Shown one piece after another: positions 1 to 64,000 of a DNA stretch of 64,000 bases. The DNA is taken from contig CALAJQ010000004.1 of NCBI GenBank assembly GCA_937922785.1, forward strand, positions 62,001 to 126,000. The letters run 5' to 3'. Both the position numbers and the translations under genes were made by a program. The notes beneath the pieces were generated by a model. It ran no database searches, was not told the origin of the DNA, and saw only the letters and a list, made by a program, of their open reading frames with translations. Position 1 is the stretch's first letter. Each line of letters begins with the position of its first letter. The DNA is from an uncultured Acidimicrobiales bacterium. GTDB lineage: Bacteria; Actinomycetota; Acidimicrobiia; Acidimicrobiales; SZUA-35.

Positions 1-1
1 A

Positions 2-172
2 GCCAACCGAGAACCCGGCGCGATTCAATATGATCGAGTCGAATGGGTCCCATCTAACCACGATGGTAGAACGGGCCAGGCAAACATCAAGACCGCTGAC
101 CGGGTTATGTGGGCAGCCGAGTTACAGCGTCAGTCACGCCATAGCGTCAGTCAAGGAGAGAAATGTCGGTAG
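2..172 (+). CDS. 3' end of an unidentified upstream gene (partial)
   Basis: Frame 2 is open from the left edge of the window to a TAG at 170-172, about 56 codons, and reads like ordinary protein with charged and aromatic residues (for example YDRVEWVPSNHDGRTGQ). If real, it is the C-terminus of a gene that begins outside the window and overlaps the hisC start by 10 bases, a common arrangement in this compact sequence. The family is not recognised. The alternative is non-coding leader of hisC that is open by chance; 56 stop-free codons give moderate support only. Confidence 0.42.
   Translation, partial: ANREPGAIQYDRVEWVPSNHDGRTGQANIKTADRVMWAAELQRQSRHSVSQGEKCR
126..153. repeat. 11-bp direct repeat ahead of hisC
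   Basis: AGCGTCAGTCA occurs at 126-136 and 143-153, a period of 17 bases, directly before the AAGGAGAG ribosome-binding site (153-160) of hisC. It is one of several two-copy short duplications with periods of 16-31 bases in this window. It may be a slippage product with no function, or part of the end of the preceding reading frame. Confidence 0.6.
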
Positions 173-1260
173 GAAAAGTAAGACCATCGGTTGCAGCCCT
201 TGCCGCATACCGACCGGGCAAAGGCACCAAACAGGCTGAAGCCGAACATGGGATCGAAGACGCCATCAAGCTTGCGTCCAACGAAAACCCCTATGACCCT
301 GTTCCCGCTGTCCTGGAAGCAGTAACCGCGGCCAGTGCCGGTGTAAATCGCTACGCCGATCATCGTGCGCTCGAGCTACGCCAGACCTTGGCTAGTTGGC
401 TGGGCGTAGAAGCTGAACAGGTAGCCGTCGGCTGCGGGTCAGTAGGCCTAATCCAGCAGCTATGCCTTACCTACGTCGACCCTGGAGATGAAGTTGTGTA
501 TCCGTGGATCAGCTTCGAGGCCTACCCGGTGTGTGTGAAAATGATGGGCGGCATTGGAGTTTGCCCGCCCTTGGTAAACCACGCGTTCGATATGGACGCC
601 GTGGCGGCCGCCGTCACCAACAAGACCAAACTGGTCTTCCTCGCTACGCCCAACAACCCAACTGGCACGGCAATCTCAACCTCACAAATTGCCACGCTTG
701 TGGATTCGATCCCCGACGATGTCATGGTTGTTGTGGATGAGGCATACCGAGAGTTCTGTGATCCCAAATTCGGCGACCCTGTCCAAGACCTGGTGTCCAA
801 GTACCCGAACGTTGTTGTCACCCGAACCTTCTCCAAGGCCTACGGATTGGCCGGCTTGCGAGTTGGCTACGCGGTAGCTCACCCCGATGTAGTTGCCGAG
901 ATTGACAAGATCCTGCTGCCCTTTGCTGTTAACGCTGCCGCCCAAGCGGGGGCGCTGGCCGCACTAAGTTCTTTGGACCAGATCCAAGTGAAGGTGGATG
1001 CATTGCTAGCGGAGCGGACACGGATTGTTTCCACGCTCACCACCGCTGGATGGGACCTACCCGACGCGCAAGCCAACTTCATTTATCTGCCTTTGGGTGA
1101 GCGAACCGCACAGGTGGGGCTGGAACTGGAGAAGCGCGGCATTGTCATTCGCCCCTTTCCCGGTGAAGGCATCAGGGTCACTGTGGGAACGCCCGCAGAA
1201 AACGACCGCTTCCTCACCAACTTGGCGGAAATCGCACAACCGAGCGATCAAGTTGCCTAG
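163..1260 (+). CDS. hisC: Histidinol-phosphate aminotransferase-like PLP enzyme
   Basis: A 365-residue fold-type I aminotransferase. Family knowledge: HisC transfers an amino group from glutamate to imidazole acetol phosphate in histidine synthesis, and some actinobacterial members prefer aromatic 2-oxo acids (Pat). Seen: an N-terminal SNENPYDP motif near residues 38-45, a PNNPTG motif near 165-170, the PLP lysine in FSKAYGLAGLRVGYA (Lys225), and a C-terminal IRPFPGEGIRVTVGT arginine motif. Length is normal for the family. The ATG at 163 follows a strong AAGGAGAG site. It overlaps the next aminotransferase by 8 bases, so the two are probably translated together. No other his genes are present, so an aromatic aminotransferase role cannot be excluded. 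Confidence 0.85.
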   Translation: MSVGKVRPSVAALAAYRPGKGTKQAEAEHGIEDAIKLASNENPYDPVPAVLEAVTAASAGVNRYADHRALELRQTLASWLGVEAEQVAVGCGSVGLIQQLCLTYVDPGDEVVYPWISFEAYPVCVKMMGGIGVCPPLVNHAFDMDAVAAAVTNKTKLVFLATPNNPTGTAISTSQIATLVDSIPDDVMVVVDEAYREFCDPKFGDPVQDLVSKYPNVVVTRTFSKAYGLAGLRVGYAVAHPDVVAEIDKILLPFAVNAAAQAGALAALSSLDQIQVKVDALLAERTRIVSTLTTAGWDLPDAQANFIYLPLGERTAQVGLELEKRGIVIRPFPGEGIRVTVGTPAENDRFLTNLAEIAQPSDQVA

Positions 1261-2437
1261 CTACTCCTCCCTCACTGAGCGGATCAAAGGTAAGGGTGCA
1301 GCAGCCTGGGACGTTCACAAAGCTGCGGCCAAACGTGCTGCTAAGGGCGATGACATCATCTTCCTAAGCATCGGCGATCCGGATTTCTCGACCCCTGAGC
1401 CAATCGTGGAAGCAGCGGTTTCAGCTCTTCGCAACGGCGACACTCACTACAGCGACATTGCCGGGCGCCAACAGCTTCGCAGCGCAATCATCGAGCGGTT
1501 CAATGCCGATACCGGGCTTGGGTTTACTACCAGCAACGTCGTGGCGCTGCCCGGAACTCAAAACAGTCTGTTTGCAGCGGCCTCATGCTTACTTGAGACC
1601 GGCGATGAGGTTCTTGCCTTCGAGCCGATGTACGTGACTTACGAGGCAACCCTCGGAGCTGGCGGCGCTGCGGTCGTGACTATGCCGATGGCCGCCGACG
1701 ATGGCTTCAGACCAAGTCCAAGCCTGGTTGCGGCCGCTATCACACCTCGGACCAAGGCCATTGCGCTGACTACTCCGTCTAACCCGACCGGGGTTGTTGC
1801 TAGGCGAGAAGAGCTGGAGGGGATCGCCGAGCTTGCGATTAAGCATGACCTTTGGGTGATCGCAGACGAGGTCTATGCCAGCCTTGTGTTCGAAGGCGAG
1901 CACATTTCCATCGCGTCACTCCCCCAGATGGCCGACCGCACAGTGACTGTAAGCAGCCTGTCTAAGTCTCACGCTATGACCGGTTGGCGCTGCGGATGGC
2001 TGATTGGGCCCTCCGAGCTTTGCGAGCACGTCGCTCGGCTGAACATGCCGATGCTTTATGGCCTTCCGCCGTTTATTCAAGAGGGCGGAATCGTTGGACT
2101 CGCTCAAGCCGATGAGATCGTCCACCAGATGAGAGACACATATCGGCGACGCCGCGATCTGGTCGCTGACGGTCTGGCCCAGGCCGTCGACCTGCCAATC
2201 CTGGTGCCCGACGCTGGCATGTACGTGATGGCTGACGTGCGGCAACACGGGATGACCAGCTCGGAGTTTTCCTGGATGCTGCTAGATAGCAAAGGGGTTT
2301 CGGCTTTGGATGCCGAAGCGTTCGGCCCTTCAGCCGCCGGCTGGCTCCGCCTTGCCTACACCGTTGGCGAAGAGCAGCTACAAGAAGCCTGCCGACGAAT
2401 AGTCGAACTAACTCATGAGTTGGCATCGGCCAAGTGA
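1253..2437 (+). CDS. Class I/II PLP-dependent aminotransferase
   Basis: A 394-residue cytosolic aminotransferase of the aspartate aminotransferase superfamily. Seen: IGDPDFSTPEP near residues 36-46 (substrate loop), TPSNPTG near 170-176, the DEVY motif, the PLP lysine in SSLSKSHAMTGWRCGW (Lys238) and a C-terminal WLRLAYTVGEE arginine motif. The open frame extends upstream inside hisC, but sequence resembling this family begins only at PSYSSLTERIKG, so a TTG start at 1253 overlapping the hisC stop is chosen. Partner and substrate are unknown. Arginine:pyruvate or aspartate/aromatic transaminases are the closest general classes. It converges on the 2593-3462 gene across a repeat cluster. Confidence 0.82.
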   Translation: MPSYSSLTERIKGKGAAAWDVHKAAAKRAAKGDDIIFLSIGDPDFSTPEPIVEAAVSALRNGDTHYSDIAGRQQLRSAIIERFNADTGLGFTTSNVVALPGTQNSLFAAASCLLETGDEVLAFEPMYVTYEATLGAGGAAVVTMPMAADDGFRPSPSLVAAAITPRTKAIALTTPSNPTGVVARREELEGIAELAIKHDLWVIADEVYASLVFEGEHISIASLPQMADRTVTVSSLSKSHAMTGWRCGWLIGPSELCEHVARLNMPMLYGLPPFIQEGGIVGLAQADEIVHQMRDTYRRRRDLVADGLAQAVDLPILVPDAGMYVMADVRQHGMTSSEFSWMLLDSKGVSALDAEAFGPSAAGWLRLAYTVGEEQLQEACRRIVELTHELASAK

Positions 2438-2460
2438 CCTGCCGCCGTCTCGCCTGATCT

Positions 2461-2570
2461 CCGAAATGTCAGCTGTAGGTGACATTTTTCCGAAATGTCA
2501 GCTGTAGGTGACAAAGAGTGTCACCTGGGGCAGAAATTTGGGGGGATTGTCACCTGGGGCAGAAATTTGG
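2461..2570. repeat. Symmetrical paired-repeat cluster, possible two-way terminator
   Basis: A 24-bp unit starting CCGAAATGTCAGCTGT and ending AGGTGACA is present at 2461-2484 and 2490-2513. A different 23-bp unit starting TGTCACCTGGGGCAG and ending AAATTTGG is at 2519-2541 and 2548-2570. Both pairs have a 29-base period, and the AGGTGACA ends (2477-2484, 2506-2513) are perfect inverted partners of the TGTCACCT starts (2519-2526, 2548-2555) about one centre at 2516. The innermost pair can form an 8-bp stem with a 5-base AAGAG loop. It lies between convergent genes, so termination or mRNA 3'-end protection is the simplest role. No long T-run follows. Confidence 0.8.
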
Positions 2571-2592
2571 CGGGGCTAAATCGGCAGTTGGC

Positions 2593-3462
2593 TCAGGCTA
2601 GGTAGTAGGCGGGGTCGCGAGGTTCATCGATCAGACCAAGCGCCACCAAACGATCTTGGGTACTAGCGATCACGGCTAGATCGGTCGGACCGGCACAGTC
2701 CCATTGTGTTTCATCGAACCAGCTTGAGACTTCGACCGGATCCAGGCCATAACGTTCAGAGACGTAGGCGACCCTGTCGGGGTCGGCGGCAAGCTCAGCA
2801 GCCGAAGCGGCCACCAGGTCAAGCATGGTGTCTATCTCTTCCCGACGCTCATTGATGAGATCAACTTCGGCGGTCACCACAAACGAAGGCCATGGCGTCG
2901 GTTGCAGTCCGATCCGACGAAACTCGCCATTGGCCACATATGGAGAGGTGCTTGACCTGTCCCACAGGAAAATCTCGGCGTCGCCTTGGGCCAGCGCCTT
3001 TCGGGCGCCATCTAAGTTTCCAACCTTTACAAAGTCCTCATCAGCGGAAGCAAAACCCATGTCGTCGGCCAGAACGTGAGCCATCAGGTGCGATCCAGAC
3101 CCATAGCGAGAGATTGCGAACCGATGACCAACAAGGTCGGCAAGCACGTAGAGGTCAGAATCGGCAGGAACGTGAATTCCCCATTGAAGAGGCGTCGAGA
3201 CCAACGTGCGGAGAATCCGGGAGGGGTTTCCGGCCGCAATGGCGGCGATCATGCCTTCGGTCAGTGCGGTGGCTATATCTAGCGCGCCCGAAGCGAGGGA
3301 GGTCGCAATCTCTCCTGTCCCGCCGAGGGTGTTTACCCACTTCAGTTCAAGACCCAGATCGGCGTAGGCCGGCGATTCCATCATGAGGTGCCAGGGGAGG
3401 TTGTAATGCTCAGCTACTCCGCCGACCACTAGTTGATTTGGCGTCTCAGCCTTTGAAGTCAC
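2593..3462 (-). CDS. NMT1/THI5-like substrate-binding-fold protein without signal peptide
   Basis: A 289-residue protein with the sequence features of a type II periplasmic binding fold: VGGVAEHYNLPWH at the start, GGTGEIATSLASGALDIATALTEGM near residues 47-71, and GHRFAISRYGSGSHLMAH near 112-129. The family includes NitT/TauT-type solute receptors and the cytosolic Ca3427-like group. Seen: no hydrophobic leader and no lipobox at the N-terminus, and no permease or ATPase gene nearby, so it is probably a cytosolic ligand-binding or enzyme-like member rather than an uptake receptor. The ligand is unknown. It is divergent from cobO with a 42-base gap that must carry both start regions. Confidence 0.7.
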   Translation of the reverse strand: MTSKAETPNQLVVGGVAEHYNLPWHLMMESPAYADLGLELKWVNTLGGTGEIATSLASGALDIATALTEGMIAAIAAGNPSRILRTLVSTPLQWGIHVPADSDLYVLADLVGHRFAISRYGSGSHLMAHVLADDMGFASADEDFVKVGNLDGARKALAQGDAEIFLWDRSSTSPYVANGEFRRIGLQPTPWPSFVVTAEVDLINERREEIDTMLDLVAASAAELAADPDRVAYVSERYGLDPVEVSSWFDETQWDCAGPTDLAVIASTQDRLVALGLIDEPRDPAYYLA

Positions 3463-3504
3463 GATCCAATGCTATTGGCAACTGGCGGCTAGCCTCAGCG
3501 TTCT

Positions 3505-4122
3505 ATGTCACAGGATTCTGGATCACCCGAAATGGCCGCCTCAGAGGACAGCTCAGCCCAAGACAACGTACCAGAAAGCGACCCACGACCTGACGGGCTC
3601 CGCAGCGCGGAGTCACTCGTTGTGGTGAACACGGGCCATGGCAAAGGAAAGAGCTCGTCAGCTTTTGGAATGATGATTCGCTCCGTCGCCCGTGATTGGC
3701 CCACTGCGGTGGTGCAATTTATCAAGTCAGGTAATTGGCAGGTTGGTGAAGAGAAGGTCGGACGCCAGCTTGGCGTTGCGTGGTGGACCGTGGGCGAGGG
3801 CTTCTCTTGGGACTCAGAAGATCTTTCAGAGGACCAGGCCGTGGCTCAAGCGGGCTGGGAGCACTCGAAGTCACTGATGGAAAGTGGCGAGTACCGAACG
3901 CTTATTCTCGACGAGATCACCTACCCGATGAACTGGGGGTGGATCTCAACGGCCGAAGTGGTCGAAGCCATCCAGAATCGCTCGCCGAAGGTAAACGTAA
4001 TCCTGACCGGCCGGGACGCCCCTCAAGAGCTGATTGATGTGGCAGACACCGTCAGTGAAGTGAACAGCATTAAGCACGCCTACGAAAAAGGCATTCGCGC
4101 CAAGAAAGGCATTGACTTCTAG
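3505..4122 (+). CDS. cobO: Cob(I)yrinic acid a,c-diamide adenosyltransferase
   Basis: A 205-residue CobO/BtuR-family protein that adds the 5'-deoxyadenosyl group to the corrinoid cobalt during adenosylcobalamin synthesis or salvage. Seen: a P-loop-like NTGHGKGKSSSAFG at about residues 42-55, VVQFIKSG, an ILDEITYPMNWGW segment, and VILTGRDAPQELIDVADTVSEV followed by KHAYEKGIRAKKGIDF, all characteristic of the family. The first ~35 residues are a low-complexity acidic extension (SQDSGSPEMAASEDSS). No other cobalamin genes are adjacent, which fits a salvage role. The last bases, with the stop, are repeated just downstream. Confidence 0.9.
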   Translation: MSQDSGSPEMAASEDSSAQDNVPESDPRPDGLRSAESLVVVNTGHGKGKSSSAFGMMIRSVARDWPTAVVQFIKSGNWQVGEEKVGRQLGVAWWTVGEGFSWDSEDLSEDQAVAQAGWEHSKSLMESGEYRTLILDEITYPMNWGWISTAEVVEAIQNRSPKVNVILTGRDAPQELIDVADTVSEVNSIKHAYEKGIRAKKGIDF

Positions 4123-4139
4123 GGCATCGGACTTCTAGG
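4114..4139. repeat. Duplicated cobO 3' end
   Basis: GACTTCTAGG, which contains the TAG stop of cobO, occurs at 4114-4123 and again at 4130-4139, a period of 16 bases. The second copy also supplies the stop codon of the opposing YqeY gene (CTA at 4135-4137). This is one of four gene ends in the window where the terminal bases with the stop codon are repeated downstream. Confidence 0.6.
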
Positions 4140-4587
4140 CCAGGCGGGCCTTAACTGCATCGGCCACAGCTCGCCCGTCGGCTCGGCCAGCAACTTTCTG
4201 ATTTACCGCTTTCATCGCTTTGCCCATGTCTGCCTTGGTTGTGATGCCCTCTTCGGCCAAGGTCGCCTCCACCAACTGGATCATCTCCTCATCCGACAGC
4301 TGCGAAGGCAGGTAAGCCTCAAGAACGCCGATCTCGGCTCGTTCGTCGGCGGCCTTGTCGGCCCGATCGCCGGCCTCAAATGCTTCTGCGGCTTCCACCC
4401 TGCGTTTGACCTGGGCGGCGATGACCTTTTGAACTCCGGCGTCGTCAAGTGTCTTGGCACCCTTGCCTGACACTTCTTGCTCCTGCACGGCGGCAATCAC
4501 GGCCCGCAGCGATCGAAGCTTCAACGCATCTCGGGCTTTCATGGCTGCTTTGAGGTCTGTCCGGATTGTGTCCATCAACATGAACAC
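4135..4587 (-). CDS. GatB/YqeY domain protein
   Basis: A 150-residue YqeY-family protein, related to the C-terminal tRNA-binding domain of GatB; free-standing members have no firmly assigned function. Seen: the family start TIRTDLKAAMKARDALKLRSLRAVIAAV, an alanine/charged helical middle, the conserved YLPSQLSDEEM segment, and the end DMGKAMKAVNQKVAGRADGRAVADAVKARL. The GTG start at 4587 gives MFMLMDTIR; an ATG four codons on (4575) is equally possible. It converges on cobO with 12 bases between the stops. Confidence 0.85.
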   Translation of the reverse strand: MFMLMDTIRTDLKAAMKARDALKLRSLRAVIAAVQEQEVSGKGAKTLDDAGVQKVIAAQVKRRVEAAEAFEAGDRADKAADERAEIGVLEAYLPSQLSDEEMIQLVEATLAEEGITTKADMGKAMKAVNQKVAGRADGRAVADAVKARLA

Positions 4588-4599
4588 AACACTACTTGG

Positions 4600-5286
4600 C
4601 TAGTGGGTTCGGTTGATGAAGATTGCGACGTAGGCAATCGAATCAAGCTCGCTCTTGTCTTCCAGGGTTGCCGTCGCTGCGTCGTAGATCGGAAGCTCGA
4701 CTATTTCCACTTTCGATATCAAATCCGCTTTGTGCTTGGAGTCGAAATACTCGGCAAAGCCATGGGAGATGTAGTGAGCCGAGTTGATTCCAATAGCTGC
4801 AGTTGACCCGGGTGCACCTACTCGAAGCAGCTCGCCAAGACACTCTGGGCCCAAGTGGCCGTGTGTGAATGTGCCAACGCTGATCACCCCGCCGCTATAG
4901 AAATTGCTCTCGAGGTCAATCGTCTTGGTGAGATCGGCTTCGATCAGCTTTTGGTAGACCGGGTCGCCATTGGACTGTGTCTTGGTGGACGCAACCTTCA
5001 ACATCTCCGCAGAGATATCAATGCCGTGAATCTCTTCACCTAGCCCGTTCGCGGCGAGCGAAACACCCACAGCGCCGGTGCCGCACCCAACGTCTAAGAC
5101 CGGCCCGCCCGCTGATCCGTACCGTGCGAATAGTTGGGCTACGCCTTCGTGATAGATGTAGCCGTGGGTAGCCAGAAAACCCTCGTCATAAGTCTCGGCC
5201 CAACGGGCATATAGCGCCCGATTGTCCTCTGGTGTCACCAATGAATAGGCGTCGTCAAGGTCGATTGGTTCGTCTTGAATACCCAT
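4600..5286 (-). CDS. Class I SAM-dependent methyltransferase
   Basis: A 228-residue methyltransferase with a Rossmann-type fold. Seen: the SAM-binding motif I GGPVLDVGCGTGAVGVSL near residues 58-75, an acidic motif EIHGIDISAEML, and an ISVGTFTHGHLGPECLGELLRV segment where motif post-I and IV residues lie. The substrate cannot be read from the sequence. The N-terminal DDAYSLVTPEDNRALYARWAETYDEGF resembles small-molecule methylases of the UbiE/Williams-Beuren-like type. It is divergent from the kinase-like gene at 5324 and lies 13 bases upstream of the YqeY gene, so the two may share a transcript. Confidence 0.8.
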   Translation of the reverse strand: MGIQDEPIDLDDAYSLVTPEDNRALYARWAETYDEGFLATHGYIYHEGVAQLFARYGSAGGPVLDVGCGTGAVGVSLAANGLGEEIHGIDISAEMLKVASTKTQSNGDPVYQKLIEADLTKTIDLESNFYSGGVISVGTFTHGHLGPECLGELLRVGAPGSTAAIGINSAHYISHGFAEYFDSKHKADLISKVEIVELPIYDAATATLEDKSELDSIAYVAIFINRTH

Positions 5287-5323
5287 GTTTGGAGACTAGC
5301 CGTGGCCCGCCAGACTTGGGTCG

Positions 5324-6226
5324 GTGGCATCGGATACCCCAGCGGCGGAAATCGACGTAACCGAGGAGCTGGTTAGGTCCTTAGTTGACAGCCAGTTCGG
5401 CGAATACGCCGACCTTGACCTGACGCTGGTTGGCAACGGCTGGGACAACTCGATGTACCGCCTCGGCCCTGATCTTGCGGTTCGGCTTCCCCGGCGCTCG
5501 CTAGCCGCGCCGCTAGTGCTCAACGAGCAGAGGTGGCTACCTGAGCTAGCTAAACGCCTCTCCCTTAACATCGCTACGCCGATCGCATTTGGGAAACCCT
5601 CCGCTGAATACCCATGGCACTGGAGCATCACGCCTTGGTTCGACGGCGTGCCTGCAGCGAAGACCACCCTCGACTCTAAGCAACACGTGGTGTTAGCCCA
5701 GTTCCTGACCCAGTTACACAAGGCGGCGCCGGCCGATGCCCCAGCAAATACACATCGGGGAACACCGCTTTCTTCACGCTATTCCCAAACACTCCGGTAC
5801 TTAGAGGGGTTAACGGATGACATTACTGCCACCGAGGGCTTGTCTTGGACCGTTGACGATCTCAAGCGCAAATGGGATTTGGCCGTGAGCGTCGCCGATT
5901 ACGACGGTGCTCCGGTCTGGCTGCACGGCGATCTTCACCCGCTCAACATCATCGCCAGTGATGGCAAAATTCGAGCCATCATTGACTTTGGAGACATCAC
6001 TTCGGGCGACCCAGCAACCGACATCTCTTCTGCGTGGATGCTCTTTGATCGCCCACAGCTTGTCGAGTTCCGACAGCTGATTGGCTGCGACGACAACACC
6101 TGGCTCAGATCCCAAGGCTGGGCGATCTCGCTAGGCCTCACTTACCTGGCCCATTCCGCAGACAGTCCCGCGATGGCCTCGATGGGTCACAGAGCACTGG
6201 CCACAGCCTTAGACTGGCCCGCTTGA
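5324..6226 (+). CDS. Aminoglycoside phosphotransferase-family kinase
   Basis: A 300-residue protein of the APH/choline-kinase superfamily, which phosphorylates hydroxyls on small molecules. Seen: GNGWDNSMYRLG as the nucleotide loop near residues 38-49, AVRLPRR with the ATP-binding lysine replaced by arginine, the catalytic VWLHGDLHPLNII (Brenner motif), and the metal-binding IIDFGDITSGDPATDIS. This subgroup is usually annotated as an antibiotic kinase, but resistance cannot be claimed. The GTG start at 5324 is the best in frame. It overlaps the following MFS gene by 4 bases (TTGA), so the two are probably coupled. Confidence 0.82.
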   Translation: MASDTPAAEIDVTEELVRSLVDSQFGEYADLDLTLVGNGWDNSMYRLGPDLAVRLPRRSLAAPLVLNEQRWLPELAKRLSLNIATPIAFGKPSAEYPWHWSITPWFDGVPAAKTTLDSKQHVVLAQFLTQLHKAAPADAPANTHRGTPLSSRYSQTLRYLEGLTDDITATEGLSWTVDDLKRKWDLAVSVADYDGAPVWLHGDLHPLNIIASDGKIRAIIDFGDITSGDPATDISSAWMLFDRPQLVEFRQLIGCDDNTWLRSQGWAISLGLTYLAHSADSPAMASMGHRALATALDWPA

Positions 6227-7455
6227 GCGAACGCCCGCCAGTCTCAGAACGCGAGTTCATTTTCCTCCTAGCTGCCATCAGCGCTACAACCGCACTTGGG
6301 ATCGACTTCACCCTCCCGGCCTTCGATGATGTTGAAGAAGCCTTCGCACTGACCAATGCGTCATCGCTGGCGTTAATCGTCACTGTTTACTTTCTTGGTC
6401 TGGCAACAGCCCAAGCGGTAGTCGGGCCTCTAGCCGATCGCTTCGGTCGCAAGGTTGTGCTGAACACAGGTCTGATCATTTACGTGATTGCAGCAATTGC
6501 TTCCGGAGCTGCTCCGTCATTTGGGCTTCTGTTGGCCAGTCGCTTCCTCTGGGGACTAGCCGCCGGAGCACCGCGGGCGATGACACTGGCGATCGCCCGA
6601 GATGTCTACGAGGGCGACCGTATGGCCAAAGTGGTTGCTGCCTCGACGGCGGCCTTTATGATCATCCCCGCCATCGCCCCGCTGCTAGGTCAGGGCGTTT
6701 TGGACGCGACCAACTGGCGGTTTACCTTTACCGCCCCGGGGATCTTGGCGATCGCCTTGGCCCTTTGGGTGCGTCGCTTGCCTGAGACGCTGGCCGAGGA
6801 AGATCGACGACCACTGTCATTCAGCAAGACCAGCCAGGCAATCGGTGCGGTGGTGAGAACGAAGTCGACGTTTGGGTTCGCTCTGGCGATGATGTTTGAC
6901 TTTGCATCCTTCGGATCGTTCCTGTCGAACTCTGCCCAGCTCTTTGATCAGGTCTATGACCGAGATGATTCGTTTGCCATCAGCTTCGGCGGAATGAGCA
7001 TCATCGTCGGACTTGTCACCTTCTTCGGCAGCCGTTTAGTAACAAAGACCGGTGTAACGCGGATGTTGAACATAGTGTTGCCCCTTAGCGTCTTTGGAGC
7101 CGCTGCCGCATTTGCGATTTCGGTGCTTGCCGACGGCGCTCCGTCGTTCTGGCCCTGGTTCGGACTGGTCACATTCATTAACGCAGTACGAACGCTTATG
7201 AACTCGTTGATCGCGTCGGAAGCTATGGGGCCGATGGGTGCTCTAGCCGGGACCGCAGCGGCGGTAACAGGCGTTCTGCAGATGGGTGGAGGTGCCCTTC
7301 TGGCGACCCTTACCGACCGATTCATCGCAGGATCGGTCACACCGCTAATGGCCGCATATCTGGCCTATGGAACCGCCAGCTGGATCGCAGTCCGCTTCGC
7401 TGAAAAGCACAAAGCTGCCGATCTCGCAGCCGCAGCCGCTGCAGCCGCCAGCTAG
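6223..7455 (+). CDS. MFS drug-resistance-type transporter (Bcr/CflA-like)
   Basis: A 410-residue inner-membrane major facilitator with about 12 hydrophobic segments. Seen: the MFS motif A-like loop VVGPLADRFGRKVVLN near residues 66-81 and ASRFLWGLAAGAPRAMTLAIARD, as in Bcr/CflA and related 12-TM exporters. Proton antiport of a small molecule is expected from the family; the substrate is unknown. The TTG start at 6223 overlaps the stop of the upstream kinase gene (TTGA), which suggests both belong to one function such as detoxification or export. The C-terminus is an alanine-rich tail. The stop overlaps the convergent DoxX stop in a CTAG palindrome. Confidence 0.83.
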   Translation: MSERPPVSEREFIFLLAAISATTALGIDFTLPAFDDVEEAFALTNASSLALIVTVYFLGLATAQAVVGPLADRFGRKVVLNTGLIIYVIAAIASGAAPSFGLLLASRFLWGLAAGAPRAMTLAIARDVYEGDRMAKVVAASTAAFMIIPAIAPLLGQGVLDATNWRFTFTAPGILAIALALWVRRLPETLAEEDRRPLSFSKTSQAIGAVVRTKSTFGFALAMMFDFASFGSFLSNSAQLFDQVYDRDDSFAISFGGMSIIVGLVTFFGSRLVTKTGVTRMLNIVLPLSVFGAAAAFAISVLADGAPSFWPWFGLVTFINAVRTLMNSLIASEAMGPMGALAGTAAAVTGVLQMGGGALLATLTDRFIAGSVTPLMAAYLAYGTASWIAVRFAEKHKAADLAAAAAAAAS

Positions 7456-7817
7456 TTATTACCGAGCAGCGCAACTATGTAAACGACAGTCATGAGCCCC
7501 ATCACAATTGCTGGCACGGCATCTTTGATCGTGTCGCCTGCCTTGAGATGAGCCTGCACCGCCAACACCATCGTGACGATCAGCCCAAGCGCAGCGATCA
7601 CACCAAGCCACTCGCCATCCCCCGGAGAGCTAGCCGCTCCGAAAATGAGGCCAATGCCACCAGCGACCTCAGCTGCACCAATCAGCATGCGTTTGTCTGC
7701 TGCACCGACGTGAGTGAGCATGTCCACCGCCATCTGTTGGGCGGAGAGCTTCATAACCCCAGTCATCAAAAAGCCTAGTCCAGCGACGACTCCGACGATC
7801 CACGCAAGCGTTCCCAT
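7452..7817 (-). CDS. DoxX-family small membrane protein
   Basis: A 121-residue protein with four predicted transmembrane helices: WIVGVVAGLGFLMTGVMKL, MLIGAAEVAGGIGLIFGAA, GVIAALGLIVTMVLAVQAH and AIVMGLMTVVYIVALLG. Spacing and length match DoxX-like proteins, integral membrane proteins linked to redox and quinone chemistry with variable roles. A GAGGG element stands 7 bases before the ATG on the minus strand. No neighbouring gene clarifies its function. The region just upstream carries a 16-base tandem duplication. Confidence 0.75.
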   Translation of the reverse strand: MGTLAWIVGVVAGLGFLMTGVMKLSAQQMAVDMLTHVGAADKRMLIGAAEVAGGIGLIFGAASSPGDGEWLGVIAALGLIVTMVLAVQAHLKAGDTIKDAVPAIVMGLMTVVYIVALLGNN

Positions 7818-7844
7818 TAGTTCCCTCTTAAGTTGTAGGCGACA

Positions 7845-7876
7845 GTCTTGCAGCTACTAGGTCTTGCAGCTACTGG
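7845..7876. repeat. 16-bp tandem duplication upstream of the DoxX gene
   Basis: GTCTTGCAGCTACTAG at 7845-7860 is repeated with one change (TACTGG) at 7861-7876, end to end. It lies in the 132-base gap between the DoxX and glyoxalase-like genes, both on the minus strand. No promoter or hairpin is obvious around it. Confidence 0.65.
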
Positions 7877-7949
7877 GCGCAACCTTTCGGGCTGACCCTG
7901 AATGAACCATAGCTAGGGACCAATCCCAGTTCGCCGATGGTGCAGCCCT

Positions 7950-8432
7950 CTACCCGATTTGGTTGCCGTACATCTCACCTAGCGGGTCGGAAATGAGTTC
8001 GAGACGCTCACCGTCGGGCCCACTGAAATACATCGAGCTGTCGCTGATGATTTGAGTCTCTACACCGGCCGCGTCGAGCTTGCCCTTGAGTCGTTCCCAA
8101 GTTTGGCGCTCAACCGAGATTGCTAAGTGATGCATGCTCCCTAGAACTTCTGAGTAAGGCTCGAGCCCAAGGCCAGGAAAGTCAAAGAACGCAAGTTGGT
8201 TACCAAGACCAATGTCGAAGAAGAAGTGGGTTGAACCTGGGTAATCACGGTTTTCGAACAGCTCGGTAAGTGGGAACTCCAGAAGCTGGTCATAAAACTT
8301 GATGGTCTTTTCCAGGTCAGATGACAGGAGCGCTATGTGGTGCATTCCGCGAGCAGTCGTGCCAGCACGCTGTGATGCCGGCTTTAGGTAGGCGGCACGC
8401 AGCTGTTCCCACTCCGCAGTTCGATCAGTCAT
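7950..8432 (-). CDS. VOC/glyoxalase-fold metalloprotein
   Basis: A 160-residue two-module vicinal oxygen chelate protein. Seen: GMHHIALLSSDLEKTIKFYDQLL for the first beta-alpha-beta module, GSMHHLAISVERQTWERLKGKL for the second, and a terminal GPDGERLELISDP. The His of each MHH and the Glu of LELI are the expected metal ligands. The family covers glyoxalases, extradiol dioxygenases and fosfomycin-type thiol transferases; the length suggests a single-domain dioxygenase or lyase of unknown substrate. It is divergent from the flavin oxidoreductase at 8469 with a 36-base gap. Confidence 0.8.
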   Translation of the reverse strand: MTDRTAEWEQLRAAYLKPASQRAGTTARGMHHIALLSSDLEKTIKFYDQLLEFPLTELFENRDYPGSTHFFFDIGLGNQLAFFDFPGLGLEPYSEVLGSMHHLAISVERQTWERLKGKLDAAGVETQIISDSSMYFSGPDGERLELISDPLGEMYGNQIG

Positions 8433-8468
8433 TGGGCCATGTCCATGTGTTAACCCTAACTTGGAGCC

Positions 8469-9803
8469 ATGAAGCTAGCTCGACCAGCATCGACCAAAGA
8501 TTCGAAACCCTCTAACTGGGCAGGAAACCAGAGTTGTGACCCAGTCACAATCGAACAGCCCGAAACCACAGAAGAAGTGGCAGCAATCGTCACTCGAGCC
8601 GCATTGCGCGGTCAGCGGGTTAAAGCAATCGGTGCTGGCCATTCCTTCACCAGTGCTGCCATGACCGAAGGAGTAATGGTAGACCTCGAAAGACTCTCGG
8701 GCCTTCAGAAGCTCGACACCGAGACGGGGCTAATCACCGTTGGCGCCGGAATGATTCTGGATGACCTGAATCTGAAACTCGACGAAGTCGGCCTGGCCCT
8801 GCCCAATCTGGGCGATATTGCGGTGCAATCGGTAGCCGGAGCTACCGCTACTGCAACGCATGGAACGGGCACCACGTTAGGGAATCTCGCTACCCAGATC
8901 GTTGGCATGCAGATAGTCACTGGAACCGGCCAGATATTGCAGCTCGATGGCGATAACCAACCCGATCTTTTGCGCTTTGCTCGGGTCAGCGTGGGAGCTC
9001 TGGGTGTGGTCACGTCAGTGACGTTGCAGACCGTGCCCGCTTTTAATCTCCATGCTGTTGAACAAGTCGTTGACCTCGAAGCTACTTGTGAAGACATCGA
9101 GGATTTCTTGACCAGCAGCGATCATGCCGAACTGTTTTGGTTTCCCGGAACCACGACGTGTCTCACCAAGCAGAACAACAGGACTACCAAACAACCAGAG
9201 CCGCCTTCCAAAGCCAAGTACTTCATCGACAAAATCGTTCTTGAAAATGGAGTCTTTGATTTGATCAACCGCACATCGCGACGGTTCCCGTCGACCACCG
9301 AAAGGCTCCGAAAGCTGATGGTCGACGCAGCTAGCGAGCGGGAACTCATTGACAAGAGCTATCGAGTCTTTGCCAGCCCTAGACACGTCAAGTTTGTTGA
9401 GATGGAATACGGCATCCCTCGGGAAGCACTAGGTGAAGTGATCGGCCGCGTCAACGCCGGGATCAAACAGATGGAGACAGCCCCTCTGTTTCCTATCGAA
9501 GTTAGGGCTTCGGCTGCGGACGACATTCCATTGTCAACTGGCTACCGCCGAGACTCGGCATGGGTTGCTGTCCATCAATACAAAGGGATGGAACATGAGC
9601 CCTATTTCCGAATGGTGGAAGGAATCATGGACGACTACGACGGCCGCCCTCACTGGGGCAAGATGCACTTCCAAACCGCCGAGACGTTGGCGCCTCGTTA
9701 CCCGGAATGGGATGGATTTGCCCAAGTTCGCAGCGAGCTAGACCCCGAGGGCGTGTTTCGCAACGACTACCTAGACCGAGTGTTAGGCGTCGTCGAGTCT
9801 TAG
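8469..9803 (+). CDS. FAD-linked aldonolactone oxidase-like oxidoreductase
   Basis: A 444-residue flavoprotein of the VAO/PCMH superfamily with a C-terminal ALO-type domain. Seen: SCDPVTIEQPETTEEVAAIV, the FAD-contact segment KAIGAGHSFTSAAMTEGVMVDLERL near residues 53-77, GDIAVQSVAGATATATHGTG near 114-133, and a C-terminal HWGKMHFQTAETLAPRYPEW with the family HWGK signature. Relatives oxidise aldonolactones (gulono-, arabinono- or xylitol-type substrates). The GHS histidine is in the position that often carries covalent FAD. Its 3' end overlaps the opposing ACT-domain gene by 21 bases. Confidence 0.85.
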   Translation: MKLARPASTKDSKPSNWAGNQSCDPVTIEQPETTEEVAAIVTRAALRGQRVKAIGAGHSFTSAAMTEGVMVDLERLSGLQKLDTETGLITVGAGMILDDLNLKLDEVGLALPNLGDIAVQSVAGATATATHGTGTTLGNLATQIVGMQIVTGTGQILQLDGDNQPDLLRFARVSVGALGVVTSVTLQTVPAFNLHAVEQVVDLEATCEDIEDFLTSSDHAELFWFPGTTTCLTKQNNRTTKQPEPPSKAKYFIDKIVLENGVFDLINRTSRRFPSTTERLRKLMVDAASERELIDKSYRVFASPRHVKFVEMEYGIPREALGEVIGRVNAGIKQMETAPLFPIEVRASAADDIPLSTGYRRDSAWVAVHQYKGMEHEPYFRMVEGIMDDYDGRPHWGKMHFQTAETLAPRYPEWDGFAQVRSELDPEGVFRNDYLDRVLGVVES

Positions 9804-10304
9804 GTCAACCATTAGGTCATGGTTGATCGATTCCAGCGCTTCGTTTAGATCTTCAAGCGACAAACCCTTTGGAACCTCCAGTGTGGCTGTTGCCTTAAAC
9901 AACTTGCCGCCCATCGGTGCGGCCTCGATCCCGGTTTCAAGTTCATCAATGCTCACGTTCTTCTGAGCAAGCGCATTTGACACATCTGAGACGATGCCAG
10001 GGTGATCTTGACCCACCAGGTCAAGAAGCACGCGAGTTGAAGCAGTTGTCTGCGCGGCGGCGTCGGACGCTCGCTCCACCTGAATCTCAAAAAGTCCGGC
10101 GGTCTCTAGGGCTTCGAGATCGGCGGCTAGTGCCTCAACAGCCGAACTTGGTGCAGTCACCAGCACAATGCCAGCAAACTTCCCGGCGAGCTCGGCCATG
10201 TGGCTCTTCTCCCAGTTCCCACCATGAGACGCAACGACTTCGGCAAGTGCGCCCACAAGCCCGGCACGATCATCGCCCAACAAAGTCACTACAACATTGG
10301 CCAT
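9783..10304 (-). CDS. Two-ACT-domain protein, GcvR-like
   Basis: A 173-residue protein of two tandem ACT domains: VVVTLLGDDRAGLVGALAEVVASHGGNWEKS near residues 4-34 and VLLDLVGQDHPGIVSDVSNALAQKNVSIDELE near 92-123. This matches the GcvR-like group, in which ACT domains bind amino acids (glycine in the enterobacterial repressor system). No gcv genes are near. A ligand-sensing regulatory role is inferred, not shown. It overlaps the 3' end of the flavin oxidoreductase gene on the other strand. Confidence 0.78.
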   Translation of the reverse strand: MANVVVTLLGDDRAGLVGALAEVVASHGGNWEKSHMAELAGKFAGIVLVTAPSSAVEALAADLEALETAGLFEIQVERASDAAAQTTASTRVLLDLVGQDHPGIVSDVSNALAQKNVSIDELETGIEAAPMGGKLFKATATLEVPKGLSLEDLNEALESINHDLMVDLRLDDA

Positions 10305-10342
10305 GACCCAACGCTACCTGGTAGTCACGTTTAATGTTCTGG

Positions 10343-11359
10343 CTAGCCGAGGTCGACGAGTCTCGATGCCTCTTTGATGTCAACTGAGGTGATGGTGGTG
10401 AGTGTTTGTTTGTCTAGAGACGAGCTATCCATCGCTGCACTTGAAGACAACCGAAGTGCTTGGCGATTTATGGATTGTTCAAACAACGTGCGGGCGTAGC
10501 GACCGTTGGCGAATCGACGAGTCTTCACCGCCCCTTCAAAGATCGCTCCGAGCGTGGGCTCAGCGTCACTAGCAATTGTGTAGTCAGCTTCGGAAGCAAT
10601 CTTCTTCATGATCTCCACCAGTTCCGACGGCGAATAGTCGGGAAAGTTGATCTCCCGCGCGAAACGAGAACGCAGTCCGGGGTTCGACTGGAGGAAGTTC
10701 TCCATCAGTTTCGGGTAACCCGCAACTATCACAATGAGATCGCCGCGGTGATCTTCCATCCGCTTTAGCAGCGTCTCGATGGCCTCAGAGCCAAAATCGG
10801 CGCCGACAGCGGCTGTTCGCGGCGACAAGCCATAAGCCTCGTCAACAAACAGCACTCCCCCAAGCGCCTTCTTCACGGCCCTGTTGGTCTTTTGGGCCGT
10901 ATGGCCAACGTATTGGCCCACTAGGCCCGCCCGGTCTACCTCGACAAGATGCCCTTTGGACAACAGTCCAATCGAGCCGTACATCTCCGCAATCAGGCGA
11001 GCAACGGTTGTTTTGCCGGTGCCAGGGTTACCGGTAAACACCAGGTGATTACTAGTCGGCACATCGGCCAGGCCGTGTGTTCGACGCTCGCTTTGGATGG
11101 ACAGAAAGGCCATCTGTGTGCGGACCTGCTCCTTTACGCTGTCCAAGCCAACAAGACTGTCTAGCTCTTGCTGCACGTCTTGCAGCGTCCGGGGTGCCGC
11201 CACTCCGGGAATCTGCAGACCTTGCTTTTGAAGCTCCTGCAGTTTGTCTTCTAACCCCCTGGCCTGGGCGTGCTTCGCCACCGATTTGCCCACGGTTTGA
11301 CCGGCCTTGCGGCTGGTCTCCAGGAACTTCTTTGTGAACTCATCCTTGAACGACGCCAT
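10343..11359 (-). CDS. AAA+ ATPase of the CbbX/SpoVK type
   Basis: A 338-residue AAA+ protein. Seen with numbering from the ATG at 11359: a charged N-terminal coil, Walker [20 protein letters not shown] (about 110-128), an [12 protein letters not shown] loop, Walker [15 protein letters not shown], sensor 1 [18 protein letters not shown], and the arginine-finger region [19 protein letters not shown]. This is the CbbX/SpoVK architecture; CbbX activates red-type Rubisco, but no Rubisco gene is here and many relatives belong to other chaperone or secretion systems. The frame extends 10 codons further (to 11389), but MASFKDEF is the more natural start. Confidence 0.82.
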
Positions 11360-11446
11360 TGGTTCTAAGACTAGTGCCCAACCGCACATGCCCGTTGCCA
11401 GGGTTTAGCGGCTAGAATGGAGGGTTCCCTAACGAAGTAGTATGCA

Positions 11447-13192
11447 ATGAATGACCTCGAGATGGCCCTTAGCGAGGTCACAGGAGAGCAAACTTCGTCC
11501 GAAAATCCCAGCGGTTTTGCCGCTTTAGGGCTGCGCGACGAACTTTTGAAAGCACTTTCGGGCCTCGGCTACGAAGAACCAACCCCGATTCAGCGTGAGG
11601 CCATTCCAGCCATGCTCGACGGCGCGGACTTGCTTGGCCAAGCCGCAACCGGAACCGGAAAGACCGCAGCGTTTGCGTTGCCGGTGATAAACGGTATTGA
11701 TTCAGATGCCAAGGTTGAGATCACCGCTCTGGTCTTGGTTCCAACCCGTGAACTTGCTGTTCAGGTGAGTGAGGCAATCAACTCCTATGGAGCCGAACAG
11801 CGTGTCCGGGCTCTTGCGGTTTATGGCGGCGCCCCGATCCAGAAGCAGCTTCAGGCCCTAAAGCGAGGCGTACACATTGTGGTCGCCACCCCGGGTCGGG
11901 CAATCGACCACCTGAAGCGCCGTTCGCTGAAGATGGACAACCTGAAAACGGTCATTCTCGACGAAGCCGATGAGATGCTTGACATGGGTTTCATGGAAGA
12001 CATCCAGACCATTCTCGATGCCACCCCACAAGAGCGTCAGACAGTTCTTTTCTCCGCCACAATGCCACCTCGTATTTCTTCAATCGCAAAGAAATACCAG
12101 ACCGATCCAGTTCGCATCCAAATCGGCGCGGCCGAAGCAGCCGAATCTAAGAAGTTGATTCGCCAGACCGTCTACATGGTCAACCGAGCGCACAAGAACT
12201 CCGCCCTGGGCCGGATTCTCGACATCGAGGCGCCAGGTTCGGCCATCATCTTTTGTCGAACCCGGACCGAGGTCGATGAGCTAACCGTTGTGATGAACGG
12301 GCGTGGCTATCGCGCCGAAGCGCTTCATGGCGGAATGGATCAAGCTCAGCGCGATCGAGTTATGGGTCGCCTGCGTGACGGCACAGCTGAGCTTCTGGTT
12401 GCAACCGACGTTGCAGCACGCGGGCTTGACGTCGACACTCTCACCCACGTTGTGAACTACGACGTCCCGGCCGCAGCCGAGAGCTACGTCCACCGAATTG
12501 GCCGAGTTGGCCGGGCAGGCCGCGAAGGTGTGGCCATCACTTTGGCTGAACCTCGCCAGAAACGCTTGCTTCAGAACATTGAGCGGCTAACCAAGCAGAC
12601 TTTCGAAATGTCGAAGGTTCCAACAGTTGCTGACCTTCGGGCACGGCAAATCGAAATGACTGTTGAAGCTGTACGAGAAGCACTGGCTTCGGAAGACCTC
12701 GAAGACTTCAATTCGGTTCTTCACGCTCTAAAGGGTGACGACACGGACCGCAACATTGCCTTGGCTGCGCTGAAGTTGGCCCATGTTGCGCGTGGTTCGG
12801 TAAACGATCAGGTTGAGATCCCTGACGCATGGTCTGGTAACAACCGCGATCGTAAGAACAACAAGCACGACCGCGGCGACCGAAATGGCCGGAACGGTCG
12901 GAACGGGAACGCCAAGTTCGACAAGAAGGGTCCTCGCAAGCCCCGGGCTAATGGCGACACAGGCTACGTCTATGTCGCACTGGGTAAACAAGCCGGCATT
13001 CGTCCGGGAGATCTGGTTGGTGCAATTGCTAACGAAGTCGGAATTCCTGGAAGCGATATTGGCCCGATTCGGATCAACGACAAGTTTGCTGTTGTTGGAG
13101 TACCCGAGAAATCGGTCGAAAAGGTGATCAGCGCGCTGTCTGCAACCAAGGTCCGGGGCAAACAAGCCAAGGCTCGCCGCTACACCCAGTAA
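11447..13192 (+). CDS. DEAD-box RNA helicase with DbpA-type RNA-binding domain
   Basis: A 581-residue ATP-dependent RNA helicase. Seen: Q motif (Phe24 and PTPIQ near 46-50), Walker A ATGTGKT at 67-73, PTREL, TPGR, DEAD at 172-175, SAT at 203-205, and motif VI HRIGRVGRAGR. A charged linker rich in Asn, Arg and Gly (NNRDRKNNKHDRGDRNGR) joins to a C-terminal DbpA-like RRM (GYVYVALGKQAGIRPGDLVGAIA...). This is the CsdA/DeaD arrangement used in ribosome assembly and cold adaptation. The ATG at 11447 is taken from the track. It is divergent from the AAA+ gene with an 87-base gap. Confidence 0.92.
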   Translation: MNDLEMALSEVTGEQTSSENPSGFAALGLRDELLKALSGLGYEEPTPIQREAIPAMLDGADLLGQAATGTGKTAAFALPVINGIDSDAKVEITALVLVPTRELAVQVSEAINSYGAEQRVRALAVYGGAPIQKQLQALKRGVHIVVATPGRAIDHLKRRSLKMDNLKTVILDEADEMLDMGFMEDIQTILDATPQERQTVLFSATMPPRISSIAKKYQTDPVRIQIGAAEAAESKKLIRQTVYMVNRAHKNSALGRILDIEAPGSAIIFCRTRTEVDELTVVMNGRGYRAEALHGGMDQAQRDRVMGRLRDGTAELLVATDVAARGLDVDTLTHVVNYDVPAAAESYVHRIGRVGRAGREGVAITLAEPRQKRLLQNIERLTKQTFEMSKVPTVADLRARQIEMTVEAVREALASEDLEDFNSVLHALKGDDTDRNIALAALKLAHVARGSVNDQVEIPDAWSGNNRDRKNNKHDRGDRNGRNGRNGNAKFDKKGPRKPRANGDTGYVYVALGKQAGIRPGDLVGAIANEVGIPGSDIGPIRINDKFAVVGVPEKSVEKVISALSATKVRGKQAKARRYTQ

Positions 13193-13210
13193 CCGGTATT
13201 GTCAGGTTTC

Positions 13211-13777
13211 ATGACGACGGTTTCCTGGACAGAGATGAAGTACGGCACCAAGGCCGACTACGAGATGCTCACGCCCCGATTCGAAGACCACGCCCGGGGA
13301 GCACTAGTCAACAACCTCATCACCATGATGGGGATGCTGAAGGGTGACCCTTTGGGCTACCAGATTGACCGTTACGAGCACTCGCTTCAGTCGGCAACTC
13401 GAGCTTTCCGTAACAATGAACGAATCGACCTTGTGGTTGGAGCGTTGTTACACGACGTGGCCGATGCCTTCGCTCCTGAGAACCACAGCGACGCAGCCGC
13501 CGCGCTGTTAGCCCCATACGTCGATGAGGAAACCCACTGGGTGATCAAGCATCACGGAATCTTCCAGGGTTACTACTACTTCCATCACCTAGGTGGTGAC
13601 AAGGACGCCCGAGACCGCTACAGCGAGTCGCCTTACTTCGATGCGTGTGCAGACTTCTGCCAAAGCTATGACCAGAACTGCTTCGACCCGGCCTATGAAA
13701 ACATGGCGATTGAAGAGTTCGTGCCGATGCTTGAAGAGGTCTTCAGCCGGCCAAGCCAGATCAACGGCATCAGCTAA
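13211..13777 (+). CDS. HD-domain protein, possibly of the diiron oxygenase subgroup
   Basis: A 188-residue protein from the ATG at 13211 (a TTG at 13199 would add four residues). Seen: a helical HD fold with NNERIDLVVGALLHDVADAF (HD pair), WVIKHHGIFQGYYYFHHLGG and a late DACADFCQSYDQNCFDP aspartate-rich helix. The order His...HD...His...Asp fits HD phosphohydrolases. The KHHG...Y pattern also resembles the small mixed-valent diiron oxygenases related to PhnZ and inositol oxygenase. The substrate is not known. It starts 19 bases after the helicase and may be co-transcribed with it. Confidence 0.7.
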   Translation: MTTVSWTEMKYGTKADYEMLTPRFEDHARGALVNNLITMMGMLKGDPLGYQIDRYEHSLQSATRAFRNNERIDLVVGALLHDVADAFAPENHSDAAAALLAPYVDEETHWVIKHHGIFQGYYYFHHLGGDKDARDRYSESPYFDACADFCQSYDQNCFDPAYENMAIEEFVPMLEEVFSRPSQINGIS

Positions 13778-13795
13778 CGCTTCGGACTCCGCTTC

Positions 13796-13870
13796 CTCCC
13801 GTTCTAACGCTCCTGTACTGGCGGTGTAGCCAGTCAAACTCTCCCGTTCTGGCGGTGTAGCCAGTCAAAC
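13796..13870. repeat. 30-bp tandem repeat, first pair
   Basis: A 30-base unit, CTCCYGTWCTGGCGGTGTAG followed by CCAGTCAAAC, occurs at 13810-13839 and 13841-13870 (period 31) with two substitutions. A 10-base partial copy (CTCCCGTTCT) stands at 13796-13805. Each unit contains CTGGC-GGTGTA-GCCAG, a 5-bp stem with a 6-base loop, so two small hairpins form side by side just after the HD gene. This could terminate or protect that transcript. Confidence 0.8.
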
Positions 13871-13881
13871 CCGGCGGTTTC

Positions 13882-13950
13882 CCAGGTCAGTTCGGATTCT
13901 TTGGCTGGTAGCCAGGTCAGTTCGGATTCTTTGGTTGGTAGCCAGGTCAG
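13882..13950. repeat. 30-bp tandem repeat, second pair
   Basis: A different 30-base unit, starting CCAGGTCAGTTCGGATTC and ending TTTGGYTGGTAG, is repeated directly at 13882-13911 and 13912-13941 with one C/T change, followed by a partial third copy CCAGGTCAG at 13942-13950. Across each unit junction GGCT-GGT-AGCC can pair. Together with the preceding pair it repeats the layout of the 2461-2570 cluster, two copies of one unit then two of another. It sits upstream of the diiron oxidase promoter. Confidence 0.8.
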
Positions 13951-13962
13951 AACGCTTGCTGT

Positions 13963-13991
13963 TTGACGTATGTCACAGCTGAACTTACGGT
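13963..13991 (+). promoter_or_regulatory. Putative promoter of a leaderless mRNA
   Basis: TTGACG at 13963-13968 and TACGGT at 13986-13991 are separated by 17 bases, a sigma-70-like spacing. The -10 end lies only 6 bases before the ATG of the diiron oxidase gene at 13998, and no Shine-Dalgarno sequence is present, so transcription would start at or next to the ATG. Leaderless transcripts are common in actinobacteria. The call rests on sequence only. Confidence 0.45.
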
Positions 13992-13997
13992 GTATGT

Positions 13998-15122
13998 ATG
14001 ACTGCTATCGATAGAGACATCATCGGAAGAGATCACGCGAACGACATCGACGCCATCTTGGCAATGCGTAACGAAGACGTGGACGCGTCAATCAAGGTGG
14101 TGCAGAACAACGCTGACTCCATCTTCACCTGGGACTATGAGAAGGGTTCCAGACCGCGCCTGAACAAACTTTATGAGAAGGCCAAACACTCAATGTGGGA
14201 CGGCGAAACTGACCTCGACTGGTCAATCGACGTGGACATGGACAAGGTTCTCGAAGACATGCGCCCGGTCGCAGAGTTTCAGGATCAGTCGCTACGTCGC
14301 GCCGCCGAACAACCCGGCAGCCCACTGAAGAACTGGGGCGACAAAGAGTGGTTTGAGCTAGGTCGGGAGGGCCTGACTTGGCAGCTGAGCCAGTTCTTGC
14401 ATGGCGAACAAGGCGCTCTTGTTGCCACTGCCAAGATCGTTGAAACCGTGCCATGGATCGACGCAAAGTACTACGCCTCTACCCAGGTTATGGATGAGGC
14501 TAGGCACGTCGAAGTGTTTGCGAAGTATCTCGACTTGAAGATTCAAGACCACTACCCGGTTAACATTCATCTTCAGCACCTGCTGGACGACGTGATCAAC
14601 GACAGCCGTTGGGACATGACGTACCTGGGCATGCAAATCATGATCGAGGGCCTAGCGCTGGCCGCATTTGGCTTCTTGCACAACATGACCCAGGAGCCGC
14701 TTCTGAAGAAGTTGCTGCGCTATGTGATGAGCGACGAGGCCCGTCACGTTGCCTTTGGAGTGTTGAGCCTTCAGGAGTACTACCAAGATCTGAGCCTTGC
14801 CGAAATTCAAGAACGACAGGAGTTTGCGTTTGAATCGGCGCTGCGCATGCGCGATCGATTCCTGCGGCAGGAAGTTTGGCACCGCTTAGGTGTGGATGAC
14901 ACCCGTGAGATCATCAAGTTCCAGCTTGAGGCACCAGAAGAGGAAAAGGAATTCCAGCGTTTGTTGTTCTCCAAGATTGTTCCTAACTGCAAGAAACTGG
15001 GTCTTCTTGATGCTGGCGAAGGTTGGCTGCGAACCAAGTTTGAAGAGATTGGCGTAATACAGTTCGAACATCTAGAAAGTACTGACACCGAGTACGCAGA
15101 CTTTGCCCTAGGAGCAGACTGA
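13998..15122 (+). CDS. Diiron ferritin-like oxidase/oxygenase
   Basis: A 374-residue helical protein with a complete carboxylate-bridged diiron ligand set spaced as in ferritin-like oxidases: Glu137 (HGEQG), Glu167 and His170 (MDEARH), Glu217 (IEGLA), Glu247 and His250 (SDEARH). Such proteins activate O2 to oxidise or hydroxylate small molecules or fatty acyl groups. The long N-terminal region (1-110) and C-terminal helices are outside the core. The substrate is unknown. It is followed immediately by a MaoC hydratase gene that starts on the base after its stop, which points to fatty-acyl or CoA-ester chemistry. Confidence 0.82.
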   Translation: MTAIDRDIIGRDHANDIDAILAMRNEDVDASIKVVQNNADSIFTWDYEKGSRPRLNKLYEKAKHSMWDGETDLDWSIDVDMDKVLEDMRPVAEFQDQSLRRAAEQPGSPLKNWGDKEWFELGREGLTWQLSQFLHGEQGALVATAKIVETVPWIDAKYYASTQVMDEARHVEVFAKYLDLKIQDHYPVNIHLQHLLDDVINDSRWDMTYLGMQIMIEGLALAAFGFLHNMTQEPLLKKLLRYVMSDEARHVAFGVLSLQEYYQDLSLAEIQERQEFAFESALRMRDRFLRQEVWHRLGVDDTREIIKFQLEAPEEEKEFQRLLFSKIVPNCKKLGLLDAGEGWLRTKFEEIGVIQFEHLESTDTEYADFALGAD

Positions 15123-15593
15123 ATGAGCGAGAACGCCCAAAAAGCAGCCGACGCTATCCAAGCGACCATCGGCCAGGACCCCGTTGCTGGAGACTGGTTC
15201 GAGTTAACCCAGGAGCGCATTAACGACTTCGCTGATGCAACGCTGGATCACCAGTTCATCCACCTCGATCAAGAACGGGCAGCCCAAACTCCCTTTGGTG
15301 GCACAATCGCCCACGGGTTCCTAACCCTGTCAATGTTGGTGCACCTGTCCAGCTCGATTCCGAACGACATCAAGCTAGATGGCGTACTCATGGGAGTGAA
15401 CTACGGCATGAACAAGGTTCGCTTTATCAACCCAGTTCCATCGGGCTCTCGAATCCGGGCAACTGCAACAACTTCGAACGTCGAGTTGAAGGGCAACGCG
15501 GTTGACCAGACCCGCATCATGACTGTTGAGATCGAAGGCATCGACAAGCCAGCCCTCATCGCAGAGTGGATTGGTCGCACGGTTTTTGCCTAG
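15123..15593 (+). CDS. MaoC-like (R)-specific enoyl-CoA hydratase
   Basis: A 156-residue hot-dog-fold protein. Seen: FADATLDHQFIHLDQERAAQTPFGGTIAHGFLTLSML near residues 39-75, containing the hydratase 2 motif with catalytic Asp and His, and NYGMNKVRFINPVPSGSRI. Members hydrate 2-enoyl-CoA esters or act in fatty-acid-like synthesis. The ATG directly follows the stop of the diiron oxidase gene, so the two form an operon and probably act on the same acyl substrate. Its stop overlaps that of the opposing SDR gene in a CTAG. Confidence 0.88.
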   Translation: MSENAQKAADAIQATIGQDPVAGDWFELTQERINDFADATLDHQFIHLDQERAAQTPFGGTIAHGFLTLSMLVHLSSSIPNDIKLDGVLMGVNYGMNKVRFINPVPSGSRIRATATTSNVELKGNAVDQTRIMTVEIEGIDKPALIAEWIGRTVFA

Positions 15594-16363
15594 CGGCGTC
15601 CACCGTCAACTAGAAACTGTTGGGCAGTGCAAGCCGCACCGTCATCAGCGGCCAAGAACAAGACCATCTGTGCGAACTCTTTCGGGTAGATCCGTCTCTT
15701 GATCGCCTGATCTGACAGGGTTCCCGCTTCGCCCTCTTCACTCCACCACTTAGTCAGCTGTCTCTCGGTTGCCACCCAACCGGGCAGCACTGTGTTGACC
15801 CGCACGTTGTCTGCGCCAAAGGTCCGTGCCATCGTGCGGGTTATTCCCTCCACGCCTGACTTTGCAATGGCATAACCAGGGAAGAAGTCTTCCTGCATCA
15901 TGTAGCTGCTGGAGCCAATGTTGATAATTGACCCGTTCTGAGCCTCGATCATTCCAGGAGCCACTGCCTGCAGTGCGAAGAAGTAGTGCCGCAGGTTTGT
16001 GTTCAGCCGGTCGTCCCAGTATTCCGCGGTCATTTCTTGCCATGTGTGGCGATCATCGGATGCGGCGTTATTGACTAGCACTGCGATTGGGCCACCACAG
16101 TCTGCTTCGGCCTGACCGACCGCGCTTGTTAGTGCCTCCACATCGACCAAATCGACTTCGTAAAAGACTGGCAAGTGCCTGGGTTCAAGCGCCGCGCAGC
16201 GAGACAAGGTCTCGGTTGCTTTCTCTACGTTTATGTCCGCGAACCCAACCTTGGAGCCCTGGCGAACGAACTCTTCCACGATGCCTGAACCAATTCCGTC
16301 AGCACCTCCAGTTATGAAGACAGTTCGGTCCAGCAGAGAGGGGTAGCTTGCGTACTCAGTCAT
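15590..16363 (-). CDS. Short-chain dehydrogenase/reductase
   Basis: A 257-residue classical SDR. Seen: TVFITGGADGIGSGIVEEF near residues 13-31 (TGxxxGIG NAD(P) motif), ADINVEKA after beta-2 (Asp, pointing to NAD rather than NADP), VLVNNAA, the catalytic Ser-Tyr-Lys (IGSSSYMM and YAIAKSG), and GWVATER. The C-terminal FLVDGGRR is the usual end. Substrate unknown. It is the last gene of a minus-strand run and starts 9 bases after the membrane protein gene, so it may be part of the glycan cluster or simply adjacent. Confidence 0.87.
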   Translation of the reverse strand: MTEYASYPSLLDRTVFITGGADGIGSGIVEEFVRQGSKVGFADINVEKATETLSRCAALEPRHLPVFYEVDLVDVEALTSAVGQAEADCGGPIAVLVNNAASDDRHTWQEMTAEYWDDRLNTNLRHYFFALQAVAPGMIEAQNGSIINIGSSSYMMQEDFFPGYAIAKSGVEGITRTMARTFGADNVRVNTVLPGWVATERQLTKWWSEEGEAGTLSDQAIKRRIYPKEFAQMVLFLAADDGAACTAQQFLVDGGRR

Positions 16364-16372
16364 GGGCCAAGC

Positions 16373-17581
16373 CTATTGTGCGAACTGCCTCCGCAGATGG
16401 GTCCAAACGCCAACCGCAAGCAGTCCGTTCACAATGCCGTAGGCAGCCGCTGTTGCCGTAGCCGCCTGGCTTAGAGCCGCCACGCCAATCACGACTAACA
16501 CAAACGAAGCGAACGCACCGAGCCGAAGCTGAAGCAACACCCTGTGAGACTTAAGCAGCCGCAGCAACATCATTCCCGGGGTGGAAAGAGCTTGTAGCGC
16601 AACCGCAACTCCGATTCCCAACAGCACCCATACTGGAGGCCAACCCGAACCAAGAACGCTCCGACCGATGCTTGCGGGAACCAGCGCTACCAATCCGGTC
16701 AGGCCTGCACTTAGCAGACCTAACTGGACCGCACGCTTTGAAACCACGGCAACATCGGGCGTCGATTGATCCAAAGAACCGAAGATCCAAGTAGTGAGGG
16801 CGCCGGTGAGAACCCCGATAGGCCCGAAGATGATGATCGCTCCCCGAACGGAGGCAAAAGCTTCGATTGGAAGAACAAGCGCGACGGCTAACCCTCCAAC
16901 CTGGGTCATCCCCGAGAACAACATGAAGTCCACAAGCAACGCTTGGCGTTCCGTCAGCCGAACGCTCGGACTAGCTCCGGTTGCGCCGAGCTTCAGGCTC
17001 GACAAGGCCGGTGGCGCAAGACCCAAGACTGCACCAAGAATCCACACTCCAATGATCTGTTCCGGCCGTTCGAATCGACTTTGCAGCGCAAAGGCGCCAA
17101 CTATTACGAGCAGCCACGCAGCATCGCCGGCGATGACTGGCTTGATTCTGTTCACAGCAAGCGCGCCATAGCGGCTGCGGTCCTGAAGCACGGCAACAAC
17201 GACTCCAAGAAAGGCCATCAAAGGCAACGACGCAAACCCGAATGCAAATGCTGCCCCACAAGTAGCCAGGGACACCGCAGCGATTCCAAGCAGAACCCAA
17301 GGTCCAGGAGTTAGCCGGGTGTTCCCTGTAGCCAGATCAGGCTCATGCCATATGGCTTTGCCCAAGTTTACAAAGACCGAGATAGCCAAGATCACAAAGG
17401 CAAAACGACCGAAGTCGGCCTGCGCCAAACTCCGACCACCTAGGGCGGCTAGGCCAAAGTTGGAGGCCGAGTAGATGGCCTGGTCGAGTCCCAGGAGCCG
17501 CAGGTCGAGCACTCGCTTACTCGAAACTGTTTGATCGTCCTCCGCTGCGGGAACGCTCGCAGCGGCGGTGCTCAATGTCAC
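16373..17581 (-). CDS. Wzx/MurJ-like polysaccharide flippase-type membrane protein
   Basis: A 402-residue protein with about 10-12 hydrophobic helices and short loops, organised like the polysaccharide-transport branch of the MOP superfamily: a start AIYSASNFGLAALGGRSLAQADFGRFAF (paired helices 1 and 2), ASVRGAIIIFGPIGVLTGALTTW in mid-sequence, and a second half ending MMLLRLLKSHRVLLQLRLG. Family role is flipping lipid-linked glycans across the membrane. Similarity is by pattern, not a diagnostic motif. It overlaps the upstream methyltransferase gene by 4 bases (17578-17581). Confidence 0.6.
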   Translation of the reverse strand: MTLSTAAASVPAAEDDQTVSSKRVLDLRLLGLDQAIYSASNFGLAALGGRSLAQADFGRFAFVILAISVFVNLGKAIWHEPDLATGNTRLTPGPWVLLGIAAVSLATCGAAFAFGFASLPLMAFLGVVVAVLQDRSRYGALAVNRIKPVIAGDAAWLLVIVGAFALQSRFERPEQIIGVWILGAVLGLAPPALSSLKLGATGASPSVRLTERQALLVDFMLFSGMTQVGGLAVALVLPIEAFASVRGAIIIFGPIGVLTGALTTWIFGSLDQSTPDVAVVSKRAVQLGLLSAGLTGLVALVPASIGRSVLGSGWPPVWVLLGIGVAVALQALSTPGMMLLRLLKSHRVLLQLRLGAFASFVLVVIGVAALSQAATATAAAYGIVNGLLAVGVWTHLRRQFAQ

Positions 17582-18318
17582 GTCGGTTTCCTCACCGCCA
17601 CGAGCCAGTCGGAAGCGAACTTCGAACGACTCGGCAAAACTGAGGTCAGTTTGTTGTCAAGGCTGCACAACGGGCTCATCAACGACGGGCTGATCTTGGT
17701 GCTCAGTGGGACGAAGCCATAGGTTCGGCTAGCCACGATTTCAAGTCCGGCGCTAGTAAGGAAATCGGCAAAGTCTTCGTGACGCATCGTGTTGTCTGCC
17801 ACCCGCCCCATTGCTTTGCTAACGCGACGGAACATGCCAATCACACTGGCTGGAGAGGCGTGAATGTTTGTGACAAAGACTGCCCCGGGCTTCATGGCGG
17901 CAACTATCGATTCCAGGGCAGCGTCACGAAGCGGTTGCTCTGCGTTAAGGAAGAATCGAAACGCAGACACCAGATCGTAGGCTTCAACCTCGCGGAAGTC
18001 GGTAATGTCAGCCACTCGAACCTGGGCTTTCGGGGCATTCAACTCGGCGAAATGAAGCATGTCTGGTGAGATGTCGACCCCGTGAGATTCAGAGGTCAGC
18101 TCACTGATTGCGCCCAGTACGCGACCCGTCCCACACGCCACATCAAGATGGCGAGCATTGCTAAGCCCAGTTGGGAATACCTCAGCAAGGAGGTCCAACA
18201 GAAGGGGCTTTTCCACCTGGTTCCAGAAGTAGCCAAGGAAGCTGTTGTCATAGTCATCGTTGTAGCTCGACGCCTTTTCCGAACCAAGGTGCGAAGTGCG
18301 ATAAGTGATGTCGGTCAT
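17578..18318 (-). CDS. Class I SAM methyltransferase
   Basis: A 246-residue methyltransferase. Seen: RHLDVACGTGRVLGAISEL near residues 56-74 (SAM motif I), SHGVDISPDMLHFAEL (motif II acidic residue), VADITDFREVEAYDLVSAFRFFLN and a VFVTNIHASPASVIGMFRRV segment. Small-molecule or sugar methylation is likely given the position between a kinase-like and a flippase-like gene, each joined by a 4-base overlap. Exact substrate unknown. The start at 18318 overlaps the stop of 18315-19121. Confidence 0.8.
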   Translation of the reverse strand: MTDITYRTSHLGSEKASSYNDDYDNSFLGYFWNQVEKPLLLDLLAEVFPTGLSNARHLDVACGTGRVLGAISELTSESHGVDISPDMLHFAELNAPKAQVRVADITDFREVEAYDLVSAFRFFLNAEQPLRDAALESIVAAMKPGAVFVTNIHASPASVIGMFRRVSKAMGRVADNTMRHEDFADFLTSAGLEIVASRTYGFVPLSTKISPSLMSPLCSLDNKLTSVLPSRSKFASDWLVAVRKPT

Positions 18319-19121
18319 GAAATATTCCTTGCCAGAACTGCTGATAGGGGTTTGAGAATTGCTCGCCGGTGGGCCTGGGACCCATCGGAGGCGAAGTTAC
18401 GGACAGCGTCGATACCAGCCCGGGTGTAAAGACGCAGTCGGTCACGATCGATGGCAGTGCCCGCTAGTTCATAGCCAGCGATTACCGCATCGATCATGGC
18501 CCGCCCAAACACCGCGGACCGACCAAGCGCCACTGGGTTAGCAGCCCGACCCACCAGATGGGCTACCAAGATTGCCAGGTCGAGTTCCGGATAGTCGATG
18601 TTGAGGACGTGCACCGAGGTGTACTGGTTTGGACTCGGGTCGATGACCACTAGGTCCTGCCCGTTCGTCACGAAGATATTGGTAAAGCCGAAGTCCCCGT
18701 GCTGCAACACACAATGTTCGGAGTCAAGGTGGTCAGCACTGGTCCTTGCCGCTAACGCGTTGGCAAAAAGATCGGAACGCTGAAACTCAACCGACTCGGG
18801 AGGAACGGGGATCTGATGAATTTGGCCGAGGCAACGTCCAACCGTGGATAGGAGGCTAAGAATCGACTCACGGGAACGATCGGCAGCGCCCAACACATCC
18901 ATCAGCGATTGCGAGCAGTCAACCAACTCATACTGAATCGAAGCTTCGTTGCTGCTGTTAGCTATGACTGCCGGAGCAGTGAACAGCGAACCTTGTGAGC
19001 GCTCATGAAGCAGCCGGGCTTTGATCAGCTCGTTGCCGAACTCATCAGCTATGTACTGCTTTGTAAAGCACTGCTGGGTTGAGCACTGCTGGGTTGAGGA
19101 TTGCTGTGTGAAGTTATCCAT
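18315..19121 (-). CDS. APH-family kinase with repeated Gln/Cys N-terminus
   Basis: A 268-residue phosphotransferase. Seen: the catalytic loop CVLQHGDFGFTNIFV and the metal-binding VVIDPSPNQ, where the usual DxE/DxD aspartate is kept (VIDP). The ATG at 19121 is chosen because it overlaps the previous stop as TGATG; TTG 19133 and GTG 19124 are alternatives. Odd: residues about 4-20 (FTQQSSTQQCSTQQCFTKQ) come from a 15-base tandem duplication, giving a Cys/Gln repeat not expected in the family. It is the middle gene of the coupled GT2, phosphodiesterase, kinase, methyltransferase and flippase series, so a sugar or polyol kinase role is inferred. Confidence 0.72.
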   Translation of the reverse strand: MDNFTQQSSTQQCSTQQCFTKQYIADEFGNELIKARLLHERSQGSLFTAPAVIANSSNEASIQYELVDCSQSLMDVLGAADRSRESILSLLSTVGRCLGQIHQIPVPPESVEFQRSDLFANALAARTSADHLDSEHCVLQHGDFGFTNIFVTNGQDLVVIDPSPNQYTSVHVLNIDYPELDLAILVAHLVGRAANPVALGRSAVFGRAMIDAVIAGYELAGTAIDRDRLRLYTRAGIDAVRNFASDGSQAHRRAILKPLSAVLARNIS

Positions 19122-20509
19122 CACAGCGACCAACTAGGCGTGCGGTGATGGTCCAGTGGCGCCACACCAAGCGCGTTCAGAATGCCCGGGGCAACCTCGA
19201 GGAGATTCATCGATTCTGGAACAACGGCGTTAGGAGCGTTCCAAAGGGCAAAGGTGCCAACCGGGTCGTGCACGCCACAAGTGTGGTCATCGATGCCTTC
19301 AACCAGGAAGCCGGCTTCGTTCATTGGGGTCGCGAATCCGCCGGAGCCGACCAGTTCGGTATCGGCATCGAGCCGGTAGGTGACGCTCAATAGATCTTCA
19401 ACGACATCGACCTCAATCAACCCGCCAATGAACGGGTCGCTGATCAGCCGCTTGCCTTCGGTTGCTGCAATATCGGCGTCAGCCAACCGCCACGACTGCG
19501 TCGGGATCATCGCTCGAACCGCTTCGGATTCTTCTGGAAGACCAAGTGCCTTTGCGAACTGGTGGGCATTCCGCAAGACCGGTGCAGCGGTCTTTGCCGT
19601 GTCGACGTTTTGGTTTGCTCGCTGGCCCATGCTGCTTACCAGCAATAAGGCTCGGTCGGTCTCTTCGGCCCACTGCATTAGTCGACCGACAGTTCTATCC
19701 AGTTGAGCCACGGCGGCGGAGATCTCGTTCTTGTAGCGGTCACGCCATGTGTCGGGATAGATCTTGCGATCCCAGTCTTGGGGAAACATGGCATACCAAT
19801 AACGATGCATCATCGCCGCTACATGGTTCGTGAAATAGCTGCAGAGGTCCGGATCCTGCTTTTTGGCCAAGTGCACAAACACGTCACTGAAGACCAGATC
19901 TTGACCCAAACGCAGCCGTTCCGGAGGGATCTGCTTTGCTGCGATTGAACCGACCAACGCCCCTAATCGGGCAACCGTTTGCGGGCTCATTCCAGCGCCA
20001 ACGAGCGAGCCAAGACCAGCGGCCGATTTCAGGGAGCCGACAAGTGAGCTTTTTCGACCGTTGCCTTGGGTCAGCTTGATGTTCGCTGCCTGAGCCCGGC
20101 TGTAGCGGTCGGGCTTGGTCCTTGAGTCGTCAGCGAAGCAGTCCGGTATGGCAAAGGAGATGTTCGGGTTCGATAGTGACTGTTCGAACGGGCTTGAGTG
20201 CAAAGTGCCAACAAGACCAACCGAGCGCCCGGCATCGGCCGCTGCCTGCCAGTAGAGCGGATACGAACTGGGCTTGGGGTCGCCGTACCAGTAGACGCCA
20301 TGTGAGTCGTAATCGATACCCATCGCCAGCGTTGCCCAAGTCTGGGACGGGTACAGATATCTGTCGTCGGCTTCAACCGACACAACGGTCTCGCCGACCT
20401 TTCCAGCCGACAGAAGACGCTCGATGTTGGGCGCCTTACCCTGGCCAACGACTTCGCGTAGTACGCGTAGCGGAACCTCATTCGCTTCGATGACAACTAG
20501 ACGCTTCAT
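19121..20509 (-). CDS. Type I phosphodiesterase / alkaline-phosphatase-superfamily protein
   Basis: A 462-residue protein starting MKRLVVIEANEVPL. The open frame extends 21 codons further, but this ATG overlaps the upstream stop as ATGA and begins the fold. Seen: metal and nucleophile region EADDRYLYPSQTWATLAMGIDYDSHGVYWYG (candidate nucleophile Thr in QTW), GVYW, and LLLVSSMGQRANQN, where alkaline phosphatase-superfamily proteins place a metal-binding Asp/His segment. Here the usual D-H pair is replaced by SSMGQ, so catalysis is uncertain. Relatives hydrolyse or transfer phosphate or phosphoglycerol groups and occur in glycan clusters. Confidence 0.68.
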   Translation of the reverse strand: MKRLVVIEANEVPLRVLREVVGQGKAPNIERLLSAGKVGETVVSVEADDRYLYPSQTWATLAMGIDYDSHGVYWYGDPKPSSYPLYWQAAADAGRSVGLVGTLHSSPFEQSLSNPNISFAIPDCFADDSRTKPDRYSRAQAANIKLTQGNGRKSSLVGSLKSAAGLGSLVGAGMSPQTVARLGALVGSIAAKQIPPERLRLGQDLVFSDVFVHLAKKQDPDLCSYFTNHVAAMMHRYWYAMFPQDWDRKIYPDTWRDRYKNEISAAVAQLDRTVGRLMQWAEETDRALLLVSSMGQRANQNVDTAKTAAPVLRNAHQFAKALGLPEESEAVRAMIPTQSWRLADADIAATEGKRLISDPFIGGLIEVDVVEDLLSVTYRLDADTELVGSGGFATPMNEAGFLVEGIDDHTCGVHDPVGTFALWNAPNAVVPESMNLLEVAPGILNALGVAPLDHHRTPSWSL

Positions 20510-21324
20510 GACGATGATCCCACTGACAGCAAACGCTTGCGGTGTCGGACCAAGTACCGAGCCACGGCCCACATGTGGCGAATGCCCGACTTGTTTATGG
20601 GTCGGCGGTGGCGTCGGCGCGGCGGGTGAATGACCATTTCGCCAGCGAGCTGGCGGACGGGAAGCCCTGAATCGAGAACGCGTAAGCAGAAGTCAACATC
20701 TTCTGGGCCATAAAAGAACGACTCGTCTATGCCGCCAACTTGCTCCCAGGCCTCCCTAGTGAATAGCTGGCAAGCTCCGATGCCAAAGTCGACAGGCCAC
20801 GACGTGTCGGTGCTATCAACTAGCGGTTCATAGGTCGCAGTTAGGCCAAGCACACGTTTTGCCTTCACGATCAGACCTGGCGCAAGTCCTGCACTGGCCG
20901 AAGGGTCCTGATCAACAAAGGTTGGAACCACTACGCCAGACGCAGTGCGTTCGAGCTCGGCCGCCATTGACACAACTGCGTCAGGCAAGAGTTCGGCATC
21001 GCTATCGAGCAACATCACAAGTGGAGCAGAGCCGGCTGCGATGGCCTGGTTGCGACCCCTGGCCACTCCAGCGTTTTTCTCGTTGCGAATTAGGGTCGCT
21101 CGGGGCGGAACAACAGCTGGAGGTTCAGATCCGTTGTCCACAACAATCACGTTTACCGAAACATCGCGGCTCGCAAATGCAGACGCAATCGCTGCTTCCA
21201 GTAACTGTCCGTCATTCCACGTGAGAATGGCGATGTCGACCTCATAGCGAGAGGGCTCCCCGGCGGATAGAGAATCGGGTCGGGGACGTGCAGAAAGGCC
21301 CGAAGTGGCAACGTTGGCCGTCAT
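20506..21324 (-). CDS. Family 2 glycosyltransferase
   Basis: A 272-residue GT-A fold glycosyltransferase. Seen: VDIAILTWNDGQLLEAAIASAFA near residues 29-51, VNVIVVDNGSEPP, NEKNAGVARGRNQAIAAG, the metal-binding LLDSDAELLP (DxD), and FFYGPEDVDFCLRVL with the ED catalytic pair typical of rhamnosyl- and related transferases. It uses a nucleotide sugar to extend a glycan at the membrane. The stop overlaps the start of the phosphodiesterase gene. There is a 59-base gap to the ThDP enzyme upstream, with a tandem repeat in it. Confidence 0.85.
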   Translation of the reverse strand: MTANVATSGLSARPRPDSLSAGEPSRYEVDIAILTWNDGQLLEAAIASAFASRDVSVNVIVVDNGSEPPAVVPPRATLIRNEKNAGVARGRNQAIAAGSAPLVMLLDSDAELLPDAVVSMAAELERTASGVVVPTFVDQDPSASAGLAPGLIVKAKRVLGLTATYEPLVDSTDTSWPVDFGIGACQLFTREAWEQVGGIDESFFYGPEDVDFCLRVLDSGLPVRQLAGEMVIHPPRRRHRRPINKSGIRHMWAVARYLVRHRKRLLSVGSSS

Positions 21325-21354
21325 AGGTATCTATCGGCACCTGCCACCCCACTC

Positions 21355-21395
21355 TTTAGTGGGCTAATCCGCCTTTTAGTGGGCTAATCCGCCTT
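21355..21395. repeat. 21-bp tandem repeat at the end of the ThDP enzyme gene
   Basis: TTTAGTGGGCTAATCCGCCT plus T occurs at 21355-21375 and 21375-21395, a period of 20 bases. The second copy covers the last codons and the stop (CTA at 21384-21386) of the minus-strand ThDP enzyme gene, so in gene orientation the terminal segment, stop included, is repeated once downstream of the real stop. Confidence 0.75.
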
Positions 21396-23012
21396 AAGCG
21401 GGCCCCGGACCTCATTCATTCGCAGATACGGCCAGGGATTAGGCACGTCTCCCATTTTGGCAACAATCAGTGATGGGCCATCGTGGGCGAAAGCGGCAGA
21501 TAAAGCTGGACGTAACTCATCTGGAGTGTCAGCCCGCTGGCTGTGGATTCCGAAGCTCTCGCCGAACTTCACGAAGTCGGGATTTTGCAGGTCAGAGGCA
21601 ATGGTTCGATCTTTACCGAAGCGCAGTTCCTGGATCCGCTTTACGTTGCCGTAGGAAGCGTTGTCATAGACGATGATGGTCACAGCAATGTTGTGCTGGG
21701 CAGCAGTTGCGAGTTCGGTGGCGCTGAACAAAAACCCGCCATCACCAACAATCCCCAACACGTTTTGGCTTGGAAGAGCGGCCTGCGCGCCAATTGCATG
21801 CGCTACTCCGGCACCAAGGGCTCCGGCGGTGCCCGAAGTAAGGAAGGAACGAGGATGCCGAAACTCGAACATCAAGTGGGCGGCGAAACCGATTTGGGTT
21901 ACGTCTTCTACGATCACGCCGTCGTCAGGCAGGACGTCGCGGATTGCTTCTAGCTGCAATCTTTGGGGTTCAAGTTCGGCGGCAACTGTGGAGTTGAAAT
22001 GGGCCCGACGCTCTGCCACCAGTTCAACCACACCAGACCGGAACCTGTTTTGCGGACCAACGGCATCCATTAAGGCGATGGCCCCCGCAGCCGCATCAGC
22101 GTGAATTCCGATAGCTCCCAGGTTGCGGCGGGTTAGTTCGCTTTCGTCGATGTTAAGCATCACGATCGTGAGGTCTTCGTCGACGCCCCAGTGGAGAGGA
22201 AACTCAAGCCGGGTTCCAACCGCCAGAACCACGTCTGCGTCACGCCAGAACTCGCGACCGACGGTCAGCGGAACATAAAGTTCGTGGCGGGAGTCGACAA
22301 CGCCGTGGCCTTGGCGCCTGGTGGTCACCGGTGCCTGAAGCATCTCTGCCAAGGCCGTCACCTCGGCGCTTGCATCGTGAGCCCCGCCGCCAACCACGAT
22401 GAGGGGACGTTCGGCTTTGGCCAGCGCAGCAGCAGCAGCCTCGATCTGTGCTGGATCGATCGATGGCGCTTTGCGCTGTGGCGCAGTAAGGATTCCGTCC
22501 GCCGGTGCTGACCAAACGTCGACCGGTACTTCGATGCTCACTGGCCTTGGTTCGTTTTCCATTAGAGCGGCTAAAGCAGCACTGATTGTGCCTGGCGCGG
22601 ACTCACCATCAGAGACATAGGCGGCGTGCTTGGTCAGGTTGGCCAGAACTTGGGTCGGATCGGGAAGATCATGTAAGACGCCGGTCTTTTGGCCTTTGAC
22701 TCCGTGCGGGATGGCCCCGATCAGGCCCAGTACCCGGCCGCCCGCCCAGTAGGCAGAGTTCATGCCGGCAGATGCGTTCAACATGCCCGGTCCAGGGACA
22801 ACACAAAAGGCCGCTGGCTGTCCCGTGGCTTGTGACGCACCCATGGCCATCAAAGATGCGCCCTGTTCGTGCCGACACACGATGGGTCTGATATCGCGTG
22901 CATCAACCAATGCGTTAAAGAAATCATCGTTCTGGATGCCCGGAATGCAGAACAAGTTCTTGATGCCCAACTTGCGCAGTCCGTCGATGGTCAGGTCGGC
23001 CACGGATGTCAT
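21384..23012 (-). CDS. Thiamine-diphosphate enzyme of the acetolactate synthase/decarboxylase group
   Basis: A 542-residue ThDP-dependent enzyme with N-terminal Pyr, central and C-terminal PP domains. Seen: an early CRHEQGASLMAMGAS carrying the catalytic Glu, GPGMLNASAGMNSAYWAG, and the PP motif GDGGFLFSATELATAAQHNIAVT...YDNASYG (GDG...N metal-diphosphate site). The start at 23012 (MTSVADLTIDGL) is preferred over the 12-codon longer frame. Function could be decarboxylation or carboligation of a 2-oxo acid. It may supply a sugar or acyl precursor to the downstream glycan genes. It is divergent from the selenoprotein candidate with a 34-base gap. Confidence 0.85.
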   Translation of the reverse strand: MTSVADLTIDGLRKLGIKNLFCIPGIQNDDFFNALVDARDIRPIVCRHEQGASLMAMGASQATGQPAAFCVVPGPGMLNASAGMNSAYWAGGRVLGLIGAIPHGVKGQKTGVLHDLPDPTQVLANLTKHAAYVSDGESAPGTISAALAALMENEPRPVSIEVPVDVWSAPADGILTAPQRKAPSIDPAQIEAAAAALAKAERPLIVVGGGAHDASAEVTALAEMLQAPVTTRRQGHGVVDSRHELYVPLTVGREFWRDADVVLAVGTRLEFPLHWGVDEDLTIVMLNIDESELTRRNLGAIGIHADAAAGAIALMDAVGPQNRFRSGVVELVAERRAHFNSTVAAELEPQRLQLEAIRDVLPDDGVIVEDVTQIGFAAHLMFEFRHPRSFLTSGTAGALGAGVAHAIGAQAALPSQNVLGIVGDGGFLFSATELATAAQHNIAVTIIVYDNASYGNVKRIQELRFGKDRTIASDLQNPDFVKFGESFGIHSQRADTPDELRPALSAAFAHDGPSLIVAKMGDVPNPWPYLRMNEVRGPLKAD

Positions 23013-23046
23013 GGTGTGAGTATCGCAGTGTTGTAGGTTGACGGCC

Positions 23047-23592
23047 ATGTCATTGGTCAGACCTGTATTGGACCAGCCTGCGCCTGCGGTAGAACTTCCA
23101 GATTCCAGCGGCGAGCTCTGGCGACTCTCTGATCTGGGTGGCTCTCAGGTTGTGCTGATCTTTCACCGTCACCTTCGTTGACTTCCCTGCTCAGAACATG
23201 TCCTCGCCGTGCGCGAACGGATCGATGAGTTTCCTCCCAAGACAACGATCGCAGTCGTCACATTTAGTGCGCCCGAAATGGTTGCTGCCTATGTGGAACA
23301 TCACCACCTTGAAATACCTGTGTTGATCGACTCTGAGCTGGCCACTTACCGGGCATACGGTCTCGAACGTGGATCAAAATTGCGCGTCTGGGGCTGGCGT
23401 GCGGCCTGGCGCTACGTGCAGATCCTATGGAAGCACAAGGGCTTAGGAGCTCTACAGTCGACCGACGAGGACACTCTCCAGCTTGGTGGTGACTTTGTTA
23501 TCGACGCCGACGGAAACTTGGCTTATGGATTCTGGGGCGACGGCCCCGATGACCGACCCTCTGTTACTGAACTGATCCAAGTGCTGGGCTAA
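23047..23592 (+). CDS. Candidate selenoprotein: peroxiredoxin-like protein with UxxC motif (in-frame TGA)
   Basis: Read with TGA at 23179-23181 as selenocysteine, this frame gives a 181-residue protein from the ATG at 23047. Seen: MSLVRPVLDQPAPAVELP and DSSGELWRLSDLGGSQVVLIFHR form the N-terminal strand-helix-strand of a thioredoxin fold. Residue 45 is the TGA and residue 48 is Cys, giving HRHLR-U-L-P-C-SEH. The rest follows the AhpC/TSA_2 peroxiredoxin-like family: VVTFSAPEMVAAYVEHH, VLIDSELATYRAYGLERGS, LQLGGDFVIDADGNLAYGFWG and DDRPSVTELIQVL. In this family a Cys-x-x-Cys stands at that point. Role: thiol-dependent peroxide reduction or redox exchange. A conventional call starting at GTG 23209 would lack the active site. 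No sel genes are in the window. A sequencing error is the main alternative. Confidence 0.78.
23197..23227 (+). promoter_or_regulatory. Putative bacterial SECIS stem-loop
   Basis: Downstream of the TGA at 23179, the mRNA can fold as CAT-TCC-TCGC (23197-23199, 23201-23207), a CGTGC apical loop (23208-23212), and GCGA-GGA-ATG (23213-23216, 23219-23221, 23225-23227): 10 base pairs with small bulges. The loop starts 26 bases after the TGA and has a G at its second position. Family knowledge: bacterial SECIS elements lie in the coding region just after UGA, with a guanosine early in the apical loop, and bind SelB. The fold was found by eye; its energy has not been computed. Confidence 0.5.
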
Positions 23593-23610
23593 TCCAGAGA
23601 CTGGGCTGAT
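23584..23610. repeat. Near-repeat at the end of the selenoprotein candidate gene
   Basis: CTGGGCTAAT at 23584-23593 contains the TAA stop, and CTGGGCTGAT follows at 23601-23610, period 17, one mismatch. It is the same pattern of a gene end repeated just downstream as at 4114, 21355 and 26571, here weaker. The repeat also lies in the 3' end of the opposing TIGR03084 gene. Confidence 0.4.
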
Positions 23611-24398
23611 TGTGGTGCTGGCCCATCTGTAGGGTCGCCGGCGAAGCACTGTGCCTTAAGGAGCCAGTCACGAGCCGATTCGCCCTCCACTACCAGGGCG
23701 GTGTCGTCTAGATGCCTTCGTTGGGTCACTACCTGGCAGAAGTCTTCCGCTAGTCCGATCACAGATTCCGCAGCGTCATCGGGTCCAAAGTCCCATATCT
23801 GGCCAGTTGGCGACTCAAGGCTTACTCGGACAGCCACTGTTGGTGCGTCGAGTTTGCGGTTCTGGTAGGTCCAGCCTCTGGTGATGAAACCAAGCTGGGC
23901 GATGTGACGTATGCGATCGGTCGAAGTCCGCTCAGCGCCGATCGTGTCGACGATGTCTTGACCGTGAGCCCACACCTCCATTAGGCGCGCAGTCAGAAAC
24001 GATTTTGAGCCCATGGACGGCCCATACCAAGGCACCCTCGTGTCGTTTTTGAGCGCTGCAGCGGCTGCAACCAGCCCGGCCCGGTCGGCCCTCCAAGACT
24101 CAAGCAACTGGGCAGGATCTTGAGCGAGGTAGCTTCCAACTGTGTGCTCGTCCATTGCGTCAGGCCCAGCCGAAGCCACCTCCCACAACTCAGACACCAT
24201 CGATTTGAAGCCGTCTGGGTCGGTGATGGCCAACGCCGCTGTGCCGTCGAAATAGGCGAGGTGGGCGATCTGTTCTTTGATTCGCCACCGAGGGCTAGGG
24301 GTAGCTAGATCCCATTGCTCAGCTGTGAGGCCCGCAACCACATCGTCAAGGGCCTCCTGTTCAGCGACTAGGTCGGCCAGCACGTCTGATACGTCCAC
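23589..24398 (-). CDS. TIGR03084-type DinB-like metal-binding protein
   Basis: A 269-residue protein of the maleylpyruvate isomerase/DinB-like superfamily seen in mycothiol-using actinobacteria. Seen: an N-terminal four-helix bundle with LVAEQEALDDVVAGLTAEQWDLATPSPRW, KEQIAHLAYFDGTAAL (metal His), LMEVWAHGQDIVD (metal Glu and His) and a C-terminal domain with GQIWDFGPDDAAESVIGLAEDFCQVVTQRRH. Relatives are thiol-dependent transferases or isomerases. It lies 6 bases downstream of the acyl-CoA dehydrogenase gene and overlaps the stop of the opposing selenoprotein candidate. Confidence 0.8.
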   Translation of the reverse strand: MDVSDVLADLVAEQEALDDVVAGLTAEQWDLATPSPRWRIKEQIAHLAYFDGTAALAITDPDGFKSMVSELWEVASAGPDAMDEHTVGSYLAQDPAQLLESWRADRAGLVAAAAALKNDTRVPWYGPSMGSKSFLTARLMEVWAHGQDIVDTIGAERTSTDRIRHIAQLGFITRGWTYQNRKLDAPTVAVRVSLESPTGQIWDFGPDDAAESVIGLAEDFCQVVTQRRHLDDTALVVEGESARDWLLKAQCFAGDPTDGPAPQSAQSLD

Positions 24399-24404
24399 GA
24401 TTAC

Positions 24405-25652
24405 CTACGCGTTCTTGGGAAGTTCGTTAAACGGCACTGTGCGGTCTGGCCCCGGTTCCTTGGGCAGCCCTAGGACGCGTTCACCGATGATGTTGCGCTG
24501 AATTTGATCGGTGCCTCCGTAGATAGCAGGTGCACAGGCGTGCAAGATCAGCTCGGCGATGGTGGGATCAGTGGTTGAAGACTTTCCGGTCAACATTGCG
24601 TCTGCGCCAATAATGCTCACTGCCATGTCTCGGAATTTGCGGTGGATTTCTGAGTCCATCATCTTGGCGATGTTGGCTTCGCCGCCGGTGCGTTGGTTCT
24701 TGCTTCGTGCCCGCTGAATATTCAGCCGGTTCACTTGCAGAAGCTCATACAAAGCAATGATGTCGGTTCTGACAATCGGATCGCTCGTGCGTTCCATTGA
24801 CTTGGCCAACTCGACGTAGCGGTTGTACAGCCGCATGCCCACACCTGGGGCCTGCGTGTTTTTCTTGCGGTCAGCTGCCGCTTCCACAATGTCGCCAGCT
24901 CGCTTGGCAAAGTTGTTTGAGACTGTTCCCGCCCCCGCAATCGCAAACCCCGCCGAGCCGCTGCCGATGCTTGCGCGTTCATGACCCAAGGTCGTGTTGG
25001 CTACCCGCCAACCGTCACCTCGGCCGCCGATCATGGCATCGTTGTGAACTCGAGCGGCATCCATGAATACTTCGGAGAAGAACTGTCGACCCGTCATCTC
25101 TTTAAGAGGACGGACATCAACGCCTGGCTGGTGCATGTCCAAGGCGAAGTAACTCATGCCTTGGTGCTTTGGCTTGTCGGGGTCGGTTCGGGCGACCAGC
25201 AAACCCAAGTCGGCATAGTGGCCAGCCGAGGTCCAAACCTTTTGGCCCGTCATCGACCATTCTTCACCGTCAATCTCGGCTTTGGTCTGCATCCCGGCAA
25301 GGTCGGAGCCGGCGACCGGCTCGGAGAACAGCTGACACCACGCCTCCTCACCGTTGAGAATCTTTGGGATGTAACGTTCAATCTGTTCAGGCGTTCCGTG
25401 TTCGGCGATTGTTGGAGCAGCCAACATGTACCCCAGTCCCGGTGGTGGACCTAAAACGTTCTTCTCAGCAAAAACCCGCATGGCTCGCATAGCCATCCCC
25501 TGGCCCCAGCCCTTGCCGCCAGCGTGCTCGCCCAGACTTGGGTGCGCATATCCCGAGTCTGCGAGCAGCTGCCACCACTGGGCAACTGTGTGATCCGGAT
25601 CCCAGTTGGCATCTACCCACTTGCCAACTTCGGCTTCGACGTTTTCGCTCAT
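24405..25652 (-). CDS. Acyl-CoA dehydrogenase
   Basis: A 415-residue flavoprotein. The open frame reaches 25862, but family sequence starts at MSENVEAEVGKWVDANWD, so the ATG at 25652 is used. Seen: QLFSEPVAGSDLAGMQTKAEIDGEEWSMTGQKVWTSAGHYADLGLLVARTD (FAD and substrate-binding middle domain), GRQFFSEVFMDAARV, and the C-terminal helical domain with LHACAPAIYGGTDQIQRNIIGERVLGLP. The catalytic Glu position is not certain: the EIYGGT-type loop here is AIYGGT, so this may belong to a subgroup with its base elsewhere. Role: first step of a beta-oxidation-type pathway. Confidence 0.88.
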   Translation of the reverse strand: MSENVEAEVGKWVDANWDPDHTVAQWWQLLADSGYAHPSLGEHAGGKGWGQGMAMRAMRVFAEKNVLGPPPGLGYMLAAPTIAEHGTPEQIERYIPKILNGEEAWCQLFSEPVAGSDLAGMQTKAEIDGEEWSMTGQKVWTSAGHYADLGLLVARTDPDKPKHQGMSYFALDMHQPGVDVRPLKEMTGRQFFSEVFMDAARVHNDAMIGGRGDGWRVANTTLGHERASIGSGSAGFAIAGAGTVSNNFAKRAGDIVEAAADRKKNTQAPGVGMRLYNRYVELAKSMERTSDPIVRTDIIALYELLQVNRLNIQRARSKNQRTGGEANIAKMMDSEIHRKFRDMAVSIIGADAMLTGKSSTTDPTIAELILHACAPAIYGGTDQIQRNIIGERVLGLPKEPGPDRTVPFNELPKNA

Positions 25653-25717
25653 GACCGAATGGTAACCACCATCGGTGTTGAAGGCCCAATGGAGCGTTGC
25701 AGGTCTAGGGTAAGGCG

Positions 25718-26584
25718 ATGTCTTTAGGCGGATTAGGGCGATCGCTTTTGGAGGCCAAGCCTCTGGAAGCCAGGATTTTGAAGGTAGGGCTGTTAGTAGT
25801 CGTTGGCGTGGTCGGCGCATGCTCCACTGGTTCAAGGGCGATCGAGACCACAACCGGCTCAATTACCTCCCAAGAGGAACCAAGTGCTGAAGGTTCTGAG
25901 ACCGATCCCGAGACCGACTCGAATCTTCCGGACGTTTTCACCACGTTGCCGCCGGGGTCCGAACTTCCTGACACAAGCCAGTGCGCCGCCGCTATTGCGC
26001 AACGAAACATCACTGATGACCCAATTGTGGGTAACGCGGAACAAAACCAAACGAGAGGCAAAATCTCTGTAGACATCGACGGTGCGAGCGAGCAAACAAA
26101 CGCACGGCTGGCGTCTCGGGTCGTCGGAGACTTCACCGGCACCACCGAAGAGATCCTGGTGTGGGGCGCATGCAAATGGGGCTTCGACGAGGACATCACG
26201 AGGGCCCGCGCGGTCGCTGAAAGTTCTTGGCGAATGAGTACCTTCGGCGACCCAAGCAGCGATGAGTCGGAGTGTTCGGCTATGGAGCTAGCTACGCCTT
26301 GTGATCAAAGCTACGGGCTGCTCCAGGTAAAGGGATCAGTCCATCTCGGCACCTACCCCACCAGTCTGGAGTCAACCTCCTTTGGCGTCGACTACGCGAT
26401 GGCGTGGCTTCGCTCATGTTATGAAGGATCATTCACTTGGTTGGACGACCAGGGTTATGAGGTTGGAGACGAGTGGGGTTGCGTCGGCGCTTGGTTTTCT
26501 GGCAATTGGTATGACAATTCAGCCAAGGAATACATTGAGGTCGTCCAAGGCCATCTGCGAGACAAGACCTGGCTCAGTTACTAG
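25718..26584 (+). CDS. Lytic-transglycosylase-like lipoprotein
   Basis: A 288-residue exported protein. Seen: a hydrophobic core VGLLVVVGVVGAC with a lipobox (VGA-Cys near residue 35), a Ser/Thr/Glu/Pro linker (about 36-85), then a goose-lysozyme/SLT-like fold: AVAESSWRMS, where Glu is the likely catalytic acid, SYGLLQVKGS, VDYAMAWLRSCYEG and CVGAWFSGNWYD...YIEVVQGHLRDK. Expected role is cleavage of glycan strands at the cell surface. The assignment is from motifs. It starts 65 bases from the divergent acyl-CoA dehydrogenase gene. Its last codons are tandemly repeated downstream. Confidence 0.68.
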   Translation: MSLGGLGRSLLEAKPLEARILKVGLLVVVGVVGACSTGSRAIETTTGSITSQEEPSAEGSETDPETDSNLPDVFTTLPPGSELPDTSQCAAAIAQRNITDDPIVGNAEQNQTRGKISVDIDGASEQTNARLASRVVGDFTGTTEEILVWGACKWGFDEDITRARAVAESSWRMSTFGDPSSDESECSAMELATPCDQSYGLLQVKGSVHLGTYPTSLESTSFGVDYAMAWLRSCYEGSFTWLDDQGYEVGDEWGCVGAWFSGNWYDNSAKEYIEVVQGHLRDKTWLSY

Positions 26585-26621
26585 AAGGCCTCAATTACTA
26601 GAAAGCCTCAATTACTAGAAG
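26571..26621. repeat. Three tandem 17-bp copies spanning a stop codon
   Basis: GCCTCAATTACTAGAAR occurs at 26588-26604 and 26605-26621, preceded by a slightly diverged copy GGCTCAGTTACTAGAAG at 26571-26587 that encodes the end of the lipoprotein (Leu-Ser-Tyr and the TAG stop). The period is exactly 17. In effect the gene end with its stop has been copied twice into the short gap before the opposing FemAB-like gene. Confidence 0.8.
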
Positions 26622-26627
26622 CACAGA

Positions 26628-27623
26628 CTACGCGAAGTATCGGTACAGCAGGCTCCCTGCCGACTTGGTCAATTCGGGGTCGACCTCGGGAGCGGTTAGC
26701 AAGTCAGTAAGCGCCCCAAGCGTTGCCCCAGCCGCCGCGCCCTGAGGGTTTGACCATGATTCGGGAGTCCAGTGAAGTGTGCTCAACTCGACACTTTCGC
26801 TAGCGAACTCAGACTTGAAGTTGATCAATCCAGGCTGGCTGAGATCGCTGCGTCCAAGATCTATGAGGCTAAGACCAAGCTCGATGCCGATTTCACACGC
26901 CTTTGAAAACAAAGCTCGGTTGCAGGCAACAGGGTGTTCGACGGAGGCTCCGAACTTGTAATAGGCAACCCCGTTCCAAACGAAGAAAACCATTCCGGCA
27001 ATCGGTTCTCCAGCTTCTTCAGCCAACAACACAAACATCTCGGATCCGAAGTTGCTGCTAAGAGCCTCGAACAGCTCGAAGGGCTGAGCCAACATGCGGT
27101 ACTTGTCCTTCCTCAGACCCACATGCATGTTGTGATACTTCTCATAATCAACAAGTTCGCAGGACTGCCGAATTTGGATGCCCTTCTTGGCGGGCTTTCG
27201 GGCACGGTTCCGACTGCTCGAACTAAGGCTTGACCAGAAGATCTCGAAGTCATCGGGCAGACCAATCCCATGCCAAAGGACTTCCTTCCGCTGCTCAAAG
27301 CGAGAGTCACTCAAGGCGAACTTGTTTTCGAAAGGCTTCACTGTGACCGGCACGTTGAAGCTTAAAAGATGATCAGCGAAGTCATCCCAACCAGTTTGGG
27401 TCTCGAACGTTGGATCGCAGAAGTCGCTAAAGGGGGTGGACACAATTCGATCACCCCGAAGATCGCTTAGGAGTGAGAACAATCCGAAAGCGTCCGGTTC
27501 AGCCGGACTTGTGAACTCTCGAATTTGAAGGTCAAAGACGTCTTCCAGTGCATCGCGCCACGGCCGAGAGTGAAAAAGGGTTGGCTCGGTGATACCGGTC
27601 ATTATCGAAGATTGGGGTTTCAT
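26628..27623 (-). CDS. FemAB/GNAT-like acyltransferase
   Basis: A 331-residue protein of the FemAB-like GNAT group (BioF2-type). Seen: the N-terminal FHSRPWRDALEDVF, SSRNRARKPAKKGIQIRQSCELVDYEKYHNMHVGLRKDKYRM, and the second GNAT half LLAEEAGEPIAGMVFFVWNGVAYYKFGASVEHPVACNRALFSKACEIGIELGLSLIDLG, the pattern used by FemX-like proteins that transfer aminoacyl or acyl groups. In polysaccharide operons such proteins are thought to modify sugars. It is the last gene of the coupled operon and starts inside the stop of the Alg14/13-like gene (ATGA). Confidence 0.78.
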   Translation of the reverse strand: MKPQSSIMTGITEPTLFHSRPWRDALEDVFDLQIREFTSPAEPDAFGLFSLLSDLRGDRIVSTPFSDFCDPTFETQTGWDDFADHLLSFNVPVTVKPFENKFALSDSRFEQRKEVLWHGIGLPDDFEIFWSSLSSSSRNRARKPAKKGIQIRQSCELVDYEKYHNMHVGLRKDKYRMLAQPFELFEALSSNFGSEMFVLLAEEAGEPIAGMVFFVWNGVAYYKFGASVEHPVACNRALFSKACEIGIELGLSLIDLGRSDLSQPGLINFKSEFASESVELSTLHWTPESWSNPQGAAAGATLGALTDLLTAPEVDPELTKSAGSLLYRYFA

Positions 27624-28549
27624 CGGAGGTCTACCTTTCCTGTGGCAAGTCTCGCCACCTGTTTGCTTGCCGCCTCTAGCAAGTGGGTTAGTTCGATTTC
27701 GTCAGCCTCAACTGTTACGGCCAGCCCGTGGTCCAAAGCCCACGTCGCCAGCTCGGCCTGGTGATCGTCGACCTGTTCACCGTGTTTGAACCGTCGCGGC
27801 ACATAGACCGGCACCTTGCCAGCGTTCAGAGCCATTAACAGAGAGCCACACCCAGCATGGGCAACAACAACGTCGGCCCGATCGATTGCGCTAATCAATT
27901 CGTCTTCGGGAACCATCTCCCGCCCATCGATATCCAGGCCCGCAGTATTTGACTTGCCGGTCTGCCAAAGCACTTCGGCATCAGCGGGGATCACCCGAGC
28001 GAGCGGTTCAATCAACCGGCGGAAGTCATGCGATGTCGTGCCGACAGTGACGACCACCTTCTGGATTGAACTCTTGGACTCTCTATCCGATGACTGGAAC
28101 GGGTCAAAGATGCCACCGAGGTGCCTAAAACCAGCAGGTGTCTGCTCATACTGCCACCAGGTCTTGACGCCCGGTACGTAGCGAAGAAGTTTGCCGGTCA
28201 CAGAGGGCGCGGTTACACGAGCAGAGCATTCAATGTAATGAGCGTCGATGCCTAGCACCGCGGCCATCGGGAGGTAGCCCAGAGCAATCGCCGACCCGGT
28301 GCTGACAACCCTCGACACGCTGTGTTTGCGCAAGAGCGCCTTCGCGTCTTTGGTCGAACGTAGAACTCCGGCCACGTCACGCTCATCGATAAAGGGGACA
28401 AACTCAACGTTACGACCAGCCAGAAGGTCCCGAGTTTGGGCGTTCTCGTTGGTGATCCAGACCCGGTCGCCATCGCCTGCAATGCGGTCGGCCAATGCCA
28501 CAAGCTCAGAGATGTGGCCGCCGATCGTGGCTACAAAGGCAGTGGTCAC
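27620..28549 (-). CDS. Fused Alg14/Alg13-like glycosyltransferase
   Basis: A 309-residue protein. The GTG at 28549 is chosen because AAGGAG stands just before it and it overlaps the upstream stop (GTGA); the open frame continues 16 codons further without family sequence. Seen: an N-terminal half like Alg14 (FVATIGGHISELVALADRIAG, VVSTGSAIALGYLPMA) and a C-terminal GT28-type half like Alg13 (VVVTVGTTSHDFRRLIEPLARVIPADAEVLWQTG, ADVVVAHAGCGSLLMALNAGKVPVYVPR). In other bacteria these halves are usually separate genes (EpsE/EpsF or PssD/PssE) that add the second sugar to a lipid-linked primer. Membrane-associated cytosolic enzyme. Confidence 0.82.
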   Translation of the reverse strand: MTTAFVATIGGHISELVALADRIAGDGDRVWITNENAQTRDLLAGRNVEFVPFIDERDVAGVLRSTKDAKALLRKHSVSRVVSTGSAIALGYLPMAAVLGIDAHYIECSARVTAPSVTGKLLRYVPGVKTWWQYEQTPAGFRHLGGIFDPFQSSDRESKSSIQKVVVTVGTTSHDFRRLIEPLARVIPADAEVLWQTGKSNTAGLDIDGREMVPEDELISAIDRADVVVAHAGCGSLLMALNAGKVPVYVPRRFKHGEQVDDHQAELATWALDHGLAVTVEADEIELTHLLEAASKQVARLATGKVDLR

Positions 28550-30975
28550 TTCGCTCCTTCTCCGCGCACTACACCCGCAGCAGTCCCGAGAATGCACCGC
28601 GTGTCTGTGGCTGGACTCATTTGCTCCAGGTACTCCAAGTCGAGTTCGAGCATTTCGTTCATGGCCACGTCACCTCTGCCGCTGATTTGCCAAAGACCAG
28701 TTACGCCCGGTCTCACTTGAAGCCGTTTCCGCATGGCTGGTGGGAACAGTTCGACCTCCCACAGAAGAGATGGCCGAGGACCCACCAGCGACATGTCACC
28801 ACCCAAGACGTTGACCAGCTGGGGAAGCTCATCCAGTGAGGTACGCCTTAGGAACTTGCCAATTCTGGTGATGCGCGGGTCGTCTGCATCTTTGACTCCT
28901 GGAGCTTCGCCTGCGATTTCAGCTTCGTTCTGGGCCCGGTGCGCGCTGTCGTCGTTGTCGATGAACATCGTCCGGAACTTCAACAGCTGGAACGGCACGC
29001 CGCCAGCGCCGATACGAGTCTGCCTAAACAGAACGGGACCCTCGCTGCTGCGTTTCACTAGGTAGGCGCATACGAGCCCGATCGGTGCAGCTAGTACGAC
29101 TCCGATAAGACACAACACGATGTCGGTGGTTCGTTTCCAAAGCGGAATCCTGTGACCAACTTCGAGTCGGATCGCTGGCATGTCTCGACGACGGTCCGAG
29201 CGCGATGCAATGTCGGGTGCGGTGTCGTACCGCTCTTGTTCCAAGTCCGCGGCTAGGCGGGCGGCCTCCACAAGTTCGGAACGGTTTGAACGCATCTGAA
29301 GCGGAGTGTCTACGAGCGCTTGGCTACCGTAGGCAAGAGAGTCCAGCTTTAGTCCGCCCGAAACCAAAGCGATGGCCCGCCAAATAAGCGCTGCAGCATC
29401 GGCATCGATCGCTACAACCGAGTCAGTCAACAACCCATGCAAGGCTGAACTGCGGCGGACGAATCGAAGGTGGGCTGTGCCGATCATCGTGTCTTTGTCC
29501 CGGACCACCAAAAGCATTTGCGATTCAGTCTCCGCCTCGGTCTTGGGGTCAGCAACCCATCGTTGAGACAGCTCTAATGATCTTCTTAAGTACGTGAACA
29601 ATGCTGCGTCGAAAGCTAACGACCCCTTGGATTCACCAATTTGTAGCCGTGCTGTGTGTCGCGCTTGTACTGCAGACCCTGCACCCATCAGCTGACTCCA
29701 TCGCGCCTTTGGACCAGAAAGGCGGGCCAACGGTGGCAGCGGTGCAAGCGCTATTGGGATCATCATAAAAAACAGATCAGCTCCGCCTCGGAGCGTGATG
29801 TGAGGGTCGATAACACTCATGACCGCAATTAGTGCAATTGCAGCCCGGGCGGAAACTCGAGCCACCGCCGCCGTGCCGTTGTGAGAGTGGGCCCGAATAC
29901 CTGAACCGGTCGCGCGCCAGCACGTTCCGAGGAAGGCCACCATCGCCGTCAACAACGGGATCCCGCCGACCCACAACATCCACAGATAGCCACTTTCAAG
30001 AAACACTTCGTCGCGGAACACATCAACCGGGGTGACGATCGCGTCGGGGCTCACACCAAGTAGCCATCCGCCATCAGCAATCTGTGGCCAATAAATGTCG
30101 CTGAGGTTGCTCCATCTAATCACCCAGCTTTGGGGAAGGCCGGTTCCGCCATCGATATCGGCCAGTCGGGCCGCAACCACCTGCCAGAGGCCCAGGGTTG
30201 CGAGCGCCCCAGCCGGTATTGCGGCCGCAGCGACCATTGCCAAGGCCTTGTACTCATATGCGACGACAAAGACCACAACGCCCAACATGATGACCGTGCC
30301 GGCCTGACCTGATGCCAACGCGCCGATGCCCAAAACACACGAAACCCCAAGCCATAAAGCCCGACGTGTCGACAGAGCGAGGGACATAGCAACACCCAAG
30401 CTCATCGAGAGGAAGGCGCCAATGGCGATGGAAGAACCCAAAGTGGCCGTGGCCCGGCCACCCAGCACATCGTCAGTGGGACCACTCACGAAAAAGCTAC
30501 CTAAGACATTGACTACTGGACCCACGCCTAAGACTTGGGCCACGCCGACAACAGACACAACAACTGCAGCTGCCAACACCGCGCCAAACACGGCTCGAAC
30601 GTCGCGTGCGGACACGATCGAGAACCGAACAAGGAAGTACAACGCCGCGTACTTGATTAGCGGGAAGACAGCCATGACCTCGTCGCCGCCAACCGGCATC
30701 GAGCGAACCTTCAGCCAAAGCAGGGGAACTACCGAAGCGAAGAACGCCATGGCCATTAGCCACCACTCGTGAGATCGAATGGTGAGTCGCCAGCGTTCTC
30801 CAGTCAACTGTGCTCGGAAGGCTAGAGCTATTGCTCCGGCGGTAACCAACAGCTGAATGACTTCAGTGGGGCGCAAGAACGGCACAATCTCGCCCCGAGG
30901 CATTCCCGCCAGAAGCGGCATGGTGAATGCATAGAGACAGACCAGAAGCACTCTTGGCGACAGCGTCATAGTCAC
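28546..30975 (-). CDS. O-antigen polymerase/ligase-like domain fused to an initiating phosphoglycosyl transferase
   Basis: An 809-residue bifunctional membrane protein. Residues 1-420: about ten transmembrane helices with a Wzy_C-like FLESGYLWMLWVGGIPLL near 326-342. Residues about 450-600: a soluble middle region of unknown type. Residues 611-809: a bacterial sugar transferase of the WbaP/WcaJ group with an N-terminal membrane helix (613-641), RIGAGGVPFQLLKFRTM (654-670), DDPRITRIGKFLRRTSLDELPQL (698-720), GDMSLVGPRP (726-735) and RPGVTGLWQISGR. The initiating enzyme loads a sugar phosphate on undecaprenyl phosphate. Having it fused to a polymerase-like domain is unusual. The GTG start overlaps the flippase stop (GTGA). 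Confidence 0.85.
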   Translation of the reverse strand: MTMTLSPRVLLVCLYAFTMPLLAGMPRGEIVPFLRPTEVIQLLVTAGAIALAFRAQLTGERWRLTIRSHEWWLMAMAFFASVVPLLWLKVRSMPVGGDEVMAVFPLIKYAALYFLVRFSIVSARDVRAVFGAVLAAAVVVSVVGVAQVLGVGPVVNVLGSFFVSGPTDDVLGGRATATLGSSIAIGAFLSMSLGVAMSLALSTRRALWLGVSCVLGIGALASGQAGTVIMLGVVVFVVAYEYKALAMVAAAAIPAGALATLGLWQVVAARLADIDGGTGLPQSWVIRWSNLSDIYWPQIADGGWLLGVSPDAIVTPVDVFRDEVFLESGYLWMLWVGGIPLLTAMVAFLGTCWRATGSGIRAHSHNGTAAVARVSARAAIALIAVMSVIDPHITLRGGADLFFMMIPIALAPLPPLARLSGPKARWSQLMGAGSAVQARHTARLQIGESKGSLAFDAALFTYLRRSLELSQRWVADPKTEAETESQMLLVVRDKDTMIGTAHLRFVRRSSALHGLLTDSVVAIDADAAALIWRAIALVSGGLKLDSLAYGSQALVDTPLQMRSNRSELVEAARLAADLEQERYDTAPDIASRSDRRRDMPAIRLEVGHRIPLWKRTTDIVLCLIGVVLAAPIGLVCAYLVKRSSEGPVLFRQTRIGAGGVPFQLLKFRTMFIDNDDSAHRAQNEAEIAGEAPGVKDADDPRITRIGKFLRRTSLDELPQLVNVLGGDMSLVGPRPSLLWEVELFPPAMRKRLQVRPGVTGLWQISGRGDVAMNEMLELDLEYLEQMSPATDTRCILGTAAGVVRGEGAK

Positions 30976-32570
30976 GACAGGTCCCCTCGGTTAAGTGAGT
31001 CTGACAGCATTCGAATCATCGCCCCGCGTTTTGTGAGCAACCATGCACTTCCGATATAGATCGAAAGCGCCGCCACAGCGACCGCGGCGGGCTTCGCGGC
31101 ACCAGCATTGAGCCATTGACCTGAATTGAAAGACCGAACGATCAGCGCCATCGGAACGAATGCGATCACGCTTGCTATTGCCACGCCGACGGCATGATTC
31201 TCTGCGTCGGGCACCCAAAGCGGCTCTCGGCGTAGGCCTCTGTGCACGAAGTAGAAAGCGACCACATCTCCCATCGACACGACCACACCCAATGCCAGCA
31301 ACAAAGCGGGGCCATCCACCAGCGCTACCGCAGCTGGTATTCCAACAACAGCACTGACGGCCCGGGCTAGGTTGGCCTTGCGTAGTCCGGCGGCATTGCC
31401 AAAGGCCATGGTTGTTTGGCGTGATATCTCAAACAGTGCATCTGAAGCAGCCCCGACGCCCAGTCCGGCAAGTCCGTATCCAAGCATCTTGATGGGCTCT
31501 GAGCTAGCGAACTTTCCGAACGCCATCACGTTTGCTAGGGCGCCGCTAAGCGCGATCAGCCCGACACCGGCAGGTATGCAAAGCCAAGCGCCTAACCTAA
31601 TCGCGCTTCGGTACTGCCCAAGAAAGGTTGCTGACCCCGGCTTTGATTGAGCCAACTTCACTAACGCTGCGCCAGCAATCGGCCGGCCCACAAGTGCGGT
31701 CGGAATGTAATAGGCCAAAGTGGCCAGCTCGAACGCTTGCACGCCACCCCGACCGGCGTACCCAGCCGCGATGATGAGCCCGAAAGCTCGCGCCGCAACA
31801 GTTGCCGACCAACCGAAGGAGTCCTTTACTTGGCTAGAAAGGGCCTTTATGTCCGCGGCCCGCCGATCGAAGCCAAGGCTCAAACCTCCACTCGCCCATC
31901 TTGCTCCGACGTACTGCACCGCAACGTGAGCTATCACCGCAAGACCCGAACCGATGCCTAAGAACCAGATTGCGTTCCTGGAGCCCGCTCCCCCTTCCAT
32001 GCCGTTGGGGAAATGCCTCGCAACGAGAACGATGGTTGCGATGATGCCAAGGTTCTCAACTATCGGGGCCATCGAGGAAACCAGGAATTTCCCGTGGGCA
32101 TGCTGAGTGGAGACAAAAACTCCAATGGCGCCATAACACAAGATCTGGGGCAGGATCAGCACCAGTAACAGCGACGCCGTCGACTTAGCCAGACCAGAAG
32201 AAGCGCTGTCGAAGCCGGCGGTCAGAGCCGACGCAATCAGGCCGTTCAATGCAATTGCGATGACCACCACAAACCCAAGCGCTCCAAGGACCAGCCCAAG
32301 GGCGTTAGCCAACAAACGCTTGGCAGCCGCGTCTTGTCCCAGTCGGAGATATCGCACCGTTGGCGGGACTAGTACCGAGGAAATCGCAGACCCTGCGAGC
32401 ACGTCGTATAGCAACAGCGGCAACACATTGATTGCCACAAACAGATCGCCTCCGATTGTGGGTCCAAGCAAAGCTCCTGCGGCAAGGATTCTCCCAAACC
32501 CAGATGCGCGGCTTGCAATGGTTCCGATGGCGATGGTCGAAGAGTTCTTGACTACTCCGCTGTCAGCCAC
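30972..32570 (-). CDS. MurJ/MviN-like lipid-linked glycan flippase
   Basis: A 532-residue protein of about 14 transmembrane helices. Seen: STIAIGTIASRASGFGRILAAGALLGPTIGGDLFVAINVLPLLLYDVLAGSAISSVLVPP near residues 11-70, matching the N-terminal fold of MurJ proteins, and LVLGALGFVVVIAIAL. MurJ flips lipid II; operon-borne paralogues like this one flip capsular or exopolysaccharide repeat units, which fits its place between the Wzz-like and polymerase genes. The stop overlaps the polymerase start, and its start overlaps the Wzz-like stop by 8 bases. Confidence 0.82.
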   Translation of the reverse strand: MADSGVVKNSSTIAIGTIASRASGFGRILAAGALLGPTIGGDLFVAINVLPLLLYDVLAGSAISSVLVPPTVRYLRLGQDAAAKRLLANALGLVLGALGFVVVIAIALNGLIASALTAGFDSASSGLAKSTASLLLVLILPQILCYGAIGVFVSTQHAHGKFLVSSMAPIVENLGIIATIVLVARHFPNGMEGGAGSRNAIWFLGIGSGLAVIAHVAVQYVGARWASGGLSLGFDRRAADIKALSSQVKDSFGWSATVAARAFGLIIAAGYAGRGGVQAFELATLAYYIPTALVGRPIAGAALVKLAQSKPGSATFLGQYRSAIRLGAWLCIPAGVGLIALSGALANVMAFGKFASSEPIKMLGYGLAGLGVGAASDALFEISRQTTMAFGNAAGLRKANLARAVSAVVGIPAAVALVDGPALLLALGVVVSMGDVVAFYFVHRGLRREPLWVPDAENHAVGVAIASVIAFVPMALIVRSFNSGQWLNAGAAKPAAVAVAALSIYIGSAWLLTKRGAMIRMLSDSLNRGDLS

Positions 32571-33813
32571 GATTCAGTTGGCGTCGTCGTTGCAACCAGG
32601 CGGCAAGCGCCACAAACGGAAGCCCTAGAAGTGCCCCTATCACCATGCCCTGAAGCTTCGGTGAGTTAGCTGGCTCTGATAGAACGCCTGCTTCGCTCAA
32701 GATTTGCACTGGCGCGGCGTCGAATGCAGTCAGCTCTCTGCGGGTGATCTCAGATTCGACTTCTGCCAACTCATTGCTCACACGTTCAACATCACGAGCC
32801 AGGTTTGGTTCGGCGGTAACTGCTTCGGCCAACGCTGCCCTGTTGGTTCTGACCGTCAACAGCTCTTCGGTGTAAGTGTCTAGCTCTTCGGTGGCGTTGT
32901 CTAGCTCGACTCGCAACGCTTGCTGTGCGCTTGCGCTAGTTGGGCGCACCAGCTGTTCGTCCAGTAGAGCTTCAAGCGAAGCGATGCGATCTGAGGATGC
33001 CGAGATACGTCGTCCCAGCTCTTCTTCGGTGGTCTGAAGCTCAATGTCGGCCAGCTGGCGTGCTCCAAGCGCTTTCACTTGTTCATCTAGCTCACCGAGT
33101 TCAACCTCGAGCTGTTCGCGCCGTCCTTCTAACTTTGAAACATCAGCAATTGGCGAGGCGACCTCGGCTGCTTTGAGGTACTCGGCTAGAACTGCCTGGT
33201 TTACCCCAAGTGCGACAGCCGGATCGGGGTGACGAACATCAAGCCTGATCACCTCAGACAAGTCAACTGTCTCAACCGAAACACGCTTGCGAAGCTCCTT
33301 CACTTCAAATCCGTAGGTCGCCGCAACCGGTGCGATAACTGCCTCGCTATTGAGGGTGGCGATTTGGGTGAGAAGGCGGCGGTCTTCGCGCAGGTAGCCA
33401 TCGGGAATTGACTCATCGAGAGTGAAAATGAACTCGGCTCGAGCAAGACGATCGGGATCGGTGCTGGCGCCTGACAGAAATCCAAGTGTCATGAATGTGG
33501 CCAGGATGATGCAACTGACGCCCAGCACCGACATTAGTTGGGCAAAGCTCCAGGACGGGCGGGCCGCTTTGACGCTCCAGGGGTCCATGCGATAGTCGCT
33601 GCGCAGTTGATCGGGGCGCACTTGATCGGGATTCAGTCGTTCCGGGTAGGCAACAACACCGCTCTCGGGCTGGGGGGCGGGCTCAACCTCTGGCTGGTCG
33701 AATAGCGACGACCGGTTATCAACACCGGCTGAATCGGAGGATAGGACGATGCGCTCTCGTTCCTGTCGAGGCACCGGCTTTGGCCAGACCCTTGGTTCGT
33801 CAGAGATGGTCAT
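32563..33813 (-). CDS. Wzz-like polysaccharide chain-length determinant
   Basis: A 416-residue two-helix membrane protein. Seen: a proline- and charge-rich cytosolic N-terminus (1-80), a transmembrane helix VLGVSCIILATFMTLGFLSG near 94-113, a long periplasmic stretch of coiled-coil character (for example RREQLEVELGELDEQVKALGARQ and a long Glu/Leu-rich run to about 365), and a second helix MVIGALLGLPFVALAAWL at the C-terminus with an arginine tail. This is the Wzz/KpsE/copolymerase topology. No C-terminal tyrosine-kinase domain is fused and none is adjacent. It starts inside the DegT gene stop (4-base overlap). Confidence 0.8.
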   Translation of the reverse strand: MTISDEPRVWPKPVPRQERERIVLSSDSAGVDNRSSLFDQPEVEPAPQPESGVVAYPERLNPDQVRPDQLRSDYRMDPWSVKAARPSWSFAQLMSVLGVSCIILATFMTLGFLSGASTDPDRLARAEFIFTLDESIPDGYLREDRRLLTQIATLNSEAVIAPVAATYGFEVKELRKRVSVETVDLSEVIRLDVRHPDPAVALGVNQAVLAEYLKAAEVASPIADVSKLEGRREQLEVELGELDEQVKALGARQLADIELQTTEEELGRRISASSDRIASLEALLDEQLVRPTSASAQQALRVELDNATEELDTYTEELLTVRTNRAALAEAVTAEPNLARDVERVSNELAEVESEITRRELTAFDAAPVQILSEAGVLSEPANSPKLQGMVIGALLGLPFVALAAWLQRRRQLNRG

Positions 33814-34928
33814 AGGTGCTCAGAAACTCGGGAGGCCACATACTCGACCTCTTGGGCGGTCAGCGTGGGGTGCATTGGAAGCGACAATTGGTGTTCGGCA
33901 GCATCTTCGGCAATCGGCAACTCAGAAATGTCGAATTCGGAGAACGCCGGATGTTTGTGACAGGGCTGGGCGTAGTGGATTCCGGTAGCGACTCCGTTAC
34001 TGGCCAGCCACTCCCTCATCGAGTCTCGGTTGTCCACCCTGATAACTTCCAGGTGGTGAACTCCGACAGTGTGTTCGGGAGTGCTCAGCATCTTTACTGA
34101 GGTGTGGTCAAAGTGTTTGACGTAGAGGTCATGCACAAGTCGGCGATGGTTGTTCCACTGATCCAGGTAACCCAACTTGATATCGAGTGCCGAGCCTTGC
34201 AAACCATCAAGTCGGCTATTGCGGCCGCGATGAGTGTGTAGGTGGTGGTCCCAGCGTCCGTGATTCGCCAGTGTCCGAATCTCAGTTGCAAGGGCCTCGT
34301 TGTTGGTCACAACTGCCCCGCCATCCCCAAGAGCACCCAGGTTCTTCCCAGGATAGAAACTGAACGTTGCCGCTGTGCCGAAGCTCCCGGCCTTACGTCC
34401 TTTGTACGTAGCACCGTGTGCTTGAGCTGCGTCTTCGATCACGTCGATGCCGGCAGCGGCCGCAACGTCGATGATTGGGTCCATGTCTGGAATCTGGCCA
34501 TACAGATGAACAACCATCACTGCCCTGGTTCGTCTCGTGATAGCCGAAGAAATGGCCTGGGGAGTAACAAGCAACGTTTCGGGATCTACATCAACAAACA
34601 CCGGCGTTGCTCCAAGAGTGACAACAGCTTCTGCCGTAGCCACAAATGTATTTGCGGGAACAATTACCTCGTCACCTGGCCCTACTTTGAGAGCGGCAAG
34701 TACCAGTTCGAGCGCGTCAGTTCCATTGGCAACGCCTACACAAAAGTCGACTCCGCAGTAGTCGGCCCAGTTCGATTCAAAGCGAGCAACAGTTGGGCCG
34801 CCGATGAAACCTGAGGTCTCAAGTGCGGTGTTCCACGCGTCGTCGAGCTGCCGACGGATCGGTTGATGCAGTTCTTGGAGATCAAGAAATGCAACCGACA
34901 TCTCCGATGTTGGAATAACCGACATCAC
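33810..34928 (-). CDS. DegT/DnrJ/EryC1/StrS-family sugar aminotransferase
   Basis: A 372-residue PLP enzyme. Seen: ANGTDALELVLAAL, GDEVIVPANTFVATAEAVV, VHLYGQ, DVIEDAAQAHGATYKG (PLP ring-stacking region), and the PLP lysine in FSFYPGKNLGALGDGGAVVT. Such enzymes aminate keto-sugar nucleotides. Adjacent to a Gfo/Idh/MocA oxidoreductase, the pairing matches WbpE/WlbC with WbpB/WlbA, which make UDP-3-amino-2-acetamido sugars; that is an inference from context. The GTG at 34928 overlaps the previous stop as GTGA. The first 12 codons contain a repeated ATGTCGGTT, so an internal ATG is possible. Confidence 0.86.
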   Translation of the reverse strand: MMSVIPTSEMSVAFLDLQELHQPIRRQLDDAWNTALETSGFIGGPTVARFESNWADYCGVDFCVGVANGTDALELVLAALKVGPGDEVIVPANTFVATAEAVVTLGATPVFVDVDPETLLVTPQAISSAITRRTRAVMVVHLYGQIPDMDPIIDVAAAAGIDVIEDAAQAHGATYKGRKAGSFGTAATFSFYPGKNLGALGDGGAVVTNNEALATEIRTLANHGRWDHHLHTHRGRNSRLDGLQGSALDIKLGYLDQWNNHRRLVHDLYVKHFDHTSVKMLSTPEHTVGVHHLEVIRVDNRDSMREWLASNGVATGIHYAQPCHKHPAFSEFDISELPIAEDAAEHQLSLPMHPTLTAQEVEYVASRVSEHL

Positions 34929-36001
34929 GCAACCGCCTGCCGCTCAAGCGACAATCCCGACGGCGGAAGGTCGAGAGGAACAGGAGCGCCATTGTTCGCT
35001 AGGGAGACATCAGACGCTTCCAAGACCGCGGTCACTGCCAGGCCGGCTAGGCCGTCCGCAACCGGAGTCTCGCCGCTGCGACAGCAACCCAAGAAGTCCT
35101 GCAACTCAACTTTAAGTGGCTCGGAGAAAGCCACATACGGAGAGACGATGTCGCCGTAGCGGTAGGCGACGTTGAAGGTATCGCTCGAAGCTTCCTGGGC
35201 ATGTTGCTCTCGGCCCCGGTCAAAGATCTTGATGCGTTCATCACCGTCCATGTCATTAAAGACGGCCATCTTCTTAGAACCCACAACTGTTGTGCTTCTG
35301 ATCTTTAGTGGATCGAGCCAACTGACTCTAACTGTGGAGTCAACGTTGAGGCTGTCGAACCGCATCCGCAGGGTTGCCACGTCTTCAGAGAACGATGTGG
35401 TGTGTCTTGACCCCCATGCGGAGACTTCGTCTGGGAAGGCTTTAAGGACAGTTGTGGTTATGGAAATGTCATGAGCGGCAAGATCCCAGAGCACGTTCAC
35501 ATCGTTGCGGTAAAGGCCTAGGTTCAGCCGCGCTGCATCGAGGTAATGGACATCGCCCAATTCGCCGCTGCTGACTAGGTCAGCCAACTTCCAGACACCC
35601 GCGTTATAGGCAAACGTGTGACCGGCCGCCAACGTGACGTTGTTTGCCTCCGCCAGTGCAACCATTCGCTTCGCATCGCTAGAGCTTGTAGCCATCGGCT
35701 TTTCAACCAAGCAATGTTTGCCCGCCTCCATCGCTGCGCTTGCAATTTCGAAATGACTGTCAGGAGGGGTGGCGACAACTACTGCGTCAATGTCATCAAG
35801 GGCCTCAGCAAGACTTGAGCGCAGAATCGAGCCAGGGAACTCGCGCCCCATGGCTGAACGCACGTCTGCCCGTCCATCGATCACAACCACGTCGGACACC
35901 TCGGGCAGTCCCGATAACACACGTATGTGTTTCGAACCCCAATACCCGCACCCCACTACGCCTACGCTAAGTAGCCCAGCATTACCCTTAACTATTTCCA
36001 T
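34925..36001 (-). CDS. Gfo/Idh/MocA-family sugar-nucleotide dehydrogenase
   Basis: A 358-residue NAD(P)-dependent oxidoreductase. Seen: VGVVGCGYWGSKHIRVL near residues 12-28 (Rossmann GxGxxG), DAVVVATPPDSHFEIASAAMEAGKHCLVEKPMA with the EKP catalytic lysine (about 73-105), and LWDLAAHDISI (the His of the active site). The best context match is the 3-dehydrogenase step on UDP-GlcNAc-type sugars followed by transamination by the next gene. It is separated from the NRPS-like gene by 62 bases containing a strong hairpin and overlaps the DegT gene by 4 bases. Confidence 0.85.
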   Translation of the reverse strand: MEIVKGNAGLLSVGVVGCGYWGSKHIRVLSGLPEVSDVVVIDGRADVRSAMGREFPGSILRSSLAEALDDIDAVVVATPPDSHFEIASAAMEAGKHCLVEKPMATSSSDAKRMVALAEANNVTLAAGHTFAYNAGVWKLADLVSSGELGDVHYLDAARLNLGLYRNDVNVLWDLAAHDISITTTVLKAFPDEVSAWGSRHTTSFSEDVATLRMRFDSLNVDSTVRVSWLDPLKIRSTTVVGSKKMAVFNDMDGDERIKIFDRGREQHAQEASSDTFNVAYRYGDIVSPYVAFSEPLKVELQDFLGCCRSGETPVADGLAGLAVTAVLEASDVSLANNGAPVPLDLPPSGLSLERQAVA

Positions 36002-36028
36002 TTTCGCCTCGCCCGTTTACCGCTGTCG

Positions 36029-36060
36029 GAGCCGATATCCCACCCGGATACCTACGGCTC
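36029..36060 (-). terminator. Hairpin between the NRPS-like gene and the sugar genes
   Basis: GAGCCG (36029-36034) and CGGCTC (36055-36060) pair, with TATCC (36036-36040) and GGATA (36046-36050) inside and a CACCC loop: 11 pairs with one small internal loop. It lies directly after the NRPS-like gene in the direction of transcription. No run of T follows, so it could reduce read-through or stabilise the mRNA end rather than terminate fully. The rest of the 62-base gap holds the downstream ribosome-binding region. Confidence 0.42.
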
Positions 36061-36063
36061 GCC

Positions 36064-38805
36064 CTATGAATTTGAAATTAGTTGCGTGCTTGTGGAATCC
36101 GGTGGACCCTCACTGGAATATCTGGCCAGATCACTCTCCATCGCGACCCTCATTGCTTGAGCTAAGTGGACTACGGCCGGCAAGTGCAGGAAGTTCATAT
36201 GAAACGCGTCAACCTCCACCGCAGACAACTGGTCTAGGCCTAGGTCGCTCCACCCTAAGGATGGGTCGGGTTTGGCGTATGGAGGCTGGCGGGATGCGTA
36301 GAAAACTGTGACAGGAGCTTTGATGATTCCCGGCGTCCATCCTTCATATGCTGCCTGGTCAGCCTTGGCCCACAGCGACTGTGCGTACCGGATGCTTCTC
36401 TTGGGCTTAAGTGCAGCGGGCAAACCAAGGCGGTGGACGGCCGACTCGATCGGCACAGTCAACCTTGCTCCAACTTTGCCAAACACCAGGTGCCGCGTGT
36501 GAGCACGACGCTGCACAGAACTGAGATTCTTGAGAGTCTCGGTTTCAAAAGCGACTCGTTGCCCAAAGTTGGCAACTGCCCGCGTCAGTCCGGAGACTCC
36601 GGCTTCATATGCCGGGTACGCGGCTTCGCGCTCAGTTTGCAGAAGCAGGACTGACAGTGGCCCTGCACCATCGACTTCAAGCTGGGAAGCAATTTCCCAA
36701 GCTAGGTCTCCACCGCCACAGAATCCGCCCAAGAAGTATGGACCGTTTGGTTGAACTCTCCGCATGGCCGCAATTGCTCGACCGGCCAACTCTTGCATTG
36801 AGAGATGCTCGGGGTCCCGCTCTATTGAGCGGTCAGCTGTCAACACATGAACTGGCCCGCCGTGTTCCAAGTTTCGCGACAACTCCACGAACCCAAGAGC
36901 TGGGCTAGCTTCGCCTGGGCACAAAAACAGAGGCGGTCGGGAGTTAATACCAAGGCTGCCCCTAGACAGTGTTACTACCCGCACAGCGCCAGGCTGATCA
37001 GAATCGCCTTCGACGCTGCAAGTCTGTTGGGTGAGCTTCCTGGCCAGCTGACTGACCGTGCGGTTGTCAGCGAGATCTCCGACTCCAAGCGAAAAGCCCA
37101 TCTTGCGGAGACTCTCAATGCAAAGGACCGCCAACAGTGAGGTCCCACCTAAGTCGAAGAAGTCAGAGTCAACTCCGACCTCTTCGAGACCTAGGGTCTC
37201 AGCCCAGACACTGGCCATGATGATCTCAACCTCGGTGGTAGCCGCCCGGAATTCCTGGGCCCCACCCGGCAGGTCGGCGAGGTCGGGCCGCCTTAGGGCC
37301 TTGCGATCCAGCTTGCCGTTTTGGTTGAGCGGCAACTTCTCATAGGTAACAAAGGCCGTCGGGACCATGTATCCAGGAAGCCGTTCAGCCACGTGATCCT
37401 GCCAAAGCTGGCGATCTGCAAATTCGGCCGACGTGGTCGGACTCAGTTCGATATGAGCGGCGAGACGGTCGGTGCCATCGTCAAGTTTCTCGACAACAGC
37501 CGCAGCGATGTCACGACGCAAGCCAAGGACCGACTCGATTTCACCTAGCTCAACGCGATTACCTCGCACCTTTACCTGATGATCTTTGCGACCAACAAAG
37601 CTGAGCACGCCTTTGTCATCACAGATGACCAAATCCCCGGTCTTGTAAGAACGAACTAGGCGACCGCCAACCAGCTCTTGTGTAAAGGCGACAGCAGTTA
37701 GCTCTGGAGCGTTCCGGTAACCACGACCGACTGGCGGCCCTGACACAATCAGCTCCCCGGCCGTTCCGGGTTCAACTGGATTGCCGTTCTGATCGACAAC
37801 GCTAAGAATGGCACCGGCAAATGCTGTTCCAATTGGAACCGGCCTCAAAGGGTCGGTCGGCCGGTCAACAACGTGAACAGTTACGTCATCAGAACATTCA
37901 GCCGGGCCGTAGATGTTGATTAGAGGCAGATCTCCGTAAAGCTCGAGCCAACGATTAGCGAGGTCCGGGGGAAGGGCTTCGCCGGTGGAAATTACGTTTC
38001 GAAGGGCCAGCTCGGTACGTGCTGGAGCACAGTCGATCATCAACCGCAGCATCGACGGCACTACTTGCACCGTGGTCACTTGCTCATCGACGAGGACCTG
38101 CCACAGGTCCCGTGGGCTAAACCGCTGGTCGTGGTTTGCAATATGCAAACGGGATCCGGCGATAATCGGCGTCGTGTATTGCCACACCGCGATGTCAAAG
38201 CTGGGCGGGGCAGTTTGCAAGACAACATCGGACGGTCCGAGGTCGAGAAACTCGATCATTGCCAAGGTGTGGTTTACCAATCCACTTTGTTCCAACACCG
38301 GTGCCTTTGGGGATCCCGTCGAGCCAGACGTGCTAATTACATAGGCCAGTGAATTTGCTCCGTAGCTCGAATCGGTCAGATCAATCCCTTCCCGGAGGTC
38401 AAAGCCGCCTTCGCGAGTTATCAGCAAGTCGGGTTTGACGGTCTTGAGGATCTGGTTGTTCCTAAGCTCACTGTGTTGAGGGTCAAGCGGCAGATACCCG
38501 GCGCCAGCGTTCAACACAGACAAGATCGCGATCACACTTTCGATCGAAGGTGAAAGCTTCAACCCAATAAGGGTCTCGGGCCCCGCTTGTTGTGTGCAAA
38601 ACAACTGGGTCTGGGTTGCTACTCGTTCGGCCAGCTGAGCTCGGGTTACCGATCCAGATCCGCTTGAGACCGCCACCTGAGAAGCATTGGCCGATTGATC
38701 GGAGCCAAAGAGCGTTGCCTGAAGTAGATCCCGGTAGGTCTCAGCCTTCCGGGTGGGAGAGCCAGTTTGTGGCCCCATTTCTGGGCTGCTGAATTGCTGT
38801 GTCAC
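36064..38805 (-). CDS. NRPS-like protein: adenylation, carrier and thioesterase domains
   Basis: A 913-residue single-module enzyme. Residues about 25-505 are an adenylation domain: YVISTSGSTGSPKAPV (A3, 155-170), PPSFDIAVWQ with the Asp that binds the alpha-amino group, NIYGPAECSDD (A5), YKTGDL (A7), GRKDHQVKVRGNRVELGEIE (A8) and NGKLDR with Lys498 (A10). Residues 525-595 are a carrier domain with phosphopantetheine site DLGGTSLL (Ser556). Residues 610-895 are an alpha/beta-hydrolase thioesterase, but its GxSxG is G-F-Cys696-G-G, with His869 in DAFHMNF. It has no condensation domain. It activates an amino acid for release or transfer; in this operon a sugar amine is the likely acceptor (inferred). 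Confidence 0.85.
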   Translation of the reverse strand: MTQQFSSPEMGPQTGSPTRKAETYRDLLQATLFGSDQSANASQVAVSSGSGSVTRAQLAERVATQTQLFCTQQAGPETLIGLKLSPSIESVIAILSVLNAGAGYLPLDPQHSELRNNQILKTVKPDLLITREGGFDLREGIDLTDSSYGANSLAYVISTSGSTGSPKAPVLEQSGLVNHTLAMIEFLDLGPSDVVLQTAPPSFDIAVWQYTTPIIAGSRLHIANHDQRFSPRDLWQVLVDEQVTTVQVVPSMLRLMIDCAPARTELALRNVISTGEALPPDLANRWLELYGDLPLINIYGPAECSDDVTVHVVDRPTDPLRPVPIGTAFAGAILSVVDQNGNPVEPGTAGELIVSGPPVGRGYRNAPELTAVAFTQELVGGRLVRSYKTGDLVICDDKGVLSFVGRKDHQVKVRGNRVELGEIESVLGLRRDIAAAVVEKLDDGTDRLAAHIELSPTTSAEFADRQLWQDHVAERLPGYMVPTAFVTYEKLPLNQNGKLDRKALRRPDLADLPGGAQEFRAATTEVEIIMASVWAETLGLEEVGVDSDFFDLGGTSLLAVLCIESLRKMGFSLGVGDLADNRTVSQLARKLTQQTCSVEGDSDQPGAVRVVTLSRGSLGINSRPPLFLCPGEASPALGFVELSRNLEHGGPVHVLTADRSIERDPEHLSMQELAGRAIAAMRRVQPNGPYFLGGFCGGGDLAWEIASQLEVDGAGPLSVLLLQTEREAAYPAYEAGVSGLTRAVANFGQRVAFETETLKNLSSVQRRAHTRHLVFGKVGARLTVPIESAVHRLGLPAALKPKRSIRYAQSLWAKADQAAYEGWTPGIIKAPVTVFYASRQPPYAKPDPSLGWSDLGLDQLSAVEVDAFHMNFLHLPAVVHLAQAMRVAMESDLARYSSEGPPDSTSTQLISNS

Positions 38806-38832
38806 CGCCGTGAATCCGCCTTCTAGATTTCT

Positions 38833-38860
38833 GTAACCACGCCTATACGGCGAATGTTAC
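38833..38860. promoter_or_regulatory. Palindromic element upstream of the NRPS-like gene
   Basis: GTAAC (38833-38837) and GTTAC (38856-38860) form inverted arms around CGCC (38840-38843) and GGCG (38849-38852), nested with almost the same centre. It lies 28-55 bases before the NRPS-like start, where a repressor or activator of the exopolysaccharide operon could bind. No regulator is identified. The 98-base gap here otherwise shows only weak promoter-like sequence (TATAGG on the minus strand within the palindrome). Confidence 0.4.
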
Positions 38861-38903
38861 GAACACTCTCAGCGACAGTCGCGGACCCTCTGCGGGCTGT
38901 TTT

Positions 38904-39575
38904 CTAGTTGGATCTCAAGGCTGGCACTAGGAGGTCAACCACCTGGTCAATTGCGTCATGTTCATCAACAGCAACCGCTTCAAGGATTTCAGGCCGGCTG
39001 ACGTATTGAGTTGAGGTTGCTAGTACTGCTGCCACCAGCGGAGCGTTGACTGCATCTGATATCTGACCCTTGCGGATGCCGTCGTTCACAATTCGCTCCA
39101 CCACTGTCATCACGAACCGGTAGTGGCTATCCACTAGCAATCGACCCGGTGCATCTTCAGCCAAGTCATCAAAGACCGAAGCTTGAAGGTGAATCTCAGT
39201 GCTTCCTCTTAGGTACGAACGGAGCTGGTCGACCGCAACGTCGTTTGGGTCGACGGCGGCCAACGCCGCTCTGCCCTTCTTGTGCAGGAGCCGATCGAGC
39301 ACGACTTGCACGAGCTGGTCCTTGGAGGACGCCAGTTCATATAGCGTGCGGCGCGAACAGCCAACTCCGGCAGCCAGCTCGGCAATGGTGAATCGAGCAA
39401 AACCTCTGGTCTGAAAGATGTCTTCAAGCTGGTCGAGAACCTGAATGTGGCGCTCCCCCATCCGCTGCTCGGCCGCCCTGGGCAGCAACTGACGAGGGGC
39501 CCCATCGCTGAGGCGCCCAGCGTCGGCGACTGAAGAACCAGAGTCAGTATCAGAGCCAGAGTCAGGGGTGCCCAC
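38904..39575 (-). CDS. TetR-family transcriptional regulator
   Basis: A 223-residue regulator. Seen: an N-terminal helix-turn-helix domain RHIQVLDQLEDIFQTRGFARFTIAELAAGVGCSRRTLYELASSKDQLVQVVLDRLL near residues 39-94 and a helical ligand/dimer domain. Before it is a low-complexity Gly/Ser/Asp stretch (1-35), so a later start such as the Met at residue 37 or 38 is possible. It is divergent from the acyl-CoA carboxylase operon and probably represses it in response to an acyl-CoA or the pathway substrate. It is unlikely to control the exopolysaccharide operon although it lies just upstream of it. Confidence 0.85.
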   Translation of the reverse strand: MGTPDSGSDTDSGSSVADAGRLSDGAPRQLLPRAAEQRMGERHIQVLDQLEDIFQTRGFARFTIAELAAGVGCSRRTLYELASSKDQLVQVVLDRLLHKKGRAALAAVDPNDVAVDQLRSYLRGSTEIHLQASVFDDLAEDAPGRLLVDSHYRFVMTVVERIVNDGIRKGQISDAVNAPLVAAVLATSTQYVSRPEILEAVAVDEHDAIDQVVDLLVPALRSN

Positions 39576-39617
39576 CAGCCCAGCGTATGTCGAGCCGGGT
39601 CACTTCTCACTCGCATG

Positions 39618-39645
39618 CGGTACCAGGATGGCTTATCGAGTACCG
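39618..39645. promoter_or_regulatory. Candidate TetR operator in the divergent promoter region
   Basis: CGGTAC at 39618-39623 and GTACCG at 39640-39645 are perfect inverted arms with centres 22 bases apart, located midway between the TetR gene (starting 39575, minus) and the carboxylase gene (39673, plus). Spacing and position suit dimeric TetR binding. This is sequence inference only. Confidence 0.4.
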
Positions 39646-39672
39646 TAGAAAAATGAGTAGGGAACTAAAGAA

Positions 39673-41289
39673 GTGGTAGCAAAGTCAGCAGTCGGAACTG
39701 TTCTTAAGTCTCGCCTGAACACCAACTCGCCCGAGTACCAAGAGAACCTGGCCCAGATGCACTCGCTTTGGTCCTTGGTCGAAGACGAGCTCTCAAAAGT
39801 GGCTGGAATCGGCGGGGAGACCTACATCGCCCGCCACCGCAAGCGGGGAAAGATGTTGGTTCGCGAGCGCATCGAAGCGCTCATTGACCCAGGCACCCCG
39901 TTTCTCGAACTGCACCCTTTGTCGGCGTGGGGAACCTCCGACGCCATCGGTTCTGGCGTCGCCCACGGCATCGGCACCGTTGAAGGAGTTCAAGTGGCGA
40001 TCACTGGCTCTGACATGACTGTCAAAGGTGGAGCCGCAAACCCAAGCACTTGGGATAAAAACCGTCGCCTGTATGAGATCTGCCGCAAGAACCGCTTGCC
40101 GATGATCACTTTGACTGAGTCAGCTGGCGCCGACTTGCCACGACAGGCGGACCTATTTGTCCGTGGTGGGGAATCGTTCAAAAACCTTACTCAGATGTCC
40201 AAGATGGGCATCCCGACAATCACTATTGTGTACGGCCCAAATACTGCCGGTGGCGCCTATGTCCCTGCGATGAGTGACTACACGGTATTCGTCAAAGAAC
40301 GAGGCACTGCCTATTTGGGTGGTCCCCCACTGGTGAAAATGGCCATTGATGAAATCGTCGATGAGGAGTCGCTTGGTGGTGCCGAGATGCACTCGAAGGT
40401 GAGCGGCCTTAGCGACTACATGGCGGCCGATGAAATGGACGGCCTTCGCCACGCCCGACAGATTATTCGCCATCTCAATTGGAAGCGCCTCGGGCCCGAC
40501 CCATCTGAACCCGCTGACGAGCCGGTCTATGACATGGCCGATCTCATGGGTTGTGCCTCAGCCGACGTTCGAATTCCATTTGAGATACGCGAGATTTACG
40601 CTCGCGTTCTAGATGGCAGTCGCTTCGAAGAGTTCAAACCGCTCTTTGGAGACAAGATGGTCTGCGGTTGGGGTTCGATTTGTGGATACCCGGTTGGGGT
40701 GCTTGGCAACAACGGCATTCTCTTTTCAGAAGAAGCCAAGAAGGCTTCACAGTTCATCCAGCTGTGCAACAGAACCAACACTCCCTTGGTCTTTATGCAC
40801 AACATCACCGGCTTCATGGTTGGCCTTCAGGCTGAGCGCGGCGGCATTATCGTTAACGGTGCCAAGCTAATAAACGCTGTTTCCAACTCGACCGTGCCTC
40901 ACTTCAACTTGATGGTGGGTGCCAGCTACGGCGCCGGCAACTACGGCATGGCCGGCCGTGCCTATGACCCCCGCTTTGTGTTCTCATGGCCTAACCACCG
41001 CATTGCCGTTATGGGGCCCTCAGTTCTGGCTGGCGTAATGGACATGATCGCCCGAAGTTCTGCAGCTAGTCGTGGTCTTGAGGTAGATGAAGAAGCTCTG
41101 CTGGCCCGAACCTCTGCGCTTGAAGCGCAAATCGAGGAAGAGTCAACGGCGTTGTATTCGACAGGCCGGATGTGGGATGACGGCATCATCCATCCGTCTG
41201 ACTCTCGAACAGCGCTAGGAATTGCACTGGCGGCCGCCCATTCCAACGTGGTGCAAGGGTCTACCGACTGGGGAGTGTGGAGACACTAA
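39673..41289 (+). CDS. Acyl-CoA carboxylase carboxyltransferase (beta) subunit
   Basis: A 538-residue carboxyltransferase of the propionyl/methylcrotonyl/geranyl-CoA carboxylase type. Seen: the start LAQMHSLWSLVEDELSKVAGIGGETYIARHRKRGKMLVRERIEAL, FVRGGESFKNLTQMSKMGIPTITIVYG, GGAYVPAMSDYTVFV (first oxyanion region), and FMVGLQAERGGIIVNGAKLINAVSNSTVPHFNLMVGASYGAGNYGM. It moves CO2 from carboxybiotin to an acyl-CoA in a complex with the next gene's product. A GTG start at 39673 follows a purine-rich stretch. Context with AtuA suggests an isoprenoid-type or branched acyl-CoA substrate, but methylcrotonyl-CoA is also possible. Confidence 0.9.
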   Translation: MVAKSAVGTVLKSRLNTNSPEYQENLAQMHSLWSLVEDELSKVAGIGGETYIARHRKRGKMLVRERIEALIDPGTPFLELHPLSAWGTSDAIGSGVAHGIGTVEGVQVAITGSDMTVKGGAANPSTWDKNRRLYEICRKNRLPMITLTESAGADLPRQADLFVRGGESFKNLTQMSKMGIPTITIVYGPNTAGGAYVPAMSDYTVFVKERGTAYLGGPPLVKMAIDEIVDEESLGGAEMHSKVSGLSDYMAADEMDGLRHARQIIRHLNWKRLGPDPSEPADEPVYDMADLMGCASADVRIPFEIREIYARVLDGSRFEEFKPLFGDKMVCGWGSICGYPVGVLGNNGILFSEEAKKASQFIQLCNRTNTPLVFMHNITGFMVGLQAERGGIIVNGAKLINAVSNSTVPHFNLMVGASYGAGNYGMAGRAYDPRFVFSWPNHRIAVMGPSVLAGVMDMIARSSAASRGLEVDEEALLARTSALEAQIEEESTALYSTGRMWDDGIIHPSDSRTALGIALAAAHSNVVQGSTDWGVWRH

Positions 41290-43292
41290 TGAGCAGATCA
41301 ATCACCAAGCTACTAATTGCGAACCGAGGCGAAATCGCTGTGCGCATCGCCCGCACCGCAAGACAGATGGGTATGAGCACCGTCGGCATTTACGCCGAAC
41401 CTGACGCCAACGCGCTACACGTAGACTCAGTCGACGTCGCAGTGGCTCTCGGCGGCTCAAGCCCGGCTGAGTCATACCTACGTGGCGACGCTGTCATTAA
41501 AGCCGCTCTCGACACCGGGGCTGATGCCATTCATCCCGGTTATGGCTTCTTGGCTGAGAACGCCGAGTTCGCTCAAAAGGTGATCGACGCGGGGCTGATT
41601 TGGGTAGGACCCACTCCGGCTCAGATCAGTCTGCTTGGCGACAAGGTTGCCGCCAAGACAGCAGCCGTAGACGCCGGTGTGCCAACCACAACCGTTACAG
41701 AAGCATCTCCCGATTCGGTTCCAAGTGATGTTCCGATGCCCGCATTAGTGAAGGCTGCAGCAGGTGGCGGCGGCAGAGGCATGCGCATCGTTCGAAGTCA
41801 GGCCGACTTGGCCGAGGCCGTTACTGCGGCAGCACGAGAGGCACTCTCAGCCTTTGGCGACGGCACAGTATTCATCGAGCCCTATATCGAGAACGGCAGA
41901 CACGTCGAAGTTCAGATCATGGGTGATTCCCACGGCAACGTTGTTCATTTGGGCGAGCGCGAGTGTTCGATTCAGCGCCGCAACCAAAAGGTGATTGAGG
42001 AATCGCCATCGCCCGGGATCTCGCCAGAAATACGCACCGCTCTGACCGACGGGGCCTTGGCCCTTGCTCGACGCATCGGCTACGAAAACGCAGGCACGGT
42101 TGAGTTCTTGGTAGGCGACGACGGCACCATCAACTTCCTTGAAGTGAACACTCGCCTGCAGGTTGAGCACCCGGTCACTGAAGCAGTCACCGGCCTAGAT
42201 CTTGTTGAGATGCAACTTCGTGTTGCTGGAGGCGAAGCGCTGTCGGTTACTCAAACCGATATCAGCGTTACCGGTCACGCAATTGAGGTTCGGCTCGTGG
42301 CAGAGGATCCTTCAACTGGTTGGCTTCCCTCAATTGGAACCGTCGAACGCTTCGCTATAGGCGAGGGAGTTCGCGTCGATTCGGGCATTCGGTCAGGCGA
42401 CACAATCTCGCCGTCCTATGACTCATTGATTGCCAAGGTCATCTCTCACGCATCTGACCGCACGGCTGCCGCTGGAGTCTTGGCCCAAGGCTTGAGGGGA
42501 GGTCAGGTGTCTGGGGTTAAGACAAACTTGAACGCAATGGTCGCCCTGCTTGGCGAAGCTGACTTTTTAGCGGGTGCAACCCCGACCTCATACTTGGAAA
42601 CTCATCCCGAAATTGCTGAGGCCGCTGGCCCCGAAGGTCACGACCGTCTGGCCCTGCTGTTAGCGGCAGCATTCGCTACCGATGATGCCCAACGCAAAGG
42701 CGACCAGATCACATCGTTTGCGAGGTCTGGATGGCGGCTAGTTCACACTCAAGGCCAACGACAGACGTGGTTGCTGGGTGAGGAGCCCTACACCGTTGAA
42801 TATGACATGTGCGAAGACAACGCTTCTGTGCTTGTTGGTGATGTTCCGACCCCTGATGCTGAGGGTGTTTTAGCAACCGACCAACGCACAAGATCTGACG
42901 TACGTGTGCTTCGCAGAGCCGACGATGAGATCGCCATCGAAGTTGATGGCAGACGTCACGTGGTTTCAGTTGACCTTGACGGCGATCTAGCCCGCACCTC
43001 AAGCCGATCGGGAGCAATCACTTGGACACTCGCACCTAGGTTCGAAACTCACGACACCGAGTCTCAAGGATCCGGTCCCGTCTGTCCGCTACCAGGAACC
43101 GTCATTGAAGTTGGAGTCGTCGCTGGTCAAGAGGTTTCCGACGGTGACGTCTTGATGGTGGTGGAGGCTATGAAGATGGAGCACAAGATCACCGCCACTG
43201 GATCAGCCAAAGTGTCCGAAGTGTTCTTTTCAGTAGGTGACCGAGTTGACCAGGGCGTACTGCTAGTCGGGTTGGAGTCTGGAGATGAGTGA
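41289..43292 (+). CDS. Acyl-CoA carboxylase biotin carboxylase/BCCP (alpha) subunit
   Basis: A 667-residue biotin-dependent subunit. The ATG at 41289 overlaps the previous stop as TAATG; a GTG at 41277 would add four residues. Seen: ITKLLIANRGEIAVRIARTARQMGMSTV at the start, HPGYGFLAENAEFAQKV, KAAAGGGGRGMRIV (ATP-grasp glycine loop), ECSIQRRNQKVIEESPSP, FLEVNTRLQVEHPVTE, and a C-terminal biotinyl domain with VVEAMKMEHKI. It carboxylates biotin with ATP and bicarbonate and partners with the beta subunit. A typical MccA/AccA3-size protein. Confidence 0.92.
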   Translation: MSRSITKLLIANRGEIAVRIARTARQMGMSTVGIYAEPDANALHVDSVDVAVALGGSSPAESYLRGDAVIKAALDTGADAIHPGYGFLAENAEFAQKVIDAGLIWVGPTPAQISLLGDKVAAKTAAVDAGVPTTTVTEASPDSVPSDVPMPALVKAAAGGGGRGMRIVRSQADLAEAVTAAAREALSAFGDGTVFIEPYIENGRHVEVQIMGDSHGNVVHLGERECSIQRRNQKVIEESPSPGISPEIRTALTDGALALARRIGYENAGTVEFLVGDDGTINFLEVNTRLQVEHPVTEAVTGLDLVEMQLRVAGGEALSVTQTDISVTGHAIEVRLVAEDPSTGWLPSIGTVERFAIGEGVRVDSGIRSGDTISPSYDSLIAKVISHASDRTAAAGVLAQGLRGGQVSGVKTNLNAMVALLGEADFLAGATPTSYLETHPEIAEAAGPEGHDRLALLLAAAFATDDAQRKGDQITSFARSGWRLVHTQGQRQTWLLGEEPYTVEYDMCEDNASVLVGDVPTPDAEGVLATDQRTRSDVRVLRRADDEIAIEVDGRRHVVSVDLDGDLARTSSRSGAITWTLAPRFETHDTESQGSGPVCPLPGTVIEVGVVAGQEVSDGDVLMVVEAMKMEHKITATGSAKVSEVFFSVGDRVDQGVLLVGLESGDE

Positions 43293-45087
43293 CACCACCA
43301 GCGTCAGCGGAACCCAAGACCCCATCAGAGTTGCGAACTGCTCCGGCTTCTTCGGCGACCGCCCTTCTGGTGCATTGGAAATGGTCACCGGCGGCGAGAT
43401 AGAGGTTCTCACCGGAGACTGGTTGGCGGAATTGACGATGCTGATTCTCAGCCGCATTCAGGCCAAGCGGCCTGGCGGCGGATTTGCGCGCACCTTTGTT
43501 GACCAGATGGAACAGGTCATGGGCACGTGCCTAGACAAAGGCATCAAAGTGGTCTCCAACGCGGGTGGACTGAACCCCGACGGGTGCGTCGAGGCGGTTA
43601 GCGAGGTTGCTGACAAGCTGGGCCTTTCGCCAAAGATTGCCTTCGTAAACGGTGACGACTTGATGCCTCGGATCTCTGCGCTAATCAGTTCAGGCCAGAT
43701 GAAGGCTTTCGAGCCGGGCGATTCAATGCGCGAAGCTCAAACCTATGTAACGGCAAATGCATACCTTGGCTGCTGGGGAATCGTTGAGGCTCTGACCAGG
43801 GGCGCCGACATTGTGATTACCGGTCGTGTGACTGATGCAGCTGTTGTTTGCGGGCCGGCCGCGTGGCACCACAACTGGGGTCGGGATGACCTGAACCAGC
43901 TGGCCGGTGCAGTTACTGCTGGGCACGTCATCGAGTGCAGCGGGCAAGTTACCGGCGGTAACTACTCCTTCTTCCACGAGATTCCAGGACACTTACAGAC
44001 AGCCCGATTCGGTTTCCCGTTTGCCGACATCGCAGCCGATGGTTCTTGTGTGATTGGCAAACATGACGGCACTGGCGGCGTGATCAATACCGAGACAGTC
44101 ACCAGCCAGCTACTTTATGAAATCGGTGGACCCCGTTATATGGGACCCGACGTGATCACCCGCTTCGATTCAATCGAAATCTCCGATGCCGGGAAGGACA
44201 AAGTCCAGATCTCACCCGTTGTGGGCGAGGCTCCGCCCAAGACCCTCAAGGTGGCAATGAATTCCGTCGGCGGGTTCCGCAACAGCTTTACTGTGGCGCT
44301 TACTGGACTGGACATCGAGGCCAAGGCCGCCTTTGCCCAAGCAGCTTTTTGGGACTCGTGCCCCTATGACCCCGAAGACTTCGCCTCGCTGACATCACGG
44401 GTCATTCATACCAGCAAGGCCGATCCGCAAACCCAAGAAGAAGCCACAGCAATCTGGCGGCTCACGGTGAAAGATCCCGATGAGAAGAAGGTAGGCCGGG
44501 CCTTCACCAACGCAATGACCCAAACCGTTCTTGCCGGAATCCCCGGGATGTATCCCCTTACCGGAAGTCCTACCGCCGGAACCCCTTTTGGGGTCTACCA
44601 ACCTGCCCTGGTTGATGCCGACCTTGTTCCTTCCTACGTTCACATCGACGGCGAGACAATCCAGGTCGATTCAGTTGGCCCAAGCACCTCCGCTACCTTC
44701 GACCCGCCAGCAGACACTCACGTTTTAATTGCCGCTGGCGAGGAAACAACAATGGCGCCTCTAGGCACAGTTGTTGGCACTCGCTCCGGTGACAAGGGCG
44801 GACACGCCAACCTGGGTGTCTATGCCCGCAGCGACGAAGGTTGGGCATGGCTGGACACCATGCTGACCACCGATCGCCTCAGAGAACTCTTGCCTGAAAC
44901 CGCCGATCTCGCCATTGACCGGTACCGGTACCCGAAGCTGCGATCTCTGAACTTCCTCATTCGCGAACTGCTGGAAGAAGGCGTCGCCGCTTCGACCCGC
45001 CAAGACGCACAGGCCAAAGCCGTGGGCGAATGGCTCCGGGCCAAAGTAGTACCAATCCCCAACTCCGTGATAGGGCTTTCATCATGA
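43285..45087 (+). CDS. AtuA-family (DUF1446) protein with C-terminal AtuA-like domain
   Basis: A 600-residue protein of the acyclic terpene utilisation AtuA family; the biochemical function is not established. Seen: RVANCSGFFGDRPSGALEMVTGGEIEVLTGDWLAELTMLIL near residues 11-51, NAGGLNPDGC, DIVITGRVTDAAVVCGPAAWHHNWGRDDLNQLAGAVTAGHVIECSGQVTGGNYSFF, and a fused C-terminal domain from about 490 (GTVVGTRSGDKGGHANLGVYARS ... LNFLIRELLEEGVA) that is a separate small protein in some species. It overlaps the biotin carboxylase gene by 8 bases and is tightly placed in the operon. Confidence 0.85.
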   Translation: MSDTTSVSGTQDPIRVANCSGFFGDRPSGALEMVTGGEIEVLTGDWLAELTMLILSRIQAKRPGGGFARTFVDQMEQVMGTCLDKGIKVVSNAGGLNPDGCVEAVSEVADKLGLSPKIAFVNGDDLMPRISALISSGQMKAFEPGDSMREAQTYVTANAYLGCWGIVEALTRGADIVITGRVTDAAVVCGPAAWHHNWGRDDLNQLAGAVTAGHVIECSGQVTGGNYSFFHEIPGHLQTARFGFPFADIAADGSCVIGKHDGTGGVINTETVTSQLLYEIGGPRYMGPDVITRFDSIEISDAGKDKVQISPVVGEAPPKTLKVAMNSVGGFRNSFTVALTGLDIEAKAAFAQAAFWDSCPYDPEDFASLTSRVIHTSKADPQTQEEATAIWRLTVKDPDEKKVGRAFTNAMTQTVLAGIPGMYPLTGSPTAGTPFGVYQPALVDADLVPSYVHIDGETIQVDSVGPSTSATFDPPADTHVLIAAGEETTMAPLGTVVGTRSGDKGGHANLGVYARSDEGWAWLDTMLTTDRLRELLPETADLAIDRYRYPKLRSLNFLIRELLEEGVAASTRQDAQAKAVGEWLRAKVVPIPNSVIGLSS

Positions 45088-46229
45088 AGAATGACGTAAC
45101 CGACATGTTTGGCATCGACGTGCCGATTTTTGCGTTCAGTCACTGCCGCGACGTTGTCGCCGCAGTCACTAGGGCTGGAGGCTTGGGGGTGCTGGGGGCT
45201 GTAGCCCACTCGCCCGAGGGTCTAGAGCAAGACCTCAAATGGATAGAAGACGAAGTTGGCGACAAGCCCTACGGTGTCGATCTCATCGTCCCGGCAAAGT
45301 ACGCGGGTTCCGACGATGGCGGCATGAAGATCGATGACATAAAGAAGATGATTCCAGGTGAGCAGCAGGCATTCCTCTCAGACATCCTTGCGCGCTACGA
45401 AGTACCGGAGATGCCCGACGATGCTGCTGGAGGCAGCCAGTTCAACTCAAAGTCAGGTGGCGACGCTCCAATGTCTGCCGGCACTGCCGGGCCGCAGCTT
45501 GATATTGCGTTGGCGTTTAACCCGTCGATCATTGTCAACGCTCTCGGACCGCCCCCTGGTTTCATGATTGATCAGGTGAAGGCGGCCGGGGTCAAAGTTG
45601 GGGCGTTGGCAGGCAAGCCGCAGCACGCTGAACGACACGTGAACGCCGGCGTAGACCTGGTGATCGCGCAAGGCTCTGAAGCTGGCGGCCATACGGGTGA
45701 GATCGGAACCATGGTTCTTATCCCTGAGATTGTGGACGCCGTTGGGTCGACGCCGGTTCTTGGGGCCGGTGGCATCGGCCGTGGTCGTCAGATGGCAGCA
45801 GCCATGGCTCTTGGCGCTCAAGGTGTTTGGTGCGGTTCGGTTTGGCTAACCACCGAAGAAGCCGAAACCCATCCTGTCGTCAAAGAGAAAATGTTGCGGG
45901 CTACATCGGCGGACACGATTCGCTCAAGATCACGCACCGGCAAGCACGCCCGACAACTGAAGTCAGCCTGGACCGATGAATGGGAGAATCCAGAAACTCC
46001 AATGCCGTTAGGCATGCCGCTTCAACCGGTTCTTATTGACGAGGCCATCGCCCGCATCAATCGCGCCGCTCATACACCCGGGTCAGGTGCAGAGAAGCTG
46101 GCTAACTATTTCGTTGGCCAGATAGTGGGCAACATGAACAAGTCAAAATCATCCACGACGGTGGTCTATGAGATGATCGAAGAGTTCATCGAGGCAACAC
46201 AGTCGATAGCGGCCCAGCTAGATCAGTAG
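45084..46229 (+). CDS. Nitronate monooxygenase/2-nitropropane dioxygenase-like flavoprotein
   Basis: A 381-residue TIM-barrel FMN protein. The ATG at 45084 overlaps the previous stop (ATGA), preferred over the upstream in-frame start. Seen: MFGIDVPIFAFSHCRDVVAAVTRAGGLGVLGAVAH near residues 7-41, KVGALAGKPQHAERHVNAGVDLVIAQGSEAGGHTGEIG with the family His, and PVLGAGGIGRGRQMAAAMALGAQGVWCGSVWL for FMN-phosphate binding. Many homologues do not act on nitronates but on enoyl- or trans-acyl intermediates. As the last gene of the carboxylase/AtuA operon, a reductive or oxidative step on the acyl product is inferred. Confidence 0.83.
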   Translation: MKNDVTDMFGIDVPIFAFSHCRDVVAAVTRAGGLGVLGAVAHSPEGLEQDLKWIEDEVGDKPYGVDLIVPAKYAGSDDGGMKIDDIKKMIPGEQQAFLSDILARYEVPEMPDDAAGGSQFNSKSGGDAPMSAGTAGPQLDIALAFNPSIIVNALGPPPGFMIDQVKAAGVKVGALAGKPQHAERHVNAGVDLVIAQGSEAGGHTGEIGTMVLIPEIVDAVGSTPVLGAGGIGRGRQMAAAMALGAQGVWCGSVWLTTEEAETHPVVKEKMLRATSADTIRSRSRTGKHARQLKSAWTDEWENPETPMPLGMPLQPVLIDEAIARINRAAHTPGSGAEKLANYFVGQIVGNMNKSKSSTTVVYEMIEEFIEATQSIAAQLDQ

Positions 46230-46573
46230 GTCGCCACAAACTCAAACTCTGGGAACATCGCCCCTGCGTTCGGGAGGTCAGCGAGAGTGATGTACTCACA
46301 ACAGGCCGAGTAGCGCTCCCACATCGCCAAAACCTCAGGATGAGAGTGAGCGGTACCGATCGCTTCGGAATCGACCCACTCAAAGTGTTCAAGCATCGAA
46401 CCATCGCTAGCACGAAGGACTAGCGATGGCGTCTCGGTTGCTAGCCCTAGACGCCGAAGAATCGGCACGTGCTGCTCAATTTCTGTTGCCAGCGCCTCCC
46501 CCATGCCAGGCTTTGGACGAAAGACACCAATCACGTGAACACCCATGACCGCAATATTAGAGGGCTGACTCAA
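46223..46573 (-). CDS. Small dimeric alpha/beta-barrel protein (ABM/DUF-type)
   Basis: A 116-residue protein with the size and pattern of a ferredoxin-like dimeric alpha/beta barrel: HVIGVFRPKPGMGEALATEIEQHVPILRRLGL, TPSLVLRASDGSMLEHFEWVDSEAIGTAHSHPEVLAMWERYSACCEYITL. Such proteins include small monooxygenases and unknown stress proteins. No catalytic motif is evident. It overlaps the nitronate-monooxygenase-like gene on the other strand by 7 bases. An internal start at Met10 (46546) is possible. Confidence 0.6.
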   Translation of the reverse strand: MSQPSNIAVMGVHVIGVFRPKPGMGEALATEIEQHVPILRRLGLATETPSLVLRASDGSMLEHFEWVDSEAIGTAHSHPEVLAMWERYSACCEYITLADLPNAGAMFPEFEFVATY

Positions 46574-46585
46574 GACCTACCAGAG

Positions 46586-47092
46586 CTAGCCAGGGAACAT
46601 GTCCCGGGCCAACACTAAGCACAGGGTCCCCAAGCCTGCGCCCCAGGCGAGACCGGCCGCGACATCGCTGGGGTGATGAGCCTTCAATACGATCCGGCTT
46701 AGCCCCATGGCCAAGGCCGCGATCAGACAGATGACTCCAGTCACCGGAGACCACGCCCACCAAAGAACCGTTGACAAGGCTGCGGCCGAAGAGTGCCCGC
46801 TTGGGAACGAGCTAGACCTAGGCGGGTGCAGCCAATCCGGAATCAGGTCAACCACAGAGGAGTTGTCTGGACGCTGTCGCCTGAAGAGCAACTTCACCGG
46901 GCCATTAGTGAGAACCCATTCCACAGCGATCGCCGCCAAAAAGCCGGCAAACCCGACCCGATCAGAGCCAAAGATCAGACCCAATCCAGCGGCAGCTAAC
47001 CACAACATCGAATAGCGGCCCGCGGCGGACAACGCCGCAGCCGCGACGATCCGACTTCTAAGACTAGGCAACTTGGAACATGCCTGGTTCAA
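46586..47092 (-). CDS. PAP2-family membrane phosphatase
   Basis: A 168-residue membrane protein with the three phosphatase motifs: KLLFRRQRP (motif 1), SSFPSGHSSAAA (motif 2, catalytic His) and SRIVLKAHHPSDVAAGL (motif 3). Five or so hydrophobic segments surround them. Likely role: dephosphorylation of lipid phosphates such as undecaprenyl pyrophosphate or phosphatidate at the membrane, which would suit recycling of the lipid carrier for the glycan clusters. The start at 47092 overlaps the 3' end of the upstream MBL gene by 29 bases. Confidence 0.82.
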   Translation of the reverse strand: MNQACSKLPSLRSRIVAAAALSAAGRYSMLWLAAAGLGLIFGSDRVGFAGFLAAIAVEWVLTNGPVKLLFRRQRPDNSSVVDLIPDWLHPPRSSSFPSGHSSAAALSTVLWWAWSPVTGVICLIAALAMGLSRIVLKAHHPSDVAAGLAWGAGLGTLCLVLARDMFPG

Positions 47093-47978
47093 CCTCGGTT
47101 GCCTCGCCCCGTTTGATCATTCGGGCCACGTGCAGTTCAGCAGTTCGGCGCTCAACTGAGTCGGCAAAGGTGGACTCGACGTGAGGCCTATAAACGAACC
47201 GATTCAGCATCATCTCTTCTAACGAGTGAGGCTCTGCCAGGTAGGCAAGCATGGCTTGGTGCCTTGTTTCGATTACTGCGTGGAAGTTATCGAGAAGCGC
47301 CAAGAAGTTCTCCCGACCCTCGATTACTCCCTTGTGATGGAAGGTTACGTACCAGTCCGCCTCGACATCGCGAACTAACCGGAGGCTCTCGTCGAACTGT
47401 TCTAGATCGCTCCAAACGTCGCCGTAGTAGGGCCCGAAACCAGTGAGGTCTATGTCGGAAAGGAAGAACACTCCCCCATCGACGTTGAACCCACTGTGGC
47501 CACGGGTGTGACCCGGAAGGTGCATAGCTTCCACGTTTGTGCCGCCCAAATCGAAAACATGGCCGTGGCTGAATCCTTTGGCGTCAGGTCGAGGTGTGTA
47601 GTTGAACTGCTCAATAACCTCTTCGGTGAACTGTTGGCGAGCCTCGCCACCAAGGCCATAAACATCCATCAGACCGTCCACTGAAACCAAACCGGGTATG
47701 TCATCGTGATGGGCGTGAACGCTTGCTTCGGTGAACAAACCGTTGCCTGGCATGTGATCTTCGTGAGCGTGGGAACAAACGACCGCATCGACCTTTACTG
47801 GTGCGCCACCCTTTTCAACAACAGTAACCGACGGGTCAATTATTAGAGCCTCAGAAGAACCGCGCACGAGCAGCGAATTTCCGCTCGGATACTTCCCGTT
47901 GTTCTCTCCAACGAGCACGCTCACGTTGTCGGTGAGCTTGCGCTCGCCCTCTCCCCAATCGACTATCGGCACAGACAT
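47064..47978 (-). CDS. Metallo-beta-lactamase-fold hydrolase
   Basis: A 304-residue MBL-superfamily protein. Seen: VVCSHAHEDHMPGNGLF near residues 68-84 (HxHxDH zinc motif), LPGHTRGHSGFNVDGGVFFLSDIDLTGFG with the second His and metal Asp, and FHHKGVIEGREN near 213-224 with the last His. The family covers thioesterases, lactonases and glyoxalase II-like enzymes; the C-terminal helical part matches general MBL-fold hydrolases. Substrate unknown. It is divergent from the SDR at 48033 with a 54-base gap. Confidence 0.82.
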   Translation of the reverse strand: MSVPIVDWGEGERKLTDNVSVLVGENNGKYPSGNSLLVRGSSEALIIDPSVTVVEKGGAPVKVDAVVCSHAHEDHMPGNGLFTEASVHAHHDDIPGLVSVDGLMDVYGLGGEARQQFTEEVIEQFNYTPRPDAKGFSHGHVFDLGGTNVEAMHLPGHTRGHSGFNVDGGVFFLSDIDLTGFGPYYGDVWSDLEQFDESLRLVRDVEADWYVTFHHKGVIEGRENFLALLDNFHAVIETRHQAMLAYLAEPHSLEEMMLNRFVYRPHVESTFADSVERRTAELHVARMIKRGEATEVEPGMFQVA

Positions 47979-48032
47979 CTCAACACGGTAGCGAGATGGC
48001 TCTAAAAGTCGAATCGTCCTACGATCAATTGG

Positions 48033-48830
48033 ATGGCAGACCCCATGTACTCAACAGACCTATTCGACGTAAAGGGCAAGGTGGCAGTAGTCACCGGCGG
48101 ATCCAGAGGTATCGGTGCGATGATCGCCCGAGGCCTCGTTAGCAACGGAGTCAAGACATACATCACAGCTCGTAAGGCCCAGGCGTGTGACGAGATGGCT
48201 GCAGAGCTTTCCAAGATCGGCGAGTGCATCTCGATTCCCGCCGATCTTTCAACCGAGGAGGGGTTGGCCACCTTTGTTGCAGCCGTAAGTGAACAAGAAT
48301 CGCAACTGGACATATTGGTGAACAACGCTGGCGCCTCCTGGGGTGCACCCATGGGTGAGTTCCCTGAGATGGGTTTCGACAAGGTCCTCAACATCAATGT
48401 CAAGGCGCCCTTCATGTTGACTCAAGCGTTCCTGCCGTTACTCAAGGCTTCTGCCACTCAGGAAGACCCGGGCCGTGTCATCATGATCTCTAGCATCGAC
48501 GGAATCCGAGTTTCAGCAATGGAGACGTTCTCATACTCAGCCTCCAAGGCCGGGGTGGCCCACATGGGACGACACATGGCGCTTCATCTCGCGTCGGAAA
48601 ACATCACCGTGAACATGATTGCCCCGGGCCCGTTCGAGTCCCACATGATGGCGTTTGCCTTGGAAGATGAGAAGATACGTTCAGCAATTGAGTCAGACAA
48701 CCCTCGCAACCGGATCGGTACTCCCGAGGACGTCGCTGGCACTGCCATCTTCTTAAGCAGCCGAGCCGGCGCTTACGTTACCGGAGCAATCATTGCAGTT
48801 GACGGAGGGATTGCGAGTCTCGCCCAGTAA
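48033..48830 (+). CDS. Short-chain dehydrogenase/reductase
   Basis: A 265-residue SDR. Seen: KVAVVTGGSRGIGAMIARGL near residues 14-33, ITARK (NADP-type arginine after beta-2), ILVNNAGASWGAPM, the catalytic Ser (MISSIDGIRVS) with YSASKAG, and a C-terminal GAYVTGAIIAVDGGI. Similar enzymes act on 3-oxoacyl-CoA or are rhamnolipid RhlG-like reductases; the substrate is not known. Its stop overlaps the start of the next gene as TAATG, an arrangement that suggests the two are expressed together although their functions look unrelated. Confidence 0.86.
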   Translation: MADPMYSTDLFDVKGKVAVVTGGSRGIGAMIARGLVSNGVKTYITARKAQACDEMAAELSKIGECISIPADLSTEEGLATFVAAVSEQESQLDILVNNAGASWGAPMGEFPEMGFDKVLNINVKAPFMLTQAFLPLLKASATQEDPGRVIMISSIDGIRVSAMETFSYSASKAGVAHMGRHMALHLASENITVNMIAPGPFESHMMAFALEDEKIRSAIESDNPRNRIGTPEDVAGTAIFLSSRAGAYVTGAIIAVDGGIASLAQ

Positions 48831-49981
48831 TGGACTTTCAAGGCGGTTCGAGCCCAGGTGGAACATCCACCAATGAACGAGTTCAGACGAACCAGTTCAT
48901 GGGCTCGCCGCTGGTCATAGCCACGATCGTATTACTGCTCCTCGGGTTCGTCGGTTGGCGCCTTTTGGCCGGAACTCCTGACACGGCGCTTCCCCCACCC
49001 ACGACCTTCCCCCCAGTTGAGACCACTCAGCCAGCACCACCTCCGGCTGAGCTTGGGATGCTGACCGGGTTGGGACTCAAGGGCACCGTCGCCTACGCCA
49101 TTTCAGATGGCGTAGCGGTGATCGACCTGGAGACGGGCGACGTTATTCCGGTCACCAACATCGCCGAAATCCTGGCTCCTGGAGACTTCGAAATCCTGCC
49201 GACCGAATTCGGTAGCTTTGTCATTGACAAGTCAGACCCGACATCAATCGGGCTGTCCGAAATCGAGGGCGACGTGGTCAGCACCTCTGACAGCGAGAGA
49301 TTCGTAGCGGTGTTATACGGCGGAGTAACCGGAGGCAACCCCGACACAGATTCGCGATACGCCTACACGTTAAGCGGCACTTACGGAGTCGAAGCCGCAG
49401 ACCTGGGCCTAGTAAGCGTCGCCGAAATTGCTAAGGACTCAAAGCAGCTTCTTGTGCCAGGTCTCGGAGCGATCTTTGAACACCCAGATGGAGGGTCTTT
49501 CATATTTGATGTGAACGGCTATCGCCCTCTGTCTAACCACAGAGTGATCGCAGCCTCGAGTTCGGCACGCGTGGAGCTGCGATGCGAGACTTCATGCAAC
49601 GCTCACTACGTCAGCGCAGACAAGGACCTTCTGCTGCCGCCGTTGTTTGCCCGAGAGGTAGAGCTCCAGATCTCGCCCGACGGGGAATGGATTCTGTTGA
49701 CGGTGGTGCAACCGGCGCCTGGACCCACTTCGGTCTGGGAAGGATCCGGCTCTCAGATGTTCAAAGTGAGCACGGGAAACTTGTGGAGCCTGGGAGTTAC
49801 AAGCGACGGAAGCCCTAGGTGGTCAGGAGACTCCAGCTTCGTCGGGTGGTTGTCTGCCGATAGTGACAGTCCCAAGCTCACAGTTATCAAAACATCAGAC
49901 CGCCAAGCCTCAGTGATTGATCTACAACCTCTCGGTGCCCCACAACGTACCGGGGCCGAAGTGGTATTTATAAGCGGCTAA
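48830..49981 (+). CDS. Membrane-anchored protein with extracytoplasmic beta-propeller-like domain
   Basis: A 383-residue protein, family not recognised. Seen: a cytosolic Gly/Ser/Thr N-terminus, one transmembrane helix PLVIATIVLLLLGFVGWRLL near residues 27-46, a proline-rich linker (about 52-70), and an extracellular region with repeated turns and strands such as VISDGVAVIDLETGD, GDGEW-type ISPDGEWILLTVVQ, and GSPRWSGDSSFVGWL, suggestive of a degenerate WD40/TolB propeller. It could scaffold or sense a cell-envelope structure. The ATG at 48830 overlaps the SDR stop by one base. Confidence 0.65.
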   Translation: MDFQGGSSPGGTSTNERVQTNQFMGSPLVIATIVLLLLGFVGWRLLAGTPDTALPPPTTFPPVETTQPAPPPAELGMLTGLGLKGTVAYAISDGVAVIDLETGDVIPVTNIAEILAPGDFEILPTEFGSFVIDKSDPTSIGLSEIEGDVVSTSDSERFVAVLYGGVTGGNPDTDSRYAYTLSGTYGVEAADLGLVSVAEIAKDSKQLLVPGLGAIFEHPDGGSFIFDVNGYRPLSNHRVIAASSSARVELRCETSCNAHYVSADKDLLLPPLFAREVELQISPDGEWILLTVVQPAPGPTSVWEGSGSQMFKVSTGNLWSLGVTSDGSPRWSGDSSFVGWLSADSDSPKLTVIKTSDRQASVIDLQPLGAPQRTGAEVVFISG

Positions 49982-50013
49982 GGCCCTCGGCAAAGCAGAC
50001 CGATGACTACTTT

Positions 50014-50949
50014 GTGAAATTCGTGCGCGGCTTGCTTATAGCCATTGCTTTTGTAACCTTTCCGGTTGCCCTAATAGCGCTGGCCGACTCGGTGTTGGTT
50101 GAACGTGATGTCCCCGAATTGTTCGGCAGTATTGCTCGAGAAGCCGCGAATGATCCTGTGGCCCGATCCGAGTTGGCAGATGAGCTTGTCGAGATGTGGT
50201 TAGATGAGCAGCCTGAAGTAGTAAATCAGCTGACAGCAGTCGGGCTAGACCCGGTTCAGACCCTTCGAGCCACGTTCGTCAAGTTGGCTGAGACTCCACC
50301 GTTCTTGGATGAGTTCGAACGAGGCGCAACCCAGTTCGGTGAAGATCTTGTGTCTGGCCGTCGACCCATACTCCGCCTTGACTTCACAGACGCGATTGAA
50401 GAGTCGAAGGCCAGTTTCGACCCATTGGTTCTACTAGCGATTCGAGACTTCTCGATGATTGAGACAATGCCAATGACCGACGACGAGGCCCTTCGTCTGC
50501 AAGGCGGGGCCGCGGACATAAGGCTTTACGCGCTGTTCGGCGCAGCCATCTCCTTTCTACTCTTGGCACTGCTGACCTCAAGCGTGCGTCACCACTTCGG
50601 TGCCCTGTTCCTTGCCGGAATGCCAGTCTTGTTCATTCAGCGAGCGATTCTCACTGAACTAGGCGAAGATCCCGATCCCGTTGACGCACTCATCGGTTCG
50701 TTGATCGCAGAAACTTGGTTGCCGTGGACCCACCGAATGATGTTTGTGTCGGCGGGCGCACTTGTGGTGCTGCTGGCCAGCTACAAACTGATGCCACCCA
50801 GCGGATCGAGTGCAGTGCCCTATGCCAAAGGCACCAAAAGCCTCCCGCCAAGACCAGTTATCATCAATCCGGCCGAGGACGACAGCTACGTATTCGCAAG
50901 TGAGAGCGATCACCAGTCCTTGCGAGCCCTTTCGATTGTTGAGGACTAG
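50014..50949 (+). CDS. Unidentified four-helix membrane protein
   Basis: A 311-residue protein starting with GTG at 50014, family not recognised. Seen: a hydrophobic start GLLIAIAFVTFPVALIALA (signal-like or first helix), a soluble acidic segment of about 150 residues rich in Glu/Leu (for example LVEMWLDEQPEVVNQLTAVGLDPV), then three helices: ALFGAAISFLLLALLTSSV, FGALFLAGMPVLFIQRAIL and MMFVSAGALVVLLASYKLM, and a C-terminal cytosolic tail. It lies 32 bases after the propeller-like protein gene and may share its operon. No motif reveals an activity. Confidence 0.55.
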   Translation: MKFVRGLLIAIAFVTFPVALIALADSVLVERDVPELFGSIAREAANDPVARSELADELVEMWLDEQPEVVNQLTAVGLDPVQTLRATFVKLAETPPFLDEFERGATQFGEDLVSGRRPILRLDFTDAIEESKASFDPLVLLAIRDFSMIETMPMTDDEALRLQGGAADIRLYALFGAAISFLLLALLTSSVRHHFGALFLAGMPVLFIQRAILTELGEDPDPVDALIGSLIAETWLPWTHRMMFVSAGALVVLLASYKLMPPSGSSAVPYAKGTKSLPPRPVIINPAEDDSYVFASESDHQSLRALSIVED

Positions 50950-50966
50950 CGAACTAACATCGGCCG

Positions 50967-51953
50967 GTGGCCAAGATTCCCCTAGTCGACCTCGGCGACG
51001 TGAACGACCCTGACGGTAACGACCAGTCTGGTCGCCGGCTTCTTGAAGCCCTTGGCGAGTTTGGCTTTGTGTCTGTAGTCGGTCATGGGGTCGACCAAGA
51101 GCTGTTCGGCCAGATGCGGGCCATGCTAGAACGACTGTTTGGGGCCAGTCCCGAAACCAAGCAGGCGTGGGCCGTTCAGCGCAACAACTACCGCGGCTTT
51201 ATCCCGCTTGACTTCTTTACTCCCAACCGAGCCGAGGCAAACGGCTGGAACCCTGACCGTTATGAGGGTTACAAGCTGCATTGGGAGTGTCCGGCCAACC
51301 ATCCAGTTCAGAACGAGTGCAGGCTTTACGGTCCTAACATCTTTCCGCCACACGTTCCGGAAATGGCCGAACTGGTCACTCGTTATTGGGAAGCCTGTGA
51401 TCGTCTAGTCGGACGCCTGCTTCCGGTTTTTGCCGACGCTCTTGGAGTAGACCGCACAACATTTGCCAATATGCACGAGGCTCCGCTGACCAATATGTCG
51501 CTCTTGCACTACCCAGCACAAGACCCAACTGACATGAGTGTCGGCATGCACCCCCACAAAGACACCAATGTGCTCACTTTTGTTCACCCTGGACCAGTTG
51601 GCGGTCTAAAGATTAGATCCAGAGCTGGAGCCTGGGTCGACGCAGAGCCGCCACCGGAAGCGCTGTTGGTAAACATCGGCGAGATGCTCGAACTTTGGAG
51701 TGGCGGCCACTTCCCGGCAACACCTCACCAGGTTTTCAACAACTCCGGCCAACCCAGATACTCGTTCCCCTACTTCCTAGTTCCTAACCATCGAGTTGTC
51801 GTCGAACCGTTAGTACAGCCAATTCCGGGCTTCGCCGCTGGGCCGATGCCAGTGGGTGAGTTGTCAGCCGAAGTGTGGCGCACCAACTGGCCAGACGAGA
51901 CGCCCTCTGAGTCAGGATTCGATCTAGGCACCCTGGACCGGTCACAGACATGA
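50967..51953 (+). CDS. Isopenicillin-N-synthase-family 2-oxoglutarate/Fe(II) oxygenase
   Basis: A 328-residue double-stranded beta-helix oxygenase. Seen: IPLVDLGDVNDPDG at the start, FGFVSVVGHGVDQELF, GMHPHKDTNVLTFVHPGPVGGLKIRSR near residues 195-222 with the HxD iron pair, and ATPHQVFNNSGQPRYSFPYF with the distal His and the RxS 2-oxoglutarate motif. The fold is that of plant-type and IPNS-like dioxygenases. Substrate unknown. The GTG start follows the previous gene by 17 bases. Its stop overlaps the FAD oxidoreductase start as ATGA, so the two probably act in one pathway. Confidence 0.85.
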   Translation: MAKIPLVDLGDVNDPDGNDQSGRRLLEALGEFGFVSVVGHGVDQELFGQMRAMLERLFGASPETKQAWAVQRNNYRGFIPLDFFTPNRAEANGWNPDRYEGYKLHWECPANHPVQNECRLYGPNIFPPHVPEMAELVTRYWEACDRLVGRLLPVFADALGVDRTTFANMHEAPLTNMSLLHYPAQDPTDMSVGMHPHKDTNVLTFVHPGPVGGLKIRSRAGAWVDAEPPPEALLVNIGEMLELWSGGHFPATPHQVFNNSGQPRYSFPYFLVPNHRVVVEPLVQPIPGFAAGPMPVGELSAEVWRTNWPDETPSESGFDLGTLDRSQT

Positions 51954-53314
51954 CGGACTTTGTCTCCGAACCCGCACGCCAGACCGCAGTTCTCGCCAGG
52001 GCCGAAGTGGTGGTAATCGGTTCTGGCCCCGGCGGCCTGGCGGCGGCAATCGGAGCGGCCAGAGCCGGAGCGTCGGTCATCTTGCTGGAGAGAAACGGTT
52101 GTTTCGGCGGCAACATCACTCAGGTCGGAGTGGAGGGTTTTGCCTGGTATCGCCACGAAAACACTGTGGATTCTGAGGGCATAGGTATCGAATTTGAAGA
52201 ACGGGCCAAAGCAATGGGTGCCGCCCAACCCGAACCCCAATCCGACAGTCACGCCCTTGACGCTGAAGGTTTCAAATACGTCGCTGATGTCATGGTCCTT
52301 GAAGCTGGCATTAACCCAATACTTCACGCCACCGTCGTGTCACCCATCACCGAAGGCGACGCAATCACCGGCGTAATTGTCGAGTCGAAGTCCGGGCGCC
52401 ATGCCGTGCTGGGTGAAGTGGTTATAGATGCCTCGGGCGACGCTGACATTGCCTACAGGATCGGAGCTCCAACCCACAAGACTCCAGTGGAAGAAATGAT
52501 GGCTGCGTCGGTCATGTTCCACCTCACAGGGATAGACAAGAGAGCTTTCCTCGCCGGTGTTGCCGAAGACCCCCAAACTTATAAGGACTGGGAGGGCGGA
52601 GGCTGGACTATTGAGACCACCGGCAAAGAAGACAAGATGTTCTCACCCTTCTTGCGAAAGCCGTTCACCAAGGCAATTGAGGCCGGGCTAATTCCAAGTG
52701 ACCTTAAGACCCTTGGGGGAACCTGGGGGGCGATCTCTGATCAGGGAGACCTCACCTACATGAATATCGTGCACCTGGACCGCATCGACGGAACCGATGT
52801 CGCTAGCCTTACCGCCGGGGAAATCGAAGGGCGGAGGCAGGCAATCTTTGCCACCGATGCCATCAGACGCTTTACCCCCGGAGCCGAAGGGGCCAAGCTA
52901 AGAAACTTTGGCATGACAATCGGAATTCGAGACACCCGCAAGATCGATGCCGCTTACAACATGACTGCCAGTGATGTGAGGAATCAGGGTCGGTTCGATG
53001 ACTCAATCGGCATCTTCCCCGAGTTCATCGACGGCTACGGAATTCTGATCTTGCCCACAACAGGCCGCTACTTCCAAGTGCCATACCGATCGATGCTGCC
53101 AAAGGGTGTAAAGAACTTGCTGGTTACTGGCCGCAGCATCGGGGGCGACAGAGACAGCCACGCAGCAGTACGCAACATGATGTGCTGCACGGTGGCCGGG
53201 CAGGGAGCTGGCGTTGCGGCCGCGATAGCCGTGCGAACCAAACAAGACGTCGCAAATGTTGACATCGCCCGAGTTCAAGCAGAGCTAAAACGCCAGGAAG
53301 TTCGAATCACCTGA
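51950..53314 (+). CDS. FAD-dependent oxidoreductase
   Basis: A 454-residue flavoprotein of the PF12831-type. Seen: VVVIGSGPGGLAAAIGAARAGASVILLERNGCFGGNITQVG near residues 20-60 (dinucleotide-binding GxGxxG and E), VVIDASGDADIAYRIG and, near the C-terminus, GVKNLLVTGRSIGGDRDSHAAVRNMMCCTVAGQGAGVAAAIAV for FAD. No fumarate-reductase or ferredoxin domain. Coupled to the 2-oxoglutarate oxygenase gene by ATGA, so a two-step oxidation of one substrate is inferred. Confidence 0.83.
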   Translation: MTDFVSEPARQTAVLARAEVVVIGSGPGGLAAAIGAARAGASVILLERNGCFGGNITQVGVEGFAWYRHENTVDSEGIGIEFEERAKAMGAAQPEPQSDSHALDAEGFKYVADVMVLEAGINPILHATVVSPITEGDAITGVIVESKSGRHAVLGEVVIDASGDADIAYRIGAPTHKTPVEEMMAASVMFHLTGIDKRAFLAGVAEDPQTYKDWEGGGWTIETTGKEDKMFSPFLRKPFTKAIEAGLIPSDLKTLGGTWGAISDQGDLTYMNIVHLDRIDGTDVASLTAGEIEGRRQAIFATDAIRRFTPGAEGAKLRNFGMTIGIRDTRKIDAAYNMTASDVRNQGRFDDSIGIFPEFIDGYGILILPTTGRYFQVPYRSMLPKGVKNLLVTGRSIGGDRDSHAAVRNMMCCTVAGQGAGVAAAIAVRTKQDVANVDIARVQAELKRQEVRIT

Positions 53315-53315
53315 A

Positions 53316-55076
53316 ATGTCACTACAGAATGATGACCTGAATCCGCGAATTGACTTCCTGACTTCGGTCGAACTCTTCGATGATTTTGACGAGAACGAGC
53401 TGCGGGCCCTGGCTGAAGTCTTTGAGCCCACCCTGCTAGCCGCCGGCCAGGAGTTGATGGCAGAAGGTTCTGCGTCTGACTCGTTTCATCTAGTGGTCCA
53501 AGGTCGACTTAGAGCTCTGACGGAGACTGAATCGGGCTTTAGACGACGCGGCGAGATTGGCAGAGGCGAACCGCTTGGAGAAATGGGCCTCCTGACTGGA
53601 TCGCCCAGATCGGCAACCGTCGTGGCCGTGCGGGACTCCGAACTACTAACCATGGGAGCCGATAGGTTCGACGAACTGGTGTCAGCTCACCCAGGCCTAA
53701 TCCGAAAGTTGGCTGCGTCAATAATCCAACGCTCCCGTGACGAAGCGACCAGGCCAGACTCATCGGCCCCGGTAAGTGTTCTAGTTATCCCAATCGACGA
53801 ACAGAGTCAGTCAGAACTCGAGAGCTTTGTGGACCGACTTAGCGCCGAGCTGAGATTGTTAGGAGACAGTGTTGCCACTTTGGGACCGACCTCGGTTTAT
53901 GACGACCTTTTGCCTTTAGAACGAAACAGCGACCGAGTCGTGTTCACGCAGACTCAACACGGCAGCTTGCTGAAGGGCTGGGTTCAGGTGGCTGATTCTG
54001 TTTTGCTTCTTAGCAGCGCGCATCCGGTACAGGCCTCTGGCATTAGCCCAGAGCTCGTCGCTGCTCTAAGTCACCCGGCTCTTGACCATAAAGACGGCGT
54101 CGAGTTGGTTCTGAATCACAAGTCGGGCACCAACCCGTCCGGCACAAGAAGATCCTTGGAAGAGCTTCAAAGGGCGGGCATCTCGGCTGGCCGCCATCAC
54201 CACGTTTCTGTAGATGATGGGCGCGGCCTAGGTCAGGTAGCTCGGCTCGTAACTCAGCGAGCGGTCGGGCTGGTCCTGGGTGGAGGCGGTGCCCGCGGCT
54301 TAGCCCACATTGGCGTGATAGACGAACTCCTCGACCGCGACATCCCGATTGACGCAATCATCGGTACTAGTGCCGGAGCAATTGTTGCCGGCGGCTTCGG
54401 TGTTGGCTATGACCGAGATAACCAGGTGCAGTACTTGGTCGATCATCTAACCAAGTCACCCATGGATTACACGCTTCCTTCAGCCGCCCTCGCCTCCGGA
54501 CGGCGAATCACCCAGCTCTGTAAAGACTTCTTTGGGGAAGTCCAAATCGAAGACTTGTGGATTGACACGTCATCGGTGTCAACCAACCTCACCCAAGATT
54601 GTTTGGCTGTTCATGACAGCGGGCCGCTATGGCGTGCTATCCGAGCTTCGCTGTCGATTCCAGTACTGTTCCCCCCGTTGCGGATTGGGGAAGACATACA
54701 CGTCGATGGAGCACTCGGCGCAAACGTTCCGATCCGCCAGCTAACCGACCGCCACGCCGGAATCACCGTCATTGCGTCTGATGTCGGTATTGACAAGACA
54801 CTTGGGTCAGACCAGCTCGCAAACGATGGTGTCACCAGTGTGGTGGCGGGGCTTAAACAGTGGCTTCCGTTCCTAGAGGCCGAAGGACCGTCGGTGATCA
54901 GACTGATCGGGCGAATGGTTGAGCTCTCCACTGGGTATGGAGATCAGCCCGAGCCTGCGTTGTTGATAAAGCATGATCTGAACGACCTCCCGCTGTTCGG
55001 ATTCGATCGCAGCTTTGAGACTGCTGACCGGGGCCGCGAGGCGGCGAAACGAATGCTGACCGGGTTCACTATCTAA
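53316..55076 (+). CDS. cNMP-binding domain plus patatin-like phospholipase (NTE-like)
   Basis: A 586-residue protein. Residues about 15-140: cyclic-nucleotide-binding fold (DFLTSVELFDDFDENELRALAEVFEP, HLVVQGRLRAL, RRGEIGRGEPLGEMGLLTGSPRSATVVAVRDSELL with the phosphate-binding loop). Residues about 310-480: patatin domain with oxyanion LVLGGGGARGLAHIGVIDELL (319-339), nucleophile GTSAG with Ser352, and the Ser-Asp dyad partner DGALGANVP (Asp464). This is the neuropathy-target-esterase layout, a lysophospholipase. It starts two bases after the previous stop. The adjacent PlsC-like gene (opposite strand) suggests phospholipid turnover. Confidence 0.86.
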   Translation: MSLQNDDLNPRIDFLTSVELFDDFDENELRALAEVFEPTLLAAGQELMAEGSASDSFHLVVQGRLRALTETESGFRRRGEIGRGEPLGEMGLLTGSPRSATVVAVRDSELLTMGADRFDELVSAHPGLIRKLAASIIQRSRDEATRPDSSAPVSVLVIPIDEQSQSELESFVDRLSAELRLLGDSVATLGPTSVYDDLLPLERNSDRVVFTQTQHGSLLKGWVQVADSVLLLSSAHPVQASGISPELVAALSHPALDHKDGVELVLNHKSGTNPSGTRRSLEELQRAGISAGRHHHVSVDDGRGLGQVARLVTQRAVGLVLGGGGARGLAHIGVIDELLDRDIPIDAIIGTSAGAIVAGGFGVGYDRDNQVQYLVDHLTKSPMDYTLPSAALASGRRITQLCKDFFGEVQIEDLWIDTSSVSTNLTQDCLAVHDSGPLWRAIRASLSIPVLFPPLRIGEDIHVDGALGANVPIRQLTDRHAGITVIASDVGIDKTLGSDQLANDGVTSVVAGLKQWLPFLEAEGPSVIRLIGRMVELSTGYGDQPEPALLIKHDLNDLPLFGFDRSFETADRGREAAKRMLTGFTI

Positions 55077-56059
55077 ACCTGCTTAGAGACCGATCTTCCA
55101 ATCTCGTTGTCCTGGGCCAGCCATAGCTCATCTAGCCATTCAACTTGTTCGGCCGGACGGGTCGGGATCTCACTGCGGGCGATCCGCCTTGCTGACACCA
55201 CCACATTCGAATTCAACGGAACTTTGGTTGCCAAGTCGGCCAAGCCTTCGAAGTTGTCGAGGCCTTCGTGGCTGATAAGAACGACGTCTGCTTCAGGCAC
55301 TGCGGCCAATAGGCCAATCACTCCCCCGGGCCGCGGCGGCAAGCTTCTTTCAAGGCCAGCAAGCCGAGCTGCACGCTCGGGTGATTTCTCTACTAGTCGC
55401 TCCATTGTTCGCTCGAGCACCGACGGGCTGAAAACACGGCCTTCGGGGAAGATCAGCAAAGCTGTCGACTCATCAGCCATGGAGGCCAATTCGCTTATCT
55501 GCGCCAACGCGCCAGGGCCGTCGTCGCGCTGAATGAACTTCCAACCCAGGCGACCATAGATCAGATCAAATCCTGGGTCAGCCAGCATATCAGCCATGAT
55601 GACCCCTCGTGTCGTCAGACCAGCGGTGTTGCAAATCAGCGGCGGCAAGGTCGAGTCAAACACACTGACGTGTCTCGCGATGACGATGACCGGACCTGGG
55701 GCAATTTGGGCAAGCGCGTTTGCAGCTAAGTCAAGCCGAACCCCCAGCAGCTGGTCAGCCCGCTTCACCAAAACGTCAGCGGACAGCATCTGGATACGGT
55801 CATAGGTTTCAACTGGGGCTCGCCCAAGCCAAAGAAACGGGGCGGCCACGATCTCAGCAGAATCGTTGACCAGATATTGAAGCGTGAAAAGGTAGACCCT
55901 GAGCTTCGGCAGCTTGAATCGGAGCCGGGCTAGATCGGAAATAGCTGCTAGCGGAGCAATGAAAGGAAAACCAAAAAGCGCAATTGCGGTCACTGCCAAC
56001 ATGGTCGGAACCGTCTTTAACCTGCGGCCGATGATTGCGTGGCGCTCAGCGTTCATCAC
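55073..56059 (-). CDS. PlsC-like lysophospholipid acyltransferase
   Basis: A 328-residue membrane-associated acyltransferase. Seen: an N-terminal hydrophobic region (TMLAVTAIALFGFPFIAPLA), VIVIARHVSVFDSTLPPLI with the HX4D catalytic pair, LIYGRLGWKFIQRDDGPG, and LLIFPEGRVFSPSV with the FPEGR glycerophosphate motif. Role: acyl transfer to a lysophospholipid or glycerol phosphate. The 3' end overlaps the convergent patatin gene by 4 bases, so the pair is convergent rather than an operon. Confidence 0.82.
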   Translation of the reverse strand: MMNAERHAIIGRRLKTVPTMLAVTAIALFGFPFIAPLAAISDLARLRFKLPKLRVYLFTLQYLVNDSAEIVAAPFLWLGRAPVETYDRIQMLSADVLVKRADQLLGVRLDLAANALAQIAPGPVIVIARHVSVFDSTLPPLICNTAGLTTRGVIMADMLADPGFDLIYGRLGWKFIQRDDGPGALAQISELASMADESTALLIFPEGRVFSPSVLERTMERLVEKSPERAARLAGLERSLPPRPGGVIGLLAAVPEADVVLISHEGLDNFEGLADLATKVPLNSNVVVSARRIARSEIPTRPAEQVEWLDELWLAQDNEIGRSVSKQV

Positions 56060-56078
56060 TGCAACCTATCCTTAAGCT

Positions 56079-56561
56079 GTGAACGACAAGACGATTGGGT
56101 ACGTGTTCGTCGGCTGTCAGGTCGTGCTGCTGTTGGCTCTAATTGTGCCTACGACAGGCGACGACTGGGTGGTTAGCGGCGGGCTGAGGCTTGTGGGTCT
56201 TGCATTTATCATCGGCGGCCTTGTTCTAGTCGGACTTGCGTCGGGCAGACTTGGTCCCGCGTTGACGGCGACGCCGGTCCCGAACGGTCGCGGAGGGCTT
56301 CGCACCGACGGTCTCTACAGACTGGTTAGGCACCCGATTTACTCTGGCGTGCTGTTGATCGTGATTGGCCTCGTGTTGCGTTCTGGGCGTTGGCTTAGCG
56401 TCGCTGTTGGGGTGGCGACCATTTCGTTCTTCCACACGAAGGCTCAGTGGGAAGAGCGCAAGCTTCGCGAGCACTTCGCCGACTACGAGGCCTATTCGAA
56501 AGTCACGCCGCGGTTTTTGCCACGACTGTCTCAGGTGTTTCGCCCGAACTCGAAGGCATAA
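56079..56561 (+). CDS. Isoprenylcysteine/phospholipid methyltransferase-like membrane protein
   Basis: A 160-residue four-helix membrane protein of the ICMT/PEMT family. Seen: hydrophobic segments VVLLALIVPTTG, VGLAFIIGGLVLVGLAS, GVLLIVIGLVLRSGRWL, and the conserved GLRTDGLYRLVRHPIYSGVLL and EERKLREHFADYEAYSKVTPRFLP used for SAM binding in this group. The methyl acceptor (isoprenylcysteine-like, phosphatidylethanolamine or another lipid) is unknown. The GTG start lies 19 bases from the divergent PlsC-like gene. The last 59 bases overlap the DMT transporter gene on the other strand. Confidence 0.8.
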   Translation: MNDKTIGYVFVGCQVVLLLALIVPTTGDDWVVSGGLRLVGLAFIIGGLVLVGLASGRLGPALTATPVPNGRGGLRTDGLYRLVRHPIYSGVLLIVIGLVLRSGRWLSVAVGVATISFFHTKAQWEERKLREHFADYEAYSKVTPRFLPRLSQVFRPNSKA

Positions 56562-57408
56562 CAATTCCGGCCAGGGCGGCCAGTACAACGGCCATTGCGA
56601 TTATCTGGGTGGCACTCAAGGATTCGTTCAGGAAGATCCAGGCGGCCGATGCTGAAACCACGGGGATCAGCAGAGTGAGCGTGGAGCTTAGCCAAAGCGG
56701 GATTTGCTGAATAGCCCAGTTCATGAGTTGGTGGCCTAGTAGACCGGCACCAAAGGCAAGGACGACCAGACCAATCCAAGACTCGGTCGTCGGCCAGCTC
56801 AGGTCCTGGCTGAACATCGCTCCCATCAAAAAATTCGACAGTCCAGCCCACATGGCAGCACCCAAGGTGTACTCGCTTGGGGTCATCAGCCCCTTGGCCT
56901 GTTTGGAGAACACAAAATAGCCAGCCCAGACAAACACTGCGCCAACTGCAAGCAGATCACCCCGAAGGCTCCACTCTGGGGACGCGCCAGCCCCGAGCAC
57001 CACCACAAATACCGCTGCCAACGCAACGCCGGCAAGCACTATGTCACGTTTGGCGATGCGTTCACCAAACAACTTGTACGCGACCACCGCCACGACGATG
57101 GGCTGGGTTGACCCAATCACGGTGGCGTTTGCAACTGTGGTCAGCTTTACGGCGCTAAAGAAGAGGGCAATGTCAAGACCTAGCGCCAGACCGCCCCACA
57201 TAGACAGCCGCATTATCTTCAACGTGAGCGGCTGGCCCCTGAACGCCATAAACAATCCAACGACCACTGCGTATAGGGTGAAACGATACGCACCCAAAGC
57301 TATGCCGGACATGTTTATGTCTTTGGCAACAACGCCACTAAGACCCCAAGCGGCCACTGCGACTCCGGCGCCTATGACACCGAGATTGTTGAATCGCTGA
57401 TCGCTCAC
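56503..57408 (-). CDS. EamA/DMT-family transporter
   Basis: A 301-residue inner-membrane protein with ten predicted helices in two five-helix EamA repeats. Seen: LGVIGAGVAVAAWGLSGVVAKDINMSGIALGAYRF at the start and AYFVFSKQAKGLMTPSEYTLGAAMWAGLSNF at the start of the second half, then LTLLIPVVSASAAWIFLNESLSATQIIAMAVVLAALAGIV. The family exports amino acids, nucleosides or drugs; substrate unknown. Overlaps the PEMT-like gene end by 59 bases on opposite strands, an unusually long antisense overlap here. Confidence 0.8.
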   Translation of the reverse strand: MSDQRFNNLGVIGAGVAVAAWGLSGVVAKDINMSGIALGAYRFTLYAVVVGLFMAFRGQPLTLKIMRLSMWGGLALGLDIALFFSAVKLTTVANATVIGSTQPIVVAVVAYKLFGERIAKRDIVLAGVALAAVFVVVLGAGASPEWSLRGDLLAVGAVFVWAGYFVFSKQAKGLMTPSEYTLGAAMWAGLSNFLMGAMFSQDLSWPTTESWIGLVVLAFGAGLLGHQLMNWAIQQIPLWLSSTLTLLIPVVSASAAWIFLNESLSATQIIAMAVVLAALAGIVMPSSSGETPETVVAKTAA

Positions 57409-57457
57409 CGCGACAGGCTAGAGGTGTACCAACAGAAGCACTAAATGGGTTTCAGAA

Positions 57458-59107
57458 CTACCCGAATCGCCCTTTTTCAGCATCTCGGTAGACCTCGGTT
57501 TGCTGTGGGGGCAGAGGATCCTTACCCAAAATCATGTCGGCCGCCTTTTCAGCAATCATCATTACAGGGGCATAGATATTGCCGTTGCTAACGACGGGCA
57601 TTACTGACGCGTCCACAACTCTCAGTCCCTCGGTGCCATAGACCCGCATCGTCTTCGGGTCGACCACGGCCATGTCGTCGGTGCCCATCTTTGCCGTGCA
57701 CGAGGGATGAAGGGCTGTTTCAGCATCCTTTGCGACCCAGGCCAAGATTTCTTCATCAGTATCCACCGACGGTCCGGGCGAAACCTCGCCGCCGTTGTAG
57801 CGATCAAATGCGGCCTGTTTCATGATGTGTCTCGTGGTGCGCACTGCTTCGATCCACTCCTGTCGGTCGTTCCCAGTGGACAAGTAGTTGAACTGCACCG
57901 CTGGGTGCTTACGAGGGTTTTTGGACTTGATCTTCACTGTGCCGCGGACGTCGGAATACATCGGCCCCACATGAACCTGATATCCGTGGTCGCCCTCAGG
58001 CGCCGAGCCGTCGTAGCGAATCGCTATTGGTAGGAAATGAAACATGAGGTTCGGATACTCGACGGTGTCGTTGCTACGCACAAACGCCCCGGCCTCAAAG
58101 TGGTTAGTTGCAGCAGGGCCGCGCCGGAACAACCACTGAAGACCAATGATTGGCATGCGCCATTTGGCCAAATAGGGCTGCATCGACACGGGCTTCTTGC
58201 AGGTGTGCTGAATGTATACCTCAAGGTGGTCTTGCAAGTTCTCACCAACACCTGGCAGCGGAGAGACCACGTCTATGCCAAGGCTGCCCAAGTGTTCCGG
58301 GTCACCAACTCCAGACAATTGAAGAAGTTGAGGAGTGTTGAATGCTCCGCCGCAAGAAATAATCTCGGTGCCCTCGGCAACCTTCTTGCGGCCGAACCTT
58401 TGGTACTCAACACCGGTAGCCCGGTTCCCGTCGAACAAGATCTTGTTGACCTTGGCCATTGTTATGACGTCGAGGTTCGGTCGGTCCATCACCGGGTGCA
58501 GATAAGCCCGGGCCGCAGAAAGTCGGCGTCCACGAACCAGGTTTTTGTCAAAGGCAGCGAAACCTTCTTGGCGATATCCGTTGACGTCATCAGTTCGGGT
58601 GAAGCCAGCTTGAGGACCGGCTGCAAGCCAAGCCTCAAACAGAGGGTTGGTGGCCGGTCCAGTTTCAAGTTTTAGCGGCCCGTCATCACCACGCCACTGG
58701 TCACCACCAACAAGACGCTTTTCCATGCGCTTGAAGTAAGGCAGGCAGTGTTCATAGTCCCAGGTTTCCATTCCAGGTTCTGCCGCCCACCGGTCAAAAT
58801 CCATGGGATTGCCACGCTGGAAGATCATTCCGTTTATGGAGCTTGACCCACCAAGGACCTTGCCACGTGCGTGGTAGACCTTCCGACCGTTCATGAACGG
58901 CTCGGGCTCGCTTTCGTACTTCCAATCATAAAATCGACTGCCGATTGGGTAGGTCAAAGCCGCCGGCATGTGAATAAAGACATCCCACTTCCAGTCTTTG
59001 CGGCCGGCTTCGAGCACCAGGACCTGGTTGTTTGGATCTTCGCTTAGCCGATTGGCAAGAGCACAACCCGCCGAGCCGCCACCAACGATGATGTAGTCAT
59101 AGGCCAT
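57458..59107 (-). CDS. GMC-family FAD oxidoreductase (choline dehydrogenase-like)
   Basis: A 549-residue flavoenzyme of the glucose-methanol-choline family. Seen: [33 protein letters not shown] near residues 3-35, [27 protein letters not shown] (PS00623-type region), [41 protein letters not shown] (PS00624-type), and a C-terminal [38 protein letters not shown] with the catalytic His. It oxidises an alcohol. Without a betaine aldehyde dehydrogenase beside it, a true choline role cannot be asserted. Confidence 0.88.
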
Positions 59108-59162
59108 TGAAACAGTCCCCTTTGTCGCCGGACGATTCTACGGCGGCGCCAACTAGTTGGGG

Positions 59163-60737
59163 CTAATCTGGCAGATCTAGCGATCTGAGCGCAATGATCT
59201 CAGGCATCAATGAAATGGCGCCAACAACCTCGGCCGGAATGGCTTCAGAGGTCGCAATCACCATGATTGCCTGGCTGCTATTGACGGCACGACCTATGTG
59301 CATGTCATCGATGTTGACCCCGGCGTTACCGATGATTGTGCCGACCCGCCCGATCATGCCGGGAGTGTCGTCATTGACGATCACAAGCAAGTGATCGCTT
59401 GGCGGAATGTCGATTCCAATATCGTCGATTGAAATTATTCGCATCTCACCTGAGGGAACCAATGCGGTTCCTGCCAAAGAGTGACCTTCGCCTTCGATAC
59501 GGATTCCGTTCAGGAGACCTGACGGGCTTCTGGTGCTGGTTCTGGTTTGGACCTTCACCCCAAACCGCTCAGCCATGGACTCGGCGTTGACGTAGCTAAC
59601 CGGACCGTCACCAATAACTGACATCAGACCTTTGACTACTGCGAGCTCGGCCATGCGGCAGTCAAACCCACCAATCTCGCCGGCAAATACAACATCGACT
59701 GCCACCGGTTGACCGCCAGCAAGCCGGGCGAACCGCTGACCTAGCTGCTCTGAGATCGACAGGAACGGTCTAACAGTTTCACTAACTCCGCTGGCGGTGA
59801 CGTTGACAGCAAAGGGAACAAAGTCTCCACTGAGGGCAAGGCACACTTGCTCTGCGATCATTTCGCCCGCTCGATCCTGAGCTTCAGCAGTGCTGGCTCC
59901 AAGGTGTGGCGTTACCACGACTTCAGGCAACCGGAACAGCGGAGAAGAAGTCTTTGGTTCTTCGTCGAATACGTCAAGAGCCGCACCCGCAATAACACCA
60001 TCTTCGATGGCCGCGGCAAGATCGGCCTCGTTAACTATTCCACCCCGAGCCACATTCACTATGCGAAGGTTCGGCTTCGCTCTTGAAAGTAGATCGAAGT
60101 TGATCAGATCCACAGTCTCTGGCGTGCGGGCCAGATGGAGGGTTAGGAAGTCAGCTTGAGCAACTACGTCTGCGACTTCCATCAAAGTGACACCAAGCTC
60201 GGTGGCCCGCTCTTGTGACACAAACGGGTCGTGGCCGATGAGCTTCATGCCAAAGGCGCGAGCCCTCTCAGCAACCAGACCTCCGATACGGCCCAGGCCG
60301 ATGATCCCCAAAGTCTTCTCTTGTAGCTCAACGCCGCTCCACTGCGAGCGTTCCCACCGCCCCTGCACTAGGGCGCCATGAGCCTGGGGGATGTTGCGCG
60401 CTACCGCCAGCAACATGGCCATTGTGTGCTCAGCAGCCGAGATCGAATTGGATGTTGGTGCGTTTGCGACAATGACACCTTGGGCGGTTGCAGCCTCGAT
60501 GTCGACGTTGTCCAAACCAACTCCAGCTCGACCGACGACTTCAAGTTGGGTTGCCGCCGCCAACAGATCAGGCGTCACTTGGGTGGCTGATCGCACTATC
60601 AGCGCGTTGGAATCGGCAATAGCAGCCTTTAGGCCTGCTTCATCTAAGTCGAGCTGAACATCAACCTCATGACCAGAATTGGTGATGATGTCCAACCCGG
60701 CCTGGGCCAGTTTTTCAGTAACTAAGACACGTGCCAT
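59163..60737 (-). CDS. serA: D-3-phosphoglycerate dehydrogenase
   Basis: A 524-residue long-type SerA. Seen: an N-terminal substrate domain (VLVTEKLAQAGLDIITNSGHEV, GRAGVGLDNVDIEAATAQGVIVANAPTSNS), the NAD-binding GKTLGIIGLGRIGGLVAERARAFGMKL-type segment near 140-165, catalytic residues in the NVARGGIVNEADL and PHLGASTAEAQDRAG regions, an intervening domain (about 310-450), and a C-terminal ACT domain LLVIVNDDTPGMIGRVGTIIGNAGVNIDDMHIGR. First step of serine synthesis; feedback by serine at the ACT domain is family knowledge. It follows serB by 2 bases in the same direction, giving a serine operon. Confidence 0.95.
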   Translation of the reverse strand: MARVLVTEKLAQAGLDIITNSGHEVDVQLDLDEAGLKAAIADSNALIVRSATQVTPDLLAAATQLEVVGRAGVGLDNVDIEAATAQGVIVANAPTSNSISAAEHTMAMLLAVARNIPQAHGALVQGRWERSQWSGVELQEKTLGIIGLGRIGGLVAERARAFGMKLIGHDPFVSQERATELGVTLMEVADVVAQADFLTLHLARTPETVDLINFDLLSRAKPNLRIVNVARGGIVNEADLAAAIEDGVIAGAALDVFDEEPKTSSPLFRLPEVVVTPHLGASTAEAQDRAGEMIAEQVCLALSGDFVPFAVNVTASGVSETVRPFLSISEQLGQRFARLAGGQPVAVDVVFAGEIGGFDCRMAELAVVKGLMSVIGDGPVSYVNAESMAERFGVKVQTRTSTRSPSGLLNGIRIEGEGHSLAGTALVPSGEMRIISIDDIGIDIPPSDHLLVIVNDDTPGMIGRVGTIIGNAGVNIDDMHIGRAVNSSQAIMVIATSEAIPAEVVGAISLMPEIIALRSLDLPD

Positions 60738-60739
60738 TC

Positions 60740-61906
60740 TTAAGAATCCTGTTCGAGTTCGAGTTCTTCGCTGCGCACACCCAACAGAAACAAAATGGCA
60801 TCCAGGTGCGGGATGCTTAAAGTCGCCTTGGCGGCGTCTCGGACTACTTGCTTAGCGCAAAACGCCACTCCCAAGCCGGCCGCAGACAACATATCGAGAT
60901 CGTTAGCGCCATCTCCAATCGCCACAACCTGCTCAAGCGCTACGCCTTCTTGCTGGGCCATGAGCATCATCATGGACGCCTTGGCCTTGCGGTCAACCAC
61001 CGCGCCAACCACCTTGCCAGTGAGCTGCCCGTTTCTAACTTCCAGCGTGTTCGCGTGTGCGTAGTCAAGCCCTAAGTCGATCTTCAGCCTGTCGGTAAAG
61101 AAGCTGAAGCCGCCGCTTACGATTGCAACCTTGTAACCCAGGCGTTGCAACGTGCGTACGAATCGTCCGGCGCCTGGAGTTAGCTCGAGTTGCTCGTACG
61201 CGGCCTGGAGAATCGACTGCGGTTGGCCCGCCAGCAGTGATACTCGCTGAGCCAGCGACTCTTCGAAGTCAAGCTCACCCGCCATTGCCCTCTCGGTGAT
61301 CTCGGCGCACTCTTCACCACAACCAGCTTGATCAGCCAACAGGTCAATCATTTCGTTCTGAATCAAGGTTGAATCGACGTCCATAACGATGAGCCTTTGG
61401 GCCCGGCGGTAAAGGCCGGTCTTTTGGATCGCCACATCAAAACGCGGGTTCTCGGCCGCTACATCCAACAGCTGGGCCCGAAGCCCATCAGGGTCGCTTC
61501 CCCGAACCTCGAATTCGTAACACCACACGGGCTCTTTCGCTAGGCGTCGAATGCGTTCGATATTGCCGTCAGCTTTTGCGATGGCTGCGGTCGCTAGCTG
61601 CAAGTCCAGCGGCGTCAAAGCGTCGCCGACGATTGACACAACTAGTGCTGGCAACGTCAGCTTCGGTACGGCCTCAACAACATCGAAGTCAATATCGAGG
61701 CTTCGCTCCCAACCGAGCATCAGGATGTCCTTGAGAACATCTCTGCCTTCGGGAACGTCGACGACCAACTCTAAGTTCAGCCGACCTCGTACAACGATCT
61801 GTTCGATGTCTTGGACCGTGGCGCCGCCACCGGACAAGATGCCCATCAACGAGGCTGTAACCCCGGGTTGGTCACGTCCTGTTACTCGCACAAGGATGGT
61901 TTCCAC
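60740..61906 (-). CDS. serB: Phosphoserine phosphatase with ACT domains
   Basis: A 388-residue SerB of actinobacterial type. Seen: two N-terminal ACT-like domains (LVRVTGRDQPGVTASLMGILSGGGATVQDIEQ near 5-36 and VVSIVGDALTPLDLQLATAAIAKADGNIERIRR near 89-121), then a HAD phosphatase domain with IVMDVDSTLIQNEMID (catalytic Asp176 and Asp178), a serine-phosphate helix region, and GDGANDLDMLSAAGLGVAF. It makes serine from phosphoserine. Located directly upstream of serA (2-base gap); serC is not in the window. Confidence 0.94.
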   Translation of the reverse strand: METILVRVTGRDQPGVTASLMGILSGGGATVQDIEQIVVRGRLNLELVVDVPEGRDVLKDILMLGWERSLDIDFDVVEAVPKLTLPALVVSIVGDALTPLDLQLATAAIAKADGNIERIRRLAKEPVWCYEFEVRGSDPDGLRAQLLDVAAENPRFDVAIQKTGLYRRAQRLIVMDVDSTLIQNEMIDLLADQAGCGEECAEITERAMAGELDFEESLAQRVSLLAGQPQSILQAAYEQLELTPGAGRFVRTLQRLGYKVAIVSGGFSFFTDRLKIDLGLDYAHANTLEVRNGQLTGKVVGAVVDRKAKASMMMLMAQQEGVALEQVVAIGDGANDLDMLSAAGLGVAFCAKQVVRDAAKATLSIPHLDAILFLLGVRSEELELEQDS

Positions 61907-61963
61907 CCGAACAGGTTACAGCCCGACCTTGGCCCGAGTCGTGGTTGGACCTATGTCACAAGA

Positions 61964-62002
61964 AGTTAGGCGCTATCACCAAAGAGCTTGGCGCTATCGC
62001 CA
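61964..62002. repeat. 18-bp imperfect direct repeat downstream of the PIG-L gene
   Basis: AGTTAGGCGCTATCACCA at 61964-61981 and AGCTTGGCGCTATCGCCA at 61985-62002 match at 15 of 18 positions, period 21. It lies in the 106-base gap between serB and the end of the PIG-L gene. No promoter or hairpin is clear there. Confidence 0.55.
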
Positions 62003-62012
62003 CACGGCACAG

Positions 62013-62768
62013 CTACTGGGTGTTTACGATGCGGAATGACTCGGCCATTCGGCCCTCGCCCATGCCACATTGTGTTGCCTGCCTTTGACCCCACTCACCC
62101 ATCATCTTTCGCAGATCATGCTCTTCGTCGCGCTTGGCAACCTGGGAAGCGTGACAACGCAGTGCTTCGAGCTTCTGGTCAAACACTTCAGTGATGTCTA
62201 TGAACAGGTCCGCACTCTCGCCCTGCTGACCAATCCACATCTCACTGACCGCATGAGGGGCAAAACCTTCATCAAGCAATTCCGAAGTGAACGATCGAGG
62301 GTTCCTGGCATCGGGATAGACGGCGCGCATTGTAGCTTCTGCTGTTTCAAGGTGATCGGGGTGGCTGCCATAAGTGCTTTCGAGATTCCTGAACGGCGAC
62401 TGCGTCAGTACAACGTCGGGCTTCTCGATTCTGATTACCCGCGCAATATCAAGCCGCAGGACAAGATCGGCCTGAACCGCACCGTCAGGATGATGAAGCC
62501 AGTGAACATCGGTGACGCCAACGGTCTTGGCCGCAGCGGTCTGCTCGGCCTCGCGAGTGGCGGCCAGCTCTTCGCTGGTGAAACTCATGTCGTCTTCCCC
62601 TCCTTCGCCCGAGGTCACCAAGCAATAGGCCACGTTCGATCCGGCCGCGGTTAGCTGGGCAACCGTGCCAGCCATGCCGAAATCGATGTCGTCAGGGTGG
62701 GCGACAACCACCAGCACACGAGCCGGGGCGGTCCTAGGACCAGTCGAAGTCAAAATCTCAGAAGTCAC
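62013..62768 (-). CDS. PIG-L family deacetylase (MshB/Mca-like)
   Basis: A 251-residue zinc deacetylase. Seen: RVLVVVAHPDDIDFGMAGTVAQLTAAGSNVAYCLVTSGEGGEDD near residues 18-61, where AHPDD carries the zinc His and Asp, and STYGSHPDHLETAEATMRAVYPDARNPR with the HxxH-type metal and catalytic residues. Family members deacetylate GlcNAc-inositol or other N-acetyl sugars and, in actinobacteria, mycothiol precursors or S-conjugates. Which substrate is used here cannot be told. The TIGR03084-type gene elsewhere in the window makes a mycothiol role plausible. The C-terminal helix includes HASQVAKRDEEHDLRKMMGEWGQRQATQCGMG. Confidence 0.85.
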   Translation of the reverse strand: MTSEILTSTGPRTAPARVLVVVAHPDDIDFGMAGTVAQLTAAGSNVAYCLVTSGEGGEDDMSFTSEELAATREAEQTAAAKTVGVTDVHWLHHPDGAVQADLVLRLDIARVIRIEKPDVVLTQSPFRNLESTYGSHPDHLETAEATMRAVYPDARNPRSFTSELLDEGFAPHAVSEMWIGQQGESADLFIDITEVFDQKLEALRCHASQVAKRDEEHDLRKMMGEWGQRQATQCGMGEGRMAESFRIVNTQ

Positions 62769-62815
62769 GGCACCACTTTAACGAGGCTCGCTGTTACAAG
62801 GCTTTTTAGTGTCAA

Positions 62816-63652
62816 CTAGGCAGCGAGAGCTTTTGCAAACGGAGCCAGTCTCTGAGCATCGACGGGCCCGCGCATCGACCAAACAACGATGTCGACCCCA
62901 ACGTCGAAGAACGTCTCGGCAAGTTCGGCCTGCTCGCCCGGAGCCTTGTCATGATCCATCCCTAGATGAACCGAGCGCGTGATCGCCGCTGCGTCGCGGC
63001 CAACAGCCTCGCAATGTTCAAGCAGAAATTCGTTTGTCTCAAGCCACTCCTGTGGCGTCGCCGGGAAGGTGTAGTCCCACTGATCGGCAAAACGCGCCAC
63101 CGTTCGCAATGTGCGCCGACGACCCTTTCCACCAATGACAATTGGAATCTTGGTTTGAACCGGCTTTGGCTCACACCAGGCATCGGTGAGCTGGTAGTAG
63201 TCACCGTTGTAAGTGGTTGAAGTGTTCTCAAGAAGGCTGGCGATTACCTCCATGCCTTCTTCAAAACGATCCGAGCGCTCTTTCTTTGTTCCGAGAGCGA
63301 TTCCGTATGCGTCGCTCTCCAGGAAGTTCCATCCGGCACCCATGCCAAGCTCAAACCGGCCACCAGATACATGGTCCAAGGTTGCCGCCATGTTCGCCGT
63401 AACCGCCGGATGTCGGTGATGCATACCATTGACCATCGCGCCGATTCGGATGCGCTTTGTGGCCTGGGCTAACGCACCAAGCATGGTCCACCCTTCCAGA
63501 TTCGGCCCGTTAAATGGCTCTGCTAGCGGATAGAAGTGATCCCAGTTCCAGGCCGATTCAAAGATCTCTAGCTCATCTGCGGCCTGCCACACACTGAGAA
63601 ACTCAGCCCAGGTGGCGTGATGTGGAGGGGTCTTAATCGCGTGTCTTCCCAT
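62816..63652 (-). CDS. LLM-class (probably F420-dependent) oxidoreductase
   Basis: A 278-residue luciferase-like TIM-barrel protein. The open frame reaches 63709, but the family begins at MGRHAIKTPPHHATWAEFLSVW, so the ATG at 63652 is used. Seen: KTPPHHATWAEFLSVWQAADELEIFESAWNWDHFYPL, GWTMLGALAQATKRIRIGAMVNGMHHRHPAVTANMAATLDHVSGGRFELGMGAGW, and PIVIGGKGRRRTLRTVARFADQWDY. This subfamily in actinobacteria generally uses F420 rather than FMN (family knowledge). Substrate unknown. Confidence 0.85.
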   Translation of the reverse strand: MGRHAIKTPPHHATWAEFLSVWQAADELEIFESAWNWDHFYPLAEPFNGPNLEGWTMLGALAQATKRIRIGAMVNGMHHRHPAVTANMAATLDHVSGGRFELGMGAGWNFLESDAYGIALGTKKERSDRFEEGMEVIASLLENTSTTYNGDYYQLTDAWCEPKPVQTKIPIVIGGKGRRRTLRTVARFADQWDYTFPATPQEWLETNEFLLEHCEAVGRDAAAITRSVHLGMDHDKAPGEQAELAETFFDVGVDIVVWSMRGPVDAQRLAPFAKALAA

Positions 63653-64000
63653 ATTTAGCGAACATAACCCAAAAAAATTCCGTCGGCTAAAAAGGCTCCT
63701 ACCAGGCAAAACTACCTATCCACATAGATGCAACAGGGTGCACGAGGCGTGCATGTCGTACCACCAATAACCAAGATGTTATGGTCCTATTTCTGCAACT
63801 ACACCTGCAGTTCAGCCAAGTCAATCGATAGGACTGGTTTCTCCCCCATTCCAGCGTCGCCGCGTTTCTCGATTGATGACCCTGATGCTGACCTCGGCCT
63901 TCGGAACTTCCCTACCGAAGGCCGAGGGAAGCCTTGACTTCCTCCCGGCAGTCCGCTCAACTCCGAACACGTGCGGCCTCCGTGGCCGGGGAATGGCTAA
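63653..64000. other. Gene-free right edge with strong hairpin; possible IS200/IS605-type element end
   Basis: No convincing gene is seen in these 348 bases. At 63892-63927 a perfect 13-bp inverted repeat, CCTCGGCCTTCGG and CCGAAGGCCGAGG, surrounds a 10-base loop; an alternative stem CTTCCCT/AGGGAAG competes with it. On the minus strand the sequence reads GCCGGGAGGAAGTCAAGG, then a hairpin and TTC, resembling the ends of TnpB-carrying IS200/IS605 elements, where the guide-RNA scaffold is encoded. A minus-strand frame ending with TGA at 63957-63959 could be the tail of a gene outside the window. The element body would lie beyond the right edge, so this cannot be confirmed here. Confidence 0.35.

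Follow-up and report, generated by a model that had tools for sequence, protein, structure and literature searches.

Peroxiredoxin-like selenoproteins with the UxxC motif, where U stands for selenocysteine (Sec), have been catalogued repeatedly: in 2005, they were listed among the families known before (PMC1088965), and they reappear in the lists of 2008 (PMC2398784), 2022 (PMC9312934) and 2026 (PMC13188914). The motif of the Sec peroxiredoxins is quoted as PxxxTxxU (PMC13188914). Given that UxxC proteins were catalogued by 2005, this kind of protein is already known, in agreement with the first-pass annotation of the locus described here, which had noted such proteins as known from other bacteria (PMC1088965, PMC13188914). 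The lineage seems to be little studied for selenium. Judged by title, no selenoprotein study was found in a literature search with “selenoprotein” and “Acidimicrobi”, and the family name of the NCBIfam model NF040769 (SelL-related redox protein), in three spellings, was not found in the literature searched; “NF040769” and “SelL” are both absent from the main text of the 2026 review (PMC13188914).

A reading frame with a single in-frame TGA

We analyzed a stretch of 64,000 nucleotides (hereafter, the window) from an uncultured Acidimicrobiales bacterium, in which a predicted selenoprotein gene fills the gap between the genes for a thiamine pyrophosphate (TPP) enzyme and an MDMPI_N/DinB-type protein (Table 1). 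When TGA is translated as U, a frame of 181 residues extends from ATG 23047 to the stop codon TAA at 23590-23592 without a second internal stop, and the TGA is located three residues ahead of Cys48, in the motif U45-LP-C48. Plain gene calling yields solely a fragment of 127 amino acids that starts at GTG 23209; this fragment does not include the active site, and standard calling would shorten the gene. The first-pass annotation had described the same C-terminal fragment, the same frame from ATG 23047 broken by the single TGA at 23179 and otherwise free of stops, and the same U-L-P-C motif, and our gene calling and translation agree with it throughout.

By a crude estimate, about 1.4% of random 181-codon frames with the same base composition would be free of TAA and TAG. 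The G+C content at codon positions 1, 2 and 3 is 0.73, 0.43 and 0.52 upstream of the TGA, and 0.67, 0.43 and 0.60 downstream of it; these values are close to those of three further genes in the window, for which the third-position G+C is 0.61-0.66, somewhat above that of the short N-terminal part. A stop-tolerant scan of the window (readthrough frames of at least 90 codons, less than 45% within called genes) returned five frames including 23047-23592. In our reading, this frame alone resembles a genuine protein; the other four, considered as a possible second hidden selenoprotein, appear spurious.

Table 1. Features of the predicted selenoprotein locus (positions in the window)
Feature	Position	Strand	Evidence
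Thiamine pyrophosphate enzyme, divergent neighbour	21384..23048	-	Pfam TPP_enzyme N, M, C
Complete gene, predicted SelL-related UxxC redox selenoprotein	23047..23592	+	Translation with TGA as U, NF040769, Pfam AhpC-TSA, full-length homologues
In-frame TGA, predicted Sec codon (U45)	23179..23181	+	Same aligned residue in 34/34 subclade sequences, window included
Cys48 codon TGC	23188..23190	+	Invariant in the 34-row subclade and 20-row mixed alignments
Predicted SECIS hairpin	23197..23227 (offsets 18-48, counted from the T of TGA)	+	Window fold, synonymous-site conservation, shuffles, pair counts
MDMPI_N/DinB-type protein, convergent neighbour	23589..24398	-	Pfam MDMPI_N, 94.2 bits

The longest frame of the TPP enzyme overlaps the start of the predicted selenoprotein gene by 2 bases; the next Met of this enzyme (residue 13, near 23012) would leave room for a promoter, so that the start of the longest frame may be wrong. 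To compare the neighbourhoods, we clustered stop-to-stop frames with 100 codons or more in the flanks of 34 loci of the subclade delineated below; the flanks covered 6 kb per side in the window, as much as about 4 kb in L052-L055, and no more than 1.5 kb in the remaining loci. In these short flanks, neither an operon partner nor a conserved neighbourhood was found, and the largest frame groups span 5 of the 34 loci. The one of these largest groups in which the window is represented consists of an acyl-CoA dehydrogenase, which belongs to a large paralogous family. The first-pass annotation had placed the novelty in the lineage and the neighbourhood; the short flanks contain no conserved neighbourhood, and both the family and the motif are already known. 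Elsewhere in the window, a run of minus-strand frames at 26631-36001, some of which look, from their translations, like glycosyltransferase-, flippase- and sugar-transferase-type proteins, is perhaps a surface polysaccharide cluster. The frames 25718-26584 and 19121-20572 have no Pfam match at 1e-5.

Family assignment

Once the TGA is translated, the Pfam AhpC-TSA family aligns to residues 9-160, spanning the TGA (61 bits; cut-off 26), and NF040769 matches residues 10-179 with 137.5 bits by hmmscan (curated cut-off 120) and 128.6 bits in the genome search. The AhpC-TSA_2 family (PF13911), which we take to be linked to the PRXL2/SelU group, matches residues 65-162 only (46.9 bits; cut-off 27), so that the UxxC lies outside its match. 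The AhpC/TSA_2 type named in the first-pass annotation therefore needs a minor amendment, NF040769 being the better name. Ten of the 33 subclade members besides the window were scanned with NF040769; 8 pass its cut-off and 2 fall just below (116.4 and 115.2 bits).

Relatives in the subclade, the order and the phylum

Matches to the window protein at E <= 0.001 were detected in 127 of the 198 related genomes (own genome included). The 57 best matches (E <= 1.1e-9), from 56 of these 198 genomes, each contain exactly one TGA; the first stop-free match is partial (E 2.9e-9). We read 34 loci, namely, 4 named records and 30 of the 57 best-match loci, one of which is that of the window; all 34 have the TGA at the same residue, within HRHxxULPC in 33 cases and TRHxxULPC in one. 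The other 33 sequences share 41-55% identity with the window protein, and the 34 rows form one branch of the tree (support 100/98), which we denote the HRHxxULPC subclade. As checks, the first-pass annotation had suggested looking in homologues for Sec or Cys aligned at residue 45 and for the N-terminal segment; one or the other residue aligns there, and the segment is kept.

We also searched 397 genomes of the order, a draw that overlaps the first, with a profile of the 34 sequences. At E <= 1e-15, 59 genomes have a match, 56 with one TGA and 3 without (not all of these were read singly), and all 38 matches of at least 170 bits contain one TGA. Twenty of the 21 matches below 170 bits were read: U is found within RHR[YH]U[LI]PC in 10 and within LRHFGUxxC-like motifs in 7, and the 3 stop-free matches carry Cys at this position, in the motif VRYYGC[LM]PC (L093-L095). 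The TGAs of the 17 more distant matches place U at the same aligned residue as in the subclade. RHR[YH]U[LI]PC (L096-L105) represents a second subtype in the order, with the TGA in 10 of the 10 rows read.

The NF040769 cut-off is passed by 16 of 396 genomes of the phylum: a single TGA is present in 13, and the other 3 are stop-free and have Cys at the site. The phylum search provided 30 loci, 28 of them new (21 with Sec and 7 without U); of the latter, L058, L063, L069, L074, L078 and L081 have Cys at the site, and the motif of L085 is unclear. In the tree, L081 (Cys) adjoins L083 (Sec), a pair that possibly reflects a Sec-to-Cys change; L081 has no hairpin at the place of the hairpin of L083. 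L076 and G222:C130:56125-57194, two TGA-containing matches of the NF040769 type, lie in tandem, 77 bases apart, in a further genome of the phylum.

Selenocysteine machinery

The genome that contains the window (4.9 Mb, 45 contigs, 95.7% complete) encodes selA (384.6 bits) and an adjoining selB (275.2 bits) on contig C21, selD (368.1 bits) on C16, and tRNA-Sec on C45 (66.7 bits; ARAGORN SeC, anticodon tca), so that all four components that the first-pass annotation had proposed to search for are present. The selD gene (L019, G000:C16:164748-165671) contains one in-frame TGA of its own, in UGCK, and is itself a predicted selenoprotein gene; the fold downstream of this TGA is stable (-22.7 kcal/mol in 54 nt).

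Across the 198 relatives, selA was detected in 127 (E <= 1e-40), namely, in 54 of the 56 TGA carriers vs 73 of the 142 non-carriers (Fisher p 8.5e-11, not corrected for relatedness). In the remaining two carriers, G055 and G100, selA was not detected and no selB scored over the cut-off. Both assemblies are fragmented, with about 290 contigs in G055 and about 750 in G100, and contain a tRNA-Sec over the gathering score; in G055, a piece matching the selB C-terminus is located near a contig end; we read these absences as missing assembly. No selA was detected at E <= 1e-40 in G143, which contributes one of the three distant matches free of stops.

A predicted SECIS-like hairpin

The predicted hairpin of the window consists of an inner stem of 4 bp with a 5-nt apical loop, CGUGC (23208-23212), followed by a two-base bulge, 4 bp, another two-base bulge and 3 bp, and its loop lies 26 nt after the UGA. 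Taken alone, the window copy has the right shape, yet 40% of its own synonymous shuffles fold at least as well. Its energy is -7.9 kcal/mol in a 50-nt fold and -7.4 in a 30-nt fold, the latter just short of the value used for membership, and in a 66-nt fold (z = 0.63), the minimum is another structure.

For the 34 subclade genes, the mean energy over offsets 18-47 from the start of the UGA is -11.2 kcal/mol vs -8.3 in 300 synonymous shuffles, and none of the 300 reaches the subclade mean energy, inner pairing or apical-loop position; 23 of the 34 genes place the apical loop at 29-33, vs 15% in shuffles. The codons with the tightest synonymous choice in these genes are +8 to +11, which lie beneath the stem and loop, together with -1, +1 and +2; restriction is weaker at -8, -4, -3 and +14. 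The GU in the loop is not evidence because a conserved Val codon dictates it. The broader Sec rows have a hairpin at offsets 28-31 in 19 of 21 cases, mostly with the loop AGUU (shuffle maximum 12; 0 of 200 reach 19), whereas in the six Cys relatives, the hairpin shows no clear excess over shuffles (present at the place in 2 of 6; position reached by 69 and energy by 34 of 200 shuffles).

In the pair counts for the 19 broader Sec rows, standard pairs occupy 134 of 152 cells (14-55% in slid versions), and 5 of 8 pairs show double changes, a value that one slid version (+3) also attains; L075 and L084, where the hairpin is absent at that place, were left out of this count alone, which favours the hairpin. 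The 34 subclade rows have 186 of 238 standard pairs (25-42% in slid versions) and double changes in 5 of 7 (2-4 in slid versions). Both tests on the broader rows, hairpin and pair count, leave out L068 and L077 (repeats of the window and L034, respectively) and L085 (no clear motif). RNAalifold, with the 34 subclade rows as a block, returned no structure; the register of the outer stem shifts between rows, and the hairpin signal is visible in the shuffle and pair-count tests. An Rfam search over 22900-23700 gave no RNA-family match up to E 5.

Predicted structure and mechanism

The AlphaFold model, built from an alignment of five rows, has a thioredoxin fold with a mean pLDDT of 77.3 (below 50 in residues 110-118 and 134-144), and residue 45 is directly ahead of helix 46-57. 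Model and motif together place [U/C]xxC where the active-site helix of a thioredoxin-like fold begins, a feature that was defined from the rows read. The top Foldseek matches in the PDB are the BCP, AhpC (AhpC2) and AhpE peroxiredoxins, with ResA within the first 12 (TM by target about 0.6-0.83 for the BCP, AhpC2, AhpE and ResA rows). In the alignment with 2ywn, R41, U45 and C48 correspond to the Pro, the Thr and the peroxidatic Cys of PxxxTxxC, so that the window protein has neither the Pro nor the Thr of the canonical peroxiredoxin motif; the position of Sec45 is that of the first Cys of the thioredoxin CxxC. With Sec45 at the Thr/first-Cys position and Cys48 at the peroxidatic position, a thioredoxin-type reductase is likelier than a classical peroxiredoxin, and, from what is known of the family, the protein is probably a disulfide or peroxide reductase of that type.

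We are highly confident that the gene encodes an intact thioredoxin-fold enzyme with a predicted Sec at UGA codon 45, incorporated via SelB, tRNA-Sec and the hairpin. SelB and tRNA-Sec would decode this UGA as Sec, with the hairpin directing the insertion. Sec45 would be the attacking residue, its selenolate reacting with a peroxide or a disulfide, and Cys48, the putative resolving Cys of the UxxC, would resolve the intermediate through a Sec45-Cys48 selenenylsulfide. At a guess, the enzyme might then be re-reduced by a cellular thiol system, either thioredoxin or mycothiol/mycoredoxin as in other actinobacteria. In a search for the mycothiol reductant, the mshC model gave matches of 434.6 and 268.9 bits, both below the cut-off of 485.1.

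Alternative explanations

A frame that is intact apart from one stop, and from which plain calling retrieves the C-terminal fragment alone, is also what a young pseudogene looks like, namely, a Cys-type redox protein inactivated in this genome by a nonsense mutation. The Sec machinery in the genome argues against such an origin, as does the recurrence of the TGA, one in every match at E <= 1.1e-9 and at the same residue in all the diverged sequences read. A chance nonsense mutation or a read error is thereby excluded as a general explanation, which bears out the first-pass argument that a random mutation would be unlikely to hit that codon; judging from the sequences of the relatives, a pseudogene is refuted in this general form, and for this genome, we consider it very improbable. 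An error of sequencing or assembly that turned a Cys codon into TGA has a negligible probability because the same TGA is found in the assemblies of many other species.

The frame from GTG 23209 does exist, and the UGA could, in principle, be an ordinary stop followed by re-initiation at this codon to produce the 127-residue protein. However, GTG 23209 lies inside the predicted hairpin loop, the fragment would be devoid of the first strands of the modelled fold as well as the active site, and in the 34 loci read, conservation extends to the N-terminal part as well as to the UGA, although these are best matches, among which fragments are under-represented; altogether, re-initiation appears extremely unlikely. 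As regards decoding of the UGA as an amino acid other than Sec, a frame opened by translating TGA as any residue is silent on which residue is inserted. Nevertheless, Cys occupies the site in those stop-free homologues that were read, the TGA carriers go with selA, and the SECIS-like hairpin of the Sec rows shows no excess in the Cys rows, so that we assign hardly any weight to another amino acid. Selenocysteine thus is our preferred reading of codon 45.

Implications and comparison with known systems

If correct, the Sec reading adds a redox selenoprotein to this lineage. The part that might merit specialist attention is the Sec-only state of the subclade. No Cys form of the HRHxxULPC subclade was found in the two overlapping genome draws from one order, and genomes of this order without selA usually lack the HRHxxULPC gene. 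The three stop-free matches of the order were considered as such a form and rejected because VRYYGCxPC is a different subtype. We can suggest only tentatively that the subclade is strictly Sec-dependent; if so, its reaction would depend on a selenium chemistry for which Cys, in this scaffold, is no substitute. A Sec-only subclade next to relatives in which Sec and Cys are mixed would be a natural test of why some enzymes retain selenocysteine.

Among the known groups, the window protein passes the NF040769 cut-off over nearly its whole length and, as in the phylum members read, where Sec or Cys occupies the same residue, has its redox residue at this site; its subclade differs in having HRHxxULPC, whereas most other members read have LRH[YF]GUxxC or a similar motif. 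SelL contains a UxxU motif, the second Sec of which is replaced by Cys in the window protein (C48 is Cys in 34/34). SelL is also Prx-like, as described in the GOS paper (PMC2398784), and is named as a relative by the NCBI model. The UxxS selenoprotein catalogued under AhpC-TSA_2 (PMC9312934) differs from the window protein in its motif, UxxS rather than UxxC, and PF13911 matches only the C-terminal part of the window protein, with the active site outside the match. The Prx-like UxxC selenoprotein of the Sargasso Sea and GOS surveys (COG0450 / PF00578) is, like the window protein, a relative of AhpC-TSA in which UxxC replaces the TxxU of the Sec peroxiredoxins (PMC1088965, PMC2398784, PMC13188914); these entries are broad, and the likeness is one of description rather than alignment.
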